Origin: Pseudo-nitzschia pungens
Taxonomy: Eukaryota; Bacillariophyta; Bacillariophyceae; Bacillariales; Bacillariaceae
Assembly: GCA_037355855.1 (NCBI GenBank)
Contig: CM074764.1
Span: 1,798,001 to 1,862,000 of the forward strand
Reading direction: 5' to 3'
Length of the DNA: 64,000 bases
The notes below the pieces were generated by a model. That model did no database searches. It saw only the letters and a program-made list of their open reading frames with translations, and was not told the origin of the DNA. The translations under genes and the position numbers were made by a program. Of this stretch, positions 1 to 64,000 are shown in pieces (position 1 is the stretch's first letter; every line of letters begins with the position of its first letter).

Positions 1-59
1 GGTAGGGTGGGCTGCAGTCCTCGAATCACCTGGCTTACCCAGATATCTACGAGTACGAC

Positions 60-1040
60 GCTAGCGACAACAAATATCGATCGTAGGAAGGAACGACAAC
101 AACAGGAGGTACGACGAGCAAAGGAGGTACGTGCATGGGAACAAAGCGACGACGAAGAGGGACGACGAAGAAAATCGTAACTAACAGTCCGTTGTTGTTT
201 TTGTACATTAGCAAGAGGGACGACGCCGACCATCAGAACGAGGAGGGACGACGACAACCATCGGGACGAGAAAGGACGATGACGCAAGGTACTTCACTTC
301 AATCGATCGGGACGAAGAGGGACGACGACGAAAATAGTAGCTAACGGTGTGTTGTTTATTTTGTACATTCGGAACAGTGAGGGGGGACGACGACCATTGG
401 AACGAAGAGGGACGACGACGATCGGAACGAGGAGGGAAGACGACGACGATCGGAACGAGGAGGGACGACGACGATACGAACGATCGGAAAAGGTATGCAT
501 AGTTTCCTAAAAATATTCTCGTATTTTCTGCCTCTAAGATGTATGTGTACGGTGTATTTTTGATTTAGACTCGTTACTACTAGTACTAACATTTTTCACA
601 TCTAACCACCGGTTACGACGATTTCAGGGACGACGTACACCGACGATCGAAACGAAGCACGACGACGATTCCTGGACAAAGACGATCGAAACGAAGCGCG
701 ACGACGATTTAAGACGGTCGCAACGTAGCGCGACGACGATTTCGAGCGACGACGACGATTGAAGCGAGGAGCGACGACGATTTCAGGGACGACGAAGACG
801 ATTGAAGCGAAGAGCGACCACTATTTCAAGCAACAAAGACGATCGAAGGCAAGAGCGAAGCCAAAAGCAACAACGTTTTTGAGCGACGACGATCGAAGCG
901 AGGAGGGACGACGATTTCAGGGACGACGAAGACGATCGAAGCGAAGAGCGACGACTATTTCGAGCAACGAAGACGATCGAAGCGAAGAGCGAAGCGAAAA
1001 GGAACGACAATTTCAGGGACGACGACGCTCTGAAGACAAA
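60..1040. repeat. GACGACGA-type degenerate minisatellite
   Basis: The stretch is built from imperfect copies of short purine-rich words such as GACGACGACGATCGGAACGA and GATCGAAGCGAAGAGCGACG, with a higher-order unit of roughly 40-90 bp after position 600. Several reading frames are open on both strands, but all translate into Arg/Lys/Asp/Ser low complexity that simply mirrors the repeat. I see no credible gene in it. It may include the upstream region of the gene starting at 1139. Confidence 0.7.
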
Positions 1041-1138
1041 AAGAATGACACGATCCACATCTTCCAAGAGGAACAGAAAAATTGGGACTGACCTGGTTGA
1101 AAACAAGGAGATAAGGCAGGAGAGGTTCAGGAGAAAGG

Positions 1139-3130
1139 ATGAACAGAAAAGCAAGGACAATTCGTGTCGGTGCAATTTGGGTCAGCATATCGACGTTGAC
1201 GCAGGAAAGTACAAGGGGGAAGAAGGGCACTAAGAACTGTCGACGCAGCTCTGATGGAATTGTTTGCACAAGGTGTAACACATTTTCTTGCAGAAAATGC
1301 TTGCAGTCTATTTTTAGACTCATTGAAAAAAGGACAGGCGGTAGCAACGTCGATCTGCCGGATGGGATCAAAGAAATGAAAAATGCTTTGATTGATAACC
1401 GGAGAGAGGTATCAGTTTGTCATGGCTGTATTTTTGTCGATCAAAGAGAGGAGGTACTGAGGTCCCATCGTCGTTTCATTCATGTGGAATGCAGAGAAGT
1501 GCAACTTAGGTTTGATGGTCACATCGTGTTACCAGAGTACAATGTGATAATCGACACCCCTCTTATCTCGGAGAATGTCATTGATTGCCATGGATTCGGG
1601 AAGGAGCCAAACCTTGCTGGAGTGAAACATTTTGTCGTGGGGTACAAGCTCGCCAGAGAAGCTGCAGCAACTGATGCAACGCCACGCAAACTTACCAGCA
1701 ATTCCGACACGGTGAAAACAAGTGTGGTGAATGTCATGTGTCCAGGGATTGCCAATCCAAATAAAAAACGGATGTACAGGGTGCAACTCATTGTAGTGCA
1801 TGGTTCCCAGTGTACCCAAGGCATCAACGAAGTTCCGGAATATACAGCGGCGTCACTCAACAACTCCATGGTGTTCTCAGTTCAGGATCGTGGGGACAAG
1901 TGTGATGCTACCATCATTGTTGGAAGTTTTTCTGAATCACCTAAATTGGGACAGAAACAAAACCTGCTCCTGGCAAGGTTCTATCATGGAAGTGATGCTC
2001 TTCAAATGAAGCAAAAGGAGGTTCGATCGTTGTTTCTGGAAATTCAGAAATTAACGAGAACTAACCACATAGAAAGGAGTCGTTCTGGGGGCAGCAGTGG
2101 AGTATACAGTGGACCAACTCGAGTCCTCTTCCAAATGCTTGAAAATCCGAGTGTTACACCTAGGAAGGGAAATGCAACCTTCGTTGTTCCAGACGGGCAT
2201 AAAATACGTGTGTTTTACATCAACAGAAGAGGACATCCAATTCATTGGGCATATTCCAACCCTCAGTATGGAGGACAGATCGGGCCGATCTCCAAGGATT
2301 TGTTTTCGCGATACAAATTCTTTCAGCCATTCACAGAGTCCAAGATTGTCAGTGCATTACTTCTGAGACAGCTTAGCAACATTGAAGTTGAAGGAGTGGA
2401 AGGGGTGCTGAATGTGGTGCCTCTTGCTGTTGCGCGAGAGTTGAGAAACCACAAGAAAGCCATAACCCATGCCGGTTCGAATGAAATTTGTGAAATTTTG
2501 TATCAGTTTTGTTCCCTTAATTCAACAACACTTGTGCAACACCCGGTCGGTCTTCACTATGACAAATTTGGTACAGACGAAGAAGGTACTGTTTTCAGTC
2601 TGGAGAACAAGATTGGTTTTGCCACCAAGAACCCTGAATTTCACAGAAAGTACGGAATGGGAAGGGGAGGTCGTGGTCCAGAAACATTTGTGTTCTGTTT
2701 GCTTGATTGGGGCAAACACAGAAGAGCAAGACGTGTGGCCGAAGTTAATTTGCAGGCAGCAGAAGTACAGCTCACGCAACGACAGCAAGAGTGGCAAGCA
2801 GCGTTTGACAATTGGGTGGCCGTTGCAGAGAATCCAGATGCCACTCAGGATGAGGAGCACGAGGCACATGCACGAGAGCTTGAAACTGAAGCTGCACGTG
2901 ACGAGGCCCAGGCAGCCAGAGATGCTGCCAATGTTGCTTATGACGAAGCAGATGCTGCCGTTGCAGAGGCTGATGCTGCAGCCAATAATCCGCCTGGGAA
3001 TGTCGATGACGATGCGGATGCTGGTGATGCTGGTTCTGATTCAGATTCAGATTCGGATGCGGAATTCTACGACTCCGATTTGGAACATTCGGAATCAGAA
3101 ACGGAGGAAGAGGAGGTTTCAGAGTTTTGA
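1139..3130 (+). CDS. Unrecognised 663-aa protein, Cys pairs and acidic C-tail
   Basis: I do not recognise this family. The ATG at 1139 opens a 663-aa frame. Residues ~40-55 hold CTRCNTFSCRKC, two closely spaced Cys pairs that could bind zinc, with a further CHGC pair near residue 95. The middle (~110-530) is a mixed globular region without a motif I can name. Residues ~535-605 are an Ala/Glu/Gln-rich probable coiled coil, and the last ~50 residues are very acidic (SDSDSDSDAEFYDSD). The first ~35 residues overlap the end of the upstream minisatellite, so the true start could be internal or on another exon. It converges with the minus-strand gene at 3223-4984, 92 bp away. Both lie in the locus later split by the retrotransposon at 5603-17523. 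Expression and function are unknown; a mobile-element origin is possible but only inferred. Confidence 0.6.
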   Translation: MNRKARTIRVGAIWVSISTLTQESTRGKKGTKNCRRSSDGIVCTRCNTFSCRKCLQSIFRLIEKRTGGSNVDLPDGIKEMKNALIDNRREVSVCHGCIFVDQREEVLRSHRRFIHVECREVQLRFDGHIVLPEYNVIIDTPLISENVIDCHGFGKEPNLAGVKHFVVGYKLAREAAATDATPRKLTSNSDTVKTSVVNVMCPGIANPNKKRMYRVQLIVVHGSQCTQGINEVPEYTAASLNNSMVFSVQDRGDKCDATIIVGSFSESPKLGQKQNLLLARFYHGSDALQMKQKEVRSLFLEIQKLTRTNHIERSRSGGSSGVYSGPTRVLFQMLENPSVTPRKGNATFVVPDGHKIRVFYINRRGHPIHWAYSNPQYGGQIGPISKDLFSRYKFFQPFTESKIVSALLLRQLSNIEVEGVEGVLNVVPLAVARELRNHKKAITHAGSNEICEILYQFCSLNSTTLVQHPVGLHYDKFGTDEEGTVFSLENKIGFATKNPEFHRKYGMGRGGRGPETFVFCLLDWGKHRRARRVAEVNLQAAEVQLTQRQQEWQAAFDNWVAVAENPDATQDEEHEAHARELETEAARDEAQAARDAANVAYDEADAAVAEADAAANNPPGNVDDDADAGDAGSDSDSDSDAEFYDSDLEHSESETEEEEVSEF

Positions 3131-3222
3131 AATGATACGAATATTTTTTATTAGTTAGTTACGTGCATAGTAGTGAGGAATGGTTGATTCAGCAATGCCG
3201 ATTTATTTCGTCCTCGTCGTGG

Positions 3223-4984
3223 TCAGGGAGGAGGAGATTTCTTGCCTGGAGGAGGAGATTTCTTGCCTGGAGGAGGAGGTTTCTTGCGGGGCGGATATTT
3301 CTTGCCGCAGGGGGAAGGTTTCTTGCGAGAATCGTCTTGTTCTCTGGCTTCCATAACAACTTGTATTGCCGATTCTGTTACGACTTTTAATTGGTCAAGA
3401 GATATGGTATCGATGTCGAGTCCCAGTGTCCGATTTTGCACTTCATCAAACCATAAACACAGTTCTTCATCGTTCATCCGCATGGCGTGGCACTGGTGGT
3501 CGTAGAAGAGAACAAACTGTTCGTCTGACCAATCCGAAAATAAATCTCTTTTTTCCTTTAGGATTTTTTTTTTTTTAATAGCAGCAGGGGAGAGTCGGAT
3601 ACGACCAAAATGCCGAAGCTGGTATTCTGAACAACTGTGGGTGTAGTAAAGTCCATTCCTTTCTTTGCAGGAGTTGTTAATGAACCATTTGCCGGCTTTG
3701 ATTAATTCCTTCCCAATCAATTCTCTTTTCGCGTCAAACCCTGGACCAATCAGAAATGTCATTAATGGACCACCCGTTCGCTTATACCCATTTGCGTTGC
3801 GTTTTGAATCACTTGGTACTGGGATGACTTCATCAAATGCCGCCGTGAAGTGAATGCAAGAGGGAAATGTCTCGTATTGTGACTCGTCTTCGAAGGTGCT
3901 GCATAACTGTGCTATTTTCGTGTGCCTCGCGAGAAGTTCAACCTTTCGAAGAACGGCGTCGTCCTTAAAGTTTGGGATGCTCTCGGCCCTTGTAGACTGT
4001 GTTCGCTTCAATCTCTTTTTCTTCCGGTCTTCGGGGTCATCGATATCTTTGCTTTCATCATCAGTTTGAGGCGCAAATTCACTATCGGCGTCGTCGTCGT
4101 CATTGTCAGAATGATTATTTTGCTTTTGTTCTTCTGCACCGGAGTCGACGGAATCGAAATGACTATTTTGCTTATGTTCTTCTTCACCGGAATCGACGGC
4201 ATTTTCTTCATTAACTTTTTTCGAATATAAATGGAAATAGGCATCGAGCAATTGAGAATTGGCAATCCCGGATCCCCAAGATAATTTGGGGTCTGAAGGA
4301 GAATCTTCTTGGACTGAAACTTCTTGTTCATCGGAAGTTACTTCTTCGTTGGCACCGTCTTCTGCGTTGGAACCGACTTCTTCAGTTGGAACCGTCTTCT
4401 TCGTTGGAACTGACTTCTTCGTTGGAACTGACTTCTTCGTTGGAACTGACTTCTTCGTTGGAACTGACTTCTTCGTTGGAACTGACTTCTTCGTTGGAAT
4501 CTCCTTTGTCTTCGTTGGAACCGTCTTCTGCGTTGTAACCTTCATCTTCGTTGGAACCTTCATCTTCGACGGCATATTGATCTTCTTCGTTGGGGTTGGG
4601 GTTGTTGCATTCCATGTTTCGAATCTTCGTCTTCGGAGGAGCATCGTCGGCTTCGGAAGAATCATCGGATTCGACGGAATCATCTTCTCCTGCTGCTACT
4701 TTCTGACGTTCATCCCAAAATTCATCAAGAATAGACAAGCGAAGGTTCCGTTCTTCGCGAGTGGGAGGAGGAGGAGAAGGAGATCTGCTACGCGGCGGTG
4801 AAGGAGATCTGCTACGCGGCGGTGAAGGAGATCTGCTACGCGGCGGTGAAGGAGATCTGCTACGCGGCGGTGAAGGAGATCTGCTACGCGGTGGTGAAGG
4901 GGATCTGTTACTCGGAGGTGAGTTTGTGCGTCGAGAGGGACCGGAGGACTTTCTTGCTGTTTGTTTCCTGTGACGTTTCACCAT
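3223..4984 (-). pseudogene. RS-repeat/acidic protein gene with one-base frameshift
   Basis: Two long overlapping minus-strand frames read as one gene broken by a single extra base. The ATG at 4984 sits in the favourable context CCCACCATGG. The N-terminal frame gives a basic start, then five to six copies of an 8-residue unit RSPSPPRS (24-bp DNA repeat, ~4783-4917), then an acidic region ending in (SNEEVS)n encoded by an 18-bp repeat (~4389-4495). At 4384 an extra base (A on the plus strand) sits between AAC and GAA codons. Skipping it continues the same acidic repeat in the second frame, for 586 aa in total. The C-terminal ~250 residues contain a globular domain (IHFTAAFDEVIP ... PLMTFLIGPGFDAKRELIG) that aligns with the 573-aa protein at 12076-13797. 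The tail is KKPPPPGKKSPPP. The shift could be a real mutation, repeat slippage or an assembly error. Function is unknown. Confidence 0.6.
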
Positions 4985-5059
4985 GGTGGGACCTAGAAAT
5001 TTATGATGAACGAAAGTTATGATGAAAAACTGGGTTTTGATTGATGGAAAGTGGGACAC

Positions 5060-5602
5060 TTTAAGGTGTACGAGATTTGGTTTCTTTTATTTATTTTTTT
5101 TTTTTGATCGTGGAGTATTTGTGAACAGAAACCAAAAAATAATGATACCGTGGGTACCTTACTCGTAATTGGTGGGACTCGGACCGAAATGGTGAAACCG
5201 AATTGGTCGGAGTGTGGAACGTTTATAAACGTCGGCGTGTGGAACATTTACGTCGGAGTGTGGAACGTTTATAAAAACGTCAAAGTGTTGAAGAGTAAGA
5301 CGAGTTGAGCAGTGGAGAATAACAAGTTGAGAAATGGAGAGTGACAACTTGAACAATGGAGAGAGACGAGTTAGTACTGTAGAGTAGCGGAGCGTAAAGA
5401 GATCGCAAAATCCAGGTAGAGCACTGCTGGTAGAAATTGTACTGGAAAATATAATTTTTTGATTGGTTAATTCAGTGGAGTAACATAAAGTACGATGGAC
5501 GATGGCTTAAACGTTGCGTAGCGGTTTTAAAAAGGATCGGCCGTGACATTTCCGATCTGCCGTGACAATTCCACTTGTCCCCGTAAAAAAAAGGGAACGT
5601 GG
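5060..5602. other. Intergenic, repeat-bearing flank of the LTR element
   Basis: No gene is supported here. Around 5200-5290 the words GTCGGAGTGTGGAACGTTTA and close variants recur three times, and 5290-5395 holds imperfect copies of a GTGGAGAGTGACAAGTTGA-like unit. These resemble the array at 18370-18510 on the other side of the inserted retrotransposon, as expected if both were neighbours before the insertion. The last five bases, CGTGG at 5598-5602, are the left copy of the retrotransposon's target-site duplication. Confidence 0.6.
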
Positions 5603-6040
5603 TGTTAAAATGTAGCTGAACTTAGCTCAGGGAATAAGGAGCAAGCTTGGAGATATTGCTGGTTGTAATGGCAAGGGCATGCAGACCGGTTGAGGTGCCG
5701 GTCTGTTCTGTCGATAGTCTCGGATTCACCACTAGTACGACCAAAGGGGAAGACAGTTGGCCGGATCTATTCTAACTACCACTTGGCACAGTCAGTTAGA
5801 TCCTAGATTTGTAGTTCTACAGGGAGTTGCTCAGGGAGCAGGATGTAGGTATCAAGGTATTCAAATCAGAGTTAAACTAAAGAAGTGATGACAGCAATCT
5901 TGTTGGGGGATCGACGTTGCTGTCTTGTTGTGTTTGCTGTTTGTTTTTCGTGTACAAATTGTACATGGAAAACCCTGTAGAAAACTATTTTGCGCATAGT
6001 GCGCGTATGGAGTGGATCGTGTCACGGTTACAATTTAATA
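5603..6040 (-). repeat. 3' LTR of the family A element
   Basis: This 438-bp repeat matches 17089-17523 over its whole length. Plus-strand ends are TGTTAAAATG and CAATTTAATA. The outer edge abuts the CGTGG target copy. In minus orientation the inner edge is preceded by ATGGGGCG, a plausible short polypurine tract. Confidence 0.9.
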
Positions 6041-6453
6041 CGCCCCATCTATGATCAGGGAAGCAAGAGAATCTTTCTTCGTTGTCATGGACATGTTGGA
6101 GCTGTGACACAGACAGGAATAAATGAAAGCGAGCATGGGCAAAAGTGAGTATGGGCAATAGCGCATGGGTTGCGCCCCACGTTGAGTAAAGAAATGGGCA
6201 ATAGCGCAGGTGAGATGCGCCCCATGTGGGTGAGTGATGGCACAGAGCCTGAAGATGCGCCCTGTTGTTGGGCAATATCAGCTGGAAGATGCGCCCCATG
6301 TTTGGTGTTTGAAATAGGCAAGGATGTGTGGGATCTGTATGAGTTGAGGTTGTTGGGACTCTGCATATTGCCAATGGCATCTCTGAAGAGAACGCCCCAG
6401 ATGACGAAAGGGAATGAGGCAGAGGACAAGAAGGAGACGAAAATGGAAGTATG
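6041..6453 (-). other. 3' non-coding part of the family A element
   Basis: This lies between the gag stop and the 3' LTR. It contains four or five imperfect copies of a unit with GGGCAATAGCG and GATGCGCCCCATG, spaced about 40-50 bp apart between 6145 and 6310. Open frames through it are repeat-driven and I see no gene. Confidence 0.55.
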
Positions 6454-8228
6454 TTAACAGAGTGACCAGTTGTGAGGACTGGTGTGTGTTTGGAGAAGAT
6501 GAGTAACAGACTGGCCAGCGATAGGATCATCGAAGTGAGCAACAACAGATTGAGAGCCATCAGCCATGCGGGCAACAAGTTTGGTAGGGGCCTTGGGGTT
6601 GTCAGCAAGGAGCTGAGCGGGATGGCCAGGTGACATGGAAGAGGCAAGGGGAAGCTTGGATTTGGAAGGTGATTTCCTGATGGTGGAAGGAGTTGGGTGT
6701 GTATATAGAGAGCCCTTCTTGGCTAGTTGTTGGTATGAGCCGGTGGGTTTGGAACCGTGCTGCCGGGCAATCCATTGGGTAACCAAAGCATCGGAGGCGT
6801 CCGTATCATGATCAGGTGACAAGTCATCAGGAGGAGCACTGGAAAGGGGATCAGGATTAGTTTGTTCAGGGGAAGCATGGGTGGAATGGAAGTATGCTTG
6901 ACGTCCAACAGGTTGGCCAGAACCAGGCGTGGGACTGGGTTGAGGCTCAGGAAATTTGTTGGGGTTCAGGTTGAGAACAATCTTTTGGCGGTCAGCAAAT
7001 GGGAATTGAGTCCAGAGTTGCTTAGCAACAGGGCTCAAGGTAGACCATATGGCAGGGGGAAGGCGATGGGACAAGGCCAAAGGGTCAACAGAGCTATCAG
7101 ATGTGGAACTAGCACGGAACGCAGCGTAGGTGTGAACGTCATTGACAAAGTCATCGGTGAACGCAGAGGAGTCAAGATAAGGGAAGGCACTGTGAAAATT
7201 GGCCTGGAAGTTCATATCGGCTCTGGATTTGGGTAAGGTGAGAGCAGCGCGGGAATCCAGCCGCGTAGCTTCGGCAAGAAGTGTGGTCTTGAGTTGAAGA
7301 ATGTGTTGAACTTCAACAGAATCAGGGTCGTGTGGAGAGGGCATTGGAACCTTAGAGAATTGGTCACTGAGGTGAGAATCAGAAGCAACAGCATGCAGGA
7401 GAGTGGAACGGAGCATGTGATATTTCATAGGGAGAGCAGGAGCAGTCATCTTGCAGAGAGTATCGTAGTGCTCAAACCAGTTGGTCAAGAAACGAACAGT
7501 TGAGTCCTTCCAGCCAACAAGTGTGAGGCGTTGAAGGATCTGTGATTGGCCAGCCACATCAAATTCATGAGTGTGTGTGGATTCTCGAAGTTTGAGAAAC
7601 TCAAAGTAGGCAGCTCTGCCATCACATGTGCTGGTGTGACCCTGGACACAGGTGTAGGAAAGGTTGGAGCGAAAGACCCGAAGTAAGAGGACCCAAAAGA
7701 ATTTGCATTGTTTGTCAAATAATTTCTTGCCAAAGGTGGAGAGATTGGAAGAATCCCATTGAGGATCCAAGAAGGTGTCCACATCAATATCATATTCTGC
7801 GAGCTGTGCACGGAATCCAGTAGCCCAGGTTTCAAAGCGAGCGTCATTTTTATAAACAGTGAAAACGGTGACATCATGAGAACGTTTACTCCATTGTTCA
7901 AACTTGACTTGGTCTTCGCTTTTAGAGGGCTTGAGAGTGGAAGGGGAAACGGAACTGGGGGAAGGAACAGATGATCGAGGAGGACACAGAACAGTGCCAA
8001 CGTCAAGATCGTCAACAAAGACATCAAATGCGTCAGCCGTGTAAAGAGTGACATCACGAGAGGGTTGTTTCAATGCGTTGAGGTGGTCACGGAACTTGAC
8101 AAATTGGAGCAGTTGGATATAGATGAAAGGGGGAAGGTCAAAGTAGTTGTTGCGATCATCACGGTACTGGAGTCGGTTGATAATGGGTTCAGTTAATCGA
8201 ATGAATTTACGCCATGTGGTAATGCCAG
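6454..8228 (-). pseudogene. gag: gag, 3' portion (interrupted by the transposon)
   Basis: This is the larger, downstream part of a retrotransposon Gag: structural protein of the virus-like particle, expected in cytoplasmic particles. The frame reads on without a stop from the transposon junction at 8228 to the stop at 6454, starting with ITTWRKFIRL. The protein is Trp/Phe-rich in the first half, as in diatom Copia gags, and Pro/Ser-rich in the last third. I see no zinc knuckle and no protease motif before the stop. Joining it to 15870-16224 after removing 8226-15869 (transposon plus one CAG) gives 2127 nt, exactly 709 codons, with no frame break. The gene was therefore intact when hit. The apparent extra N-terminus upstream of 8228 is transposon TIR sequence. 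Confidence 0.8.
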
Positions 8229-8805
8229 GAACATTATGGAAAAAAAAAAAAACCTTAATTTCCATTCCCGCGCGCGCGAAATCGTTCGTAATGCGCACAT
8301 ATTCTATAGATAATAAAGGGGACGAAATTTGCCGCGCCCCCCCCTTTTGGATTTCCATGGTGGACACTTAGCGTGGCGGGCCCCATCATTGTGAGATCTT
8401 CGTATATATATATATGTATATAGAGTGAGTTTTATAATTGCCCCCATCTATTTTTGAAGAACGACACTTAGCGTGGCGGGCACCTTCATCCAACGGTTCC
8501 ATGTGCGACCATAATTGCTTTATTTTCAACGAATTTCGCCTTCAACGCATGCTCAACACTTGGAAGAAACGGACACGTTTTATTTTCATGGTTTTATTGT
8601 CCTCAACAAAACTGTCCTCAAAAATGTTGTCCTCAACCTTTTGTCCTCAACAAAACTGTCCTCAACCTTTTGTCCTCAACAAAACTGTCCTCAACCTTTT
8701 GTCCTCAACGAATGTCCTCAACGAGTTTTGTCCTCAACGAGTTTTGTCCTCAACCCGCCACGCTGCGGGTCGCTCGTAGCCCGCTACGGAGCGTAGCCCA
8801 CTACG
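8229..8805 (+). repeat. Left terminal inverted repeat of the transposon
   Basis: It matches the reverse complement of ~15309-15869. It starts GAACATTATGG, then a poly-A run, a CG alternation (CGCGCGCG), two copies of CACTTAGCGTGGCGGG (around 8365 and 8464), and a minisatellite of TGTCCTCAACAAAAC-like units (8598-8755). The two arms differ by small indels and by copy number of the minisatellite. Confidence 0.9.
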
Positions 8806-8945
8806 ATGATGTCCCACGCTTGGCTACGGGGATGCCCACGCCCCGCTGCGGCACCACCCTCTCATCACTCAGGGATACTTGAGAACAATACAAACAACAA
8901 CACACCTTGGACAATAGTGGGACAAGACAATAATTGAGAAGAATC

Positions 8946-9563
8946 ATGTCACAAGACACTGGGAACAACGCTGTGGAGCCTTGGAGTCGCGGACAAAAAT
9001 CCAGCAGAGCCAAAGCTTATCTTAAGTTGCAACTTGAGAGTGATGAGGACAATTGGATCAAGCAGATTATAGCAAAAGACCCTGGTATTTCATCTAAAAC
9101 AATCGACCAAATTCATGACACCCATGTTCTCTTCCAACCATACAAGAAGCAAAACTTTCGATCCAACTTCCGGAGCCTCAAGAAGGCGATTGACGAGAAT
9201 GCCGCCGCCGTTTCATTTGATCAAGCAGCGCTCACGAAGGAATTGGAAAAGTATCCGAAGGAAACTCTACTCAAGGCAGGGTATCCTCGATGGAATCATC
9301 CAGAGAACCAAGCAAAGAAACTATTGGAAAACGACTTGAAAGCTGGTGGATTGTACGAGAAAGCGAAACCACTGGAGCTTCGAAAGAAGAGACCTGAATA
9401 CGAAGCGTTTCCAGAGAAGATATTCAGGGACCGTGTTTTTCGAGAACGTCGTAAGCAAATTGAAAGGCCGTTCTGGGTTGACAAACGGAACAAAAAGATG
9501 AGAAAGAAGACAGTTGATCATGGTCTAGAGAGTCTTAATACAGAGGAGGCCTCTAAGTTTTAG
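8946..9563 (+). CDS. 205-aa two-repeat protein carried by the transposon
   Basis: The ATG at 8946 is the first in frame and lies just inside the left TIR, so the TIR may supply the promoter. The 205-aa basic protein appears to hold two diverged copies of one unit. The first (~20-80) ends FQPYKKQNFRSNFRSLKKAI; the second (~115-180) begins RWNHPENQAKKLLENDL and continues RPEYEAFPEKIFRDRVF. Each has the pattern of a helix with AKxLLxxD followed by a hydrophobic-FR-basic helix. I recall similar repeat proteins in diatom genomes but cannot name a function. It is the only plus-strand gene in the element and is transcribed away from the left end. DNA binding is a guess from its charge. Confidence 0.65.
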   Translation: MSQDTGNNAVEPWSRGQKSSRAKAYLKLQLESDEDNWIKQIIAKDPGISSKTIDQIHDTHVLFQPYKKQNFRSNFRSLKKAIDENAAAVSFDQAALTKELEKYPKETLLKAGYPRWNHPENQAKKLLENDLKAGGLYEKAKPLELRKKRPEYEAFPEKIFRDRVFRERRKQIERPFWVDKRNKKMRKKTVDHGLESLNTEEASKF

Positions 9564-9693
9564 TTTAGTCATTCAATTTATGTAAAAAATCTCGGAGTTC
9601 GTCAAGTACTGCACCTGCTTCGTGATACCTTGCAATAGGGTCAAGATCAGAGGAATTAATAGATTCATCTATTGAATCAGGTGAGCGCAGGAG

Positions 9694-11524
9694 TCATTCA
9701 GGCGGAGGATTGTTTTCCATCCATTCGGCATAGTACTCCTTGCCTTCTTTCGCTGCCTTTTGCTGCTCGCGATAGTATACAGCTTTATCTACCGGTGACG
9801 CTGCGTGACGACGCTGTGCCAAATTTTCAGCTTTCCGTTTTTGTCGAACCTGTTCCGTTTGGCTTACTGCTCGGTTTGAGGCCTCGTTGCGTATCTGTTC
9901 ATTGGTCCTTACTTTTGGATTGGTTCTCTCAGGTCTCTCTAAAAGTGCCTTTTTGTTCGTCAGTTTGCTGGTGGGAACAGGTGGTAACAGAGGGGTGTCC
10001 GGAACAGGTGGTAGCAATGGGGTGTCCGGAACAGGTGGTAGCAATGGGGTGTCCGGAACAGGTGGTAAGGGGAGTAGGGGCTGTTCTGGGCGACCACCGC
10101 CACCGCCACCGCCGCCTGGTGGACCTCTCGGCGGCGGATCTTTTGGAGGACCTTTTGGACGACCTCGAGTATATTTATCCGAAGCAGGAGGATCAGGAGC
10201 TAAATTGTGATATTGTTTGATGTAAAATGTTAGTAATGGATGATTACTTCTTGGTTATCATAAAAACACAGATTGGTGGTGGGAACAATCACTTGCCTAG
10301 ATCCATTCTGGCAACGCCAGTAGCCAAGAGCATAGAAAGCATGTCGTCTTTGTCTTTCTGCTTGTTTGTAACCTCTTTCACAGAAGTTGCAATGGCGCAT
10401 TCCCACTTGACTCCTGGGATGTACTGAAACTTTGGATGGTCTTCGCCCTGACCATCAAACATTGGCGCTGGGAGAGAACGGAGGACAGGTTTAGCCAGCT
10501 TCAACTGAAGCTCGGTAGGACTTCGAGTGATCTTGTCATTGAAGTGAGAGTTATCGCAAGTGATTTCATCTGGGAACTGGAAGTAGATAATGCGTTGCTG
10601 CTTGAGTTCACTACGCACGATTTCCACTGCTTGGATTGAATGGGCTGCATATTGTGGATCATCTTCCATAGTGCCGGAGTACAAATTATCAATCTGGTTG
10701 AAGAACAATTTCGGGACACGAGGCATCGTAATAAAGATGCCCTTCCCGTCAACCTCAAGCCTTGCCTTGTACTTCATGTCGAGGACATCACCAATATCAA
10801 CAACGCGAATCTCAATGGACAACATATCCACGCGTTCACCATTGGAGATAATGTTGGGGACAACAATTGGTTGGACAAAAAGATTGTTCCACGATCTATC
10901 AATATCAAGATCAAAGCAATGAATGTTTTCGTTCTCTTCAGCCCAATCTGCAGACCACATTTCCACGCTGTTGTTGAATCCTCCTTAGGCGAAACGATGT
11001 GGTGGGACAATGTGAGACAATGCGAGACCAGAAAATTGCTACCACCGCCACGCTGCGTTACGTAACAGTCAATGATTTTGGAACTTACTCGACATTTCTG
11101 GGTGCAGGTTTCTTGAAAGAATAGGTGAATGTACGATCTTTGTTTGTGGAATAAATGGTGGTGGACTCTCTAAGCGGGGCTTCTTGACTGTTTGTGGTGG
11201 ACTCTCCAAGCGGGGCTTCTTGACTGTTTGTGGTGGACTCTCCAAGCGGGGCTTCTTGACTCTTTGTGGTGGAGTTACGGGGAGACACTGTGTGTGGCGG
11301 GTAGGGTTAGTATGCGTGACGATGGGGGTTGTTTTCAATTCAGGGCTTCGCAACAAAAAGTTAGCTCTGTATTTTTGAGCCAATCTTCTTTCTCTTGATC
11401 CTTTTGGAAAAGTGTTGGAATGGTAATCGCAAAAGACTCTGAATGATTCAAATTTATCAGGGTTCTGACAAAAATCGTGCACTAACTGAACGGCGAAAGC
11501 GGAAAGCTCCGTTGCTTTCGGCAT
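9694..11524 (-). CDS. 542-aa three-exon transposon protein of unknown function
   Basis: Three frames join cleanly through two introns. Exon 1 is 11524-11089 (ATG at 11524) and ends at a GTAAGT donor. Intron 1 (105 bp) ends CGCCTAAG. Exon 2 is 10983-10297. Intron 2 (97 bp) begins with the non-canonical GC donor GCAAGT and ends CAATTTAG, with a branch-like CTAAC upstream. Exon 3 is 10199-9694. Coding length is 1629 nt, exactly 543 codons. The N-terminal part (~1-65) is helical; then come three VKKPRLESPPQT repeats; the centre (~150-370) is an unrecognised globular domain starting near MWSADWAEENE; then GRPKGPPKDPPP, a Gly run and four LLPPVPDTP repeats; the end is a basic helical region. The exon model is inferred from splice signals and phase and has not been tested with RNA. 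Confidence 0.6.
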
Positions 11525-12075
11525 CAACTGGAATTATGACAGGATTGGTTGAAAACATGTTGGTGTCATCTTCACGCAGTACCACTGCTTCTCGTCTTAT
11601 CAACCTTTCATCGGTGCTCTAGAGAGAAAGAAGAAGCAACTTGCAAGAGGCCACATCGCGTTCTTGGTTGATCGTGGTCTGATGTTGTAGTTAGTAGTTA
11701 AACCTTACCGTACAATACGTCGGACTGGTTCCCCTGATTTTTGGTAGTAACTTTTGTTTACTTCGTATTATGTACGTTTAATTAGAACTGTATTTCAAAA
11801 CTCTGAATTGTAAGAGTACGGTAAGAGTGAAGTTACATCAAAATAGAGCAATTGTTGCTTGTTCCGGGTCTGGCTTAATAACCAAGGCCGCCATGCTCCG
11901 GCAGCCAAGTAGCTTATATATTTTACCGGTACCGCCACGCTCCGACCCGCCTTTCAACGGCTTTTATTTCTTATTTTTACTAAGGCCTCCATGCTTGCGC
12001 ACCCAAGTCGCTTCTACATGTTACTAGTACTGCAACTCTCAAGTACGATACCCGCATTTTCCACCTCTTAATTAA
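11525..12075. other. Non-coding spacer inside the transposon
   Basis: No gene is supported. The segment ~11881-11965 is imperfectly duplicated at ~11982-12060; both copies contain AAGGCC, CCATGCT and a CCAAGTxGCTT word. The side next to 11524 is presumably the promoter region of the three-exon gene. Confidence 0.5.
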
Positions 12076-13797
12076 TTATTTTTTTTTCTTTGAAGGTGGA
12101 TGGGCCTTTCCAAACACTTTCTTTGCGTACTCTTCCGGATCTTTGGTGTGGTAACGCCCAGCGTCCGTGTCGTTCTCCATCTCAGTAGCAATCCTCTTCA
12201 ACTGGGAAGCAAAAGGTTTCTTATACTCCTGGAAATGTTTCCCAACGAGGAACATTACGGCAGGCTTTTCTCTTTTCTTCCGGTTGTTTTCAGAAAGAAA
12301 AAGGTTTGGAACAGCCTCATCGTAGGTACCCATGAAGTGGACAGAGTAAGGTTTTTCGTCACGATCTATCTTGTCTTCCCATGTCGTGCTGTGCTGCAAG
12401 TTTTTCATATTCTTTGTAGTGACATCAAAAATCCTACGGGAAGTTCTGTCCTTGACGCTGAAATCGTTCCTTGGGGGTTCATTTGTCAGCCGCTTTCCAT
12501 TGCTACTCTTCTTGTTCTTGTTCTTGTTCTTGTTCTGGGAGACTGGGGGGTTCTTGTTCTGGGAGACTGGGTACACTACGCCGAAGTTTGAAGCTTCAGA
12601 CACTGTATCGTCATCGTGGATGCTGCTGGGCGCCACGCAGAGTGACTTTGGGGTGTTGCCATCCTCACCATCAAAATCATCGACATTAGCAAATTCGAGT
12701 TGGTCGGTCGCCCCGCAGAATGCAGGTGAGGGGCCGCCATCTTTACCACCAACGTCATTCACATTAGCCAATGGTGGTTCCTTCCTATTACGGAGTGCGC
12801 TCAAAAAAGCTGCCATTGGGCTTCCGAATGGGGGAACGATGGGAACAGAGAGATCTCGAATCGGAACATCAGCAACTGGTGGGGGTGGGGGCATGGAGTG
12901 TTGTAGAGGAGCAGTCGGTGGTGGTAGTACTTGTTTTTCAGCAGGTCGAGCAGGTAGTGGTGGCGCTTGAGGATCAATTGGTGGAATCGGGGGATTTTCA
13001 GCACGAGGTGGAGATGGAGGTGGGGGATTTTCAGCAGGAGGTGGAGGTGGGGGTTTAGTCGGAGGATGTTCGGCAGGAGGTGGAGGTGGGGGATTTTCAG
13101 CAGGAGGTGGAGGTGGAGGTGGAGTCGGAGGATGTTCAGCAGGAGGTGGAGGTGGGGGATTTTCAGCAGGAGGTGGAGGTGGAGTCGGAGGATGTTCAGC
13201 AGGAGGTGGAGGTGGGGGATTTTCAGCAGGAGGTGGAGATGGAGGTGGAGTCGGAGGATGTTCAGCAGGAGGTGGAGGTGGGGAGTCTTTTGAAGGTTGA
13301 ACCGGTGGGGATTTGAGCAGGCGGTGGATTGGGGCTGAAGGCGGTGGTGCCTTTCGGTTGTTCTTGCTAGGCTTGCGTCTCGTTGACTGTGCATAGGTCA
13401 CTTTCTTTCGGACACGGAGCTGCAATGGTTGAAGAAGGGCATCCGTGCTTTTTGGATCATTAGGGTCGTAGATGGCTGCGATTCCAGTTCGCACAATTGA
13501 AGCTTTCTGATTTACGTTGTTTCGTTTTTCATCAGTAAGTTTGCGGGATGAGCTCTCATTCGATTCTTCCTCGGCAGCAGACTCTTTCGTGCCCTCATCA
13601 GCAGACTCTTCCGTGTCCTTCCTGTCCTCATCAGAAGACTCCGTCGGGTCCTCATCAGAAGAGGACTGTTCCTTTCCCTCATCAGAAGCAGAGGCTCCCT
13701 CAGCAGCAGACACTTTCATGGTGACTCCTTTATCACTTTCCTCGGAGGCAGAAGTGGTCTTGTGACCAGCAGAAAAAAGTGTTTTAAGAAAGAACAT
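12076..13797 (-). CDS. 573-aa acidic/proline-rich transposon protein
   Basis: The ATG at 13797 is the first in the frame; a second at about residue 27 is also possible. The N-terminal ~110 residues are Ser/Glu/Asp-rich. Residues ~160-330 are a proline tract of PPPPPAEHPPTPPP and PPPPPAENPP units made by a GGTGGAGGTGG minisatellite. The C-terminal ~130 residues form a globular domain with VHFMGTYDEAVP and PAVMFLVGKHF, ending in KKKK. The same domain occurs in the frameshifted gene at 3223-4984 (IHFTAAFDEVIP / PLMTFLIGPGF), which is also acidic and proline-rich, so the two are probably related. No catalytic motif is visible. A structural or DNA-associated role in transposition is conceivable but unsupported. 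Confidence 0.65.
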   Translation of the reverse strand: MFFLKTLFSAGHKTTSASEESDKGVTMKVSAAEGASASDEGKEQSSSDEDPTESSDEDRKDTEESADEGTKESAAEEESNESSSRKLTDEKRNNVNQKASIVRTGIAAIYDPNDPKSTDALLQPLQLRVRKKVTYAQSTRRKPSKNNRKAPPPSAPIHRLLKSPPVQPSKDSPPPPPAEHPPTPPPSPPPAENPPPPPPAEHPPTPPPPPAENPPPPPPAEHPPTPPPPPPPAENPPPPPPAEHPPTKPPPPPPAENPPPPSPPRAENPPIPPIDPQAPPLPARPAEKQVLPPPTAPLQHSMPPPPPVADVPIRDLSVPIVPPFGSPMAAFLSALRNRKEPPLANVNDVGGKDGGPSPAFCGATDQLEFANVDDFDGEDGNTPKSLCVAPSSIHDDDTVSEASNFGVVYPVSQNKNPPVSQNKNKNKNKKSSNGKRLTNEPPRNDFSVKDRTSRRIFDVTTKNMKNLQHSTTWEDKIDRDEKPYSVHFMGTYDEAVPNLFLSENNRKKREKPAVMFLVGKHFQEYKKPFASQLKRIATEMENDTDAGRYHTKDPEEYAKKVFGKAHPPSKKKK

Positions 13798-14143
13798 CTT
13801 CAAAATAATGAAAATAGTCTATTCAATACAGCGTACCGGTAGCTATGATGGACTACATACTAGTAAGTGCAAACAGCGTGGACTTTTACAGTACACCCTG
13901 CGTCGACATCTACGCCCAGCGTGGAGACCCCCCCCAATCGGCACGATTCGTTGCACTATAAACCCAGCGTGGAACCCCCTCGACATGTTTGTATCGCACA
14001 TCGGCACGATTCGTTGCACTCTAAGTACCTCGCAACGCAGAGTGGCGGCTGCCGACCATTTCAATGCGCTGGCAACTCCTCACTAAATGGGGATCACTAA
14101 TCTTCAAAATAGCTTTGATTAAAATGTTTAAAAGGTACAACTA
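13798..14143. other. Non-coding spacer with a short direct repeat
   Basis: It lies between the transposase stop and the 573-aa gene start. The words CCAGCGTGGA and CGGCACGATTCGTTGCACT each occur twice (13915-14020). No gene is seen; the right part may be the promoter of the 573-aa gene or the 3' region of the transposase gene. Confidence 0.45.
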
Positions 14144-15199
14144 CTAGAGCTCAAACAATCCATGACCACTTTCAATATCGTATTGTACCAAAGTACAAAC
14201 CGATTCCATCACTGCTTGATGAACCGAATGAGGATGACGGAATTCGGTTGATAATATAGCAAATGACTTGATACGCGAGTTGAATGTTTCGTGTCTTGAC
14301 TTGGCCCGAGCTTTCAATTCTTTCACTTCTGTAGAGTCACCTTCTCGAGTAACAGAAACTGTATTGTTGTCTTCTCCTCTGTATGCACTATCAGCGATAG
14401 CTCGTTTCCCAGCTGGAATCATTGACTTCAAATTTCTGCCAGGGTTGTCCTTTGTTCCGGCACCATATCTAAAAATACTTAAATCGTGTCGACTTGCAGG
14501 AAATGGACCATTTATCCAAACAAGCCGATCGGATCTCAGAGAGATTCCCAGCTCATATGCCAGAGCAGCTCCGTGTGACTTGTGGCTGTACCATTTGCTT
14601 CCTGGATCCCTGCGAGCTTCTTGAATCCTGCAGTGTACTCCATCTACGGAGACAATGAAGACATCATCTTTGATCTCCTCATCTGAAAACCACTTGATCT
14701 TCTTCTTTTTCAAACGTTGAAAAGCAGCAGTGTACTCCTTCACCTTCGGTCCGATTGTCTCTGGGCTGAAATTCCATGGACCTTCCATCTGGACATATCT
14801 CGGATACGCCTTTAACCAATAGAGTGTGAGAAAGAAATATTTTAGATCAAACTTCTTTGCAGAAATTTCTTGTATCAAGTCCTTCACAACTTTTGAGATA
14901 GCAAGGGAGGAGACTCCATAGCACCCACGAAAGCGCCTCTCATTCCTATCGGACTTAACTTTGCGTTGTCTCTCCTCTGTGAATCCACAAAAAAGAAGTC
15001 CCTTAAGCCGCAATTCATCGACTGAATACTGAAGCTCTTGCTGCTGCTGCCACCGCCGCTGCTGCTCATGATGCTTGATCCTTTCTTTTTGCTCCTGACT
15101 CTGCTCTCGTTGTCTAGCATTTCTTCTCCTGTTCCTCGATCTTGTAGGCTCTGCATCTTGAAGAGACAGAGCCGCAAAAGAAGCTTCGAAAGAGTCCAT
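14144..15199 (-). CDS. DDE transposase, PIF/Harbinger-IS5-like
   Basis: This 351-aa protein should cut and re-insert the 8.2-15.9 kb element by acting on its inverted repeats in the nucleus. The ATG at 15199 is the first methionine in frame. Residues ~20-70 are Arg/Gln-rich. The catalytic core shows D186 (VSVDGVHC), D270 (AIADSAYRG) and E304 (SRHETFNSRIK), spaced 83 and 33 residues, with the family-typical KWYSHKSHGAALAYELGI and PASRHDLSIFR between the two Asp residues. This layout is that of DDE superfamily endonucleases near HARBI1 and IS5. No Myb-like partner is recognised in the element; one of the other three proteins might serve that purpose. The frame is intact, with all three acidic residues present. 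Confidence 0.85.
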   Translation of the reverse strand: MDSFEASFAALSLQDAEPTRSRNRRRNARQREQSQEQKERIKHHEQQRRWQQQQELQYSVDELRLKGLLFCGFTEERQRKVKSDRNERRFRGCYGVSSLAISKVVKDLIQEISAKKFDLKYFFLTLYWLKAYPRYVQMEGPWNFSPETIGPKVKEYTAAFQRLKKKKIKWFSDEEIKDDVFIVSVDGVHCRIQEARRDPGSKWYSHKSHGAALAYELGISLRSDRLVWINGPFPASRHDLSIFRYGAGTKDNPGRNLKSMIPAGKRAIADSAYRGEDNNTVSVTREGDSTEVKELKARAKSRHETFNSRIKSFAILSTEFRHPHSVHQAVMESVCTLVQYDIESGHGLFEL

Positions 15200-15308
15200 G
15201 TCGGTTCGATGAGCTCTTCTCAAAGTAGAGGTAGTGGTGATTATTTTTGTCTTGCCTCTTCCCGCAGCGTGGCGTCCTCCCCGCAAAATCGCCACTGTCG
15301 TATTGCAC

Positions 15309-15869
15309 CGTAGCGGGCTACCCGTAGTGGGCTACGAGCGACCCGTAGCGTGGCGGGTTGAGGACAAAACTTGTTGAGGACATTCGTTGAGGACAAAAGG
15401 TTGAGGACAGTTTTGTTGAGGACAAAAGGTTGAGGACAGTTTTGTTGAGGACAAAAGGTTGAGGACAACATTTTTGAGGACAGTTTTGTTGAGGACAATA
15501 AAACCATGAAAATAAAACGTGTCCGTTTCTTCCAAGTGTTCAAGCTCATGCGTTGAAGGCGAAATTCGTTGAAAATAAAGCATTATGGTCGCACATGGAA
15601 CCGTTGGATGAAGGTGCCCGCCACGCTAAGTGTCCACGTTGTCTATCCAAAATAGATGGGGGCAATTATAAAACTCACTCTATATACATATATATATACG
15701 AAGATCTCACAATGATGGGGCCCGCCACGCTAAGTGTCCACCATGGAAATCCAAAAGGGGGGGCGCGGCAAATTTTGTCCCCTTTATGATCTACAGAATG
15801 TGCGCATTACGAACGATTTGGCGCGCGCGGAAATGGAAATTAACGTTTTTTTTTTTTTCCATAATGTTC
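15309..15869 (-). repeat. Right terminal inverted repeat of the transposon
   Basis: It is the inverted partner of 8229-8805, ending CCATAATGTTC at 15869 directly before the right CAG target copy (15870-15872). The TGTCCTCAAC minisatellite and the paired CACTTAGCGTGGCGGG words are present in reverse orientation. Confidence 0.9.
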
Positions 15870-16224
15870 CAGAGGCAATGAGAGCATTACAGAGTAAGGA
15901 TTGCGGATCACTGACGTCAAAAAGTGCGTGAAGGGCACGGGCACAATAATGATCAAAATGTGTGGTAAGGTTGCTGGCAACATCCCTTGGTAGTGGGGTG
16001 GCGGCGGCAGTAGCAGGTGTGGTTTCAGTTGTGGTGGTGGGGGTGGAGGCATCAGCGATTGCCGTGTCTGCAGGAGTCTCATCGGACATGTTGTCGGATT
16101 CTTCAGAGGCTATTGGGCAATCAAAAAGAGAATGAGATGCAGTGATAATAGACCGAAGGTCTCTGTACTGATCTTGGTAGGATGCGGGGAAGGGAGCGCT
16201 TTGTCGGGTGCGTCGACGAGGCAT
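15870..16224 (-). pseudogene. gag: gag, 5' portion (interrupted by the transposon)
   Basis: This is the N-terminal ~118 residues of the family A Gag, with an ATG at 16224. It begins MPRRRTRQSAPFPASYQDQY, then a Thr/Ala/Pro-rich stretch, and ends ...LFDVSDPQSLLCNALIASG at the junction, where transposon sequence follows. The matching downstream part is 6454-8228; NALIASG continues directly into ITTWRKF once the insertion is removed. Without splicing, translation would run ~30 codons into the right TIR and stop. Confidence 0.8.
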
Positions 16225-17088
16225 AAAGGAAGTGTCGCTGTTGTCAGAGGGAACGAAGCTCGTTGTCGGGTTCGGTATGGCATAGAATGTCCGAAATTCA
16301 ATATGGTAGTATCCGGAATATAATAAGATCCAAGAACAGGGAGTTTATATGCCTGGGGAAAATACAGAGGTTATTGCAGCTGTATTCGGGAACTCAGTGG
16401 AGGTTAGATATTGCTGAGCGTTGTGTGTCGTTCGAAAGCGCCGTTGTTGTTCGAAACGCCGTTGTTGTTCAAAAAGCACCGTTGTCGCTTGAAAGACACC
16501 TTTAAAACACCGTTGTTGTTCGAAAGCGCCGTTGTCGTTCGAAAACACCGTTAAAACAGCAGTTGCTGAGCGTTGAATTGTTGTTGTTCGAAAAACGCCG
16601 TTGTTGTCGTTCGAAAAACGCCGTTGTTGTCGTTCGAAAACAACGTTCGTGCTGTGGTGTGGATAAATCCGAGAAAAGTGTATCAGGGCAAAGGAACAGT
16701 GGTATATTTGCCTGGTGGATACAGGAAGTGGATACAGCTGTATTCGGGGAATACAGATCTATCAGTGGTAGGTTATATGTTGTACTTGCGTCTCGTCGTG
16801 ACTGGAGAAATAGGTGCAGCAGCAGTAGAAGGATTTCGGAAAAATTCTTTCTCCGTCAGTTCTTGGAGTTTCGAGACGCCGTTTGTACCGTTGTATCCGA
16901 AATAACAAGGAGATTAGTAATACCTGGAACGGCCTTGCGACAGGGGGCTTGGTGTTCCAGTATAGGATTAAAACTGTAATCAGCGTCGATTCCGTCTTTC
17001 GTCGTCGTCGTCGTTGTTCCTTGTTATTTCCGTGTTGCTTGTGGATCTCCAGCTTTGCAAGCTTAAAATAAGCTTGCGACTGTTAATC
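16225..17088 (-). other. 5' leader of the family A element, with TTCGAA repeats and PBS
   Basis: The segment contains a run (16430-16660) of imperfect GCCGTTGTTGTTCGAAAA units, each centred on TTCGAA. The same kind of leader repeat appears in inverse orientation at the end of the window (63900-64000), so it is a feature of the family. In minus orientation GATTAACAGTCGCAAGCTT follows the 5' LTR at 17088-17070 and is the presumed primer-binding site. No gene is seen. Confidence 0.65.
17070..17088 (-). promoter_or_regulatory. Primer-binding site of the family A element
   Basis: GATTAACAGTCGCAAGCTT directly follows the LTR end ...TTTTAACA. Its first 12 bases are complementary to CGACTGTTAATC, which has the form of a tRNA-Asn(GUU) anticodon stem-loop rather than a tRNA 3' end. 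This suggests priming by a tRNA half, as known for Drosophila copia. The tRNA identity is inferred from the GUU anticodon in a CUGUUAA loop. Confidence 0.6.
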
Positions 17089-17523
17089 TGTTAAAATGTA
17101 GCTGAACTTAGCTCAGGGAATAAGGAGCAAGCTTGGAGATATTGCTGGTTGTAATGGCAAGGGCATGCAAACCGGTTGAGGTCCCGGTCTGTTCTGTCGA
17201 TAGTCTCGGATTCACCACTACGACCAAAGGGGAAGACAGTTGGCCGGATCTATTCTAACTACCACTTGGCACAGTCAGTTAGATCCTAGATTTGTAGTTC
17301 TACAAGGAGTTGCTCAGGGAGCAGGATGTAGGTATCAAGGTATTCAAATCAGAGTTAAACTAAAGAAGTGATGACAGCAATCTTGTTGGGGGATCGACGT
17401 TGCTGTCTTGTTGTGTTTGCTGTTTGTTTTTCGTGTACAAATTGTACATGGAAAACCCTGTAGAAAACTATTTTGCGCATAGTGCGCGTATGGAGTGGAT
17501 CATGTCACGGTTACAATTTAATA
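17089..17523 (-). repeat. 5' LTR of the family A element
   Basis: This 435-bp copy matches 5603-6040. Differences seen by eye include G/A at the ATGCAR-ACCGG word, a G/C in GGTSCCGG, a 3-bp deletion in ACCACTA(GTA)CGACC and G/A in GGATCRTGTC. The outer edge abuts the CGTGG target copy at 17524-17528. Confidence 0.9.
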
Positions 17524-17754
17524 CGTGGATGCACTTAAAGTTATGTGGAATTCGGCGTGGAAACATTTCTCGTTTAGTGAAGTTGATTAAATGTTGTGAT
17601 CGTGAAACCAAAGAATTTACGCTGAGAAACTTGTAGAGTGAATTGATGCTGAGAAACATGTCAAGTATTTCGAATGGTGTGTTCAATTGTTATGAATTCA
17701 TTAATTCCAGTTTGAAAAGTTTCAACGAATAATTTTTTAACACAAACAGACATT

Positions 17755-18315
17755 ATGTCGGGAATGAAAGCTGTAGGCGAAGATGACATGAAGGTCGTAT
17801 TCGTAAACAGACCATTGTCGACTTGGTGCGACACTCCATTTAGCTTTACTGTTGGGGAGAGAGGTTTCGGTTATTTCGATATTTTTATCGATCACTATGA
17901 TTATTGCGCGAAAGAAGGAATTCCGACGAATCGAGAAGTCAACATTAAGCTTGACACGGAGGAAACGAAGGAAACGGAGGATGGGTTCTCGGTTGTTGTC
18001 CTGTACGAAAGTAGTGGAATACAGGAATTTGAACCAAAATACAAGGTTACCTTCACTTTTGAGTTGAAGGATGTTACTAAACTTTGTTTAGATCACGAGG
18101 ATGCGAATTACATTGTCAGGTGCTACTTGGGAGACGATATCAAGCGTGAGGTCCGTATTGAGGGTTACCTGCCGGACGGGGTGAGATTGATTGTTGAAAG
18201 AGGATTTATTGTGTATGAGTTTGGAATGGAGAAGTTTAAGAAAAAAATTAAGGAGGAGTGCAGGCGTGTGACAAAAGAGCAACTTCTCGCAAGACGAAAG
18301 AGGCAACAGGCGTAA
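17755..18315 (+). CDS. Unrecognised 186-aa soluble protein
   Basis: The ATG at 17755 opens a 186-aa frame with protein-like composition and no low complexity. It has no signal peptide or membrane segment, and ends in a basic helix (FKKKIKEECRRVTKEQLLAR). A second ATG lies three codons in. I do not recognise the family. Before the retrotransposon at 5603-17523 inserted, this gene lay ~0.7 kb from the gene at 3223-4984, so the two may belong to one older unit. Downstream it runs straight into two minisatellites. The alternation of short beta-like segments (FGYFDIFIDHY, YKVTFTFELKD, VRLIVERGFIVYEFGM) suggests a small beta-rich fold; this is impression only. Confidence 0.6.
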   Translation: MSGMKAVGEDDMKVVFVNRPLSTWCDTPFSFTVGERGFGYFDIFIDHYDYCAKEGIPTNREVNIKLDTEETKETEDGFSVVVLYESSGIQEFEPKYKVTFTFELKDVTKLCLDHEDANYIVRCYLGDDIKREVRIEGYLPDGVRLIVERGFIVYEFGMEKFKKKIKEECRRVTKEQLLARRKRQQA

Positions 18316-18369
18316 AGTACAATTCGTTGAAATTAGAAAAAATCATAATGTACTAAGGGTATGATTAAA

Positions 18370-18510
18370 AAAATGAGTGACGAGTAGAGTAACGTAGAGT
18401 GGCGAGTGGAGTAATGTAGAGTGACGAGTAAAGTAATGTAGAGTGACGAGTGGAGTAATGTAGAGTGACGAGTGGAGTAGTGTAGAGTGACGAGTGGAGT
18501 AATGTAGAGC
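18370..18510. repeat. 22-bp minisatellite
   Basis: About six copies of GTAGAGTGACGAGTGGAGTAAT with small changes. Similar words occur at 5290-5395, on the other side of the retrotransposon insertion. Confidence 0.8.
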
Positions 18511-18514
18511 GCTA

Positions 18515-18710
18515 CGGCGGTACAGCGCAAAAGGGATACAGCGTTACAGCACTACAGCGCTACAGCGTTACAGCGCTACAGCGTTACAGCGTTACAGCGC
18601 TACAGCGTTACAGCGCTACAGCGCTACAGCGTTACAGCGTTACAGCGCTACAGCGCTACAGCGCTACAGCGCTACAGCGCTACAGCGCTACAGGGTTACA
18701 GGGATACAGG
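18515..18710. repeat. 8-bp GCGYTACA satellite
   Basis: An almost pure run of GCGCTACA and GCGTTACA octamers, more than 20 copies, ending in GGGTTACAGGGATACAGGG. The plus strand is strongly biased and lacks open protein-like sequence. Confidence 0.85.
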
Positions 18711-18971
18711 GAGGGCGTGTACTACAATTGCTCACTTATCACTGCAGGGGCTGGGGTATCCGGTTATAGTAGTTATTGTACACGAATGACCATACCCCGA
18801 AGGTAGCGTAATAGGGTAGCATGGTATGATAGCATAGAAATTGACCATAACCACGAAATTTTGGTAGGTAAAAATTGACTTTTCGACGTTAAAAAAAGGG
18901 CGAGGGTTGGAATTGAAAAAAAAAAACGGGGTCCTAAATAGTTTTACCAAAGAAAAATTAGAGGTACAGGG

Positions 18972-21900
18972 TCAAAAAGGTCTAAAAATGACCATTTTAC
19001 CTCGAAAAACAGTTAACAGACGTTGTTCACGAATTTTGTCACATACTTTGGGGTCAGCATTAGCTATAAGGAAGTCATCCACTTGTCGGAGGATAAGGGT
19101 AAGGCCGGAGTCGTCATGTTTGTAGTATAGGCAAGGTTCGTGGGTGGTGTGTTTAAAGCCTAGTTCCTCGGTAATCATCTTGGATATGTATTTGTCCCAT
19201 AGGCGGGGTGATTCAGGGTGTCCCTGAAGCGCTTTCTGGACTGGAATAACATGTCCTATGGGAATGGGTTTGCGTCCTAGATGTTCAGTCCACCACTGAT
19301 GGAATGGAGGGTCTACTCTCATGTAGAAGGGGCTTTTGGGGGCTGGTGCTTCAGCGAAGGCGTTGCCGACGTCGTAGCCAACACAGATAAGATTGAGAGC
19401 TGCGGATAGAGCCCATGTGAGGCGATGGACTGGTTGTTCAACGCATGCTGCATAGGTTTCAGCCAAGGTGACAGCTTTGCCATAGCGTTTGCCGCCATTG
19501 CAGGTGCCACGGGATTTTGGAATGGTCTGTCCTGTGAGTGGGTCTTCTTTATAGAGATAGGTCCACACCCAGGGGAGGACATTCATGTGAGGTTCAGGTG
19601 GTATAGGGTCACCAAACATGCCGACCTTGTGATACCGGTCGAGTTGTTTCCATTCAGAGCGTAGGAAGCCGTCCCATTTGGGTGTACCTTGTAGCTTGCG
19701 GCGTGTGAGTTGGGAGATATGTATCGATTTCTTAACAGCTTCCGGGGAGTCAATGGGGAGGGGCCATTGGTGTTTCTTGTCCCAAAGATCTTGTCCTTGA
19801 TTGATGTTATGGAGATGGTGGGCAATGACGTTGAGTTGATCGGCTTGGAGGGTTGGGACGCCTTCAACACTTAGGGCGAAGCCGGTTAGCGAGCCAAATG
19901 TGATTTTTATATTGACTTTATGGCTCTCGCGTGCCGATTTAACTGCTTGGGCGATGTCATGTGGGGTGCGGATGCGTCGGCCATCCACTGTGGTAACGAT
20001 GGTACCGCGTAGGCGACGTTTCCAGTTGCGGATTCTGGAGTGAGCGATGGTACCAACTTGGATGGATGTAAGTTCCACTGAGTCCGTTAGGTCCGGGTGG
20101 GGGGAGACTACAAGTCCCATTGTAGGATGGAAGTTGGTAGTCCGTATCAGGGGAAGGGTATGGCTTGTTTCATGGAGATACATGTTGGAAGAGACATCAA
20201 GGGATTCGAGTTCCGGGAGGAGAGTTTTAAGGTCAGGACGTTGGAATTTGGTCTTGTTGATTGTGGCAGTGACTTTTGCAGCAGCGGCGGCGGTGAATGG
20301 GGTGGGAGAGTTATTGATGATTTCTGCCACGACAGCGTCGGGGTTAATCTGTCGGGGGTCCTTGAATTCCATTGTTATAGGTTCCGGTCCAGTGTCGTTG
20401 GTGGTGTGTTGGATGTGGTCATCCTCTGTGAATACGCCCAGAAGGTGTGACGCAGCTGGAGACCGATTGGAGGGGTCGTCACCGTATTGGAGTTCATCTT
20501 TCGAGTCATGGCGTGCTACTTTGTCAGTGCCGGAATGGATGTCAAAGTATTTGATGTTGTCAGTTGTACGTCCATATCCGAGGAAGATTCCGTCGTATGC
20601 CCACGGGTTCGTGGTTGTGGGACGGGTGCCGGGCTTTTTAGCGGTGATCTTGGAGCCAAAGGTAATGAGGTTATCGACGAGTGGTATGCGACCAGTATAC
20701 GCCTGATAGGGGGTCATAGAGATGGCCGAATGGTATGTTCTGTTGTAGAGCCAGGTCGTATGGAGGAGGGCATCCGCCCAATACTCTGTGCCAAGTCCTG
20801 CTGCATACAGTAGACAACGGATTCGTTCTTTAATAGTACGGTGTGGGCGTTCAGCCATACCATTCTGCGATGAGGCGTCAGCCGCTGTTGAAAGGACGTC
20901 GTATCCATGTGTTTTGGCTACTTCACAGAATTTGGTGGAGTTGGATAGTTCACCTCCGCCGTCTGTCATGATCGTACAGTCGAGGTGATGGGGATCGAGC
21001 TGTAGGAGTTGTGAGTCTTCGACAGGGTGAATGGTGTACTTGTGGTCGGATGCTGTTTCCTTAAATAGTCAGGATCGGGCAAGATAACCATTGGACGTCG
21101 TGGTGATAATGGCTTTTGTTGGATCAGTGGTTTTGATGCCATGTTTCTGAAGAAATTTGTCCACAATGGTAATTGGGGGCTCTTTGGATTTGACAGGGAA
21201 TGTCCACAGGGCTCGTGTAGCAGCGTCAACGATGGTGAGGAAACCGATATACCCCTGCCGACTTTTCTTGAGGGTAGGAGCAGCTTTGGCATGGTGTTTG
21301 ATCATATCGTTGAGGTTAGAGGGTCCTGTAACAAAAGAGAGATCCATGTGGTAAGTCATAGTGGGTACAAAACGTTCCTTTGGGTCTTTACGGCGTCCAT
21401 GGTATTTTCACAGAATGGGCATTTAAAGAAGGGAGCTGAGGATGGCATGGCCGGCATGCCTTCTACTACCTTCTGGGTTTTTGACAGTGTGGAGGGGGAG
21501 ACGTGACCATAGCGTTGGTGCCACAGTTCAAGGTTTTTGAGTGCTTGTGAAAGACGTCCTGTCCATGTTTTGGTTGCGCATGGTGGAGGTTTGTTGTTTT
21601 TATCATGGTCAAGTTGTAGGATTTGCTTTCGAATAGTGTTCACTTGTTTCGATATGGATTGATTTTCAATGGATCTTCGAAGTAGGATTTTATTGGGTGT
21701 GTACCATTCGCCGTTAGCTGTGCATATGGTTTGTAGGGATTCAATAATCTTCCGTTGGGTGTCAAGAAATTTGATGGCTCCCGCGTTGTCCAGACAGCCT
21801 TCTTGTTGGAAGGTATGATATTTATTTCTTCGTTGATAGTTATCTAGAGATAGGACTGTGCCGGTGGAGCCGGGCGTGAAGAGGGTGGGCCAGCGCATGA

Positions 21901-22906
21901 CTGTACCTTGGTCCGAGATAATATGCATAAAGCCCTCGCCAAATGCCTTAAGTGTTGATTGAAGGGCATCGGTTTGTGCTGAAAACACGCCAACTGTTTC
22001 CGGGTTAGGGTAGGGGCTGTACTCATGAAGGAGTTCAAAGTTGTCTGTAGCAGACATGTTAGCGCCGGTGTCGGGTTGTAGTGGTAACGAGACAGCTGTA
22101 GGTTTGTCCATGGGTGGATGGGCTGTTGTTCCGCTGGGTGAGTTACTTAGGGTTTTAATTGTATAGCCCTTATTTCGGGGTATTGAGAGGTGGAGTTGAT
22201 CAGCTGAGCCCGTGAGGCATTTCCTAACAAAGTGTGGTGGGACTCGGAGTGCTGGTTTTTGAGTGTTGTATTCGGAAGCGAGTGAGTCATTGGTAATGTC
22301 GAATGGTGTTAGTTGGGTTTGTGTAGTGTTGTTGTCAGTATCGAGTCGTGCCGGTGTGGTTATTTGGTGGATTTTTGTGGGATTGGTCGGTTGGATTGTC
22401 ATTGGGAGGTTTGCATTTGTCCGTTGAGGTGAGTCGTGTGTGGAGTGACCAGAAATCGTTGTTTTTATGCTGTTTTTAGTGGTGGTTGGGTGGGTGTGAG
22501 GGCTGGCTGGTGTGGTTTCAGTGTGAGTTGTCTGAGTTTTTGTATTTTGGAGTGGGATTGCGTGAGGTTGGGCAGTATTGTCGAGGTTTTTGAGGGAAGT
22601 GTTGTCGTTTGCAGTGGTGGAGTTAATAGTTTCGTTGGTTGCATGGATTTCGTTGCTTTCATTAATTGCTGCGGTTGTATCAGTGGTATAATCTTTGTCG
22701 GTGGTGTCAGTGGTATAATCTTTGTCGGTGATGTTTGACAATGATGTAATGTTGTGGATGGTTGGTGTGGGTATTGTAGTGGTTGGTGTGAATAGTGCAG
22801 TGTCTGGGTGGTCTTTGCGTGCGTTTGCGAAGAATTTGTTGAGTTGGATGTGTGGGTCGATTGGTTTCTTAGGTGGCCGAGCCCCGCTAGGGACACGGCG
22901 TGTTTC
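18972..22906 (-). pseudogene. pol: Copia pol (PR-IN-RT), frameshifted and truncated
   Basis: Pol polyprotein of a Copia-type element, in the gag frame after the TAG at 22907. In order: a Thr/Asn-rich linker; aspartic protease LQPDTGANMSATD (~22050-22080); a gag-pre-integrase domain LWHQRYGHVSPSTL with CPFC (~21400-21520); integrase with YHMDLSFV, an Asp in IMTDGGGE and a Glu in NGMAERPHRT; then the RT start (GYDVGNAFAEAP, LRQVDDFL). Two breaks are visible: one base is missing near 21401, just after CPFCENT, and an in-frame TGA lies at 21069-21071. Coding ends at 18972 shortly after the VDD motif, so the rest of RT, RNase H and the 3' LTR are absent. The copy is dead in cis. Confidence 0.85.
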
Positions 22907-25900
22907 CTATTCTGGGGTTATGTTTGTGTGGTTGGGAGTGTCATTCTCGTTGTGGACGGCGTCCCATGTTGTCGTGAATGCAGTGGCGAATGCTTCTCGT
23001 TCTGCTTCTTGTTCAGATTCGGTAAGTATGCGGCCGTTGTTTTGTGCGTCGAATAGTTTGACCACATTTTTCCTGTTCATCTTACTGTGCTTTTCGGCGT
23101 TTTGTTGGAATTCTTTTGGGTTTGATTTAGAATATGCGATTGCGAAGTAGACTTGAGCTCCGACGCGACAGATTTGGTCTCCAATGCAGTGGCCATATTG
23201 ATGGCAGCATTTGCATTGAGTTTTGTTGCGGTATTCAAATTTCTTCGGAGTACTATCGAGTCGGTTTATCATGGGTTGTATGGTGGTGTTTGATTGTGCG
23301 ATTGGGTAGTCCAAATAGTAGTTGATCATTCCTGTAAGTTGGAGTTCTTTGGGGAGTGGTGTTATATCGGAGTTGGGGTGCGCGCGCTGGAAGGCGTCGA
23401 GTTGGGTCATAAGGGAGCAACCTGCGGGGAAGGTTTTGGGACTCTGCATGGATTGGTATATCATTTCATAGCTTTGGTCGATTTCGGAGTAGTGGTGTTG
23501 TCTGGACAGTTCACATACTCGGACGTGTTCGATCAGTTTGCCTACGTATGAGCTCGGATCGTCTGTGGAGCACCATTTTGGGCCCCATCCTGTTTTCTTA
23601 GGTCTAAGGTAGGGGAGCGAGGTGCGGGCAATGGCGTATAGTGCTTCATATCCTTGTAACTTGAGTTGGAAGGGAGCAAGTAGGCCTCGAAGTAGGGTGT
23701 TCTCATGGGATATCATAGAGGACAGTCGACGGAAAATATAGGCACTGATTTGTTTGATGTTGGTAGGGGTTTCAATATGGTTGGTGGGGAGGCATGATTG
23801 TGTTGTGTGTAGTTCTTCCAAGGGGACAATCGGGAGACTTTCAAAGAGCATGGTGGATTGGAGGTCCTGGTATAGATTTGTGAATTCCGAGGGGGTAAGG
23901 TATCGATTGTCGGTGGGGATGTTGTTGGTGTCGATAAATTTCTTCTCGAGGACATTGATGGCTTTGCTAATTTGGTCGTCCATTTTGTGTTGGCGTTCCC
24001 GTTCCAGTTCTTGTTCTTTATCGTTGAGAAAGGAGTCGAAGCGTTCTTGGTTGATTGTGATTGCTCGTTTGGGTGGTATGTTGTTGGTTGTGGTTGTGGG
24101 GTTGTGTGGTGTGGGTGCCTTGGTATTGGATTTTGGTTGCTGATGTGGGTTGTGGGTGGGTGATGGAGTGGTAGGAGTTGGGGTGTTGGTCGAGTGGATA
24201 TGGGCGCGGATGAGGTCGGCGAGTGTTTCAGAGGATTCAATGAAAGTTGTGATGTGAGTATTAATGGAGTCGGATACTTGTTTACTGTTTAAGTGGTTGT
24301 TGGTTGTATTGGTAATGAGGTTGTATAGTGTTTGTTTTAGTGGAGGTTCATTGAGAGATTTACTGACTGATAGTTCGATCTCATTGTGGATTGTGGAGCG
24401 GAGGAGTGCTAGTTCGGTACAGGCTGTGTCCGTTTCGGCTTTGAGTTGGGCGATGGCGTTTTCCGTAAGTTTAGTCTGTTTGTGAGTATGCTGTTGTAGT
24501 TGGTTGTGGAATGTGTGTGTGTGCTGGTCGATAGTATTGCGGAGTGTGCTGATGATGGTGTCTTTAATTTGATTGAATTCTGGTTTTGATTGGTGGATGA
24601 TGGTGTCTTTGATGCTTTGCGTGATGACGGATTTATTAAAAAGAGAGGCTAGGCGTGTGTCGATGATGTGTTGAAGTTTGGTCTCTGCGGCTTGGGTCTG
24701 GGTCAAGATGTGGTGCGTAAGGTCTTGTTGTGCAGTGTTAGTCAGTTGAGTAAGTTCGCGTCTGAGGTTAATAATGGATTTTGTGGGAGTGGTTTGGGTT
24801 GGTGGGTCTTTTGTTAAATGACGGATTGTCTTAATGGTGTTGTTTGCTTTTTCGATGCGTTTGTCTAGTGCCCAGGATAGAGATGTGATTTGGTTAAGGT
24901 CAGTTTGTAGTTTGGTGGCGTGTTCGATTGCTGCGATGAAGAGCGTTTTTTCGGTCTCGAGTTTTTCGGTTTCAGATGAGAGGCGTTGTTCTAATTCGGA
25001 GATTCTTGTTTCAGTTTCTTTTAGGAGGGTGTCCCTTTTTGATAGATGGTATTGGTATTCTTTGATGGTGTGTTGGTGTTCGGCAATGGTGGTTTGGTAT
25101 GTGTTGTTCAGGTTAGTTTGGATTGATTTGATTTCGTGTTTGATGGTGGTGGAAATGAGGTCTTGGATATTGGTTGGGATAGGAGTCGGGGTGGATTTGG
25201 TAGGTTGTTCGAGGATAGAGGCAATTTCGGTGTCGATTTGTTCAAATTGTTGTTCAAATTCAGCTATTTGGGTATCAGTGTCAGTGGCGGGTTTTGGTGG
25301 TTTGTTTTGATGTTGTTGATATTCTGCGGTGAGTCTGGCTTTGAGGTCTTCGGTGGGAGGGGGTGAGTCGATAGATGATTCTGTGGATGAGGTGTCGTCA
25401 TTGTTTTGTTGTTGTTGTTCGTATATGGTATCAGGTATTTTGGCTGAGTCGTCGGGATCTGTGTTTGGGTCTGGTGTTGATTGAGGGGAAGTGATCACAG
25501 ATGAGGATTGTGATGGAGGGGTGTTGGTAGTGTGGGTTGTTGGGGTGTGTTTGGTTTTGTATTTGCTGTGAGTGGTGCGTTGTTCGGGTAGTGCGGGGGG
25601 AGGGGTGTCGATGGAGGGGGGTAGAAGTGTGTCAAGGTATTTTAGGAGGGTCTCGCTGTATCGATATCGATGGATTATTGTGGGATTGGGAGATTCAACG
25701 ATTTGAAAATGGTTGCGGTGGATGAGGGTAGCAAGGACCTCACCTAGGGCGGCCATTTTGTCTGTGTCATTGAGAGTGGTGTTGTGTATGATTTCAAGAA
25801 GGTCGAGGTATTGGAGGTTGCTTGGAGGGTATTTGGGTTTGAATTCAAATAGTTCTTTGTCGTATAGGTCGGTGCGATTGACGGGGAATGCGAGTTCTAT

Positions 25901-25933
25901 TGCTCGTATTTCACGTTGGATGTTGCCATTCAT
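22907..25933 (-). CDS. gag: Copia-type Gag, 1008 aa
   Basis: Particle protein of the minus-strand Copia element at 18.9-26 kb. The ATG at 25933 opens an unbroken 1008-aa frame, long for a gag. The centre (~200-560) is a long helical, Gln/Glu/Thr-rich probable coiled coil. It is followed by a Pro/Asn/Thr linker and a region with many conserved-looking hydrophobics (ISHENTLLRGLLAPFQLKL). Near the C-terminus a Cys/His cluster, CKCCHQYGHCIGDQIC, resembles a variant zinc knuckle for RNA packaging. The frame ends with a single TAG at 22907-22909, and the same frame then stays open into pol, so Gag-Pol could be made by readthrough. No LTR for this element is found in the window. Confidence 0.8.
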   Translation of the reverse strand: MNGNIQREIRAIELAFPVNRTDLYDKELFEFKPKYPPSNLQYLDLLEIIHNTTLNDTDKMAALGEVLATLIHRNHFQIVESPNPTIIHRYRYSETLLKYLDTLLPPSIDTPPPALPEQRTTHSKYKTKHTPTTHTTNTPPSQSSSVITSPQSTPDPNTDPDDSAKIPDTIYEQQQQNNDDTSSTESSIDSPPPTEDLKARLTAEYQQHQNKPPKPATDTDTQIAEFEQQFEQIDTEIASILEQPTKSTPTPIPTNIQDLISTTIKHEIKSIQTNLNNTYQTTIAEHQHTIKEYQYHLSKRDTLLKETETRISELEQRLSSETEKLETEKTLFIAAIEHATKLQTDLNQITSLSWALDKRIEKANNTIKTIRHLTKDPPTQTTPTKSIINLRRELTQLTNTAQQDLTHHILTQTQAAETKLQHIIDTRLASLFNKSVITQSIKDTIIHQSKPEFNQIKDTIISTLRNTIDQHTHTFHNQLQQHTHKQTKLTENAIAQLKAETDTACTELALLRSTIHNEIELSVSKSLNEPPLKQTLYNLITNTTNNHLNSKQVSDSINTHITTFIESSETLADLIRAHIHSTNTPTPTTPSPTHNPHQQPKSNTKAPTPHNPTTTTNNIPPKRAITINQERFDSFLNDKEQELERERQHKMDDQISKAINVLEKKFIDTNNIPTDNRYLTPSEFTNLYQDLQSTMLFESLPIVPLEELHTTQSCLPTNHIETPTNIKQISAYIFRRLSSMISHENTLLRGLLAPFQLKLQGYEALYAIARTSLPYLRPKKTGWGPKWCSTDDPSSYVGKLIEHVRVCELSRQHHYSEIDQSYEMIYQSMQSPKTFPAGCSLMTQLDAFQRAHPNSDITPLPKELQLTGMINYYLDYPIAQSNTTIQPMINRLDSTPKKFEYRNKTQCKCCHQYGHCIGDQICRVGAQVYFAIAYSKSNPKEFQQNAEKHSKMNRKNVVKLFDAQNNGRILTESEQEAEREAFATAFTTTWDAVHNENDTPNHTNITPE

Positions 25934-27330
25934 TGTATTCGAGCATGGATCTAGTCGAGGGGCTTGGTGGGGGTTTGGGTGGTTTGTTGACGAGGTATCG
26001 ATGTATTGTTGGTGATTGAGTTTCTTTCTTTTTGGTTTTGGGTTTTGCCATGGTGAAAGTTGGGTGGGTTGGGTTGGAAGATACTTTTCCTTATGTGTTT
26101 TTGGTGTCTTTCAACGTTTTGTTTTGACGTGTCGTGCGCGTAGATTCTACGTGATTTAGTACGGTGCGTCGACGAGTTCCGCGAAGAAGTTTTCTTCCGC
26201 GAAAATTCGGTGGGGGGTTCGGAATCGAGAAGCTCCGTGTGTGAAGCTCCGGCGATTGAATATGGTGCAGTAAATCAGTCTGCTGTTGATGCTTTGATGC
26301 TTTGTTTATCTACCTGTTGTGGTGATGAGCTTGGTAGTTGGGATGATGCTCATAACCTGCGAAATGCTGTTGTGCTCCTATTGACGTGATTAACGTATGT
26401 ATTACAATAAGAGTGAGGTTATTCACTAGTTGCTAGGAATTCATTCTCACACCGTAAACCTTACCGTAATTAGTAATTACGTTAGGTTATGCTCTCTCCT
26501 CTCGATTAACGCATGTCTTTCGTACAGAGTGAGGTGTTAGTTCACTAACTATTCGGGATTCATCCTCACAACCGCATCTCCTCCTCCTTCTCCCAAACAA
26601 CCTGAATTCTTCGCGCAAGCTGTTTGTTGTTTGTTCGTGATGTCAGCAGAATTCCCCATTCTCCCGCGGGACTCACTCTCGTTCCGCGATAGCAATCTTA
26701 CGTACTACACATAATACGTACTTCGTATTAAGTAAGGTTACCTACAGTCCTGTACCGTACGGTACCGTACGTACCGATATGAGTAAGTTACTGGAACTTA
26801 AAATGCTGACGCTGATCGCGTTTCGCGTTTGGGTTCGTCGCAATCGCAAAAACTAGCGGTAAGGTTAGTTTTAATGTGGAAAAGGAAACCAACAACTAAA
26901 ACGCAACGGGTTTCGGATTCTCATCAAAATCAGAAAACAACCAATCCCCGAAGGAAAGCGGAGTCAGTCAAAAAGATTCTTTCTCTGGCGAACTGCAAAC
27001 CGAGACGAACGCATTCCATTCTCCATTCCGAACTCACTGCAACTTCACCGAGTTTGTTGTTACCCATCGATTGTTGCCCTTGTCGTTGCTCGATCTGTTA
27101 GGACTACTATTGTGATCGTCGACAGCATCCGATAGGCCCTTTTCCATATCCATCATCGGCATTAGATCGAACAAGCGGCCGTGCCATTCTGAATCGGCGA
27201 TCGGACAAGAAATCCGGAAACGATATCAACAATCAATACCAATACCAATACCAATAATCAACACCAATATCCAACACAAAACAGCAACAAACGAAAAAGA
27301 TAAAACCAATAACAGAACCCATCGCATCGC
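25934..27330. other. Non-coding, possible 5' end of the Copia element and host promoter
   Basis: No gene is convincing. 26380-26590 contains an imperfect ~125-bp direct duplication; both copies have GATTAACGYATGT, AGAGTGAGGT and TCATYCTCACA. Many short GTAAGGTTA/TACCGTACGGTA words are scattered between 26440 and 26790, and similar words occur elsewhere in the window. A short CAATAC microsatellite lies at ~27225-27260, just upstream of the gene at 27331. The 5' LTR of the Copia element should lie here but I could not delimit it. Confidence 0.4.
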
Positions 27331-29061
27331 ATGACGTCGCATCTCATGACGTTTTCGTCGTCGGTCATGAGAATCCCTCGCCCGATCGAGAGCCGTGAAT
27401 GCTCCGGCGGACGAAAGCGTCCCCGCACTAAAAGTGCAAAATCGGTGTCGAGTTTGGGTTTGAATTCGACTTCGAATTCGAAACGAGCAAGGACCAGAAC
27501 CAAAACCAGAACCAGAACGAGCCTCTTTCTTCTCGCAGCGCTGGCGTTGGTTTGGGCCCGGGCCGTGCCGGGTTCCGGGTGGTCGGTGGAAGCAGTCCAA
27601 GTCGGACCGGAAGTCATAGGCGAACCCGAAGTCGAGCGCGAATCATCGCACGAGGTGGAGAGAAGCGGCAGCGTTGTTGGCAACGAGGAGGAGGCTTCCA
27701 ACGGAAAGCACAAACCGGCCACCGCACCAAGGCCCAATCCAAATCCGAGTGATAACCCGAATGCCAATTCCAATGCCAACGCCAACACCAATCCACGGCA
27801 CTACAATGGCAAGCTCAAGCTGCGGCGGATCCGAACAAGGAATGCGGTGGTGGCACTCCAGGAACGGGAACGGCAACGTGATTCCACCAACAGTGGCGGC
27901 AGCGAGACCGTTCGCAACCTCGAGATGCTTTCGTCTCAATCGTCGTCGTCGTCGTCGTCGTCGTCGTCTTCATCATCACAATCACCATTGCCGTGGTTTC
28001 GATGGACCTTGACAATCCCGGCACTGGCGGTCGAACTGTTTCCGAGGGGACTCGCCCTGCTGGCCCTGGCATCCCTGGTGGTTCTCGAACCGGTGTCGTC
28101 GTCGACGTCTGCGGCGCTGGCTGCAGCGGCGGCGCCCCGCACCGCTGCCGTCTCTGCGATTGGAGCCGGATCGACATCAGTGACAGCTACGGCATCGACA
28201 GCAGCAGCAGCAACGGCAGCAACGGCAACGTCGAGGGTGTCGTCGCTTCCGTTCACGCAGTGGTTCCCATCGCTTCTGATCGCGCCGACAACGCTCTCGC
28301 TTCCCCGGTTGTTCGGATTCGGATTCGACTTCGACCCCGGCAAGCTCTCCTCCGCCCTCCAGAAAACCCTCCCGTCCGTCACGGCGGCCCTGCTGGTAGC
28401 CTGGTTGCCGGGATTGCTTGTCCAGGGAGCCTACTGGGAGCTGGGATGGCTGGGGCTGTCGCTGGTCTCTCAGTGGGGCTTTGTTCGCACCGAGGTGCTC
28501 CCGTCGCTCTTGAACAACGTGATTCCCCAGCTGGTCTGGGGCGAGTTCTGGAAGCGGACCTGGGAATGGATGCTCTTGCCGCTCGAGGAGCACGCAGAGC
28601 GCAACCGGGGGCTGCTGGTGCCGCCGCCGCTTTCGTCTTCTTCTTCTTCGTTGCTGCGGCGGGAGGCTCCGTCCCTCGCTGAGCGATTCGGTGCGGCCTG
28701 GAGCAAGCACGTGGTTTCTCGCATCGACAAGTTCGCGATCTCGTCCCTCAAGTCGGTTGTGCAAAAACCCGTTCAGTCGTCCTTTGGAAAATGGGTGCCA
28801 ACGATACCAATGCCAACGCCAACGCCAACGCTAACGCCAACCGTGTCGTCGTCGTCGTCGTCATCTTCTTCCGCTTCTTCGTCTTCCGTAGAGGTCTACG
28901 CGGTCTACGAGGAAGAAGCGAGATCCGCGCTTCGCGAGCTGCCGTCATCGACATCGACATCGACATCGACATCGACCACCGAGAAGCTAGCCGAACCCAA
29001 CGATTCGTGCGAGGCGCTCCCAACCTCGCCGGACCAAGCCGAGGCCGTGGCAAGCTCGTGA
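27331..29061 (+). CDS. Unrecognised Ser/Ala-rich protein with hydrophobic segments, 576 aa
   Basis: The frame is GC-rich, unlike the mobile DNA around it, and looks like a host gene. The N-terminal ~60 residues are Arg/Ser/Lys-rich (KRARTRTKTRTRTS), then a hydrophobic stretch LFLLAALALVW that could be a signal anchor after a long basic lead. The centre has a polar Asn/Pro tract, a poly-Ser run made by a TCG repeat, and two further hydrophobic regions (LALLALASLVVLEP; VTAALLVAWLPGLLVQ followed by WELGWLGLSLVSQWGF). The C-terminal part has more Ser runs and an acidic end. I read it as a membrane protein of unknown function. Downstream ATGs, such as the one at 27364, are equally possible starts, and an unseen intron cannot be excluded. 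Other frames on both strands are also open because of codon bias. Confidence 0.5.
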   Translation: MTSHLMTFSSSVMRIPRPIESRECSGGRKRPRTKSAKSVSSLGLNSTSNSKRARTRTKTRTRTSLFLLAALALVWARAVPGSGWSVEAVQVGPEVIGEPEVERESSHEVERSGSVVGNEEEASNGKHKPATAPRPNPNPSDNPNANSNANANTNPRHYNGKLKLRRIRTRNAVVALQERERQRDSTNSGGSETVRNLEMLSSQSSSSSSSSSSSSSQSPLPWFRWTLTIPALAVELFPRGLALLALASLVVLEPVSSSTSAALAAAAAPRTAAVSAIGAGSTSVTATASTAAAATAATATSRVSSLPFTQWFPSLLIAPTTLSLPRLFGFGFDFDPGKLSSALQKTLPSVTAALLVAWLPGLLVQGAYWELGWLGLSLVSQWGFVRTEVLPSLLNNVIPQLVWGEFWKRTWEWMLLPLEEHAERNRGLLVPPPLSSSSSSLLRREAPSLAERFGAAWSKHVVSRIDKFAISSLKSVVQKPVQSSFGKWVPTIPMPTPTPTLTPTVSSSSSSSSSASSSSVEVYAVYEEEARSALRELPSSTSTSTSTSTTEKLAEPNDSCEALPTSPDQAEAVASS

Positions 29062-29944
29062 TACTAGTGTCCTTCCTGTCTCTGCTTGCACCCGATGACG
29101 ATTGCAACTCTCCCCACAAATGTACTACTACTATGCTTCCTTGTTGAAATATTGACTTTCTGCATGCTCCTCGGTAAGAAGTTCAGAAATATCGGTGCTA
29201 CTGGTATTCAACAAGTATCATCAATAAAATGTTAATCGTAAAATAATAATAATATTACTACTACTAACTTACTACTACTACTACTACGCAATCGACTTCT
29301 TGTTTGGTCATAACTGCCAGATTGATGCATTCGCGCCGACATGCCGACACGCGTGCATCACAAGTGGACGAGACGAGGAATTATTTTTCGTTTCGAGAGA
29401 GAACCGAGGATGGCACCAACGGGCCAGCCAGACTTGTTGTTTCGTCGTTCCTTCCTCGCGGGAATTTGCTTCGCTTTGCTTCGTCCTTCCGAGCCACGAT
29501 GAGACGCATTCGCTATAGCTTCTTACTGTTCGATGTTCGATATATATATTTATATAGATATATATGGCTATAGATATATATGGCTGCGCTGATTGGGTTG
29601 CTTCAACAAAACTATTGCTACTAGACGTACCGTACGGTGCACACCGCATTCGACCCTCGAATCAAATACAGTATCGAATCGAACATCGAGTATCGGATAT
29701 CGAAGGAATAAAATAAAATCGAGATCGATCGAATCGATCGGATTGCGGGAGTTTCGTGTCATGCCGTGCCGTGCCGCGCCATTCCGCGTCAATGCCGCGG
29801 TCACCGCCACGAGGGTGCGCCGTCCCGTGTTGCGCGTTTCGCGACAGGCAGACAGCAGGGGAGTGAGTCGAAGATGTCGAGGGAACGGAGCAACAATCCG
29901 GTCACGGTATGGTATCGCAAAGAATCGCGTCCTCTCGTTCTCAA
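29062..29944. other. Intergenic region
   Basis: 3' flanks of two converging genes. It holds short ACTACTACT (29255-29290) and TATATAGATATA (29535-29590) microsatellites and a run of GAATCGATCGA words near 29715. The GC-rich frames open between 29590 and 30320 are antisense shadows of the minus-strand gene or lack protein character. Nothing else is supported. Confidence 0.5.
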
Positions 29945-31084
29945 TCAAGCCGTCTTTTCGTCGTCGTCGTCTTCTCCGTTCCCGTCCGCGACCAAAAACT
30001 GGTTCAGCTCGTCCCACAGCTTGCGTCGCTCGTCTCCCTCGACGGCCCCCTCGAGCTTGGCCGACACCTCCGTGTCGTCCCCCGCGTACCACAGCTTGCA
30101 GACGTGCGTGTCGCGTTGTTGCGCTCCGTCGTCGTCGTCGCCGCCCGCGATTTCTCCCAGCGGGAGGGCGTGATCGTCGGAGAGCCACACCGGAGGCCCG
30201 TCCTTCAACAGCCGTCGGAGTTCCGCCTGGCAATCGGTGTTCTTGACCCGTTCCAGGTAGGCACCGAACTGCGTTTTGAGGAGGTGCTCGACGGCGGATC
30301 GCTCGTATTGGCAGGGATGCCATTTCCCGCTCGGGTGCGTCTGGTACTCGACTGGAATGGAATGGAATGAAATGGAACGAAATTTTGTGGAATGGGATGA
30401 CACAAAAAAATGGGACGACACGGAATGCAATGATATTGTAGAATGCAATGCAATCCGGGATCGTGATGAAAGCGATGATAGCGTTGCCGTTATTATGTTT
30501 TGTGTGTTGTTGCGTTGGAAAGTTGCGCGGGTAACGAGAATGGGAATGGGAACTGGGAATCGAACAAGAAAAAAAGCACAGGGTTCATTATCATTATTGC
30601 GAAGCATCATTATCATTACCATTATTATTGTTTTGTAGATTGTTGCGTATTGCGTAGAAGTAGAATTATTTTTTCCATATGGAAAGCATTGTTTTTTGAA
30701 TTTTTGTTTCGTGGATTGCACCAGATCGTCGGAGGAATGGATCACGAGTGGAAACGGTTTGCGTTTTGAGATGACAACATGAGATGACGTGATATTGCGC
30801 ATTCGGGATTGCTGGCTCGGATTTCGTCTCCGACGCAATACAAAACAAAACAAAACAATACAATACAATACAAAACACGCGACAACAACCGCAGCTTTTG
30901 CGACTGCGACTGCTGCTGCGGAATGCTATGCTTTGCTGCTCTTCGTTGCAAAATAGCACGGTAACGGATGCATTCATTATTTTATTGTACCGTACGCACC
31001 ATAGTTTCCGTCTTCTTCGGTAATATCCTCCATGGTGCAGAAGCACATCATTCCCTCCGACGGTTTTCCATGGGTCGACGACAT
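29945..31084 (-). CDS. Two-exon conserved-looking 163-aa protein
   Basis: Exon 1 is 31084-31000: ATG at 31084, giving MSSTHGKPSEGMMCFCTMED and eight more residues. It ends at a GTGCGT donor. The 648-bp intron ends CATTCCAG, and exon 2 is 30351-29945. Coding length is 492 nt, exactly 164 codons, and the split codon GTC reads through smoothly (DGNY-V-EYQTHPSGKWHPCQYE). The protein is soluble and Cys/Trp-containing, with a highly acidic tail (GEDDDDEKTA). I have the impression of a family conserved in microalgae but cannot name it. The intron is long for a diatom and contains GGAAT pentamer repeats, which may have expanded there. Confidence rests on frame and splice-site agreement. Confidence 0.65.
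30354..30440. repeat. GGAAT pentamer repeat at the intron's 3' end
   Basis: Imperfect GGAATGGAATGAAATGGAACG units lie directly next to the splice acceptor of the two-exon gene. A second array of the same pentamer is at 31165-31285. Confidence 0.7.
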
Positions 31085-31726
31085 GATCGAAGATGGATTC
31101 GTGTTTCTACGGTATGTGTGTTCGTTGTGCGTTGTTGTGATTACCGGTACCGGTACGTGTATCTCCTGTGCCGAATGGAACGGAATGCAATGGAACGGAA
31201 CGGAATGGAGCGGAATGTAATCGAGTGGAATGCAATCGAATGGAATGCAATCGAGTGGAATGCAATCGAATGGAATGCAATCAGCCACTGAATGAATGAA
31301 CGAATCTCAAATAATACGAAGTAATAAGAGATGACAATGAATGAATGCGTAGAAGTACAAGTACTGTGATGGTAACTACACAATATGCAACTAAAAGTAT
31401 GAGTACCAGAAAACACGTACAAATCCTACGTGGGCTCATAAGGCGCGCGCAAAGCTCATTTGGTTACATTCTCTCACTCAGATGGGTGTCAGCGATGCCT
31501 AAGACCGTCTAACGCATCACAAAAATATTTCGAAGTCGTGATAAAAATTGACATCGATTCTTTTTTTAAATGTTATCTGATTTTACTTGACATCTCGTCG
31601 GCCAATCTGAAGAGCAGATCCACAGACCGACAAGGGTAACAACAATAAACTTGAAATAATTAAACCTGCCTTATCAGCAACAACAGGGGTACTTCCCCTA
31701 TCTGACAAACAGCAATCAGCAGCGCC
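31085..31726. other. Intergenic region with a second GGAAT array
   Basis: 31165-31285 is a run of GGAATGCAATCGARTGGAAT units. The region up to 31430 is AT-rich and otherwise featureless. It should contain the promoter of the gene starting at 31084, and perhaps the 3' end of the Crypton at 31727. No gene is supported. Confidence 0.5.
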
Positions 31727-34027
31727 TCAGCGCAGATTTGGATTTGGTCGGGCGCTTTGGTTGTCCTTTCGGATCGAATCGCTAAGGCGTGTCATCGACA
31801 CGTCTCCAAAGGCACGCCTGATCTTATTACATGCTGTACTCAGATCATTCCCTTTATTTAGCAACCTCTCTACACAATCCCATATCAGCTTCCTTCGGGC
31901 GTACTTAAATTTACAGCTCCCTCTCTCCCTTCTAGTGAAGTCCCTTGCTGGCTTTCGACCACCAATCCCATTCTGATACTCATCCCACATCGCTTCGATA
32001 GTCCGAGGGTGTGGAAAGAGAGTAGCAGGCTTTCCACGCTCAGGAACACCTACTGGTGCAGCGTGTCTCACTGCTCCTCCTCCACCTCCAGCAGCTCTCC
32101 TAGCAGGAGCATACGACAATCCACGAACCATTGCACTCAGTGTTCGCAACTGCCGCTTTATCTCTGCAAGCTCAGCGAGCTGATGGTTCTTGATCTCCGC
32201 CACATTAGTTTGAGTAGTACAAGTCTTTGCATAAATAGCGTTCCTCCACTCCTGTCCACCTCTTCCAAATCCTCCCTCTCTGTCTGCTGTATCATCATCA
32301 GGGATCTCATCCATGTGCACGACGCCATCGTGGTTCGAAGGAATGATTCGAATCTGTTTGATTGGATTGTAATGTTCTTCTCCTCCGTTTAGAAGTGAGT
32401 ATCTGTTAACAATCAGCTGTCTCAGGTCAGGGGGAACCAAGTCTGCAGCAGTGGCATCATAGCAAGCCCAAAGCAAAGGCTTTGCAAGGATGACAGCAAC
32501 GCGATCCCCAAAGGCGCCACGAATCGCAGGTGTTACAGACGCAGCAAGCCACTCGTCGGTCAATGAGCTGTCGTTCTTCTCCTTATAATAACAGACTCCT
32601 CTGTGGCAGAGCCGGCTTCCAGCATTAATATCCGGCCAATCTAACTGAATTTCCAAGTACCTGTCTTGCATTGCCTTACTAGTCTTCCATCTTGCTCTGT
32701 AGTTGACGTCATCCTTCCCAGCACCACAGCGTCTCGACATAGTAGTTGCCCACTTCTTAACAGAGTGTGTTCCTAGTTGCTTGTCTCCTGCGAATCGAAA
32801 CCGGCCACTTTCTAATACTGCTTTCGTTGCTCTTTGGTAGGCAAGCTTGCAGGTGTCAGCCTCCTTGTCGAGTTTCTTTGTGGAAGATCCAGCGCGTGTA
32901 TCTCCCTCGGCGAATAGCCACTGGCTCAGTCGACCGGCTCCATGAGTGAGCCATACCTCTAGATAGACACCAAGTCCAAGCAATACACAGAACCGGGGAT
33001 CCAAGGACCCCATCAGCAACTGAAGGGGACAGTCCTTTTCCTCGTGTATGTTCTTAGACCACCTCATCTGCGCAGTTAGATAGCCCGGATAGGTTAGACT
33101 CTCCCGGATGCTTGCCTTCCTCATGTGGGAGGTATCGTCGCCTCTTGCAATTAGATGGAACTGGAACTTGAGCATGGCTCTGTGTCGTAGATTAACAATA
33201 GTAGGAGCCGGTCCAATTAGATCCAGCATTTGGATGAACTCATCCAGGGTAAACGCTCTATCGGCTTGTCCCTCCTTTCCAAGCAATCGCGCCTCCTTCT
33301 TCTTTACAGCTTTGATTAGATTGTTAAGTTTCTTCGACTTAGTAGGATTGCCCTCCTCTTTAGTATCATCCCATGCTGAACTGAGTGGCATGAAATAGGA
33401 GATTGCTTTCTTCCAGAACTCCAATGTAGACGCTCTTGCATAATAAGGGTTGTCCTCCGGACCCGGATCCTCCAGACCAAACGCTCTGTAACACATCCAC
33501 TTGTAGATGTGGTCCGGTTCCACAATAGAGAGCTCGGCATTCGTGAATACCTTGTTGCTGGGGTGGATGATCCCTGTAAAGTGGCTCATCATTTCAAGCA
33601 GTGCGGCATGATATTTTAGTAGCTGAGTGGGGGCATTAACATCATTTGGAAGGCTTGGTGGTCCAAGATTCTCCCGACGGGGAATAACGGGACGAGGTGG
33701 TCGATCGGGCTCATTCTCCCTTTCAGGGGGTTCTTCTGGAACTTCTTCCTCCTCCTCCTCCTCGTCGTCTCCTTCTTGGGGAGCAGGAGGACGGGGAGCA
33801 GGAGGATGAGGAGCAGCAGGAGAAGCAGGAACAGCACCACCAGCAGCAACAGCAGGAGGGGGCGCTGGTGGTGCAGCATCCAACCGGGCGCGAGCGTCGG
33901 CATCCAGGGGGAATGCAGCTGCGAACGCTACGCTGTTTCGTGCTGCATCTGCCCTAGCAGCCCTGAGCCTTGCGCGCCTCTCCCTTTGCCTAATGGCTCT
34001 TGGATTCATAGATAGTTGCCTTGCCAT
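31727..34027 (-). CDS. Crypton-type tyrosine recombinase, 766 aa
   Basis: Likely the single protein of a Crypton, a DNA transposon that moves by a tyrosine recombinase. The ATG at 34027 begins a basic, then Ala/Pro- and Glu-rich ~130-aa N-terminus. The recombinase core shows the expected order: R294 in HLIARGDDTSH, a GLGVYLEVW helix, H420 in LGTHSVKKWATT (the HxxR position reads HSVK), NYRARW around R443 and the candidate nucleophile Y456 in DRYLEIQ. Residues ~690-755 (TIEAMWDEYQNGIGGRKPA...) resemble the GCR1_C DNA-binding domain typical of Cryptons. The frame is intact over 766 codons. Element ends are not visible because Cryptons lack inverted repeats. The alternative is a domesticated or viral recombinase with the same fold. 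Confidence 0.75.
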   Translation of the reverse strand: MARQLSMNPRAIRQRERRARLRAARADAARNSVAFAAAFPLDADARARLDAAPPAPPPAVAAGGAVPASPAAPHPPAPRPPAPQEGDDEEEEEEEVPEEPPERENEPDRPPRPVIPRRENLGPPSLPNDVNAPTQLLKYHAALLEMMSHFTGIIHPSNKVFTNAELSIVEPDHIYKWMCYRAFGLEDPGPEDNPYYARASTLEFWKKAISYFMPLSSAWDDTKEEGNPTKSKKLNNLIKAVKKKEARLLGKEGQADRAFTLDEFIQMLDLIGPAPTIVNLRHRAMLKFQFHLIARGDDTSHMRKASIRESLTYPGYLTAQMRWSKNIHEEKDCPLQLLMGSLDPRFCVLLGLGVYLEVWLTHGAGRLSQWLFAEGDTRAGSSTKKLDKEADTCKLAYQRATKAVLESGRFRFAGDKQLGTHSVKKWATTMSRRCGAGKDDVNYRARWKTSKAMQDRYLEIQLDWPDINAGSRLCHRGVCYYKEKNDSSLTDEWLAASVTPAIRGAFGDRVAVILAKPLLWACYDATAADLVPPDLRQLIVNRYSLLNGGEEHYNPIKQIRIIPSNHDGVVHMDEIPDDDTADREGGFGRGGQEWRNAIYAKTCTTQTNVAEIKNHQLAELAEIKRQLRTLSAMVRGLSYAPARRAAGGGGGAVRHAAPVGVPERGKPATLFPHPRTIEAMWDEYQNGIGGRKPARDFTRRERGSCKFKYARRKLIWDCVERLLNKGNDLSTACNKIRRAFGDVSMTRLSDSIRKDNQSARPNPNLR

Positions 34028-34437
34028 GCTGTTTTTTCTTTGAAATAGTGAGCAAAAGGTGGATTACAGGGTATTTTGTGAAGCAATCGGAGACGCAAAC
34101 GAGAGAAATTTCGTTCCCGTCTTCATTAAATTTCGATAGACATGAATCCTGTCTTTAATAATGCAACTGACGGTTGCGCACCTCCGTGTTAATATACGGA
34201 GAAAAAAACTACTGTTTCAGCAATGTTAAGGGGGTCTGGTTTGCAACCGGTACTGTACTCTCAGCCACTAAAAATGGGTCCGATACGTCAGAAAATGAGG
34301 CGTACTTAGAAACGTACCTATGTATACGTACTATGTGGTAGGAGTTGCACGAGCGCGTAGCGCGCGCAACTACGGTTGCATTTTGCCGATACTGTACCAG
34401 TAATTTTACCGGTAGAGCCTTACAAGGACAAGTAACT
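34028..34437. other. Non-coding flank of the Crypton
   Basis: AT-rich sequence with no open frame of interest. It contains the presumed promoter of the recombinase gene and several short ACGTACTA/TACCGGTA words common in this genome. The left inverted repeat of the next element begins at about 34438. Confidence 0.45.
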
Positions 34438-36004
34438 TACTACGGAATTCCTATCAAAACTGATCCCCCCCCCATTTTAAAAATCTCCTTTACTCGGGAG
34501 TTTAGGGCATTTTGACCTTCGTCTGATGGTACATTTTTCTACTGGAGTCTACTACCGGTACACGTTTAGTACCTAGGGACAAATGGACAGACTTGTCTTT
34601 TTTTTTTCAGATCTATACACAATTGGTCATATCTCAGTCAATTTTCAATCTTTTCCCTTGAAACTTGGGCTTCTAATAGATCACATACTACCCTAAACCT
34701 TCCCTGAATTTTGTTTTATAGGATGGAGTGGAAGGGTGTCAGAGGAGGAGCCGAGTCAGTGTCCATTTTCGGGTCGAAAATTTTGAAATTTTTGAAATTT
34801 TTGACACTCACCTATCCTCAACAAATAGGGCCCCATCATTGCCAGCAAAGCCGATGGACACACCAAGGGGAACCCAATGGACAAGTATATTGGTTCGGAA
34901 GGCCAGTGACTACAGTTGAGGGACTCTACCAGACTTTTTTCTTTCGCCGTCGGTTTGAGCGCCGAACGGGCACCATCTCCTGCTCCTTCTGTTCCTCCTT
35001 TTTCTTGCTCTTCTCCTGATTGCATCCCCTTGGACTAAATCTTTTTTGCATTTGTTCTTGCTTGTCTTCTGCATTATTTGAAGCGTTTTCTTCATCAGCA
35101 ACAGCACTGGCTGCAACGGCAGCAACAGCGGTAGGAGCGTTTCCAGGCTGTTCTTCCGGCTCAATTTTTCCAGCATCAAGAAGGTCATAGTCCTCGACGG
35201 AACTTGCTGTGTCCGATTCTTCATCTGGAAAAGGGTTCATAGCTCCATAATCTTCACAGAGATCATCAATAATAGATTCGATAGAATCACTGTCATCATT
35301 TCTGCCATGCACTTCGATATCTCCAACACTTGATACAGTTGACTGACTGTAATCATCATCCAAATTGTACCCTTCCCAACTGCTGAATAATTCTTGCCGA
35401 TCTCTGAGAACACCTCATTGCTCCATCGCAGATCACCACCACACCATCCAAAACCACCAATAACATGCTCGGAGAGTCTTCTGAAGCTATTCCTAAAAAT
35501 TTTTTGATCGTACTAATTGATCAGATTTTTTTTTTTGACATCTGTCCATTTGTCCCTAGGTACTAAACGTGTACACGACTCGGTCATTTCCCAGAAAGAA
35601 AATCTGGTACTAATTTTCTACACAAATTCATGTACCGTACATATTAGGCTACAACTCCTCCTGACCATGGTGATTGAATCGGAAGCAGTTGCAATAAATA
35701 GACTTGAAGCCATACCACCTATGTCCATCCAACCCTTGTGCCCAGAGTTGGTTTATCTGGTGTTATCAAGTCAAGATTGGTTGAGTAGTAGGAGCCAAAA
35801 TGTAATTTTGAACAATATCATGTAGAATTAGTACTAGTAGTACCGGTACCTCCTCAAGAGATTTCTCAACGAGTTGCCTCGGAGTTGCTCTGTAGAGCCA
35901 TGTAGAAAAATCTACTACCAGACAAAGGTCAAAATGCCCTAAACTCCCGAGTAAAGGAGATTAAAATTGGGGGGGGGGGATCAGCTGATAGGAATTCCGT
36001 AGTA
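34438..36004. mobile_element. Decayed ~1.57-kb element with inverted repeats
   Basis: The left end (34438-34550) and right end (35895-36004) are inverted copies: TACTACGGAATTCCTATCA, a C-run, CTCCTTTACTCGGGAGTTTAGGGCATTTTGACCT. A second inner inverted pair, 34558-34605 and 35525-35575, carries CACGTTTAGTACCTAGGGACAAATGGACAGA. On the right arm the outer and inner parts are ~320 bp apart, so that arm has taken an insertion. Inside is a decayed minus-strand gene. No transposase motif and no clear target duplication are seen; superfamily unassigned. Confidence 0.65.
34926..35480 (-). pseudogene. Decayed acidic protein gene
   Basis: A minus-strand frame without ATG gives a 145-residue acidic protein with SVEDYDLLDAGKIEPEE, an Ala/Val linker and a basic C-terminus (VPVRRSNRRRKKK). 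Upstream, in the next frame, a matching segment (VIGGFGWCGGDLRWSNEVFS) appears to continue the same protein, so one base has been gained or lost near 35375. An acidic N-terminal region of a transposase is conceivable, but I recognise no catalytic domain. It lies inside the inverted-repeat element at 34438-36004. Confidence 0.4.
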
Positions 36005-36637
36005 GTGTGATATTGGACCTCGGGGGGTTCTCGTGGAGTTGTAGTATTCCGCCATCATGGTGGCCTCTATTTTTTTTCCAAGTAAAGATACCGGTAAGGT
36101 TTTCCGTATATTTTTTTGTTGAATAACTTTGTAGTAAGATTAAACCTTACCTAGTAGAGTACATTCTAAAAGAAGTACCTTACTACGACAGTACAAGAAC
36201 GTCCGAAAACTGGTTCGCGACCCATCGCGACCCATCGCGACCCATCGCGACCCGATCGCGACCCGATCGCAACCCAATCGCGACTTTTCTCAGAAAAACG
36301 CGACCACAATTTTTTATTTCACAACCTTTTTTCCACTATTCTCAACCTTATTCCTTTTTTTTCTCCATCTCTGCATCAGTTTCTGGAAAATGTTCTTATC
36401 TAGACCCTGATATTCAGTCCCTCGTCACCTTTTCATGCCATTCTACACATTTGACACATTTGACTCGATGTAACAAATAATTTTTAATCAGATCATCTTC
36501 AATCACACAACAGTTACATCCCGCACCGTTGTAAAACTTTTTTTTTAAGTGTTGTCACCTAACATACCGGTACCCCAGCTAAGAATCCTCCCTTCGCATC
36601 ACAACAAACAATTATTTCAATTTATTTTATTTTCACC
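36005..36637. other. Non-coding region with a CGCGACCC tandem repeat
   Basis: 36205-36290 holds six or seven copies of CGCGACCCAT/CGCGACCCGAT, preceded by GTCCGAAAACTGGTT. The same start occurs in inverted form at ~43055-43083. The rest is AT-rich, with homopolymer runs of T. No gene before 36638. Confidence 0.5.
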
Positions 36638-37063
36638 ATGCCGAACGCTTCCTCCGACCCAAGGCACTTTGCCAATGAGCCCAGAATACCCAAGACATTC
36701 CATTGTCGCAACTGCATTGCCTCTGCAAGAAAAAGAAAATCACAGCAATCCTTCAAGGGATACAAACAAGAATCGAGCCACTTTTACACCTACCGATATG
36801 TCTGTAGAGGACTTTCATTTCACTTGAAGTCAAACATTGATTGCCAAACTTATTATCGTGCGAACAATCTTATGGATTTTATTTCTTCTGCGAAAGCAGA
36901 AGTCACCCTCCCTTTGGTCCGACACACACCATCACAGTACTATGGACTGACAATGACACAGAATGGACCACAAATCCCCCCCTCCCTTGCCCCAAATGAC
37001 ACCGCCGCAACAACTTCTATCCATACCTCACTCAGAAGTACCGTATTGGGGTATGACCAATAG
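36638..37063 (+). CDS. Small zinc-finger-like protein, 141 aa, probably mobile-element derived
   Basis: The ATG at 36638 is in the favourable context CACCATGC. The protein has FHCRNC, and then YVCRGLSFHLKSNIDCQTYY, an arrangement of Cys/His pairs that looks like a C2HC or C2H2 finger at the N-terminus of a transposase-like protein. The remaining ~70 residues are polar and unremarkable, and the frame ends without a catalytic domain. It lies just before the ~130-bp repeat array. I interpret it as a remnant or short accessory protein of a DNA transposon, with low certainty. Confidence 0.4.
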   Translation: MPNASSDPRHFANEPRIPKTFHCRNCIASARKRKSQQSFKGYKQESSHFYTYRYVCRGLSFHLKSNIDCQTYYRANNLMDFISSAKAEVTLPLVRHTPSQYYGLTMTQNGPQIPPSLAPNDTAATTSIHTSLRSTVLGYDQ

Positions 37064-37109
37064 CAGCAGTACTAGTACTAGTACTACTTGTAGTATCATG
37101 TAGTACTAG

Positions 37110-37441
37110 TACTAAATCAGGGTCCAGCATCCTGTCTAGCATCCTGTTTAGTATCGCCTTCTTGGTTCTTCAGTTCTGTCCGTATCTTAGCATCCTGTAT
37201 ATCTAATATTATAGGGCTCCTGCTAAGAACTGGGGTATGTAGATCTGCTGGTACAAATCCTACTTGAAGGGCCCAGCGTCTACTATCCTATTTGGTATGT
37301 CCCCCTTCTTTCTGTACAGTTCCGTCTATCTTTTAGCACAATGAATATCTCATAATATTATTATAATGCTGCTAAGAACTGGGGTATGTAGATATGGTAC
37401 AAATCCTACTGGAAGGGCCCAGCATCCTGCTTAACATCCAG
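37110..37441 (+). repeat. ~130-bp repeat array, left part
   Basis: Two and a half copies of a unit containing GCATCCTGTTTAGTATC, CTGCTAAGAACTGGGGTATG, TAGATCTGGTACAAATCCTAC and GGGCCCAGCATCC. The array is cut at 37441/42601 by the Copia element; the matching sequence resumes at 42595. Confidence 0.75.
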
Positions 37442-37447
37442 TTCACT

Positions 37448-37890
37448 AACAACGCAGTAACAGGGTTGTTAAATATAAGAAACAGAAACTGCGCATAAAA
37501 CCGCGCGATTGCGAGCTACTGTATGTGGAGTCGTACTGAGCACTATATCTGCTCCGACCACGAGCATGGAGTCTTACACGTGGAGTTGTACTGAGCATTG
37601 CTCCAACCACGCGCATGGAGTCACGCGCACGAATATATGCCCGGGACCATGCTAAAGACCATGCAAAAGTATACGCCGCTGAATAAACACATACAAACAC
37701 TTAAGAATGGATACATACGAGCCCAGTGAGTCATGACCAACTGATCAAGTGTTAAGCGATCATCGCTAAGGTCGCTAATCAATCCAATCGCTAACACACA
37801 GTTCACACAGAGCAATCGAGTGTTAACACAGAAAACACATGATTCGCAAGATAGAATACTAAGCTCATAATTCCAGTTAAACAACTTGTT
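37448..37890 (+). repeat. 5' LTR of the family B Copia element
   Basis: 443 bp, starting AACAACGCAG and ending AACAACTTGTT, so the tips AACAA/TTGTT are inverted. Apparent short proteins inside it occur identically in the 3' LTR and are not genes. Confidence 0.9.
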
Positions 37891-37906
37891 GATTAACAGT
37901 CGCAGT
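37891..37906 (+). promoter_or_regulatory. Primer-binding site of the family B Copia element
   Basis: GATTAACAGTCGCAGT directly follows the 5' LTR. Its first 13 bases are the same as in the unrelated-LTR family A (17088, 63495), and it is complementary to a tRNA-Asn-like anticodon arm. Confidence 0.6.
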
Positions 37907-38025
37907 TCGACAATACTCTACTATCTGTATTCGCGTTATTCGATACTCAACAATTCGAAACACGCGATTCTTGTTTTTACTGGAAAACTACGTTAATACA
38001 ATACACCCACATACGTAAAATAACC

Positions 38026-39153
38026 ATGACGACTGTCACGCCAGAAGAAAGACCGAATGAAGAAACACCCGTCGTCGAAACACCCGTCGTCGAAACACCC
38101 GTCGTCGAAACACCCGCCGCCAATACCAACGAAGAAATATCTACTAACCATACGAACGGAGAAACACCCAATACGAATACGAATACAATGCTGAGAGTAC
38201 TCAACAACACCGACTCAGATGAAAGTGATTCCTATTGGGACCGATCTCTTTTGATGAAGGGGATCAAGTGGATGTTCACTCCTACGTTCGCACTACAACG
38301 GATTAAAAACAACAATCACCTTGAAGACCAGATTAAAAACAACAATCACCTTGAAGAACAGATTAAAGAGCTGAAGAAGGCGCTCGAAAAGAAAGAAGAG
38401 CGCGACGACCAAATTGCGGAACTTAGGAAGGCCCTTGAGACGAGAGAAAAAGAAGAAAGGGACAAGGAGATAAAGGAATTAAAGAAGGCACTCGAGAAGA
38501 AAGAAAAAGAAGAAAAAGAGGCACTCGAGAAGAAAGAGAAGGAAGCAAAAGAGGCACTCGAGAAGAAAGAGAAAGAAGAAAGAGACAATGAGATAAAGGA
38601 ACTCAAGAAGGCCCTAGAAAGGAAGGAAGAAGCTCTGGAAAAGAAGGAAGAGAGAGAGGGGTTCCAATCGCTACGTGTTGGAGATGTGAAACCTTTCGAT
38701 GGAAATGAATTACACTGGGTCAAGTGGAAGGCAGAGGCCGAAAGCATTCTATACAGAACAGGGTTTCAGAAAGTCATGGAGAGCAGGAGGGAAGCGGACA
38801 AGGATCCAAACCGGAATAACGTTCTATTCTCCACGTTAGCATCAGCGACTTGCAACGGAAGCGCATACTTGAAGATCAACCAGCATAGAACTGATGGACA
38901 CGGTGCATGGCAGAAACTCCTAGATTGGTACGACGACGAATCACAACTGGAGACTCACGCCGATACCCTCCGTATCAAGTTGCAGAACGTAAAACTCTAC
39001 GAGGGCGGGAATATTTCTGACTACATTAATAGGTTCGAGTTAATCTATTATGAACTCAACCGTATCCCGACATTCGGAATGCATGAATCAGAAGGCAAAG
39101 GATTATTTATTCGAAATATACACGACCAATCAATGCGTCCAAGTTCGAGTTGA
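38026..39153 (+). CDS. gag: Copia Gag (UBN2-like), 375 aa
   Basis: The ATG at 38026 starts a Gag with three VVETP repeats near the N-terminus. A strongly charged coiled coil (~95-225) follows, of KELKKALEKKEKEE units, and then a UBN2/retrotran_gag-like region: LHWVKWKAEAESILYRTGF, GAWQKLLDWYDDES and YINRFELIYYELNRI. The coiled coil may drive particle assembly. Gag ends at 39153 with RPSSS, where the next coding frame overlaps; no zinc knuckle is present, consistent with deletion of the gag end and of protease and integrase. The remaining frame is intact and the LTRs nearly identical, so it may still be expressed. Confidence 0.8.
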   Translation: MTTVTPEERPNEETPVVETPVVETPVVETPAANTNEEISTNHTNGETPNTNTNTMLRVLNNTDSDESDSYWDRSLLMKGIKWMFTPTFALQRIKNNNHLEDQIKNNNHLEEQIKELKKALEKKEERDDQIAELRKALETREKEERDKEIKELKKALEKKEKEEKEALEKKEKEAKEALEKKEKEERDNEIKELKKALERKEEALEKKEEREGFQSLRVGDVKPFDGNELHWVKWKAEAESILYRTGFQKVMESRREADKDPNRNNVLFSTLASATCNGSAYLKINQHRTDGHGAWQKLLDWYDDESQLETHADTLRIKLQNVKLYEGGNISDYINRFELIYYELNRIPTFGMHESEGKGLFIRNIHDQSMRPSSS

Positions 39154-41003
39154 CTGTTGCTGAAAAGGAACGCACTATCATTGAAAGTACTGATGAGGTC
39201 CCCATCTTGGTTTCAGGGGAGGAATTTGCAGCTGATTCAACAGGGATGGAACACTCTACGAGCAATTTGGAAACCTTCTTAAAACAGAATTTTGAACCCA
39301 AAGATGATGACATGGACGTAGGAGGTACAACTGATGCAGAAGATTCAGATGAGTTGGATACCAGAACTGAAGAAGAGGATATTGAACCTGACGAAGAAGA
39401 AGCCCTTCCAAAAGACCTTGATTGCACCAACAATGCAGAGTCCCACTTGGATATCCTGGAAAGCACCGACCAAAATCTAACCAGTGAATTCAGAAAGATC
39501 ATCAACCACCATTGGAAAGAAGGGATGTTGATTTTCAAGGCTCAGTTTGTTACAGACGTGGGGACGGTTGTAATGGATATCCCACTTACTGTTTTGCAAA
39601 AGGATCAACCCGTTGCCTGTGCCAAATATATCAAGATGTACATTGTGGAGAATACCAGCAGAAGAGCGAGTGGTCCATTGGGGACATGGGCTGATTCGGT
39701 TTTGAAAGAGAACAGCAATATTGTCAGAAGAATGAGAAGAATCAGATCGGCATCACCCTATCAGTACCAAGTTAAGCTCCCAAAGAAACTTCGAAGATCC
39801 ATCCAGAACCCTAGCAAGAAGAAGAAAAGATTGCTATCCAGGAACCAACGGCTGGCAGCAAAGAAACAAAGAGAGAAATTTGGTATCAAGATTCCAAGCA
39901 CGTATCAACAGTGTGTCCAGTTTGATTTGGAAGCAGGCAACCGAAAGTGGCAAGAGAGCATTGAAAAGGAGATGGAGAATCTGGAGAGACTGAAGTGTTT
40001 CAAATTCCACCATCCGGATACTGAGTTTCCTGCATCCGAAGGTTGGCAAGAAGCCAAGCTGAAAATGATCTGGGATGTCAAAAGCGAAGATAGAAGATAC
40101 AAATCGCGTCTAGTTGCAGGAGGGCATTTGGTTGATTCCAGCAACGTCAATACATATTCAAGTCAGGTGGACAGTCTTACAGTGTTCCTGTTATTCCTTA
40201 TTGCACAGCACCAGAAGCTGGATCTCATGACAGCCGATGTAGGCAACGCCTTCCCTACTGCACCAAACCAGGAGAAAGTGTGGTGTTGGGCAGATGATGT
40301 ATTTGGTGGAAACAAAGGGAGCAAAGTAGAGATTCAACGCGCCCTGTATGGCCTTGCTGGAAGCAGCAGAGCCTACATGGATTTTTTCGCAGATACACTT
40401 GCAGGCTTAGGATTTAGACCCTCTCGCGCTGACCCTGATTTATGGATGAGACAGGAGCCAGAAGGTGAAGGATATTGCTACATTGCAACCCATGTGGATG
40501 ACCTGATCGTGGTTGCAAAGAAACCCCAGGATTGGATTTCCCTAATTGAACAGGAGTTTGCCCTGAGGAATATTGAGAAGGAGCCGAAGTACTATCTTGG
40601 TACCAGTGTGAGAAAAATCAAGGACGGCAGGATTCTTCTGAATTCAGGCTCATATATTACAGAAGTTCTTCGGAAGTATGAAATCAAGCATGGGCTTACC
40701 CTACACAAGAACCCAATCCCTATGCCCACGAAATGCAGGCCGGAAGAAGATACCTCAGAGTTTTTAGATCCAGCAGGACACAAGGAGTTCCAGCATATCA
40801 TTGGTTTGTGCCAATGGGTAATTTTGACTGGGAGGATTGATATAGGTTATGCAGTGTCTTCACTTTCAAGATTCTCAGCGAGCCCAAGGAAGAACCATCT
40901 CGAGATGGCAAGACATATCTTAGGTTATCTTACTAAGAAGTACAAGCATAAAGGGTTGGTGATTGATCCAAGGCCCCCAAGGACCACCATAGATGTACAA
41001 TAA
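39150..41003 (+). pseudogene. pol: Copia pol, linker plus reverse transcriptase (5' part)
   Basis: This frame has no ATG at its start: it runs on from the gag region in another frame (KFELTVAEKERT), which marks the deletion junction or a frameshift. Residues ~1-230 are an acidic then basic linker. The Copia-type RT follows, with KLKMIWDVKSEDRRYKSRLV, MTADVGNAFPTAP, IQRALYGLAGSSRAYMDFF and THVDDLIVVAK (HVDD in place of the usual YVDD). It then reaches the connection domain (HIIGLCQWVILTGRIDIGYA, ARHILGYLTKKYKHKGL). It stops at 41001-41003, exactly where the LTR+PBS insertion begins. RNase H resumes at ~41507. Confidence 0.8.
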
Positions 41004-41494
41004 GCTTGCGACTGTTAATCTGTTAAAATGTAGCTGAAACTGGTTTAAGCTGATAGATCCCAGGGCAAGCTTGGAGATATACAGCAAGAGCAAAGGCGTG
41101 CAAACCGGTTGAGGTGCCGGTCTGTTCTATCGATAGTCTCGGATTCACCACTACGGCCGATCGAGCAAGATCAACCAGATCTATTCTAACTACCTCTTAT
41201 GGGCTCAGTCAGTTAGATCTTAGGCTTGTAGTTCTACAGGAAGCTGCTGAAGGAGCAGGATGTAAGTATCAAGGTATTCAAATCAGAGTTAAACTAAAGA
41301 TGTGAGGACAGCAAGCTTGTCGAGGATTCGATGTTGCTGTCTTGTTAATTCTACCGGGTGTTCTGCTTGCTGTTCGGGTACAAGTAGTACTGTATTTTGT
41401 TGTGTCTGTACAAGCAGTACTGGAGCCCAGTAGAAAACTATTTCTGTGCACGGTATGCGCATGGAAAATATGCAACGTGTGACTGGATTGAATA
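41002..41494 (-). mobile_element. Family A LTR plus primer-binding site inserted in pol
   Basis: 41021-41494 is a family A LTR in minus orientation (plus-strand start TGTTAAAATGTAGCTGAAAC). Unlike an ordinary solo LTR it is joined to AAGCTTGCGACTGTTAATC (41002-41020), which is the family's PBS, and nothing beyond it. The far end, GGATTGAATA, is diverged from the usual CAATTTAACA. A target duplication is not clear (TACAA on the left, TACAC on the right). The composition LTR+PBS equals that of plus-strand strong-stop DNA. Confidence 0.75.
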
Positions 41495-41506
41495 GAGCCT
41501 ACACGA

Positions 41507-42052
41507 ATGGAAGATTTCACTCACCAGTATAAATATTACAAGGAAGAACTTGACCCTATGTTTCCTATCCCGAAGGTCAAAGAACTACAGATCACCATCT
41601 TCTGTGACAGTGATCATGCGCATGATTTGGTAACTGGAAGAAGTATCACAGGGCTCCTCGCGTTTGTTGGTTCCACTCCAGTATATTGGAAATCCAAAAG
41701 ACAAACTTCAGTTCATACCAGTACTTTCGGAGCAGAGTTCACAGCCTTGAAGGATGCAGTGGCCCTTGCCATCAGATTGAGATATCATTTGAGATCCATG
41801 GGAGTTGCTGTAACTAAACCAGCCGATATCTATGTGGACAACAAGAGTGTGGTTCTAAACTCAACCAATCCTGCAAGTTCTTTGAACAAGAAGTCCATTG
41901 CGTTAGCATACCATTTTGTGAGACAACAGCAAGCAGGAAAAGTGATCTCTGTAAACCATATCAGATCGGAAGATAACTATGCAGATGTTCTTACCAAGCC
42001 TCTTCCACAAACAGCATTCCATAGTCTCATCAACGAATTCATGACTAAATAA
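41507..42052 (+). pseudogene. pol: Copia RNase H (3' part of pol)
   Basis: Continuation of the pol broken at 41002. It encodes the Copia RNase H that removes template RNA during cDNA synthesis: FCDSDHAHDLVTGRSITG (first Asp), STFGAEFTALKDAV (Glu), IYVDNKSVV (Asp) and ADVLTKPLPQTAF near the end. The frame reaches a natural stop at 42052, 98 bp before the 3' LTR. As it stands it could not be made from the same message frame as the RT part. Confidence 0.8.
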
Positions 42053-42150
42053 GTTAAGTACCAACTTGAATATTTTAAAAAGAAAATCAGAACAATAATA
42101 TTACCTCAGCTATCCTGTCTACTTTCTCTCCCATCGCGGATTAAGGAGGG

Positions 42151-42593
42151 AACAACGCAGTAACAGGGTTGTTAAATATAAGAAACAGAAACTGCGCATA
42201 AAACCGCGCGATTGCGAGCTACTGTATGTGGAGTCGTACTGAGCACTATATCTGCTCCGACCACGAGCATGGAGTCTTACACGTGGAGTTGTACTGAGCA
42301 TTGCTCCAACCACGCGCATGGAGTCACGCGCACGAATATATGCCCGGGACCATGCTAAAGACCATGCAAAAGTATACGCCGCTGAATAAACACATACAAA
42401 CACTTAAGAATGGATACATACAAGCCCAGTGAGTCATGACCAACTGATCAAGTGTTAAGCGATCATCGCTAAGGTCGCTAATCAATCCAATCGCTAACAC
42501 ACAGTTCACACAGAGCAATCGAGTGTTAACACAGAAAACACATGATTCGCAAGATAGAATACTAAGCTCATAATTCCAGTTAAACAACTTGTT
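42151..42593 (+). repeat. 3' LTR of the family B Copia element
   Basis: 443 bp, same length as the 5' LTR and almost identical. It is preceded by GATTAAGGAGGG, a plausible polypurine tract. Confidence 0.9.
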
Positions 42594-42594
42594 A

Positions 42595-43390
42595 TTCACT
42601 ATCACCTGTAGCGCAGTGCGGTTTGGTTCATCAGTTAGCATCCTGTAGATCTCCCCATATTGATCTGCTAAGAACTGGGGCATGTACATCTGGTACAAGT
42701 TCTACATACAGGGCCCAGCATCCTGCTTAGCATCCTGTTCAGTATCCCCGCCTCCTTAGCCCAGTGTGGTTCGGTTTGTCAGTTAGCACCCCCTATAGAA
42801 AAAAAAATTGGGGGAAGGGGGGGATTATTTTGAGACAACAAATATTTTTTTTTTAAATGTTGATTAATTTGATTAAGTGACTGAAGAAAATATTTGAGTC
42901 TTAAAAAAAATTGGGTCTTGTTTGAATTTTATTTTTTTTTCTCGGAATTGAGGTAGTTAGTGGGTCGCGATTGGGGGTTGCGAATCGCGAGAGGGCTACG
43001 AGTGGAGCTACGTCAAAATGAGCCAGGAATAAATCGCGACCCCCCCAAATAAATTCTTGGGAGGGGTCGCGAACCGGTTTTCGGACGGATCTCCCAACAT
43101 GATTGATCTGCTAAGAACTGGGTCATGTAGATGTGGTACAAGTTCTACATAGTACAGGGCCCAGCATCCTGCTTAACATCCTGTTCACTATTCCATTAGC
43201 CCAGTAGTACGGTTCGGTTTATCAGTCAGCACCCCCTATAGATCTCCCAATATTGATCTGCTAAGAACTGGGGTATGTAGATGTGGTACAAGTTCTACAT
43301 ACAGGGCCTAGCATCTTGCTTAGCATCCTGTTCACAATCACCCGTAGCACAGTGCGGTTTGGTTTCTCAGTTAGCATCCTGTAGATCTCC
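42595..43390 (+). repeat. ~130-bp repeat array, middle part, interrupted at 42800-43088
   Basis: Further copies of the unit seen at 37110-37441 (CAGTGCGGTTTGGTT, TTAGCATCCTGTAGATCTCC, TGATCTGCTAAGAACTGGGG, GTACAAGTTCTACATACAGGGCCCAGCATCC). One unit is split between CCCCCTATAG (~42799) and GATCTCCCAAC (~43089) by ~290 bp of T/G-rich sequence containing TCGCGATTGGGGG and ending GGTCGCGAACCGGTTTTCGGAC. That insert's right end is the inverse of 36200-36225. Confidence 0.7.
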
Positions 43391-43960
43391 TAAACAGGAT
43401 GCTAGACAGGATGGTGCTACTAGGCCCTTCCAGTAGGATTTGTACCAGATCTACATACCCTAACTCTAGCAGCCTTAAATTAGAAGATATGCAGGATGCT
43501 AAGATAAGAAAGGAACTGTACAACCAAGAAGGCGATACTAAACAGGATGCTAGATAGGATGCTAGGCCCTTCTAGTAGGATTTGTACCAGATCTACATAC
43601 CCCAAGTCTTACTAGCACCCCCCTATATTATTAGAGATACAGGGTGCTAAGATATAGACTAAATTGTATAAAAGATTGCAGAATACTAAACAGGATGCTA
43701 GGCCCTTCTAGTAGGATTAGTACTAGATCTACATACCACAGCTCTTAGCACCCCTATTTTATTGGAGATACAGGGTGCTAAGGTAAAAACAGAACTGTAT
43801 CGAAATAAAGGGGCATACTAAATAGGATGCTTGACAGGATGCTAAGCCCTTGTTGTAGTAGGATTAGTACTAGATCTGCATACCCCAACTCTTAGCACCC
43901 CCTATATTATTAGAGATACAGTGTGCTAAGAAAATAGATGGAACAGCTGAGGATAGATCA
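43391..43960 (-). repeat. ~130-bp repeat array, inverted part
   Basis: Four copies of the same unit in reverse orientation (AACAGGATGCTAG, AGGCCCTTCYAGTAGGATT, TACCAGATCTACATACC, AGATACAGGGTGCTAAG). The switch from forward to reverse happens at ~43388, head to head, with TAGATCTCCTAAACAGGATGC at the junction. Confidence 0.75.
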
Positions 43961-44308
43961 AAATCAGAACAATAAAACTAGGGACACTCGCCTACCGGTA
44001 CACTTTCGGTATTTCAAAAAGAGAACACATGTTTTCTTCTGTTCGGGGACTGAGATTTATGATTCTTAGATCCCGTTTCAGTTCATTACTGCTGAAAAAA
44101 GAATCACACTTTTGATATTGTAAGGCTTACTACGGAATCGGAAGAACTGCAATTCGAATTCTTCTGCTGGAAGGAACCAGAGATCTTCTTAGCGTATGGG
44201 AAAACAAAATTTCGAAAGCCGCACGGTAATCTTACTAAACTTCAAGTTCAAAAGTCAAAGAAATAGTATTATAGTACAGTACGTAGTATGGTGTTCTTCT
44301 AGCATTGT
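43961..44308. other. Intergenic region
   Basis: Unstructured sequence between the repeat array and the gene at 44309. Nothing beyond single short GTACAGTACGTA words is seen. Confidence 0.4.
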
Positions 44309-44911
44309 TTAGCTTGTAGCGAACAGAACCATAGAACTAAATTCAGTTGTCATTATTCTCTTGGTCTTCTCTCCATTTGACAACATCGCCATGTTCATGC
44401 GATCCATCATTATCTCAGGGCTCCGATGCTGGCGAAAGAAAAAGGGAAACCGAGATGGACCACCAATCTCACGAAAATGTGTGGGGCACGTTATGATCTC
44501 CTACCGTACGTTCAGGTCATCCTCCGAAGGATTATCCAGACGATACAGGTATTCTTGGCACGACATTCTTGCAAATTTTTTATCCACAGCATCTGTGTAT
44601 TTTGTCCAATGGTCCTTACCAATGAGCCTGTACTCGCGATCTTTCTGTGACATATCCACCCCATTAAACATCACTCGGTCGTCACAATGCGGATGTTTGA
44701 AATTCCAAGAAACTCCTTCTTTGTGCACTGTTTTGTTCAAAAATCCAGTGAAGAACCGCAGTTTCAATATTGGATAACTCTTTCCCTCATCTACCATTTT
44801 GGGATCCGTAAGCTGAACGAATCGAAAATATCCATTTCGAAAGGCAACCGGTCCGATTACTTTAAATATATTTGGCTTGTACAGTGTTGGCAAATCGAGC
44901 AAGTTCGTCAA
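44309..44911 (-). CDS. Unrecognised gene, 3' exons (5' end unresolved)
   Basis: A minus-strand frame of 136 codons looks like real protein: FKVIGPVAFRNGYFRFVQL, SWNFKHPHCDDRVMFNG and WTKYTDAVDKKFARMSCQEY. No ATG starts it; the frame stays open to ~44977, so an upstream exon or a lost start is likely. A short MFKFERPFIRDIPLNHY frame beginning near 44997 in another phase could be part of it. At the 3' end a GTACGG donor after 44510 and a strong pyrimidine-rich acceptor (TTTCTTTCGCCAG) before 44428 define an 81-bp intron. Using it adds 39 residues and a stop at 44309, in phase. I cannot name the family. Confidence 0.4.
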
Positions 44912-45163
44912 AACGTTTTGTATTGCAAACGCTGCAATGGGATGTAGTGGTTCAGGGGAATGTCCCGGATGAACGGTCTTTCGAATTTGAACATTTCAGT
45001 TATGAAATTGGCGTTCCATATCTTCCTGCCTGCTCCTGGTTTCAAGTACTCATCTCATTCTATCTCTCACTGCGCCCAATATTCCGAAGTGACGCGACTT
45101 GCGTATCTGAAATAGTTGTTTCATTCCATGGGATTCATTCTACGTTTCGCTTGGTGCAACGAA

Positions 45164-46384
45164 TCAGATGACCAGGACAGATTCTTCGAGTTCCGGGTGA
45201 GGTGGCAGCGCCATCCGTCGTCGGGTTAAGACCAGAGTCTTTGCACGAATCAATCGGTTGACGGTTTGCAAGAGTGCCACCTTTTGGGCGGCGAGCAATG
45301 CCCCGTTGGTGGATTCTCCCTCGGTAGTGGTTGGCAAAGTGTCGTTGTCGTCGCCGTCAAACAGACCTTTTTCTTGGCATATCAAGTGACGTTGCACAAA
45401 GTTTTCGTCATGTGAAATTTCCACAATCTCGTCTTCATCGTTGTCATCATTGTCATCCGCAAATCGATCACCCAGTACCTCGGAGCAGAGCAGAAATTCT
45501 GCGGTTCCACCAGGTGCGGTCGACGTTTTGGGTTCGATTTTGTGGGATAGAAACATGTCGTCTTGATGGGTGAGAGAGCACTCGTTACAAGCTAATGAAA
45601 CCGCATCAAGAGAACCTTGTAGTTCCGATAAGTCTTGTACAAGCGACAAGGCAGTGTTGCGAGCGACCAAGTCGCAGTCCAAGAGGGAATCGTCAGAGGT
45701 GTTCAATGGTCCCGTAGTTTCGCCGTCAGAAGTGGATTTCTTCAAGACTTCTAACAGTCCTTCGATTGCTGGCGGATTTCGGAGGGCAGTGCTTGGTGTT
45801 GATTGTCGATCCTCCTGCTCCTGGATCGCAGTTGAGATAGAATCTTCCAACCAACGTAAAACAGCGGAAAGGATCTCTCTATCGTTCTGGTTTCGAGATC
45901 GCTTTCTTGGAGTTGGTGTCAATGCGCTATTCTTCTGAGAGGAGATGGCGCCTTCCTCGGTCTCCCTTTTCCTTTTAAAACCCGCGGAGCGTTCGTAAAA
46001 AAAGATTTCATTCCTACGTAAAGCCGGTTTGTCATCAACGTCGTTGTCCTTATTGACATCGGCGAGGTCGAATTTTCTCCTTTTGGGGTTATAGGCGTTT
46101 GTTGCATTTGTGATGGTGCTCATTGGCGGTTTGTTCCAAAATTCGTCGGGATTGCGATTGATGAGAGCGCAAAGGGCATCAAGCTGGTTGACATCATCGT
46201 TTTTGTCGATGGATTCGTGAGATTTCTTTTCTTTTTCTTGAGCAACAGCCTTCCGTCGGAGAGCTTTCGCTGCTGCCAAGGATTCGACAGCATTGAATCG
46301 AAAGTACTTGCTGTTGCTACCATTACTCTGAATTACATCGTACACGGCAGGAATTCGTTTTCGTTTGGGCCTGCGGTGCTTCTT
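45164..46384 (-). CDS. Basic nuclear-type C-terminal part of the long gene
   Basis: This frame has no ATG near its start. It opens with KKHRRPKRKRIPAVYDVIQS, a strong nuclear-localisation-like stretch, and ends at 45164. Composition is Glu/Asp/Ser-rich with several further basic patches (NPKRRKFDL, FKRKRETEEG, PRKRSRNQNDRE) and an acidic run (DDNDDNDEDEIVEI). Skipping one base (46385) joins it to the end of the 1716-aa frame so that SKRRD continues into KKHRRPKRKR; the combined protein would be ~2120 aa. Either the genome carries a one-base shift, the assembly does, or a small intron is missed. No known domain is recognised; a chromatin or nuclear role is only suggested by the charge pattern. 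Confidence 0.5.
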   Translation of the reverse strand, partial: KKHRRPKRKRIPAVYDVIQSNGSNSKYFRFNAVESLAAAKALRRKAVAQEKEKKSHESIDKNDDVNQLDALCALINRNPDEFWNKPPMSTITNATNAYNPKRRKFDLADVNKDNDVDDKPALRRNEIFFYERSAGFKRKRETEEGAISSQKNSALTPTPRKRSRNQNDREILSAVLRWLEDSISTAIQEQEDRQSTPSTALRNPPAIEGLLEVLKKSTSDGETTGPLNTSDDSLLDCDLVARNTALSLVQDLSELQGSLDAVSLACNECSLTHQDDMFLSHKIEPKTSTAPGGTAEFLLCSEVLGDRFADDNDDNDEDEIVEISHDENFVQRHLICQEKGLFDGDDNDTLPTTTEGESTNGALLAAQKVALLQTVNRLIRAKTLVLTRRRMALPPHPELEESVLVI

Positions 46385-48133
46385 AGTCTCGGCGTTTGCT
46401 ACGGTAGGGTGGTGATCCTGTCATCATATCCGCTGTCACAATTGATTTCCCGCCTGATGCTGCTGCTGCCGTGGTTTTTGCATTCGCGGCTTCTTTCTTT
46501 TTTTCGGTTTGTAAAGTCTTGTTGGCGACAACGTCTGTTGTTTCAACTTTCTGCTTGGTTCTTGCTGGTGAGAGTGCAAAGTTGGCTGCTATATTCGCCA
46601 CTTTTGCCGCTGTCGCCACTAAACTTGCCGCAATGGCCATGACGGGAGACGATGATGATGATTCTTGGGCAACATTTTTTGTTGGTGCCACCGAGGCCCT
46701 TTGGTCTTTCTTTAGAGATTGTGATGCGGCAGATGTCGATTCCATTGCGGTATTCTTTGCTCGGGGCACTGGCGATGCGGCAACAGTGTTTATGGGTGCT
46801 GCTGCTGCTTCAACACCTGTCATTGAGGATGGTGATGGAGACACTGTTGATTTTACGGTCTTTAATGTTCCAAGAACACCCTTTCTGGGTGTGGGTGCTG
46901 CTGCTGCTGCTGCTTCAACACCCGTCATTGAGGATGGGGATGGAGACACTGTTGATCCGACGGTCTTCGTTGTTGCAAGAACACTCTTTGTGGGTGCTAA
47001 TGCTGGTGCTTCGACGGGTGCCACTGAGGATGGGGATGGAGACACTGTTGATTCGACGGTCTTCGTTGTTGCAAGAACACTCTTTGTGGGTGCTGATGCT
47101 GGTGCTTCGACGGGTGCCACTGAGGATGGTAACGGAGACACTGTTGATTTGGCGGTCTTTGTTGTTGCAAGAGTTGGAAATGGGACAGAAACATTAGCGG
47201 GTGCCGATGGCACCGCAGCCTTCTTCGGTTTCGGAACCACGGAAGTTTCTTTCACAATTGCCTTTGCGGTTGGGACTGAACCTCCGGTGTGCTTCTTCTC
47301 GAGTGATACCAGAATAGTCGATTGCGACGGCGATGGCGATGCGGTTTTCCTTTTTGTTGACGTCGCTACTAGCTTCTTTGGGTGTGATGCGACTTCCACA
47401 TCTTCCACCAGAGATGATTTTCGTGCAAGTCGAGGGAATCCCGAGGACGAGGACGAGACCTTTTTTGTTGTTGCTGCTGCGGGAGCGTTCCTTGCGAGTC
47501 GTGCTGGTGCAACACCTTTTTTCGGGGACGGTGTCGCTTGGGATGTCGCTTGGGATGTCGCTTGGGATGTCGATGTCGATGTCGACGACGAAACCTTCTT
47601 CGCTGCTGGATTACTGTTGGATACTGTTTTGTTGTTATTCTTTGTCTCGTTTTTCTTGTAGGTTGGCTCGGATGGAGCAGTGGTGGTCTTTGATGCGGGA
47701 TTTGTTGCTGTTTTTGTTGCTCCCTGGTTCGTAACCTTGGTAGAGGGTGGTGCCGGACCGTGTGTCTTGGGGGACGGACTCGATGGGACCTTTGTCTTCG
47801 TTCCAGGAAGGGCTGCTGCTTTTGCTGCTGTTCCGTGTGCAGTAACTTTGTTGGGAGGACCGGGATCGCTGTGTTGGTGCGAGGGTTTCGGGACGATGGG
47901 TGTGTTGGATACCGCACCAATTGTTTTTGTAGCTGTTGCTGGTGCTCTCGGGACGACAACCTTGGTGGCGGGTGGTGCAACCCTTTGGAGGGGCGACGGT
48001 GGCGGTCTCGGTGCCACATCCTTCTTTGTTGTTGGTGTTGGTGTTCGTTGGACCGCAACTTGTTTGGGTTGCATCGCCGTAACCGCACCGCTTTGCTGGG
48101 AGGACGGTGCGGCGTGTGTGGCTGACAGAGTCT

Positions 48134-48166
<33 letters not shown>

Positions 48167-49568
48167 TTGTTGTAGTAGTTGTAGTTGACGACGATGATGA
48201 TGACAGTAGTAATGTTGCTGGTGGTGTTATTTTGGTTGTCTGTGCTCGTTGCACAGCAACAGCTGTGGTGGCTGGTGCGACCGTTTTGGTGGGGGGTGGC
48301 GACTTTGCGGTGGTATTGACACCGACACCGACATTGACCACCGGCGTCGTCGTCGTCGTAGTCGTCTTTCTCGCCGTGGTGTTTTTCGGCGTTGCAATCG
48401 TTGCTGCGCCCGGGACCGCTGGTTGCAACGGAATCTTGGTCGCGTCGAGGGTTCGGTCGAGCAGCGCATTCTTGGCACCAAGAGCGGGAGCCGATGGGGA
48501 TACTACCAACTTGCCACCAGCGGCCGGTGCAGCAACCTTGGCAGGTATGGTTTTCGTCGTCGCTGTCGTCGCTGCTTTGGCTGTCGCCAAACGAATCCCC
48601 TGGGTGGTGGAAGAAGGTGCCGCTGCTCTTGCCAGCGGGGAAGCGACCGTCTTGGCTGCCGGTGCGGCCGTCTTGAGAGGTCGTGCCTTGGTGGTAGCTC
48701 CGTGCGGTTGCGTTTGCGGTTGCGTTTGCGTGTAGTTGCCATTGCCATTGCCATTACCGGGAGTACCGGTACCGGCACCGCTGGTACTCGCAGTGGTCGC
48801 CGTCATTTTTCGCTTGTTTGCCATCATCGCCGTCGTATACGCAGCGTAATAAGCAGCGTAATAAGCAGCGTGCGCGGCGCTCTTTGATGACGGCGGGGGC
48901 GCCGCGGCGCTGCCGCCCCATGCCGGATAAATTTGGGGCGCGTGCGGCTGCGGGTGTGGGTATGCGTATGCGGCCGTTGTTGCCCTCGGGACCTGCGCGG
49001 CCGTCGCGATTGGGAAGGGGGCAGTGGCAGCGGCAGCGGCAGTGGGGGGCAGTGCTCCCCGGAATGTTGCGGCGTTGTTGGCGGGAAATGTCGATGTCGC
49101 TGTCGCCGCTGCCATTGGTGTCGCAGTCGCTGCCGCCGTAGGTCTTGGAATGGCTCCCGACGACCCGCTGCCAAACAAAGCAACGGCTGGAGCAGGGGTT
49201 GCCGGAGCTCGGGTTGTCATTGTTGCTGCTGTCGCTGCTGTTTGCAATTTCGGTATCGTCGTTGAAGTTGGCGCTGGCGGTGCTGCTGTTCCCACTCGTG
49301 CATTGGTTTTCGGAGGGATGTTGATGTTGATGGTTCGGCTGCTGCTGCTGCTGCTGATCGATTGGAAGCTACCAGCGGCGGCAGCCGTTGGGAGGGTACC
49401 GGTTGCGACACCAACCAAAGCAGGGGATTTGGGCGTAGCAGCAGCAGCAGCAGCAGGTGCGGATCGCTTCGGAGTGGTTCCGGGGGCCGCTTTCGCTGCC
49501 GCTAGAGATGCAGCCGTTTGGAGGGCGACGGTTGTCGCACCGACCAAAGCGCGAGCCTCGGGTGAAAT

Positions 49569-49599
<31 letters not shown>

Positions 49600-51533
49600 G
49601 GTTTCGTTATTTTCGCGGTTTTCACCGGCAGCCCTACTCCCGTCGGCACGGGTTGCTTCGGGACGGTTCTGGGGGCTAGTGCTGCTGCCGCTGCTGCCGC
49701 TGCAACTGCCGTTGTTGAAATTTTTGGTGTTGGTTTTGCTGCTGATGGTGCGTGTGATTTTACTGCCGATGCCGCCGCCGCTGCTGCTGCTGCTAATGCT
49801 ACTGCAGTTGCCGTTGTCGTTGTCGTTATCAGTTTTGGTTTTGCTGTTGCTGCTGTTGCTGTTGCAGTCGTTGGTGCCGGGGATTTTGGTTTTGCGCCAA
49901 CAGCGACAACGGGCACCGGTTTCGATGACAACGAGGTGGAGGATCCGACGGTGGTTTTGGACGCGGTCGGCAGTGCTGCCGTTGCCGTTGCTGCCGTTGC
50001 CGCTGCTGCTGTCGGAACGGCTTTCGCTCCGGAGGTCGCGGTTGCGGTCGCGGCCGCGGCTTTGGGCTCGGCCGCGGCCGGAGTTGCGGCAGAAGTTGCG
50101 GTTGTGGAACTCGCGGTCCCGGCCGCGGTTCCTCCGAGTCCGGCGGTTTCCCGTCTCGGAATGGACGCGGTTGCGACCGCGACCGCGACCGCGGCCGCTC
50201 CGTGTGGTGCCGCCGATGGACTCCGTTTCGCGGGGGAACGTTCCGGTAGAGTCGAGGCCGAGGTAGCGGCCGCGGTCGTTGCTTTCGCTGCCGTTGACGT
50301 TGACGCTAATGTCGACGCTGATTTTGATGTCGGCGTTTTTGTTGGCGTTGATGTTGACGTTAATGTCGACGCTTTTGCTGACGTTGGCGTTGATGTTGAC
50401 GTTTTTGTTGACGTTGTTGGCGTTGCAGCTGGAATTGTGGTTGCAATTGCGGATCCCTTGGGTTTCGCCGCGTTCGCGTTCGCGGCAGCTGGAGACGACG
50501 ACGACGACGACGCCGGCATCGTCGTCGTCAACGCCGACGGGACCACGACGCGTTTCGTCGAGGACGCCGCAACTACTGCTGCTGCCGCTGCTGCTGCTGC
50601 TGCGGATGCCATGACTCGTGCCGCGGGTGGTGGTGGCGGCGGTGGTGGTGCTACCAATGGAATGTTGGGTTTCGGTTTGGTGGGGGACGCCGCCGCCGCG
50701 ACCACGGTTTGTTGCTGCGCTGCCGCTGCTGCTGTCGCTGTTGCTGCTGTCGCTGTTGCTGTTGTAGCTGATGTAGCTGTTTTGGTTTTGGATTTGGTTG
50801 CTGCTGCGGTCTTGATTGCGGCAGAGGCAGCGGCAGCCGCGGGTGACGGCGCTGCGGCAGCGGAATCTTTGGTCACCAATCCCATCCCCGTTGATTTCCC
50901 CGCTGCGACCGCAACTTTGGCTGCCGAAACCGCGGGGTTTGTGGTGGTGGTGGCGGTGGTTGCAATTGCTTTGCTGTTCGGGGTCCGGAGGGTTGGCGCT
51001 GCCGCGGCACTCGTCGGGTGGCTCGTGGTGGTTGTGCTGGTGCTGCTGGTGGTGGTGGTAGTAGAAGAGATCGCTTTGGGTTTCTCCTCGCAGGTCCGCT
51101 GTTTGGTGGTGGTGATGTTGTCGTCGTTGTTGTGGTTTTGGTTGTTGTTGTTTGGAATCAGAGTGGTTGTGATTGAAGTTGTTTTTGTTTTTGTGGCTGC
51201 TGCGGCCTGCCGTGATGAATCATCCTTCTTCTTCTCGGGCGTTTCGGTTTCGGTTCCGGCATCGGATTTGGGTTCGTGTGCGGTACTTATACTGGTAGTT
51301 GCAGTTGCAGTTGCGGCTGCGCTTCTGCTCGTAGTTCTGGCCGCTCCAAACGCCGCTTCGAGCGTCGTCTTTGCCGCCGCCCAAATCGACGCGGCGCCCC
51401 CCGATCGAACCGTTTCCTTGCCCGGATTCGGCGCGTCCGCGGTCGCTTCTTCCGAATCCGTGTTCGTTCGCGGTTTCGGATCGGATGCCGGCGTTCCGGC
51501 CCGCGCTTCCGAGGAGGAGGAGGATCCCGGCAT
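46383..51533 (-). CDS. Very long Ala/Thr/Ser/Pro/Lys-rich protein, 1716 aa
   Basis: The ATG at 51533 begins an unbroken 1716-codon frame. The sequence is almost wholly low complexity: Ala/Thr/Lys/Pro, with runs such as AAAATKSKTKTATSATT and PTSTKTSTSTPTS, and a C-terminal set of three to four ~35-aa repeats (KTVxSTVSPSPSSxxxVEA, ~46830-47140). A short tract (YYAAYYAAYTTAMMANKRK, ~48830) is the only aromatic patch. The composition resembles linker-histone tails or extracellular mucin-like proteins; there is no signal peptide, and the downstream continuation is strongly basic, favouring a nuclear protein. GC is high (G/C codon ends), like the gene at 27331, and unlike the mobile DNA. The opposite strand is also open over long stretches because of the repetitive codons; I prefer the minus strand as it is longest and unbroken. 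No function is assigned. Confidence 0.5.
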
Positions 51534-52993
51534 TCGTTTCGTTGGGGTTCCGAACGGAACGGCGTTCCGATTGCAGTATTGATTTATTTATTGATTGGTT
51601 CTGTTGCCTTGTGTTGCCTTGTGTTGCTTTGTGTTGCGTCCCGAGTGATTGCGATTGGAATCTTCCGCTTTTGCTTTGGCTTTTGCTCTCCTTCCGGCTC
51701 CGGCGGGGTAACCTTACGTACGGTACAGCACAGTACCGTAACCTTACTCGTAACGATTCGGTTGCAGAGTTGTTGTTTTTGAGATGATTGAGATGCATTA
51801 GGAGTTGTCGTCATCTTGAAAAAACCAACTAAACTACCGGTAAGTCTTACCGTAATCTTACCGTACGGTAACCGTGGAGTAAGCCTTAGCACCTTGTTCC
51901 CTCGCAATCATCCGCGCGAGATTTCAAAAGTGAGTCTCGCAAAATTCGAGCAGCTCGACACTAAGAGACACTAATTACGGTAACTACTTCGTAGTTAATT
52001 AAATTTTTAGGTTACAAATCGCACTTCCACCGACTTCAAATCAATCCCACCTAAAAAAATAATCTGATTAAGCTAAGATTACTAAACCAATGCGCCTCCG
52101 CAATTAGATAGAAGTAGAAGCATGTTTTTTGTTTTCATGAAATCACGATTGTAATCTGATCACTATTTCGATCACGACAGTAACCTTAAGATTATTACCG
52201 TACACCAGTAAGGTTACCATGAGCGTAAAAAAGTAGTAGTAAGATTTACTTCGTACAACTCATACGTGCTCGTACTTCTGCAACAATAAATACACGTAAG
52301 ATATACGTAGGAATGTTACGCACCTCTGGTGCGGGTGCGCACCCTTTCGGGTTCCAAAAAAAAAAAAACACGAAGACGGGATGGAATTCTTCACCAAAAA
52401 AAATGCGAGTCAAAAACACAGCAAAACGAAACGCATCCTCCTCTCTCGAAAGGAGTTCTCGAAACAATCGCCGGCGACAGCAAAGGGTCGATGCGATCCA
52501 TCACTACTACAATACTCGCTCCAACAACAACCGTGTTTCGAAGCGAGCACAAGCAAGGCGATACTCAACTGTTTTTTGATACTCAAGCTGCTGCGAGCGA
52601 GGGGGATTTCTTCCAAAACACATCATCATCTTCAACAAATTACTCCCCTCGGTCTCCAGCAAGCAAAACGTCTTACTACACAAGTGGTCTATTTGCCAAA
52701 GCAAGACAATGGTGCGGTAATCATTGCTTTTTTGTTACATTATAGCCGTGACACGGTTCAGCATGACTGGACACAGTCCTTTTAACATTTTTCTAAATTC
52801 TGGCTTCAGTGGTGTTACCAACTTGGATGTCTTTCGACTACGCACAGCTGGAACAACTCAAATTGCTCACGAAGGTGGTCTCAAAACAACAATACTTCTA
52901 CTATTAATGAATAAGCAGCAGCCCTATTTCAACCTTGATGGTGGTTTTCACCATTGAAATAAACTGAACCATGATTGACGAAACCAGTATCTC
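51534..52993. other. Intergenic region between the long gene and a solo LTR
   Basis: It contains GTGTTGCCTTGTGTTGC repeats just upstream of the long gene (51598-51640) and several CTTACCGTACGGTA-type palindromes (51710-51870, 52195-52215). Short frames on the plus strand between 52313 and 52957 are fragmentary and do not resemble a known protein; a degraded element is possible. The last five bases, ATCTC (52989-52993), are the left target copy of the solo LTR. Confidence 0.45.
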
Positions 52994-53459
52994 TGTTAAA
53001 ATGTAGCTGAAACTGGTTTAAGCTGATAGATCCCAGGGCAAGCTTGGAGATATACAGCAGGAGCAAGCAAACCGGTTGAGGTGCCGGTCTGTTCTATCGA
53101 TAGTCTCGGATTCACCACTACGGCCGATCGAACGCGATCAACCAGATCTATTCTAACTACCTGTGGGCTCAGTCAGTTAGATCTTAGGCTTGTAGTTCTA
53201 CAGGGAGCTGCTCAAGGAGCAGGATGTAAGTATCAAGGTATTCAAATCGGAGTTAAACTAAAGATGTGAGGACAGCAACTTGTCGGTGCTGTTTTGTTAA
53301 TTCTACTGGGTGGTTCTGCTGCTGCTTGTGTTTTCTTGTACTGAGAACCCAGTAGAAAATTATTTATTTTCTTTTCGCGCAGTGTGTGAGCGTTCATATG
53401 TAATGTATTTAGGGTTAAGGGTTTGTCAAACGTCAACCGGTTTTGGTTACAATTTAACA
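52994..53459 (-). repeat. Solo LTR of family A
   Basis: 466 bp with plus-strand ends TGTTAAAATG and CAATTTAACA. ATCTC lies on both sides (52989-52993 and 53460-53464), a clean 5-bp target duplication, so this is a solo LTR left by LTR-LTR recombination or loss. The right edge is only 4 bases from the stop codon region of the DUF285-repeat gene, whose 3' end therefore abuts the insertion. Confidence 0.85.
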
Positions 53460-53462
53460 ATC

Positions 53463-56126
53463 TCAACAATCACTATTGCACCATATACCATCAGAAAGTG
53501 AGGTGGACTCACACCCAGACTTCCTGAACATATTTTTCTTTGTCACTTTTTTATCAGAAGTCAAGGCATCCCAAGAAGCCAAGCATTGGTTGAAAGTAGA
53601 TGCACCATAAAACATCCACATCATCTGCCGAACTTTGGAAACGTTCCACTCATCAATGGGCTGGTTGAAGGTGGGTGCCTTACGAAACATACTTTGCATC
53701 TTCCGAACTTTCGAAACATCCCAGTCATTGATGGGCTGGTTGAAGGCAGATGCACCCTCAAACATCCTACTCATGATAACAACTTGAGAAACATCCCAGT
53801 CATTGAGGGGCTGGTTGAAGGCAGTTGCCTGACGGAACATGCTTTTCATGTTATGAGCTTTGGAAACATCCCATTCATTGAGTGGCTGGTTGAAGGCAGT
53901 AGCCTGATGGAACAAGCCTCTCATATTTCGAACGTTTGAAACGTTCCATTCATTGAGGGGCTGGTTAAATGCAGTAGCCTGATGGAACAAGCCTCTCATG
54001 GTTCGAACTTTGGAAACATCCCATTCATTGAGGGGCTGGTTGAAGGCGGTTGCCCAACGAAACATGCTTTTCATGTTATAAACTTTGGAGACATCCCATT
54101 CATTGATGAGCTTGTTGAAGGTAGATGCATCCTCAAACATACTACTCATGTCAGTTACTTGAGAAACATCCCATTCATTGATGAGCTGGTTGAAGGTAGA
54201 TGCACCCTCAAACATACTACTCATGGTAACAACTTGAGAAACAACCCATTCATTGAGGGGCTGGTTGAAGGCAATTGCCTCACGAAACATGCTTTTCATG
54301 GTATGAGCTTTGGAAACATCCCACTGATTGATGGCTTGGTTGAAGGCAGTTGCCTCAAGAAACATGCTTTGCATGTAACGAACGTTGGAAACGTCCCATT
54401 CATTGATGGCTTGGTTGAAGGCAGATGCATAATAAAACATCCACTCCATGTTCACAACTTGAGAAACATTCCATTCACTGAGGGGCTGGTTAAAGGCAGA
54501 TGTTCTATCAAACATTGTGTTCATGGCAACAACTTTAGAAACATCCCACTCATTGAGGGGCTGGTTGAAGGCAGGTAGATCATAAAATATCTTTCTCATG
54601 TCAGTGACTTGAGAAACATCCCACTGATTGAGTGGCTGGTTGAAGGCAGTTGCCCTTGAAAACACCCCATACATGCCAGCCACTCGAGAAACATTCCATT
54701 CATTGAGTGGCTGGTTGAAGGCAGATGCAGCAGTAAACATACTACTCATGTCAGTTACTTGAGAAACATCCCACTCATTTAGTGGCTGGTTGAATTTATA
54801 TGCACCCTCAAACATCTGACTCATGTCAGTTACTTGAGAAACATCCCATTCATTGAGGGGCTGGTTGAAGGCAATTGCCTCACGAAACATGCTTTTCATG
54901 GTATGAGCTTTGGAAACATCCCACTGATTGATGGCTTGGTTGAAGGCAGTTGCCTCAAGAAACATGCTTTGCATGTAACGAACGTTGGAAACGTCCCATT
55001 CATTGATGGCTTGGTTGAAGGCAGATGCATAATAAAACATCCACTCCATGTTCACAACTTGAGAAACATTCCATTCATTGAGGGGCTGGTTAAAGGCAGA
55101 TGTTCTATCAAACATTGTGTTCATGGCAACAACTTTAGAAACATCCCACTCATTGAGGGGCTGGTTGAAGGCAGGTAGATCATAAAATATCTTTCTCATG
55201 TCAGTGACTTGAGAAACATCCCACTGATTGAGTGGCTGGTTGAAGGCAGTTGCCCTTGAAAACACCCCATACATGCCAGCCACTCGAGAAACATTCCATT
55301 CATTGAGTGGCTGGTTGAAGGCAAATGCAGCAGTAAACATACTACTCATGTCAGTTACTTGAGAAACATCCCACTCATTTAGTGGCTGGTTGAATTTATA
55401 TGCAACATCAAACATCTGACTCATGTCAGTTACTTGAGAAACATCCCATTCATTGAGGGACTGGTTGAAGGCAGATGCATAGAAAAACATCTCACTCATG
55501 TCAGTTACTTGAGAAACATCCCAACAATTCAATGGAGCATTAAAATCTTTTTTGGTAAAGAATGCTTTTTTCATCGTAGTAATTTTAGACACATTCCAGC
55601 AGTTCATTGGAACATCACCATACGGACAGGAAGTAGCTGCAGGCTCGCATAAAGAAATGACATCTGCAAATTCTTCTCCTAACTTTTCAATCACAGGACG
55701 CTCGGCACAATATAATTCACAATGGCTTGTTTCTAGAGAAATTCCATAAAGGTTGCGCCCAAGCAGTTCATCTCTGCCGGATCTTTCACTGAATGCTGCA
55801 TCCTTTTCTTCCTTCTTGACAAGGGTTGTCTCCAAAATACCAAGATCAGGAGCATCAATAATTTCCTTCTGGTTCTCATCTGCACCTTCATCAATTTTGT
55901 TAGCCAAGGGAACGTTTTTCTCGACATCTTTCGAAGCATACCAAAGAAAACTTGTCTTGTCACTGTAGTGTTCCTTGGGAAATGTCATGAAGTTTCCAAG
56001 CTCATCAGGACTCAACCATGGTTGGTTGGGAGGAGGCATTCTTGCTGGAATTTCACCTCGATCCCCAACATTGCTTGCGGTGGCACATCCTGCGAGGGTT
56101 GTGATCGCAATAGTGTCAAAACGCAT
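53463..56126 (-). CDS. Secreted BspA-like DUF285 repeat protein, 887 aa
   Basis: The ATG at 56126 gives MRFDTIAITTLAGCATA, a plausible signal peptide, so the protein is probably secreted or surface-bound. After ~130 variable residues and an acidic linker, about 25 tandem 25-residue units fill the rest. Each resembles MSSMFEGASAFNQPLNEWDVSQVTD, the hallmark of DUF285 (BspA-like, Mycoplasma-lipoprotein-type leucine-rich repeats) that forms solenoids used in binding. Repeats are 75 bp in DNA. A 600-bp block of eight units (54245-54844) is repeated almost exactly at 54845-55444. The C-terminus holds a capping segment with CLASWDALTSD and paired Cys. Ligand unknown. Such families are large in stramenopiles. 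The stop lies within the right target copy of the adjacent solo LTR, so the original 3' end may have been altered. Confidence 0.85.
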   Translation of the reverse strand: MRFDTIAITTLAGCATASNVGDRGEIPARMPPPNQPWLSPDELGNFMTFPKEHYSDKTSFLWYASKDVEKNVPLANKIDEGADENQKEIIDAPDLGILETTLVKKEEKDAAFSERSGRDELLGRNLYGISLETSHCELYCAERPVIEKLGEEFADVISLCEPAATSCPYGDVPMNCWNVSKITTMKKAFFTKKDFNAPLNCWDVSQVTDMSEMFFYASAFNQSLNEWDVSQVTDMSQMFDVAYKFNQPLNEWDVSQVTDMSSMFTAAFAFNQPLNEWNVSRVAGMYGVFSRATAFNQPLNQWDVSQVTDMRKIFYDLPAFNQPLNEWDVSKVVAMNTMFDRTSAFNQPLNEWNVSQVVNMEWMFYYASAFNQAINEWDVSNVRYMQSMFLEATAFNQAINQWDVSKAHTMKSMFREAIAFNQPLNEWDVSQVTDMSQMFEGAYKFNQPLNEWDVSQVTDMSSMFTAASAFNQPLNEWNVSRVAGMYGVFSRATAFNQPLNQWDVSQVTDMRKIFYDLPAFNQPLNEWDVSKVVAMNTMFDRTSAFNQPLSEWNVSQVVNMEWMFYYASAFNQAINEWDVSNVRYMQSMFLEATAFNQAINQWDVSKAHTMKSMFREAIAFNQPLNEWVVSQVVTMSSMFEGASTFNQLINEWDVSQVTDMSSMFEDASTFNKLINEWDVSKVYNMKSMFRWATAFNQPLNEWDVSKVRTMRGLFHQATAFNQPLNEWNVSNVRNMRGLFHQATAFNQPLNEWDVSKAHNMKSMFRQATAFNQPLNDWDVSQVVIMSRMFEGASAFNQPINDWDVSKVRKMQSMFRKAPTFNQPIDEWNVSKVRQMMWMFYGASTFNQCLASWDALTSDKKVTKKNMFRKSGCESTSLSDGIWCNSDC
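54245..55444. repeat. Two 600-bp tandem copies inside the DUF285 gene
   Basis: 54245-54844 and 54845-55444 match with about five to seven differences seen by eye (for example TTCACTG/TTCATTG and GCAGATGCAG/GCAAATGCAG). Each copy is exactly eight 75-bp repeat units, so the frame is kept. Confidence 0.9.
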
Positions 56127-56719
56127 ATTGATTTTTGAGATCGAAACTTTTCTGTCAATGTTAAAATGTGAAATGATGAAGATAGGTATTAGAGAAAGCG
56201 ATAGATTGATTGTATTTTTGGAAACAAATTTACTTTTCGAAATCACCAATTGTTTCGTCGTACGATCCGTATCTAACAGTACGTGCGCACACTGTACTGA
56301 ATACGGATCCTTTCTCGTATTATTATTATTTTGAATTGATCATGAATTGGACTCATGTACAAATTATGAAGATTAGGTATACGTACCGGTACGCTTGGAG
56401 TGGTGGTCAGAAGTCGTAAGGTAAGAGAGTTGTAGACTAAGGGACCAGTCGGGAGATGACTTGAAAACAAGGGCTCTAGTTGAAACACTTAGCGACAAGG
56501 GAGAGCTCTTGTCTTCGAAACAGGGTGGAACTCGAAGTTCGACTCGGGGTTGCTTAATGGCAAAGACACTTAGGGATCAGGGAACTCACGAGCACTTAGG
56601 GACCAGGGAAGCACTTGGCTTAAAAACAGGGGCTGTAGTAAAAACACTTAGCGACAAGGAGTGGTTTGTGTCTTTGAAATAGGGTGGAACTTAAAGTTCA
56701 ACTTGGGGGTGCTTGACAG
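56127..56719. other. DUF285 gene promoter side and CACTTAGGGACC repeats
   Basis: 56127-56350 is the upstream region of the DUF285 gene. From ~56400 to 56719 there are imperfect repeats with ACACTTAGCGACAAGGGA and CACTTAGGGACCAGGGAA; the same repeat continues at 62519-62640 beyond the Gypsy element, which landed inside it. GACAG at 56715-56719 is the left target copy of that element. Confidence 0.6.
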
Positions 56720-57067
56720 TGTCATATCTCTGGAAACCAGAGGTTAACCGAATATAAAAATAAAGTGATTGATAATCTTGTAAAATAAGAAATTATGATA
56801 AGAATTATGATTTTGGAAACTAAGATAAAAATGAATGTTCTCTCGTACAACGTCGTGTTGTTTATCTTGATAAAGAGCAAACAGACATAGAGAAGCTTTT
56901 GCAATATATATATTGCAATATATATATTGTCATATATATGAAAAGGTCATAAGAACCTGAGTCACGGTCATAGGTCATTTGGTCATAGGACTTGAATAGA
57001 AACAGGGTTTGTTTCTTAATACATAAATAGATTGTTTCTTGTTGTCGTAGTTTCGGGATATACGACA
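56720..57067 (-). repeat. 3' LTR of the Gypsy element
   Basis: 348 bp with TG...CA ends. It contains the tandem TTGCAATATATATA words around 56900-56930. A small open frame inside it is present identically in the other LTR and is not a gene. Confidence 0.95.
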
Positions 57068-57133
57068 TTATCTTTCTTCTCGAGATAGATCTGGTTGAGG
57101 TTGGAAAAGATCTTGTTGAACTTGGAAAGAATC

Positions 57134-60100
57134 TCATGGGGAATAATAAGGCTTGATACGTCTGAGATTAATCCGTTCAATGATATGCTCATTGCGAAGG
57201 AAAGATACAGTACCATTGGTGTGGATTTGAGTGATGGTAAATGGGCCAATTGCTCTGGAACCAAGCGCATCAGTCTTGTAGTTGAAGATCATGATCTGAT
57301 CACCAATGTTGTAGTCATGGTGTTTACGACGCTTGTTTTCTCTGAGAGCATTCTGATCAATAACAGATTGGCGTTTGGATCTGAGGAGTTTGATATCAGT
57401 GATGATAGGAATTGGAAGGAACATATCACGATGGAAGGCAATAGCTCCAGGTGAAACACCAAATGTTTTATGCACAGTGCATCTGACAGCAAATTGAGCA
57501 GAGGCAAAAACATTGTCAATGAGGTCAATAGCTTGTTGCAAATCCTGAGGAGGATTAGCATGAAGTTCAGTGCGCATGGCAGATTTCATAGTATCATGCA
57601 CACGTTCCAAAACAGCATTGGCTTGAGGATTCTTGACTGTGGTGGGAACAGGTTTGATGTCAAGATTAATGAGGTGAGATTGAAAATCAACATTGAGGTA
57701 TTCAGAACCTTGATCAAAGATGCATCTGCTGGGTTTTGGATAGCGAGAAAGCCATGCATCGTTTAATGCATAGATGGACATTTTACCAGAGGGATTGGTT
57801 TGAGGAGCACGTTTGATTTCAAGAAGATTGGTGCACATATCCATGATGGTGAAACCATTAAATTCAACATTACCAATATTTGGGATATTGACATTCCAGG
57901 GACCAATGGTGTCAATGGCAATGGTTTCCCAAGGGATGGAGAGTTCTTCGCGAGTTGCAAGATGGCCATAAGAAATGTGAGTGTTCTTGTGGCGTTGACA
58001 GGAATCACAGGTTTTACAGTATGCTGCAACAGCATCCTTAAGACCCGGAGAATAAATAAGCATGGAGATGGTTCTGGTCAAACGTTCTGTGCCTGCATGA
58101 CCAAGAACATGGTGATACCAATTGATGGTGTTTTGAACAAGGGATTCGGGAAGAACAATCTTGGTTTGGTTGTTTTTGGTGTAGACCTTGAGTTCAGTGC
58201 CAGCGAAATCTTTGGTGGAATAATGCTTGGTGTTTTGAATGGTTGGATCTGCTGCTTGGGCTTTAGCAAGATCCTCAAAACGAAGGGGATATGCAGGAAG
58301 ATCTGCAGGGTAATTGATAAAAAGATCAGCAATGGAAAGATCAGAAGTGTCAACCTTGGAGATTGGCTGAATGTTTGGATCTTTGGAATCTTTGGAATCT
58401 TGGGAAGGAGAAACAGAAGGCAAACCCTGCTCCTCCTCCAAGGGAAGGCGCGAGAGGGCATCAGCCAGGATGTTGTCTTTGCCTTGGATGTATTTGAAAA
58501 CAGGACTGAAATCTTCAAGGAGCATGCGCCAGGTCATAATCCGGGAGGATTGGAGGTTTTGGCGTGTGAGATTTTCATGATCAGTGTACACAATGATGAC
58601 TGCACCCCAAAGAATTGGCCGATATTCTTTGAAGACTTCCACAATACAGAGCATTTCCTTGTCAATGGTGGGATATTTGAGTTGGGTGGAAGTGAGCTTG
58701 CGCGAGAAGCAAGCAACAATTTTGCCATTTTGAATAATGACAGCACCAAGCTGATAATCGGAGGCATCAGTGTAGACATCATAAGGGAGATTTGGATCAG
58801 GATAGGTGAGAAGAATTTCTTCAGCAATCATGGTTTTGGCAGCTTTGAAGGCAGCAAGGAGTTCTGGAGTTTGTTGAAGTTTACCACGAGCCTTGCCAGA
58901 TAAGGCAGTGAGAGGAGCCAAAATTTCAGCGCGCTTGCGCCAATGAGCCCGATAGAAATTAATCATGCCAATAAAGGATCGAAGGTCAGTGATAGTTGCA
59001 GGGAAAGCAAGCTTCAGGATTGGTTCAATCTTCTTAGGGTTTGGAAGGATGCCAGTGGTGGTGATGATGTGACCAAGCCATGGTGCTCGTTGTTGGAACC
59101 AATGGCATTTTGCAGGTTTAACAGAAAAGTTGTTGGCTTGTAGGATGGACAAAACAGTGGAGACAGTTTTGCAATGAGAGTTGAAGTCAGGTGAGAAAAT
59201 TCCAATGTCATCAATATAGACTTCGACATCATTGAGATTGACAAACAGGGATTCCATACAGCCTTGTGCCCAACTTGGAGAGTTGAGGAATCCCATTGGA
59301 AGTCTGAGCAATCTAAATTTACCAAAGGGAGTAACAAGCACACAGAGCCAAGTAGAGGGCTCATCCAACTTGAAGGTATGGAATTGCATGCTGACGTCAA
59401 TAAGGGTCACATATTTGAACCCACGCCGGCGATGGAAGATATCTTGGATCTTGGGCAAAGGATAGTGGAGCTTTTTGGTGACTTTGTTAAGCTCTCGAAA
59501 ATCAGAAATGATTCTGCAGGAACCATCCGGTTTGGGGACAACAAATGTGGGCATACCCCATTCAGTTGCATAGCATCTTTCAAGAATGCCAAGTTTTACC
59601 TGTCGAAGGAGTTCAGTTTTAACAGCGTCCTGTTGGTGGATAGGAATGCTGTAGGGCTGCTTGATATGATATGGTTTTGCACCCGGTTGGAGTTCAATGT
59701 GGAATTCCTTGTGGGGGAAAATTCCAAGTTCTTTATGAGAGAGACCTTCAAACAGAGGATGGTGTTTGGAGAGAATCTGAAGCAACTGGGATTGTTGGTC
59801 AGCGGAAAGATGGGTTTGGTTGGAAACCAGTTCTTGCAAATCAGTTTTCTCATATTTGGTTGCACTATCAACGTAGGATTGAGAGGTTTGCGCGATGTAG
59901 GCTTCAGCAATGGAGTAGGGTTCATTGCTGATAATCTTCTGAACCAAGGTTTGATTGGTGAAGTAGGATCTTGGGTGGAAGGGCATATCCTTATCAAACC
60001 AAGAAACAAGGGAGGCTTCAAAATCCATTTTGATGGCAAGCTTCTTCATAGTGGCACGTCCGATGATCAAATCATAATACATGTTGTTAACCACAAAGCA

Positions 60101-61693
60101 AGTCAAATGTTTGACGCGCCTGGAATAAGAGAGTTCTGGAAACATAATGTCAGTAAGATAAACATATTCAGCGCATTTAAACTTGCCATTGGGAGTATCC
60201 AATCCAATTGGAGATTCAAGAACATGGATGGGAATGTTTGAGGGGATCTGCTTTTTGGAGATTAATTCAAATGTGGAGCCACTATCAAAGAGGGTCTTGA
60301 AATAAAATTTGCCGGAGATATCGTTGATGGATTTGCATGTAGTCAATGTAGTGGGAGCCAAATCAGTGCAAGGTTTGGAAATCAGTGGTTCAAATGGTTC
60401 AGGATTTGGATTTGGTGGTGGAGCCGGAGATAAAACAATGGAAGGATCATAAGGATCAGCTGAGACGTTGAACACTTCAGCAAGAGGTAAATCATCAGCA
60501 GTGGATGGTGTAATTGGAAAGCGTTGGAGGTCCTGATGATAATAGGCTTCATCAATTTCAGCGTTGACATGAAAGAGGTCAACCCAAACATCTTCAGGTG
60601 GAGAAATAAAGGTGCAAACATGTCCATCACCAGGAGGTGGAGTATTTGGAACAGTCACTGAAGAAGGGCGAGAGTTGTTTGAAGAGCCTGTTGCTGCGTT
60701 TGCATCAGCTGAAGACCGATTGTTGTTGTTGTTGTTGGAAGGACCACGACGCTTGCCATTAGGATTGTCAATATTTTTGAAACATTGACCCCAAGTATGG
60801 TTGCTACCAGGATGAATAGGACATGGGTCTGTATCCTTGATTCTGTTGTTAGAGTTGGCGGCAGAATTCTGTGAGGAATTGTTGTTGTTGGAACGTCGAG
60901 CATTGTTGTTGTTATTGTTGTTGTTGCCAGAACGACGGTTGTTGTTGTTCCGATTTTTACCAGTCTGTCTGTTGGAGGACTTGTTGGAATTGGAATTGTT
61001 ACTGTTGTTGTTGGTGTTTTTGTTGTTGTTTTTACGATTGGCTTTGGTACAGTAACGTTCCATTCTGGTAATAATCTCAGTAAGGGTGTCATCGTGTGGA
61101 GAATGGATGTCTTCATATGAGTCTCTCCAATCAGAAGGCATAGAGTCGTAGATAAGATCTTTGAAATCTTCTGGAGGGATGATTGCATCAGCAGCAGCAA
61201 CTGGAGCGCCAGGCAACAAAGGAAGGATAACATTGTTGTGATATGAAACCATTGAAACAAAGCTGGAGACGCTCATGGAAGTTGTCTTCTTAATCTGAAA
61301 CAGGAATCGTTTGTGGTTACGGTATACGTCATCGTTGTTGGAGAACTTGAACCGAATGAAGGCGCGAAGGTCTTGTTCAAAGTGAGGAACAGTATGGGTA
61401 TGTCCAAGGATGTTGGTATTCCACCAGGTCTTATCAGAATAGTCCCTTAAAATATCTGGGAACTTGGAGTACAACCTGGGACCTGTAGTCCAACTGAGGG
61501 AAGAACGTGCTTCAGAGAATTCATGGATAGAGTGAAGTGTCTGTAAGAGGGTTGAAGTTGAAGTAATATAGGTGACTTTCACCTTAGTTGTTTCAGTTTC
61601 ATTCTCATTGGTAATCACACGTTTATACTCAGCCTTTTCAAGTTCATCTAATTCGAAGTCGAACTTAAACGGAAGAGGTGTAACAGAAGACAT
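57134..61693 (-). CDS. gag-pol: Ty3/Gypsy Gag-Pol polyprotein, 1519 aa
   Basis: Single polyprotein for particle formation, reverse transcription and integration. The ATG at 61693 is preferred; an upstream extension in the frame lacks ATG. In order: Gag (~1-300) with WWNTNILGHTHTVPHFEQDL and an Asn-rich basic tail with CPIHPGSNHTWGQC; aspartic protease FDSGSTFELI (~467); RT with GMPTFVVPKPDGSCRIISDF and VYIDDIGIFS (~826); RNase H YTDASDYQLGAVI (~972); integrase zinc region HHVLGHAGTERL...CKTCDSC (~1190-1235); then the DDE core DTIGPW (~1264), FDQGSEYLN (~1326) and LERVHDTM (~1360); and a C-terminal GPF-type module (RAIGPFTITQIH). All catalytic residues are present and the frame has no stop, unlike the Copia copies in this window. 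Confidence 0.95.
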   Translation of the reverse strand: MSSVTPLPFKFDFELDELEKAEYKRVITNENETETTKVKVTYITSTSTLLQTLHSIHEFSEARSSLSWTTGPRLYSKFPDILRDYSDKTWWNTNILGHTHTVPHFEQDLRAFIRFKFSNNDDVYRNHKRFLFQIKKTTSMSVSSFVSMVSYHNNVILPLLPGAPVAAADAIIPPEDFKDLIYDSMPSDWRDSYEDIHSPHDDTLTEIITRMERYCTKANRKNNNKNTNNNSNNSNSNKSSNRQTGKNRNNNNRRSGNNNNNNNNARRSNNNNSSQNSAANSNNRIKDTDPCPIHPGSNHTWGQCFKNIDNPNGKRRGPSNNNNNNRSSADANAATGSSNNSRPSSVTVPNTPPPGDGHVCTFISPPEDVWVDLFHVNAEIDEAYYHQDLQRFPITPSTADDLPLAEVFNVSADPYDPSIVLSPAPPPNPNPEPFEPLISKPCTDLAPTTLTTCKSINDISGKFYFKTLFDSGSTFELISKKQIPSNIPIHVLESPIGLDTPNGKFKCAEYVYLTDIMFPELSYSRRVKHLTCFVVNNMYYDLIIGRATMKKLAIKMDFEASLVSWFDKDMPFHPRSYFTNQTLVQKIISNEPYSIAEAYIAQTSQSYVDSATKYEKTDLQELVSNQTHLSADQQSQLLQILSKHHPLFEGLSHKELGIFPHKEFHIELQPGAKPYHIKQPYSIPIHQQDAVKTELLRQVKLGILERCYATEWGMPTFVVPKPDGSCRIISDFRELNKVTKKLHYPLPKIQDIFHRRRGFKYVTLIDVSMQFHTFKLDEPSTWLCVLVTPFGKFRLLRLPMGFLNSPSWAQGCMESLFVNLNDVEVYIDDIGIFSPDFNSHCKTVSTVLSILQANNFSVKPAKCHWFQQRAPWLGHIITTTGILPNPKKIEPILKLAFPATITDLRSFIGMINFYRAHWRKRAEILAPLTALSGKARGKLQQTPELLAAFKAAKTMIAEEILLTYPDPNLPYDVYTDASDYQLGAVIIQNGKIVACFSRKLTSTQLKYPTIDKEMLCIVEVFKEYRPILWGAVIIVYTDHENLTRQNLQSSRIMTWRMLLEDFSPVFKYIQGKDNILADALSRLPLEEEQGLPSVSPSQDSKDSKDPNIQPISKVDTSDLSIADLFINYPADLPAYPLRFEDLAKAQAADPTIQNTKHYSTKDFAGTELKVYTKNNQTKIVLPESLVQNTINWYHHVLGHAGTERLTRTISMLIYSPGLKDAVAAYCKTCDSCQRHKNTHISYGHLATREELSIPWETIAIDTIGPWNVNIPNIGNVEFNGFTIMDMCTNLLEIKRAPQTNPSGKMSIYALNDAWLSRYPKPSRCIFDQGSEYLNVDFQSHLINLDIKPVPTTVKNPQANAVLERVHDTMKSAMRTELHANPPQDLQQAIDLIDNVFASAQFAVRCTVHKTFGVSPGAIAFHRDMFLPIPIITDIKLLRSKRQSVIDQNALRENKRRKHHDYNIGDQIMIFNYKTDALGSRAIGPFTITQIHTNGTVSFLRNEHIIERINLRRIKPYYSP

Positions 61694-61771
61694 GGTACTT
61701 GCTGGGTATTGCTGGATACTTGGTAGGTATATATGGAAGAGGTATTGATGGATACCTAAAACAACTTGCAC

Positions 61772-62170
61772 TTAAGGGAAATAGGTGGCAAGTATCTTCG
61801 GAGAACCTTAAGTTTGCTTAAGTATAAAAAATAAACTTGAAAATAAATGTTGAAGGTATGTAGGTAGGTATGACCAAAGGTATGAAGGTCCGAAGGTATG
61901 AGTGGCCGAAGGTATGAAGGGCCGAAGGTATGTAGGTAGGTGTTGAGTACCGTACCGGTTGAAGGTATGATGTTGGGTTAGCCTTAACCTTGGAAGGTAT
62001 GGTATGGTATGGTACGTAGTGAAGTACTGTAGCCGTACTGATGAAAGGCTTTGAGTAGTATGATGGTAGGATACCACTGAAATAATATCCGGATTAAAGA
62101 TGGGTTAAGGAATATAATCAATTCAAAGAATTGACAATGGTGGTGGTCGTGTAATCGACTGTAATTACAA
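61772..62170 (-). other. 5' leader of the Gypsy element
   Basis: Between the 5' LTR and gag. It contains repeats of GAAGGTATGTAGGTAGG and GGCCGAAGGTATGA (61850-61950). In minus orientation TTGTAATTACAGTCGATTACA follows the LTR and must include the primer-binding site; I could not match it to a tRNA with confidence. Confidence 0.6.
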
Positions 62171-62518
62171 TGTCATATCTCTGGAAACCAGAGGTTAACC
62201 GAATATAAAAATAAAGTGATTGATAATCTTGTAAAATAAGAAATTATGATAAGAATTATGATTTTGGAAACTAAGATAAAAATGAATGTTCTCTCGTACA
62301 ACGTCGTGTTGTTTATCTTGATAAAGAGCAAACAGACATAGAGAAGCTTTTGCAATATATATATTGCAATATATATATTGTCATATATATGAAAAGGTCA
62401 TAAGAACCTGAGTCACGGTCATAGGTCATTTGGTCATAGGACTTGAATAGAAACAGGGTTTGTTTCTTAATACATAAATAGATTGTTTCTTGTTGTCGTA
62501 GTTTCGGGATATACGACA
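62171..62518 (-). repeat. 5' LTR of the Gypsy element
   Basis: 348 bp, no difference from 56720-57067 noticed. Its outer edge abuts the GACAG target copy at 62519-62523. Confidence 0.95.
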
Positions 62519-62523
62519 GACAG

Positions 62524-63018
62524 CAAAGACACTTCGGGTTCAGGGAACTCGCGAACACTTATGGACCAGGGAGGGGTATTGTGCTTGAAAACAGTGGGGA
62601 ACTTCCACTTATGGATCAGAGGGCTCGCGAAGACGTTGGTGTTCCTACGTCTAATGCTTCGTAGAAAATAAGAGTAGGGGTGTTCAGAGGTGCGGTGAAA
62701 TGGATTCCCCCTACTGTTATTTTCTACAGAGGATTTTGTGTACCCGGGTAGGAATAATGGAAAGTCGGTGAGTAAATGAGCCAATGAAAAAATTCTATTT
62801 TTGTTTAGAATTTGTACCGGGAAATACATAGAAAAAGAAATTAAGCACGAGAGGTGCGGACGATACGGTAGAGGTGCTGAGGTGCGAATGCGATCGTTGT
62901 TGACGCGATAGAGGTGCGGATCGATTTACGGTGGAGGTGTGGATCGTTCCTTTATCGACGCGACAGAGGTACTATGATTAATAAAAAAGGACTTACAGTG
63001 TTTCGCAGCAGTGTTAAG
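62524..63018. other. Non-coding, repeat continuation and a small hairpin
   Basis: 62524-62640 continues the CACTTAGGGACC-type repeat from the other side of the Gypsy insertion. Around 62655-62727, GTAGAAAATAAGAGTAGGGG and CCCCCTACTGTTATTTTCTAC form an imperfect inverted pair. 62845-62945 has four GAGGTGCGGAYCGAT-like repeats. No gene is seen. Confidence 0.5.
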
Positions 63019-63494
63019 TGTTAAATTGTAACCAAAATCGGTTTTCGTTTGACAAACCCTTAACCCTACATACATTACATATGAACGCTCACACACTGCG
63101 CGAAAAGAAAATAAATAATTTTCTACTGGGTTCTCAGTACAAGAAAACAAGCAGCAGCAGCAACCACTCAGTAGAATTAACAAGACAGCAACGTCGAATT
63201 CCCGACAAGGTTGTTGTCCTCACATCTTTAGTTTAACTCTGATTTGAATACCTTCATACTTACATCCTGCTCCTTGAGCAGCTCCCTGTAGAACTACAAG
63301 CCTAAGATCTAACTGACTGAGCCCACAGGTAGTTAGAATAGATCTGGTTGATCCACCATCGATCGGCCGTAGTGGTAAATCCGAGACTATCGATAGAACA
63401 GACCGGCACCTCAACCGGTTTGCTTGCTCTTGCTGTATCTCCAAGCTTGCCCTGGGATCTATCAGCTTAAACCAGTTTCAGCTACATTTTAACA
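63019..63494 (+). repeat. 5' LTR of a second family A element, plus strand
   Basis: 476 bp from TGTTAAATTG to CATTTTAACA, the reverse orientation of the LTRs at 5603, 17089, 41021 and 52994. It is followed by the PBS, so it is a 5' LTR of an element that continues past the window end. It resembles the copies at 41021 and 52994 (GTTTAAGCTGATAGATCCCA) more than the two at 5603/17089. Confidence 0.85.
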
Positions 63495-63513
63495 GATTAA
63501 CAGTCGCAAGCTT
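63495..63513 (+). promoter_or_regulatory. Primer-binding site of the second family A element
   Basis: GATTAACAGTCGCAAGCTT, identical to the site at 17088-17070, directly after the LTR. Confidence 0.6.
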
Positions 63514-64000
63514 ATTTAAGCTTGCAAAGCTGGAGATCTACAAGCCACACAAGATAACAAGGAATAACAACGACGACGACGCGACGAAGGACGAAATCGA
63601 CGCTGCTCTCAGTCTTAATTCTACACTGGAACACCAAGCTCCTTGTTGCAAGGCCGTTCCAGGTATTATTATTCTCCCTGTTATCGTGCATAATACAGTA
63701 CAAACGGCGTCCCCAAATTCCAAGAATTGACGGAGAAAGAATTTTTTCAAAATCCTGCTGCTGCTGCACTTATTTCTCCTGTCACGGCGAGACCCAAGTC
63801 CAACATATAACCTCCCACTGATAGATCTGTATTCTCCGAATACAGCTGTATCTTCCTTTGTATCCACCAGGCAAATATACCCTGTTCCTTGACGGATACA
63901 CCTCCTCGGATTTATCCACACACACCACACGAACGTTGTTTTCGAACAACAACAACAACGGCGTTTTCGAACGACAACAACAACAACGGCGTTTTCGAAC
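63514..64000 (+). other. 5' leader of the second family A element, cut by the window end
   Basis: It parallels 16225-17069 in inverse orientation: CTTGCAAAGCTGGAGATC, then GGAACACCAAGCTCC, a segment with TCCACCAGGCAAATATACC and a final run of TTTTCGAACRACAACAACAACGGCG repeats. The gag start of this copy should lie beyond 64000. Confidence 0.7.

Follow-up and report, generated by a model that had tools for sequence, protein, structure and literature searches.

A probable multi-gene PIF/Harbinger-like transposon with a CWG target duplication in the diatom Pseudo-nitzschia pungens

What kind of transposon carries four genes, and does it move with the proteins expected of its superfamily? PIF/Harbinger transposition is a model two-protein DDE system, in which a transposase acts with a Myb-like partner, and most described elements are two-gene elements whose second gene encodes a Myb/SANT domain; their target duplication is normally TWA. 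Here the question is raised by a gag-like open reading frame (ORF) that is interrupted within the window, that is, the whole 64,000-nucleotide stretch of P. pungens contig CM074764.1 that was analysed. The interrupting DNA had been put forward in a preliminary description as the best candidate for an undescribed element type. The interrupted host element and the borders are as follows (positions in the window).

5603–6042, no strand: LTR of the host LTR element (direct repeat 98.4% identical to 17089–17525)
17089–17525, no strand: LTR of the host LTR element (direct repeat 98.4% identical to 5603–6042)
6454–8228, reverse strand: gag-like ORF, 3' part, including the CAG copy 8226–8228 (ORF list, coordinate arithmetic)
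15870–16224, reverse strand: gag-like ORF, 5' part, including the CAG copy 15870–15872 (ORF list, empty sites)
8226–8228, no strand: target-site duplication CAG, left (flank reading and empty sites)
15870–15872, no strand: target-site duplication CAG, right (flank reading and empty sites)
8229–8808, forward strand: left terminal inverted repeat (TIR) and subterminal array (TGTCCTCAA-type; 91.7% over 590 columns)
15306–15869, reverse strand: right TIR with the same TGTCCTCAA-type subterminal array (arm alignment, inverted-pair list)

Positions 8229–15869 form a complete DNA transposon of 7,641 bp, with the terminal sequences GAACATTATGG at 8229 and CCATAATGTTC at 15869, that sits inside the gag-like ORF, between LTRs 98.4% identical to each other. 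Paralogous empty sites were found in the genome: in 24 of at least 30 left-flank matches (30 being the number scored, a lower bound that includes the window itself), the right-flank match followed directly after the left flank, with exactly 3 bp in common. Among the matches listed, two further left flanks adjoined the right flank with an 8-bp gap, and three of the 30 had no adjoining right-flank match. Because the 24 empty sites join the flanks with 3 bp shared, we place the borders at 8229 and 15869 with a 3-bp duplication, as had been claimed from the ends and the CAG repeat. The proposed restoration of a 708-codon gag frame stood as far as the frame is concerned, with 355 + 1,772 = 2,127 nt, or 709 codons including the stop (708 residues), and agreeing phases by coordinate arithmetic on the ORFs, whereas the Pfam scan of this ORF returned no match, leaving its gag identity without Pfam confirmation.

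The long TIRs of the preliminary description were likewise recovered, the arms 8228–8808 and 15306–15870 aligning far beyond chance. A motif count placed 11 and 10 copies of GTCCTCAA in the two 650-bp ends and none in between. Between these ends, the window element encodes four genes, a transposase and three that we call o2, o3 and o4.

8946–9563, forward strand: o2, 205 aa, two similar W/L/RxEY/F modules in tandem (ORF, relatives, internal repeat, model)
9694–10199, reverse strand: o3 exon 3, proline-rich, with a basic tail (splice model, P0008 junction)
10297–10983, reverse strand: o3 exon 2, conserved domain (splice model, relatives, P0008)
11089–11524, reverse strand: o3 exon 1, predicted, with a 105-bp GT-AG intron before exon 2 (in-frame splice model; outside transcriptome protein P0008)
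12076–13797, reverse strand: o4, 573 aa, acidic and proline-rich; C-terminal domain conserved, at ~436–573 (ORF, relatives)
14144–15199, reverse strand: transposase, 351 aa, DDE_Tnp_4, D186 D270 E304 (Pfam and alignment of six transposases)

The DDE transposase was borne out by the suggested HMM check, matching Pfam DDE_Tnp_4 at 6.2e-10 (39.4 bits, cut-off 24.8), and the D-D-E triad (D186, D270 and E304 in the window copy) was kept in all six aligned transposases; the last triad position is K in copies A2 and A3 of the same family. Searching PDB sequences with this protein gave no match. Since the protein passes the DDE_Tnp_4 cut-off, we assign the element to a lineage of PHIS (PIF/Harbinger-like) transposons and no longer regard it as a wholly undescribed type.

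The three further unbroken genes, one of them spliced, were also confirmed: o2 and o4, like the transposase, are open frames, and for o3 three exons were modelled, encoding 542 aa. The second splice of this model is supported by a transcriptome protein from P. pungens (P0008), which has 92% identity across o3 exon 2 and in which the join between exons 2 and 3 falls precisely on the GC-AG junction that had been predicted. An AT-hook-like GRPKGP occurs in exon 3 of the window copy and is absent from this transcriptome relative. The protein search with o3 returned a single match, to a transcriptome protein, and its structure model (two sequences, mean pLDDT 30.7) was set aside. For o2, the predicted structure is all-helical (seven sequences, mean pLDDT 75.9, pTM 0.47). 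A protein search with o2 found six relatives, none carrying a name, a profile search found nothing, and the model had no Foldseek match at E ≤ 0.001; rows with FF domains are treated as a lead only. The C-terminal part of o4 gave 82 candidates in a protein search, none at E ≤ 0.001. The Pfam scan of o2, o3 exons 1 and 2, and o4 of the window family had no match, Myb/SANT included. Eleven o2 members, scanned with E values of up to 5 allowed, likewise showed no Myb/SANT match, though a strongly diverged domain may have escaped these scans.

Could the outer TIRs hide several unrelated nested elements? We consider such a composite highly improbable. Related copies do show interruptions (in A2 by an insert of ~2.1 kb, and also in A4). 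The region has 57 inverted pairs, and among the 25 longest the internal ones measured only 31–34 bp, at 71–74% identity. Gene order is identical in A1 (the window copy), A2 and A3, while some of the same helpers are ordered differently in families B and C.

Families A, B, C and D of the genome have a DDE_Tnp_4 transposase, with scores also above the cut-off in B (41.1 bits), C (34.0 bits) and D (31.2 bits) and lengths of 7.6–13.3 kb where both ends were read. TIRs start with GAA in A and B, GGC in C and GAG in D, and measure 590 bp in A, about 23 bp in B and 14 bp in C. Family B has no 8-mer present at least three times in both of its 950-bp ends, and we therefore claim matching subterminal arrays for A and C only; the right end of B carries an array of ACAGACGA (23 times), with five opposite-orientation copies at the left end. 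Both ends were read in eight elements. One of these is rearranged, and the other seven are flanked by matching CWG duplications: CAG in A1, A3 and B, and CTG in A2, a 465-bp short derivative and two C copies. As the duplicated site is the same for A2 and A3, these seven represent six independent insertions. At two left flanks of family B, the triplets were CGG and CCG.

TWA is not the target in these seven elements, and the preliminary description had taken a departure from TWA as a mark of a new type. That argument fell away, because CWG duplications have already been described for NuwaI, a PHIS group of animals (Han et al. 2015, PMC4482050). The shared duplication and a DDE_Tnp_4 transposase, which is of the same superfamily, would fit a NuwaI member in a diatom. 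However, NuwaI elements, according to PMC4482050, mostly have two ORFs with Myb/SANT, average ~4,462 bp, have TIRs of 12–61 bp usually starting GGG and are given from animals only. Set against that description alone, the diatom elements number four genes in families A and C, lack a Myb/SANT match and are 7.6–13.3 kb long; the 590-bp TIR of A exceeds the NuwaI range, and those of B and C fall within it, with none of A to D starting GGG. We therefore regard membership of NuwaI as unlikely.

A different challenge comes from the view that this is an ordinary PIF/Harbinger element in which only the transposase matters, and o2–o4 are captured host genes or fragments travelling as passengers. Such capture is known in other superfamilies, for example in plant MULE and CACTA elements with ULP1 (PMC2528002), and o2–o4 have no function on record. 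The distribution of the genes divides on this point. Besides A and B, three C-type families have o2, although the C-type transposases share just 33–36% identity with that of A. A DDE_Tnp_4-type transposase lies no more than 18 kb away from 18 of the 22 places with o2, a proximity shared by 4.6% of the genome. For o3, present in A, B and C-type families, all 14 distinct places (17 matches), compared by eye, had a transposase and/or o2. Twelve are close to a transposase and another has only o2 nearby; the last is in the decayed and interrupted A4, which keeps o2 and has no transposase match. By contrast, o4-like domains occupy 75 places, of which only 19 have such a transposase at 18 kb or less, and no fewer than two of those 19 are outside elements; o4 is a widespread domain and no private partner of the element. 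Checked for whether they travel with the transposase, o2 and o3 were tied to these elements at the places counted above, and o4 less specifically. Besides family A, the C copy on C9 has all four genes; D_500, B_223 and B_263 gave no match to the o3 or o4 profiles. No copy was found in which the TIR pair encloses the transposase alone. Synonymous sites were saturated between families, and dN/dS between copies gave no usable signal. Comparing five families, the rank order of transposase identities resembled that of o2 identities (Spearman 0.76, p 0.011, over 10 non-independent pairs). Given proteins of no Pfam family that recur at element places across such diverged families, we consider the view of an ordinary element with passengers quite improbable, and since o2 and o3 are both common to diverged families, "cargo" is a poor word for them.

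Family B, of 13.3 kb, also encodes a Ulp1/SENP-type protease (PF02902, 53.2 bits, cut-off 20.7), present at five of six B-type places. Its H, D and C align with residues of 1euv that we take to be catalytic, as expected of C48. When IMG/VR was scanned, the transposase gave 14 pattern matches and o2 gave 4, none confirmed and none a relative; a viral origin drew no support from them.

Overall, we consider it likely that 8229–15869 is a recently inserted, apparently autonomous cut-and-paste PHIS transposon of a multi-gene, mostly CWG-targeting lineage, here with four genes, in which o2 and/or o3 would serve as partners. Its transposase would cut the GAAC.../...GTTC ends and join them across a 3-bp CWG target, a catalytic role expected from the family match and triad; the product of insertion, the 3-bp CWG duplication, is seen directly. 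On sequence grounds, o2 and o3 appear to behave like transposition partners: o2 is net basic, with paired modules predicted to be helical, and o2 and/or o3 may replace the Myb/SANT partner by attaching to the subterminal TGTCCTCAA arrays and delivering the transposase both into the nucleus and to the element ends. The acidic, proline-rich arm and short basic C-terminus of o4, whose C-terminal domain is used elsewhere in the genome, would tentatively fit what is probably a chromatin or expression accessory. What is new is the set of four genes, the CWG target having been described already.

That relatives keep overlapping sets of the same helper genes suggests that helper proteins of another set serve the movement of this branch of PHIS. 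The broader proposal, that diatoms of the Pseudo-nitzschia kind host a multi-gene PHIS lineage of up to 13 kb in which a conserved o2 and o3 pair has replaced the Myb/SANT partner and which recruits accessories such as a SUMO-type protease, we hold to be evenly balanced. If true, a larger and different conserved helper set would imply that the partner is replaceable, the lineage would supply new candidate DNA-targeting proteins, and some unnamed diatom gene families would be explained. Annotation would be corrected as well, as o2–o4 and the family B Ulp1 gene could otherwise pass for host genes.

With described PIF/Harbinger elements, the lineage shares DDE_Tnp_4, a 3-bp palindromic duplication, TIRs, short non-autonomous derivatives and a helper beside the transposase; it differs in targeting CWG instead of TWA, in having three helpers without a Pfam match instead of one with Myb/SANT, in the long TIRs with subterminal arrays of A and in its length of 7.6–13.3 kb. 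The superfamily needs two proteins for transposition (PMC2836001, where a yeast reporter assay was used for mPing). ISL2EU, of the same superfamily, also has a second gene without Myb/SANT, one with a YqaJ domain (PMC4482050), whereas YqaJ had no Pfam match in the proteins scanned here. In the ochrophyte Ectocarpus, the KDZ, EnSpm and Sola-1 giant elements are likewise multi-gene DNA elements, generally >10 kb with accessory genes mostly of unassigned function, albeit of other transposase superfamilies; in all autonomous Harbinger elements reported there, two genes are arranged tail to tail and the duplication is ANT or TNA (PMC12477816). Plant ULP1-bearing MULE and CACTA elements resemble family B in carrying a Ulp1/SENP-type protease, which is here part of a PHIS-type element.

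The element under study (A1, window 8229-15869) is a 7,641-bp unit with the ends GAACATTATGG...CCATAATGTTC and CAG on either side. Its terminal arms share 91.7% identity over 590 aligned columns, and the 8-mer GTCCTCAA occurs 11 and 10 times in the two 650-bp ends and not once between them. The 250 bp left and the 250 bp right of A1 were searched separately, never joined, against the source genome (66.9 Mb, 28 contigs). Adjoining left- and right-flank matches had exactly 3 bp in common at no fewer than 24 of the 30 scored left-flank matches (the window being one of the 30, and both match lists being lower bounds); among the matches listed, an 8-bp gap separated the two flanks at two of the 30, and three had no adjoining right-flank match. 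These 24 places are paralogous empty sites and establish both the borders of A1 and its 3-bp duplication.

The insertion interrupts an ORF of 708 codons (by coordinate arithmetic) between direct repeats at 5603-6042 and 17089-17525 that are 98.4% identical. The 590-aa part of this ORF that was scanned had no Pfam match, and "gag" is therefore only the label given in the preliminary description. In a Pfam scan covering the transposon's own proteins and that 590-aa part, no reverse transcriptase turned up between the LTRs. LTR divergence of approximately 1.6% would set an upper limit on how long ago the DNA transposon inserted. Other features of the window are:

1139-3130 (+), 663-aa ORF without a Pfam match, just outside the LTR element
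3223-4683 (-), o4-like 486-aa ORF, likewise close by but outside the LTR element
18972-20969 (-), ORF of a separate reverse transcriptase of copia type (RVT_2), with a weak PDZ-like match below the cut-off
53587-55523, long array of tandem repeats that matches itself in many registers

A1 carries a transposase of the DDE_Tnp_4 family, typical of the PIF/Harbinger-like superfamily (PHIS), and three further genes, o2, o3 (a three-exon model) and o4. Protein searches recovered the transposases of three related families, with identities of 53-62% for B, 33-37% for most C types and, in a partial match, 39% for D. Further copies of family A, and the B and C copies with both ends read, are as follows:

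A2, C5:5555569-5565491, full copy with an insert of about 2.1 kb
A3, C5:5743449-5751204, full copy
A4, C7:2436101-2451679, rearranged, unlike flanks (GCG, CTG)
A5, end remnant
A6, 465-bp derivative, ends only, CTG/CTG
B copy, C2:6320145-6333406, 13,262 bp, CAG/CAG
C copy on C9, 8,482 bp, CTG/CTG
Second C copy, on C7, CTG/CTG

Both ends were read for eight elements (A1, A2, A3, A4, A6, B and two C), and matching CWG (CAG or CTG) flanked seven of them, the exception being A4. Four other B copies had CGG, CAG, CCG and CAG as their left flanks, so family B may tolerate a CNG target. Family D had CAG at two right ends and a length of at least 11.7 kb, measured without the left end; one D locus (L069) also holds ORFs of 500 aa (2288-3790) and 176 aa (5135-5665, membrane-bound in appearance by eye), neither with a Pfam match. 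Because their flanks are identical and inverted, A2 and A3 are probably a single insertion duplicated afterwards. The inverted shared flanks lie about 178 kb apart, which suggests either that a segment was duplicated in inverted orientation or that this is a feature of the assembly. The position of E304, last residue of the D186-D270-E304 triad, is K in both copies, and o4 of A3 is broken into two frames. No transposase match was found in A4, and A6 is consistent with trans-mobilisation.

We assessed how often the accessory genes lie close to a DDE_Tnp_4-type transposase, taking 88 transposase sites and a limit of 18 kb; 4.6% of the genome falls inside that limit. So did 18 of the 22 o2 places, the remaining four including the decayed A4 and one place 7.5 kb from an o3. 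A C-type query for o3 gave 17 matches at 14 distinct places (A, 4; B, 5; C-type, 5), of which, compared by eye with the transposase and o2 matches, 12 were near a transposase, one was near o2 only and one was in A4; blastp also recovered o3 in the C copy on C9, as did a profile in B (93.6%). For o4, 19 of 75 places were near a transposase, at least two of them outside elements (window 3580-4065 and C6:2989831). Since most o4 places lie away from transposases, the o4 domain is in much wider use than these elements. Family D has o4 343 bp from the transposase at all six places. Helper genes are common to several families: A and the C copy on C9 carry all four genes, B the transposase, o2 and o3, and D the transposase and o4. 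Transposase and o2 divergence ranked similarly (Spearman 0.76; 10 non-independent pairs, five families). A spliced, transcript-derived relative of o3 exists in a diatom, as a Pseudo-nitzschia pungens transcriptome protein.

At five of six B-type places, a further open frame, 1,157-1,242 residues long and including a Ulp1/SENP (C48) domain, lay at a distance of 5.6-5.7 kb from the transposase; at the sixth, decayed place (C1:3596882) no such frame was among the matches listed. The protein encoded by the B copy on C2 aligns with yeast Ulp1 at its His, Asp and Cys positions. Elsewhere, o4-like (623-626 aa) and Ulp1-domain (1078 aa) open frames lie 2.3 kb apart at C5:5024397-5027830, C6:3320182-3323615 and C8:2938677-2942113 (L058), with no DDE_Tnp_4 within 12 kb, and are perhaps another multi-gene element. 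Very long open frames that recur in the genome and match the Ulp1 domain weakly are possibly another mobile element family; they measure 2,770-2,806 aa (C3:1853751, C11:1192902, C2:5058244, C3:5533643, C6:3231038, C10:830058 and C12:569073), with a shorter member at C11:479805. The strongest Ulp1 match in the genome lies 4.7 kb from a DDE_Tnp_4 match at C3:3936557-3942203, outside families A-D.

We consider it likely that the window element is a four-gene PHIS transposon. Catalysis would occur at the CWG target, o2 and/or o3 may act as DNA-binding and import partners on the subterminal arrays, and o4 could be a general accessory; taken alone, these helper roles stand at roughly even odds.

Among the matches listed for the open-licence literature (titles and abstract openings), no description of a multi-gene CWG Harbinger-like lineage was found. 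In the passages available from each source, virtually all characterised coding PIF/Harbinger elements have two genes, and both proteins are needed (Hancock et al. 2010, PMC2836001); every autonomous Harbinger element of Ectocarpus has two genes, with ANT or TNA duplications, and its giant elements are KDZ, EnSpm and Sola-1 (PMC12477816). Harbinger-like elements are reported from the diatom Thalassiosira pseudonana, in passages that do not give gene content (PMC2806351), and ULP1 domains from MULE and CACTA elements (PMC2528002). Passages of Han et al. 2015 (PMC4482050) assign a TWA target duplication to PIF/Harbinger and a CWG one to NuwaI, an animals-only PHIS group with short TIRs and, in most autonomous members, two ORFs with Myb/SANT.
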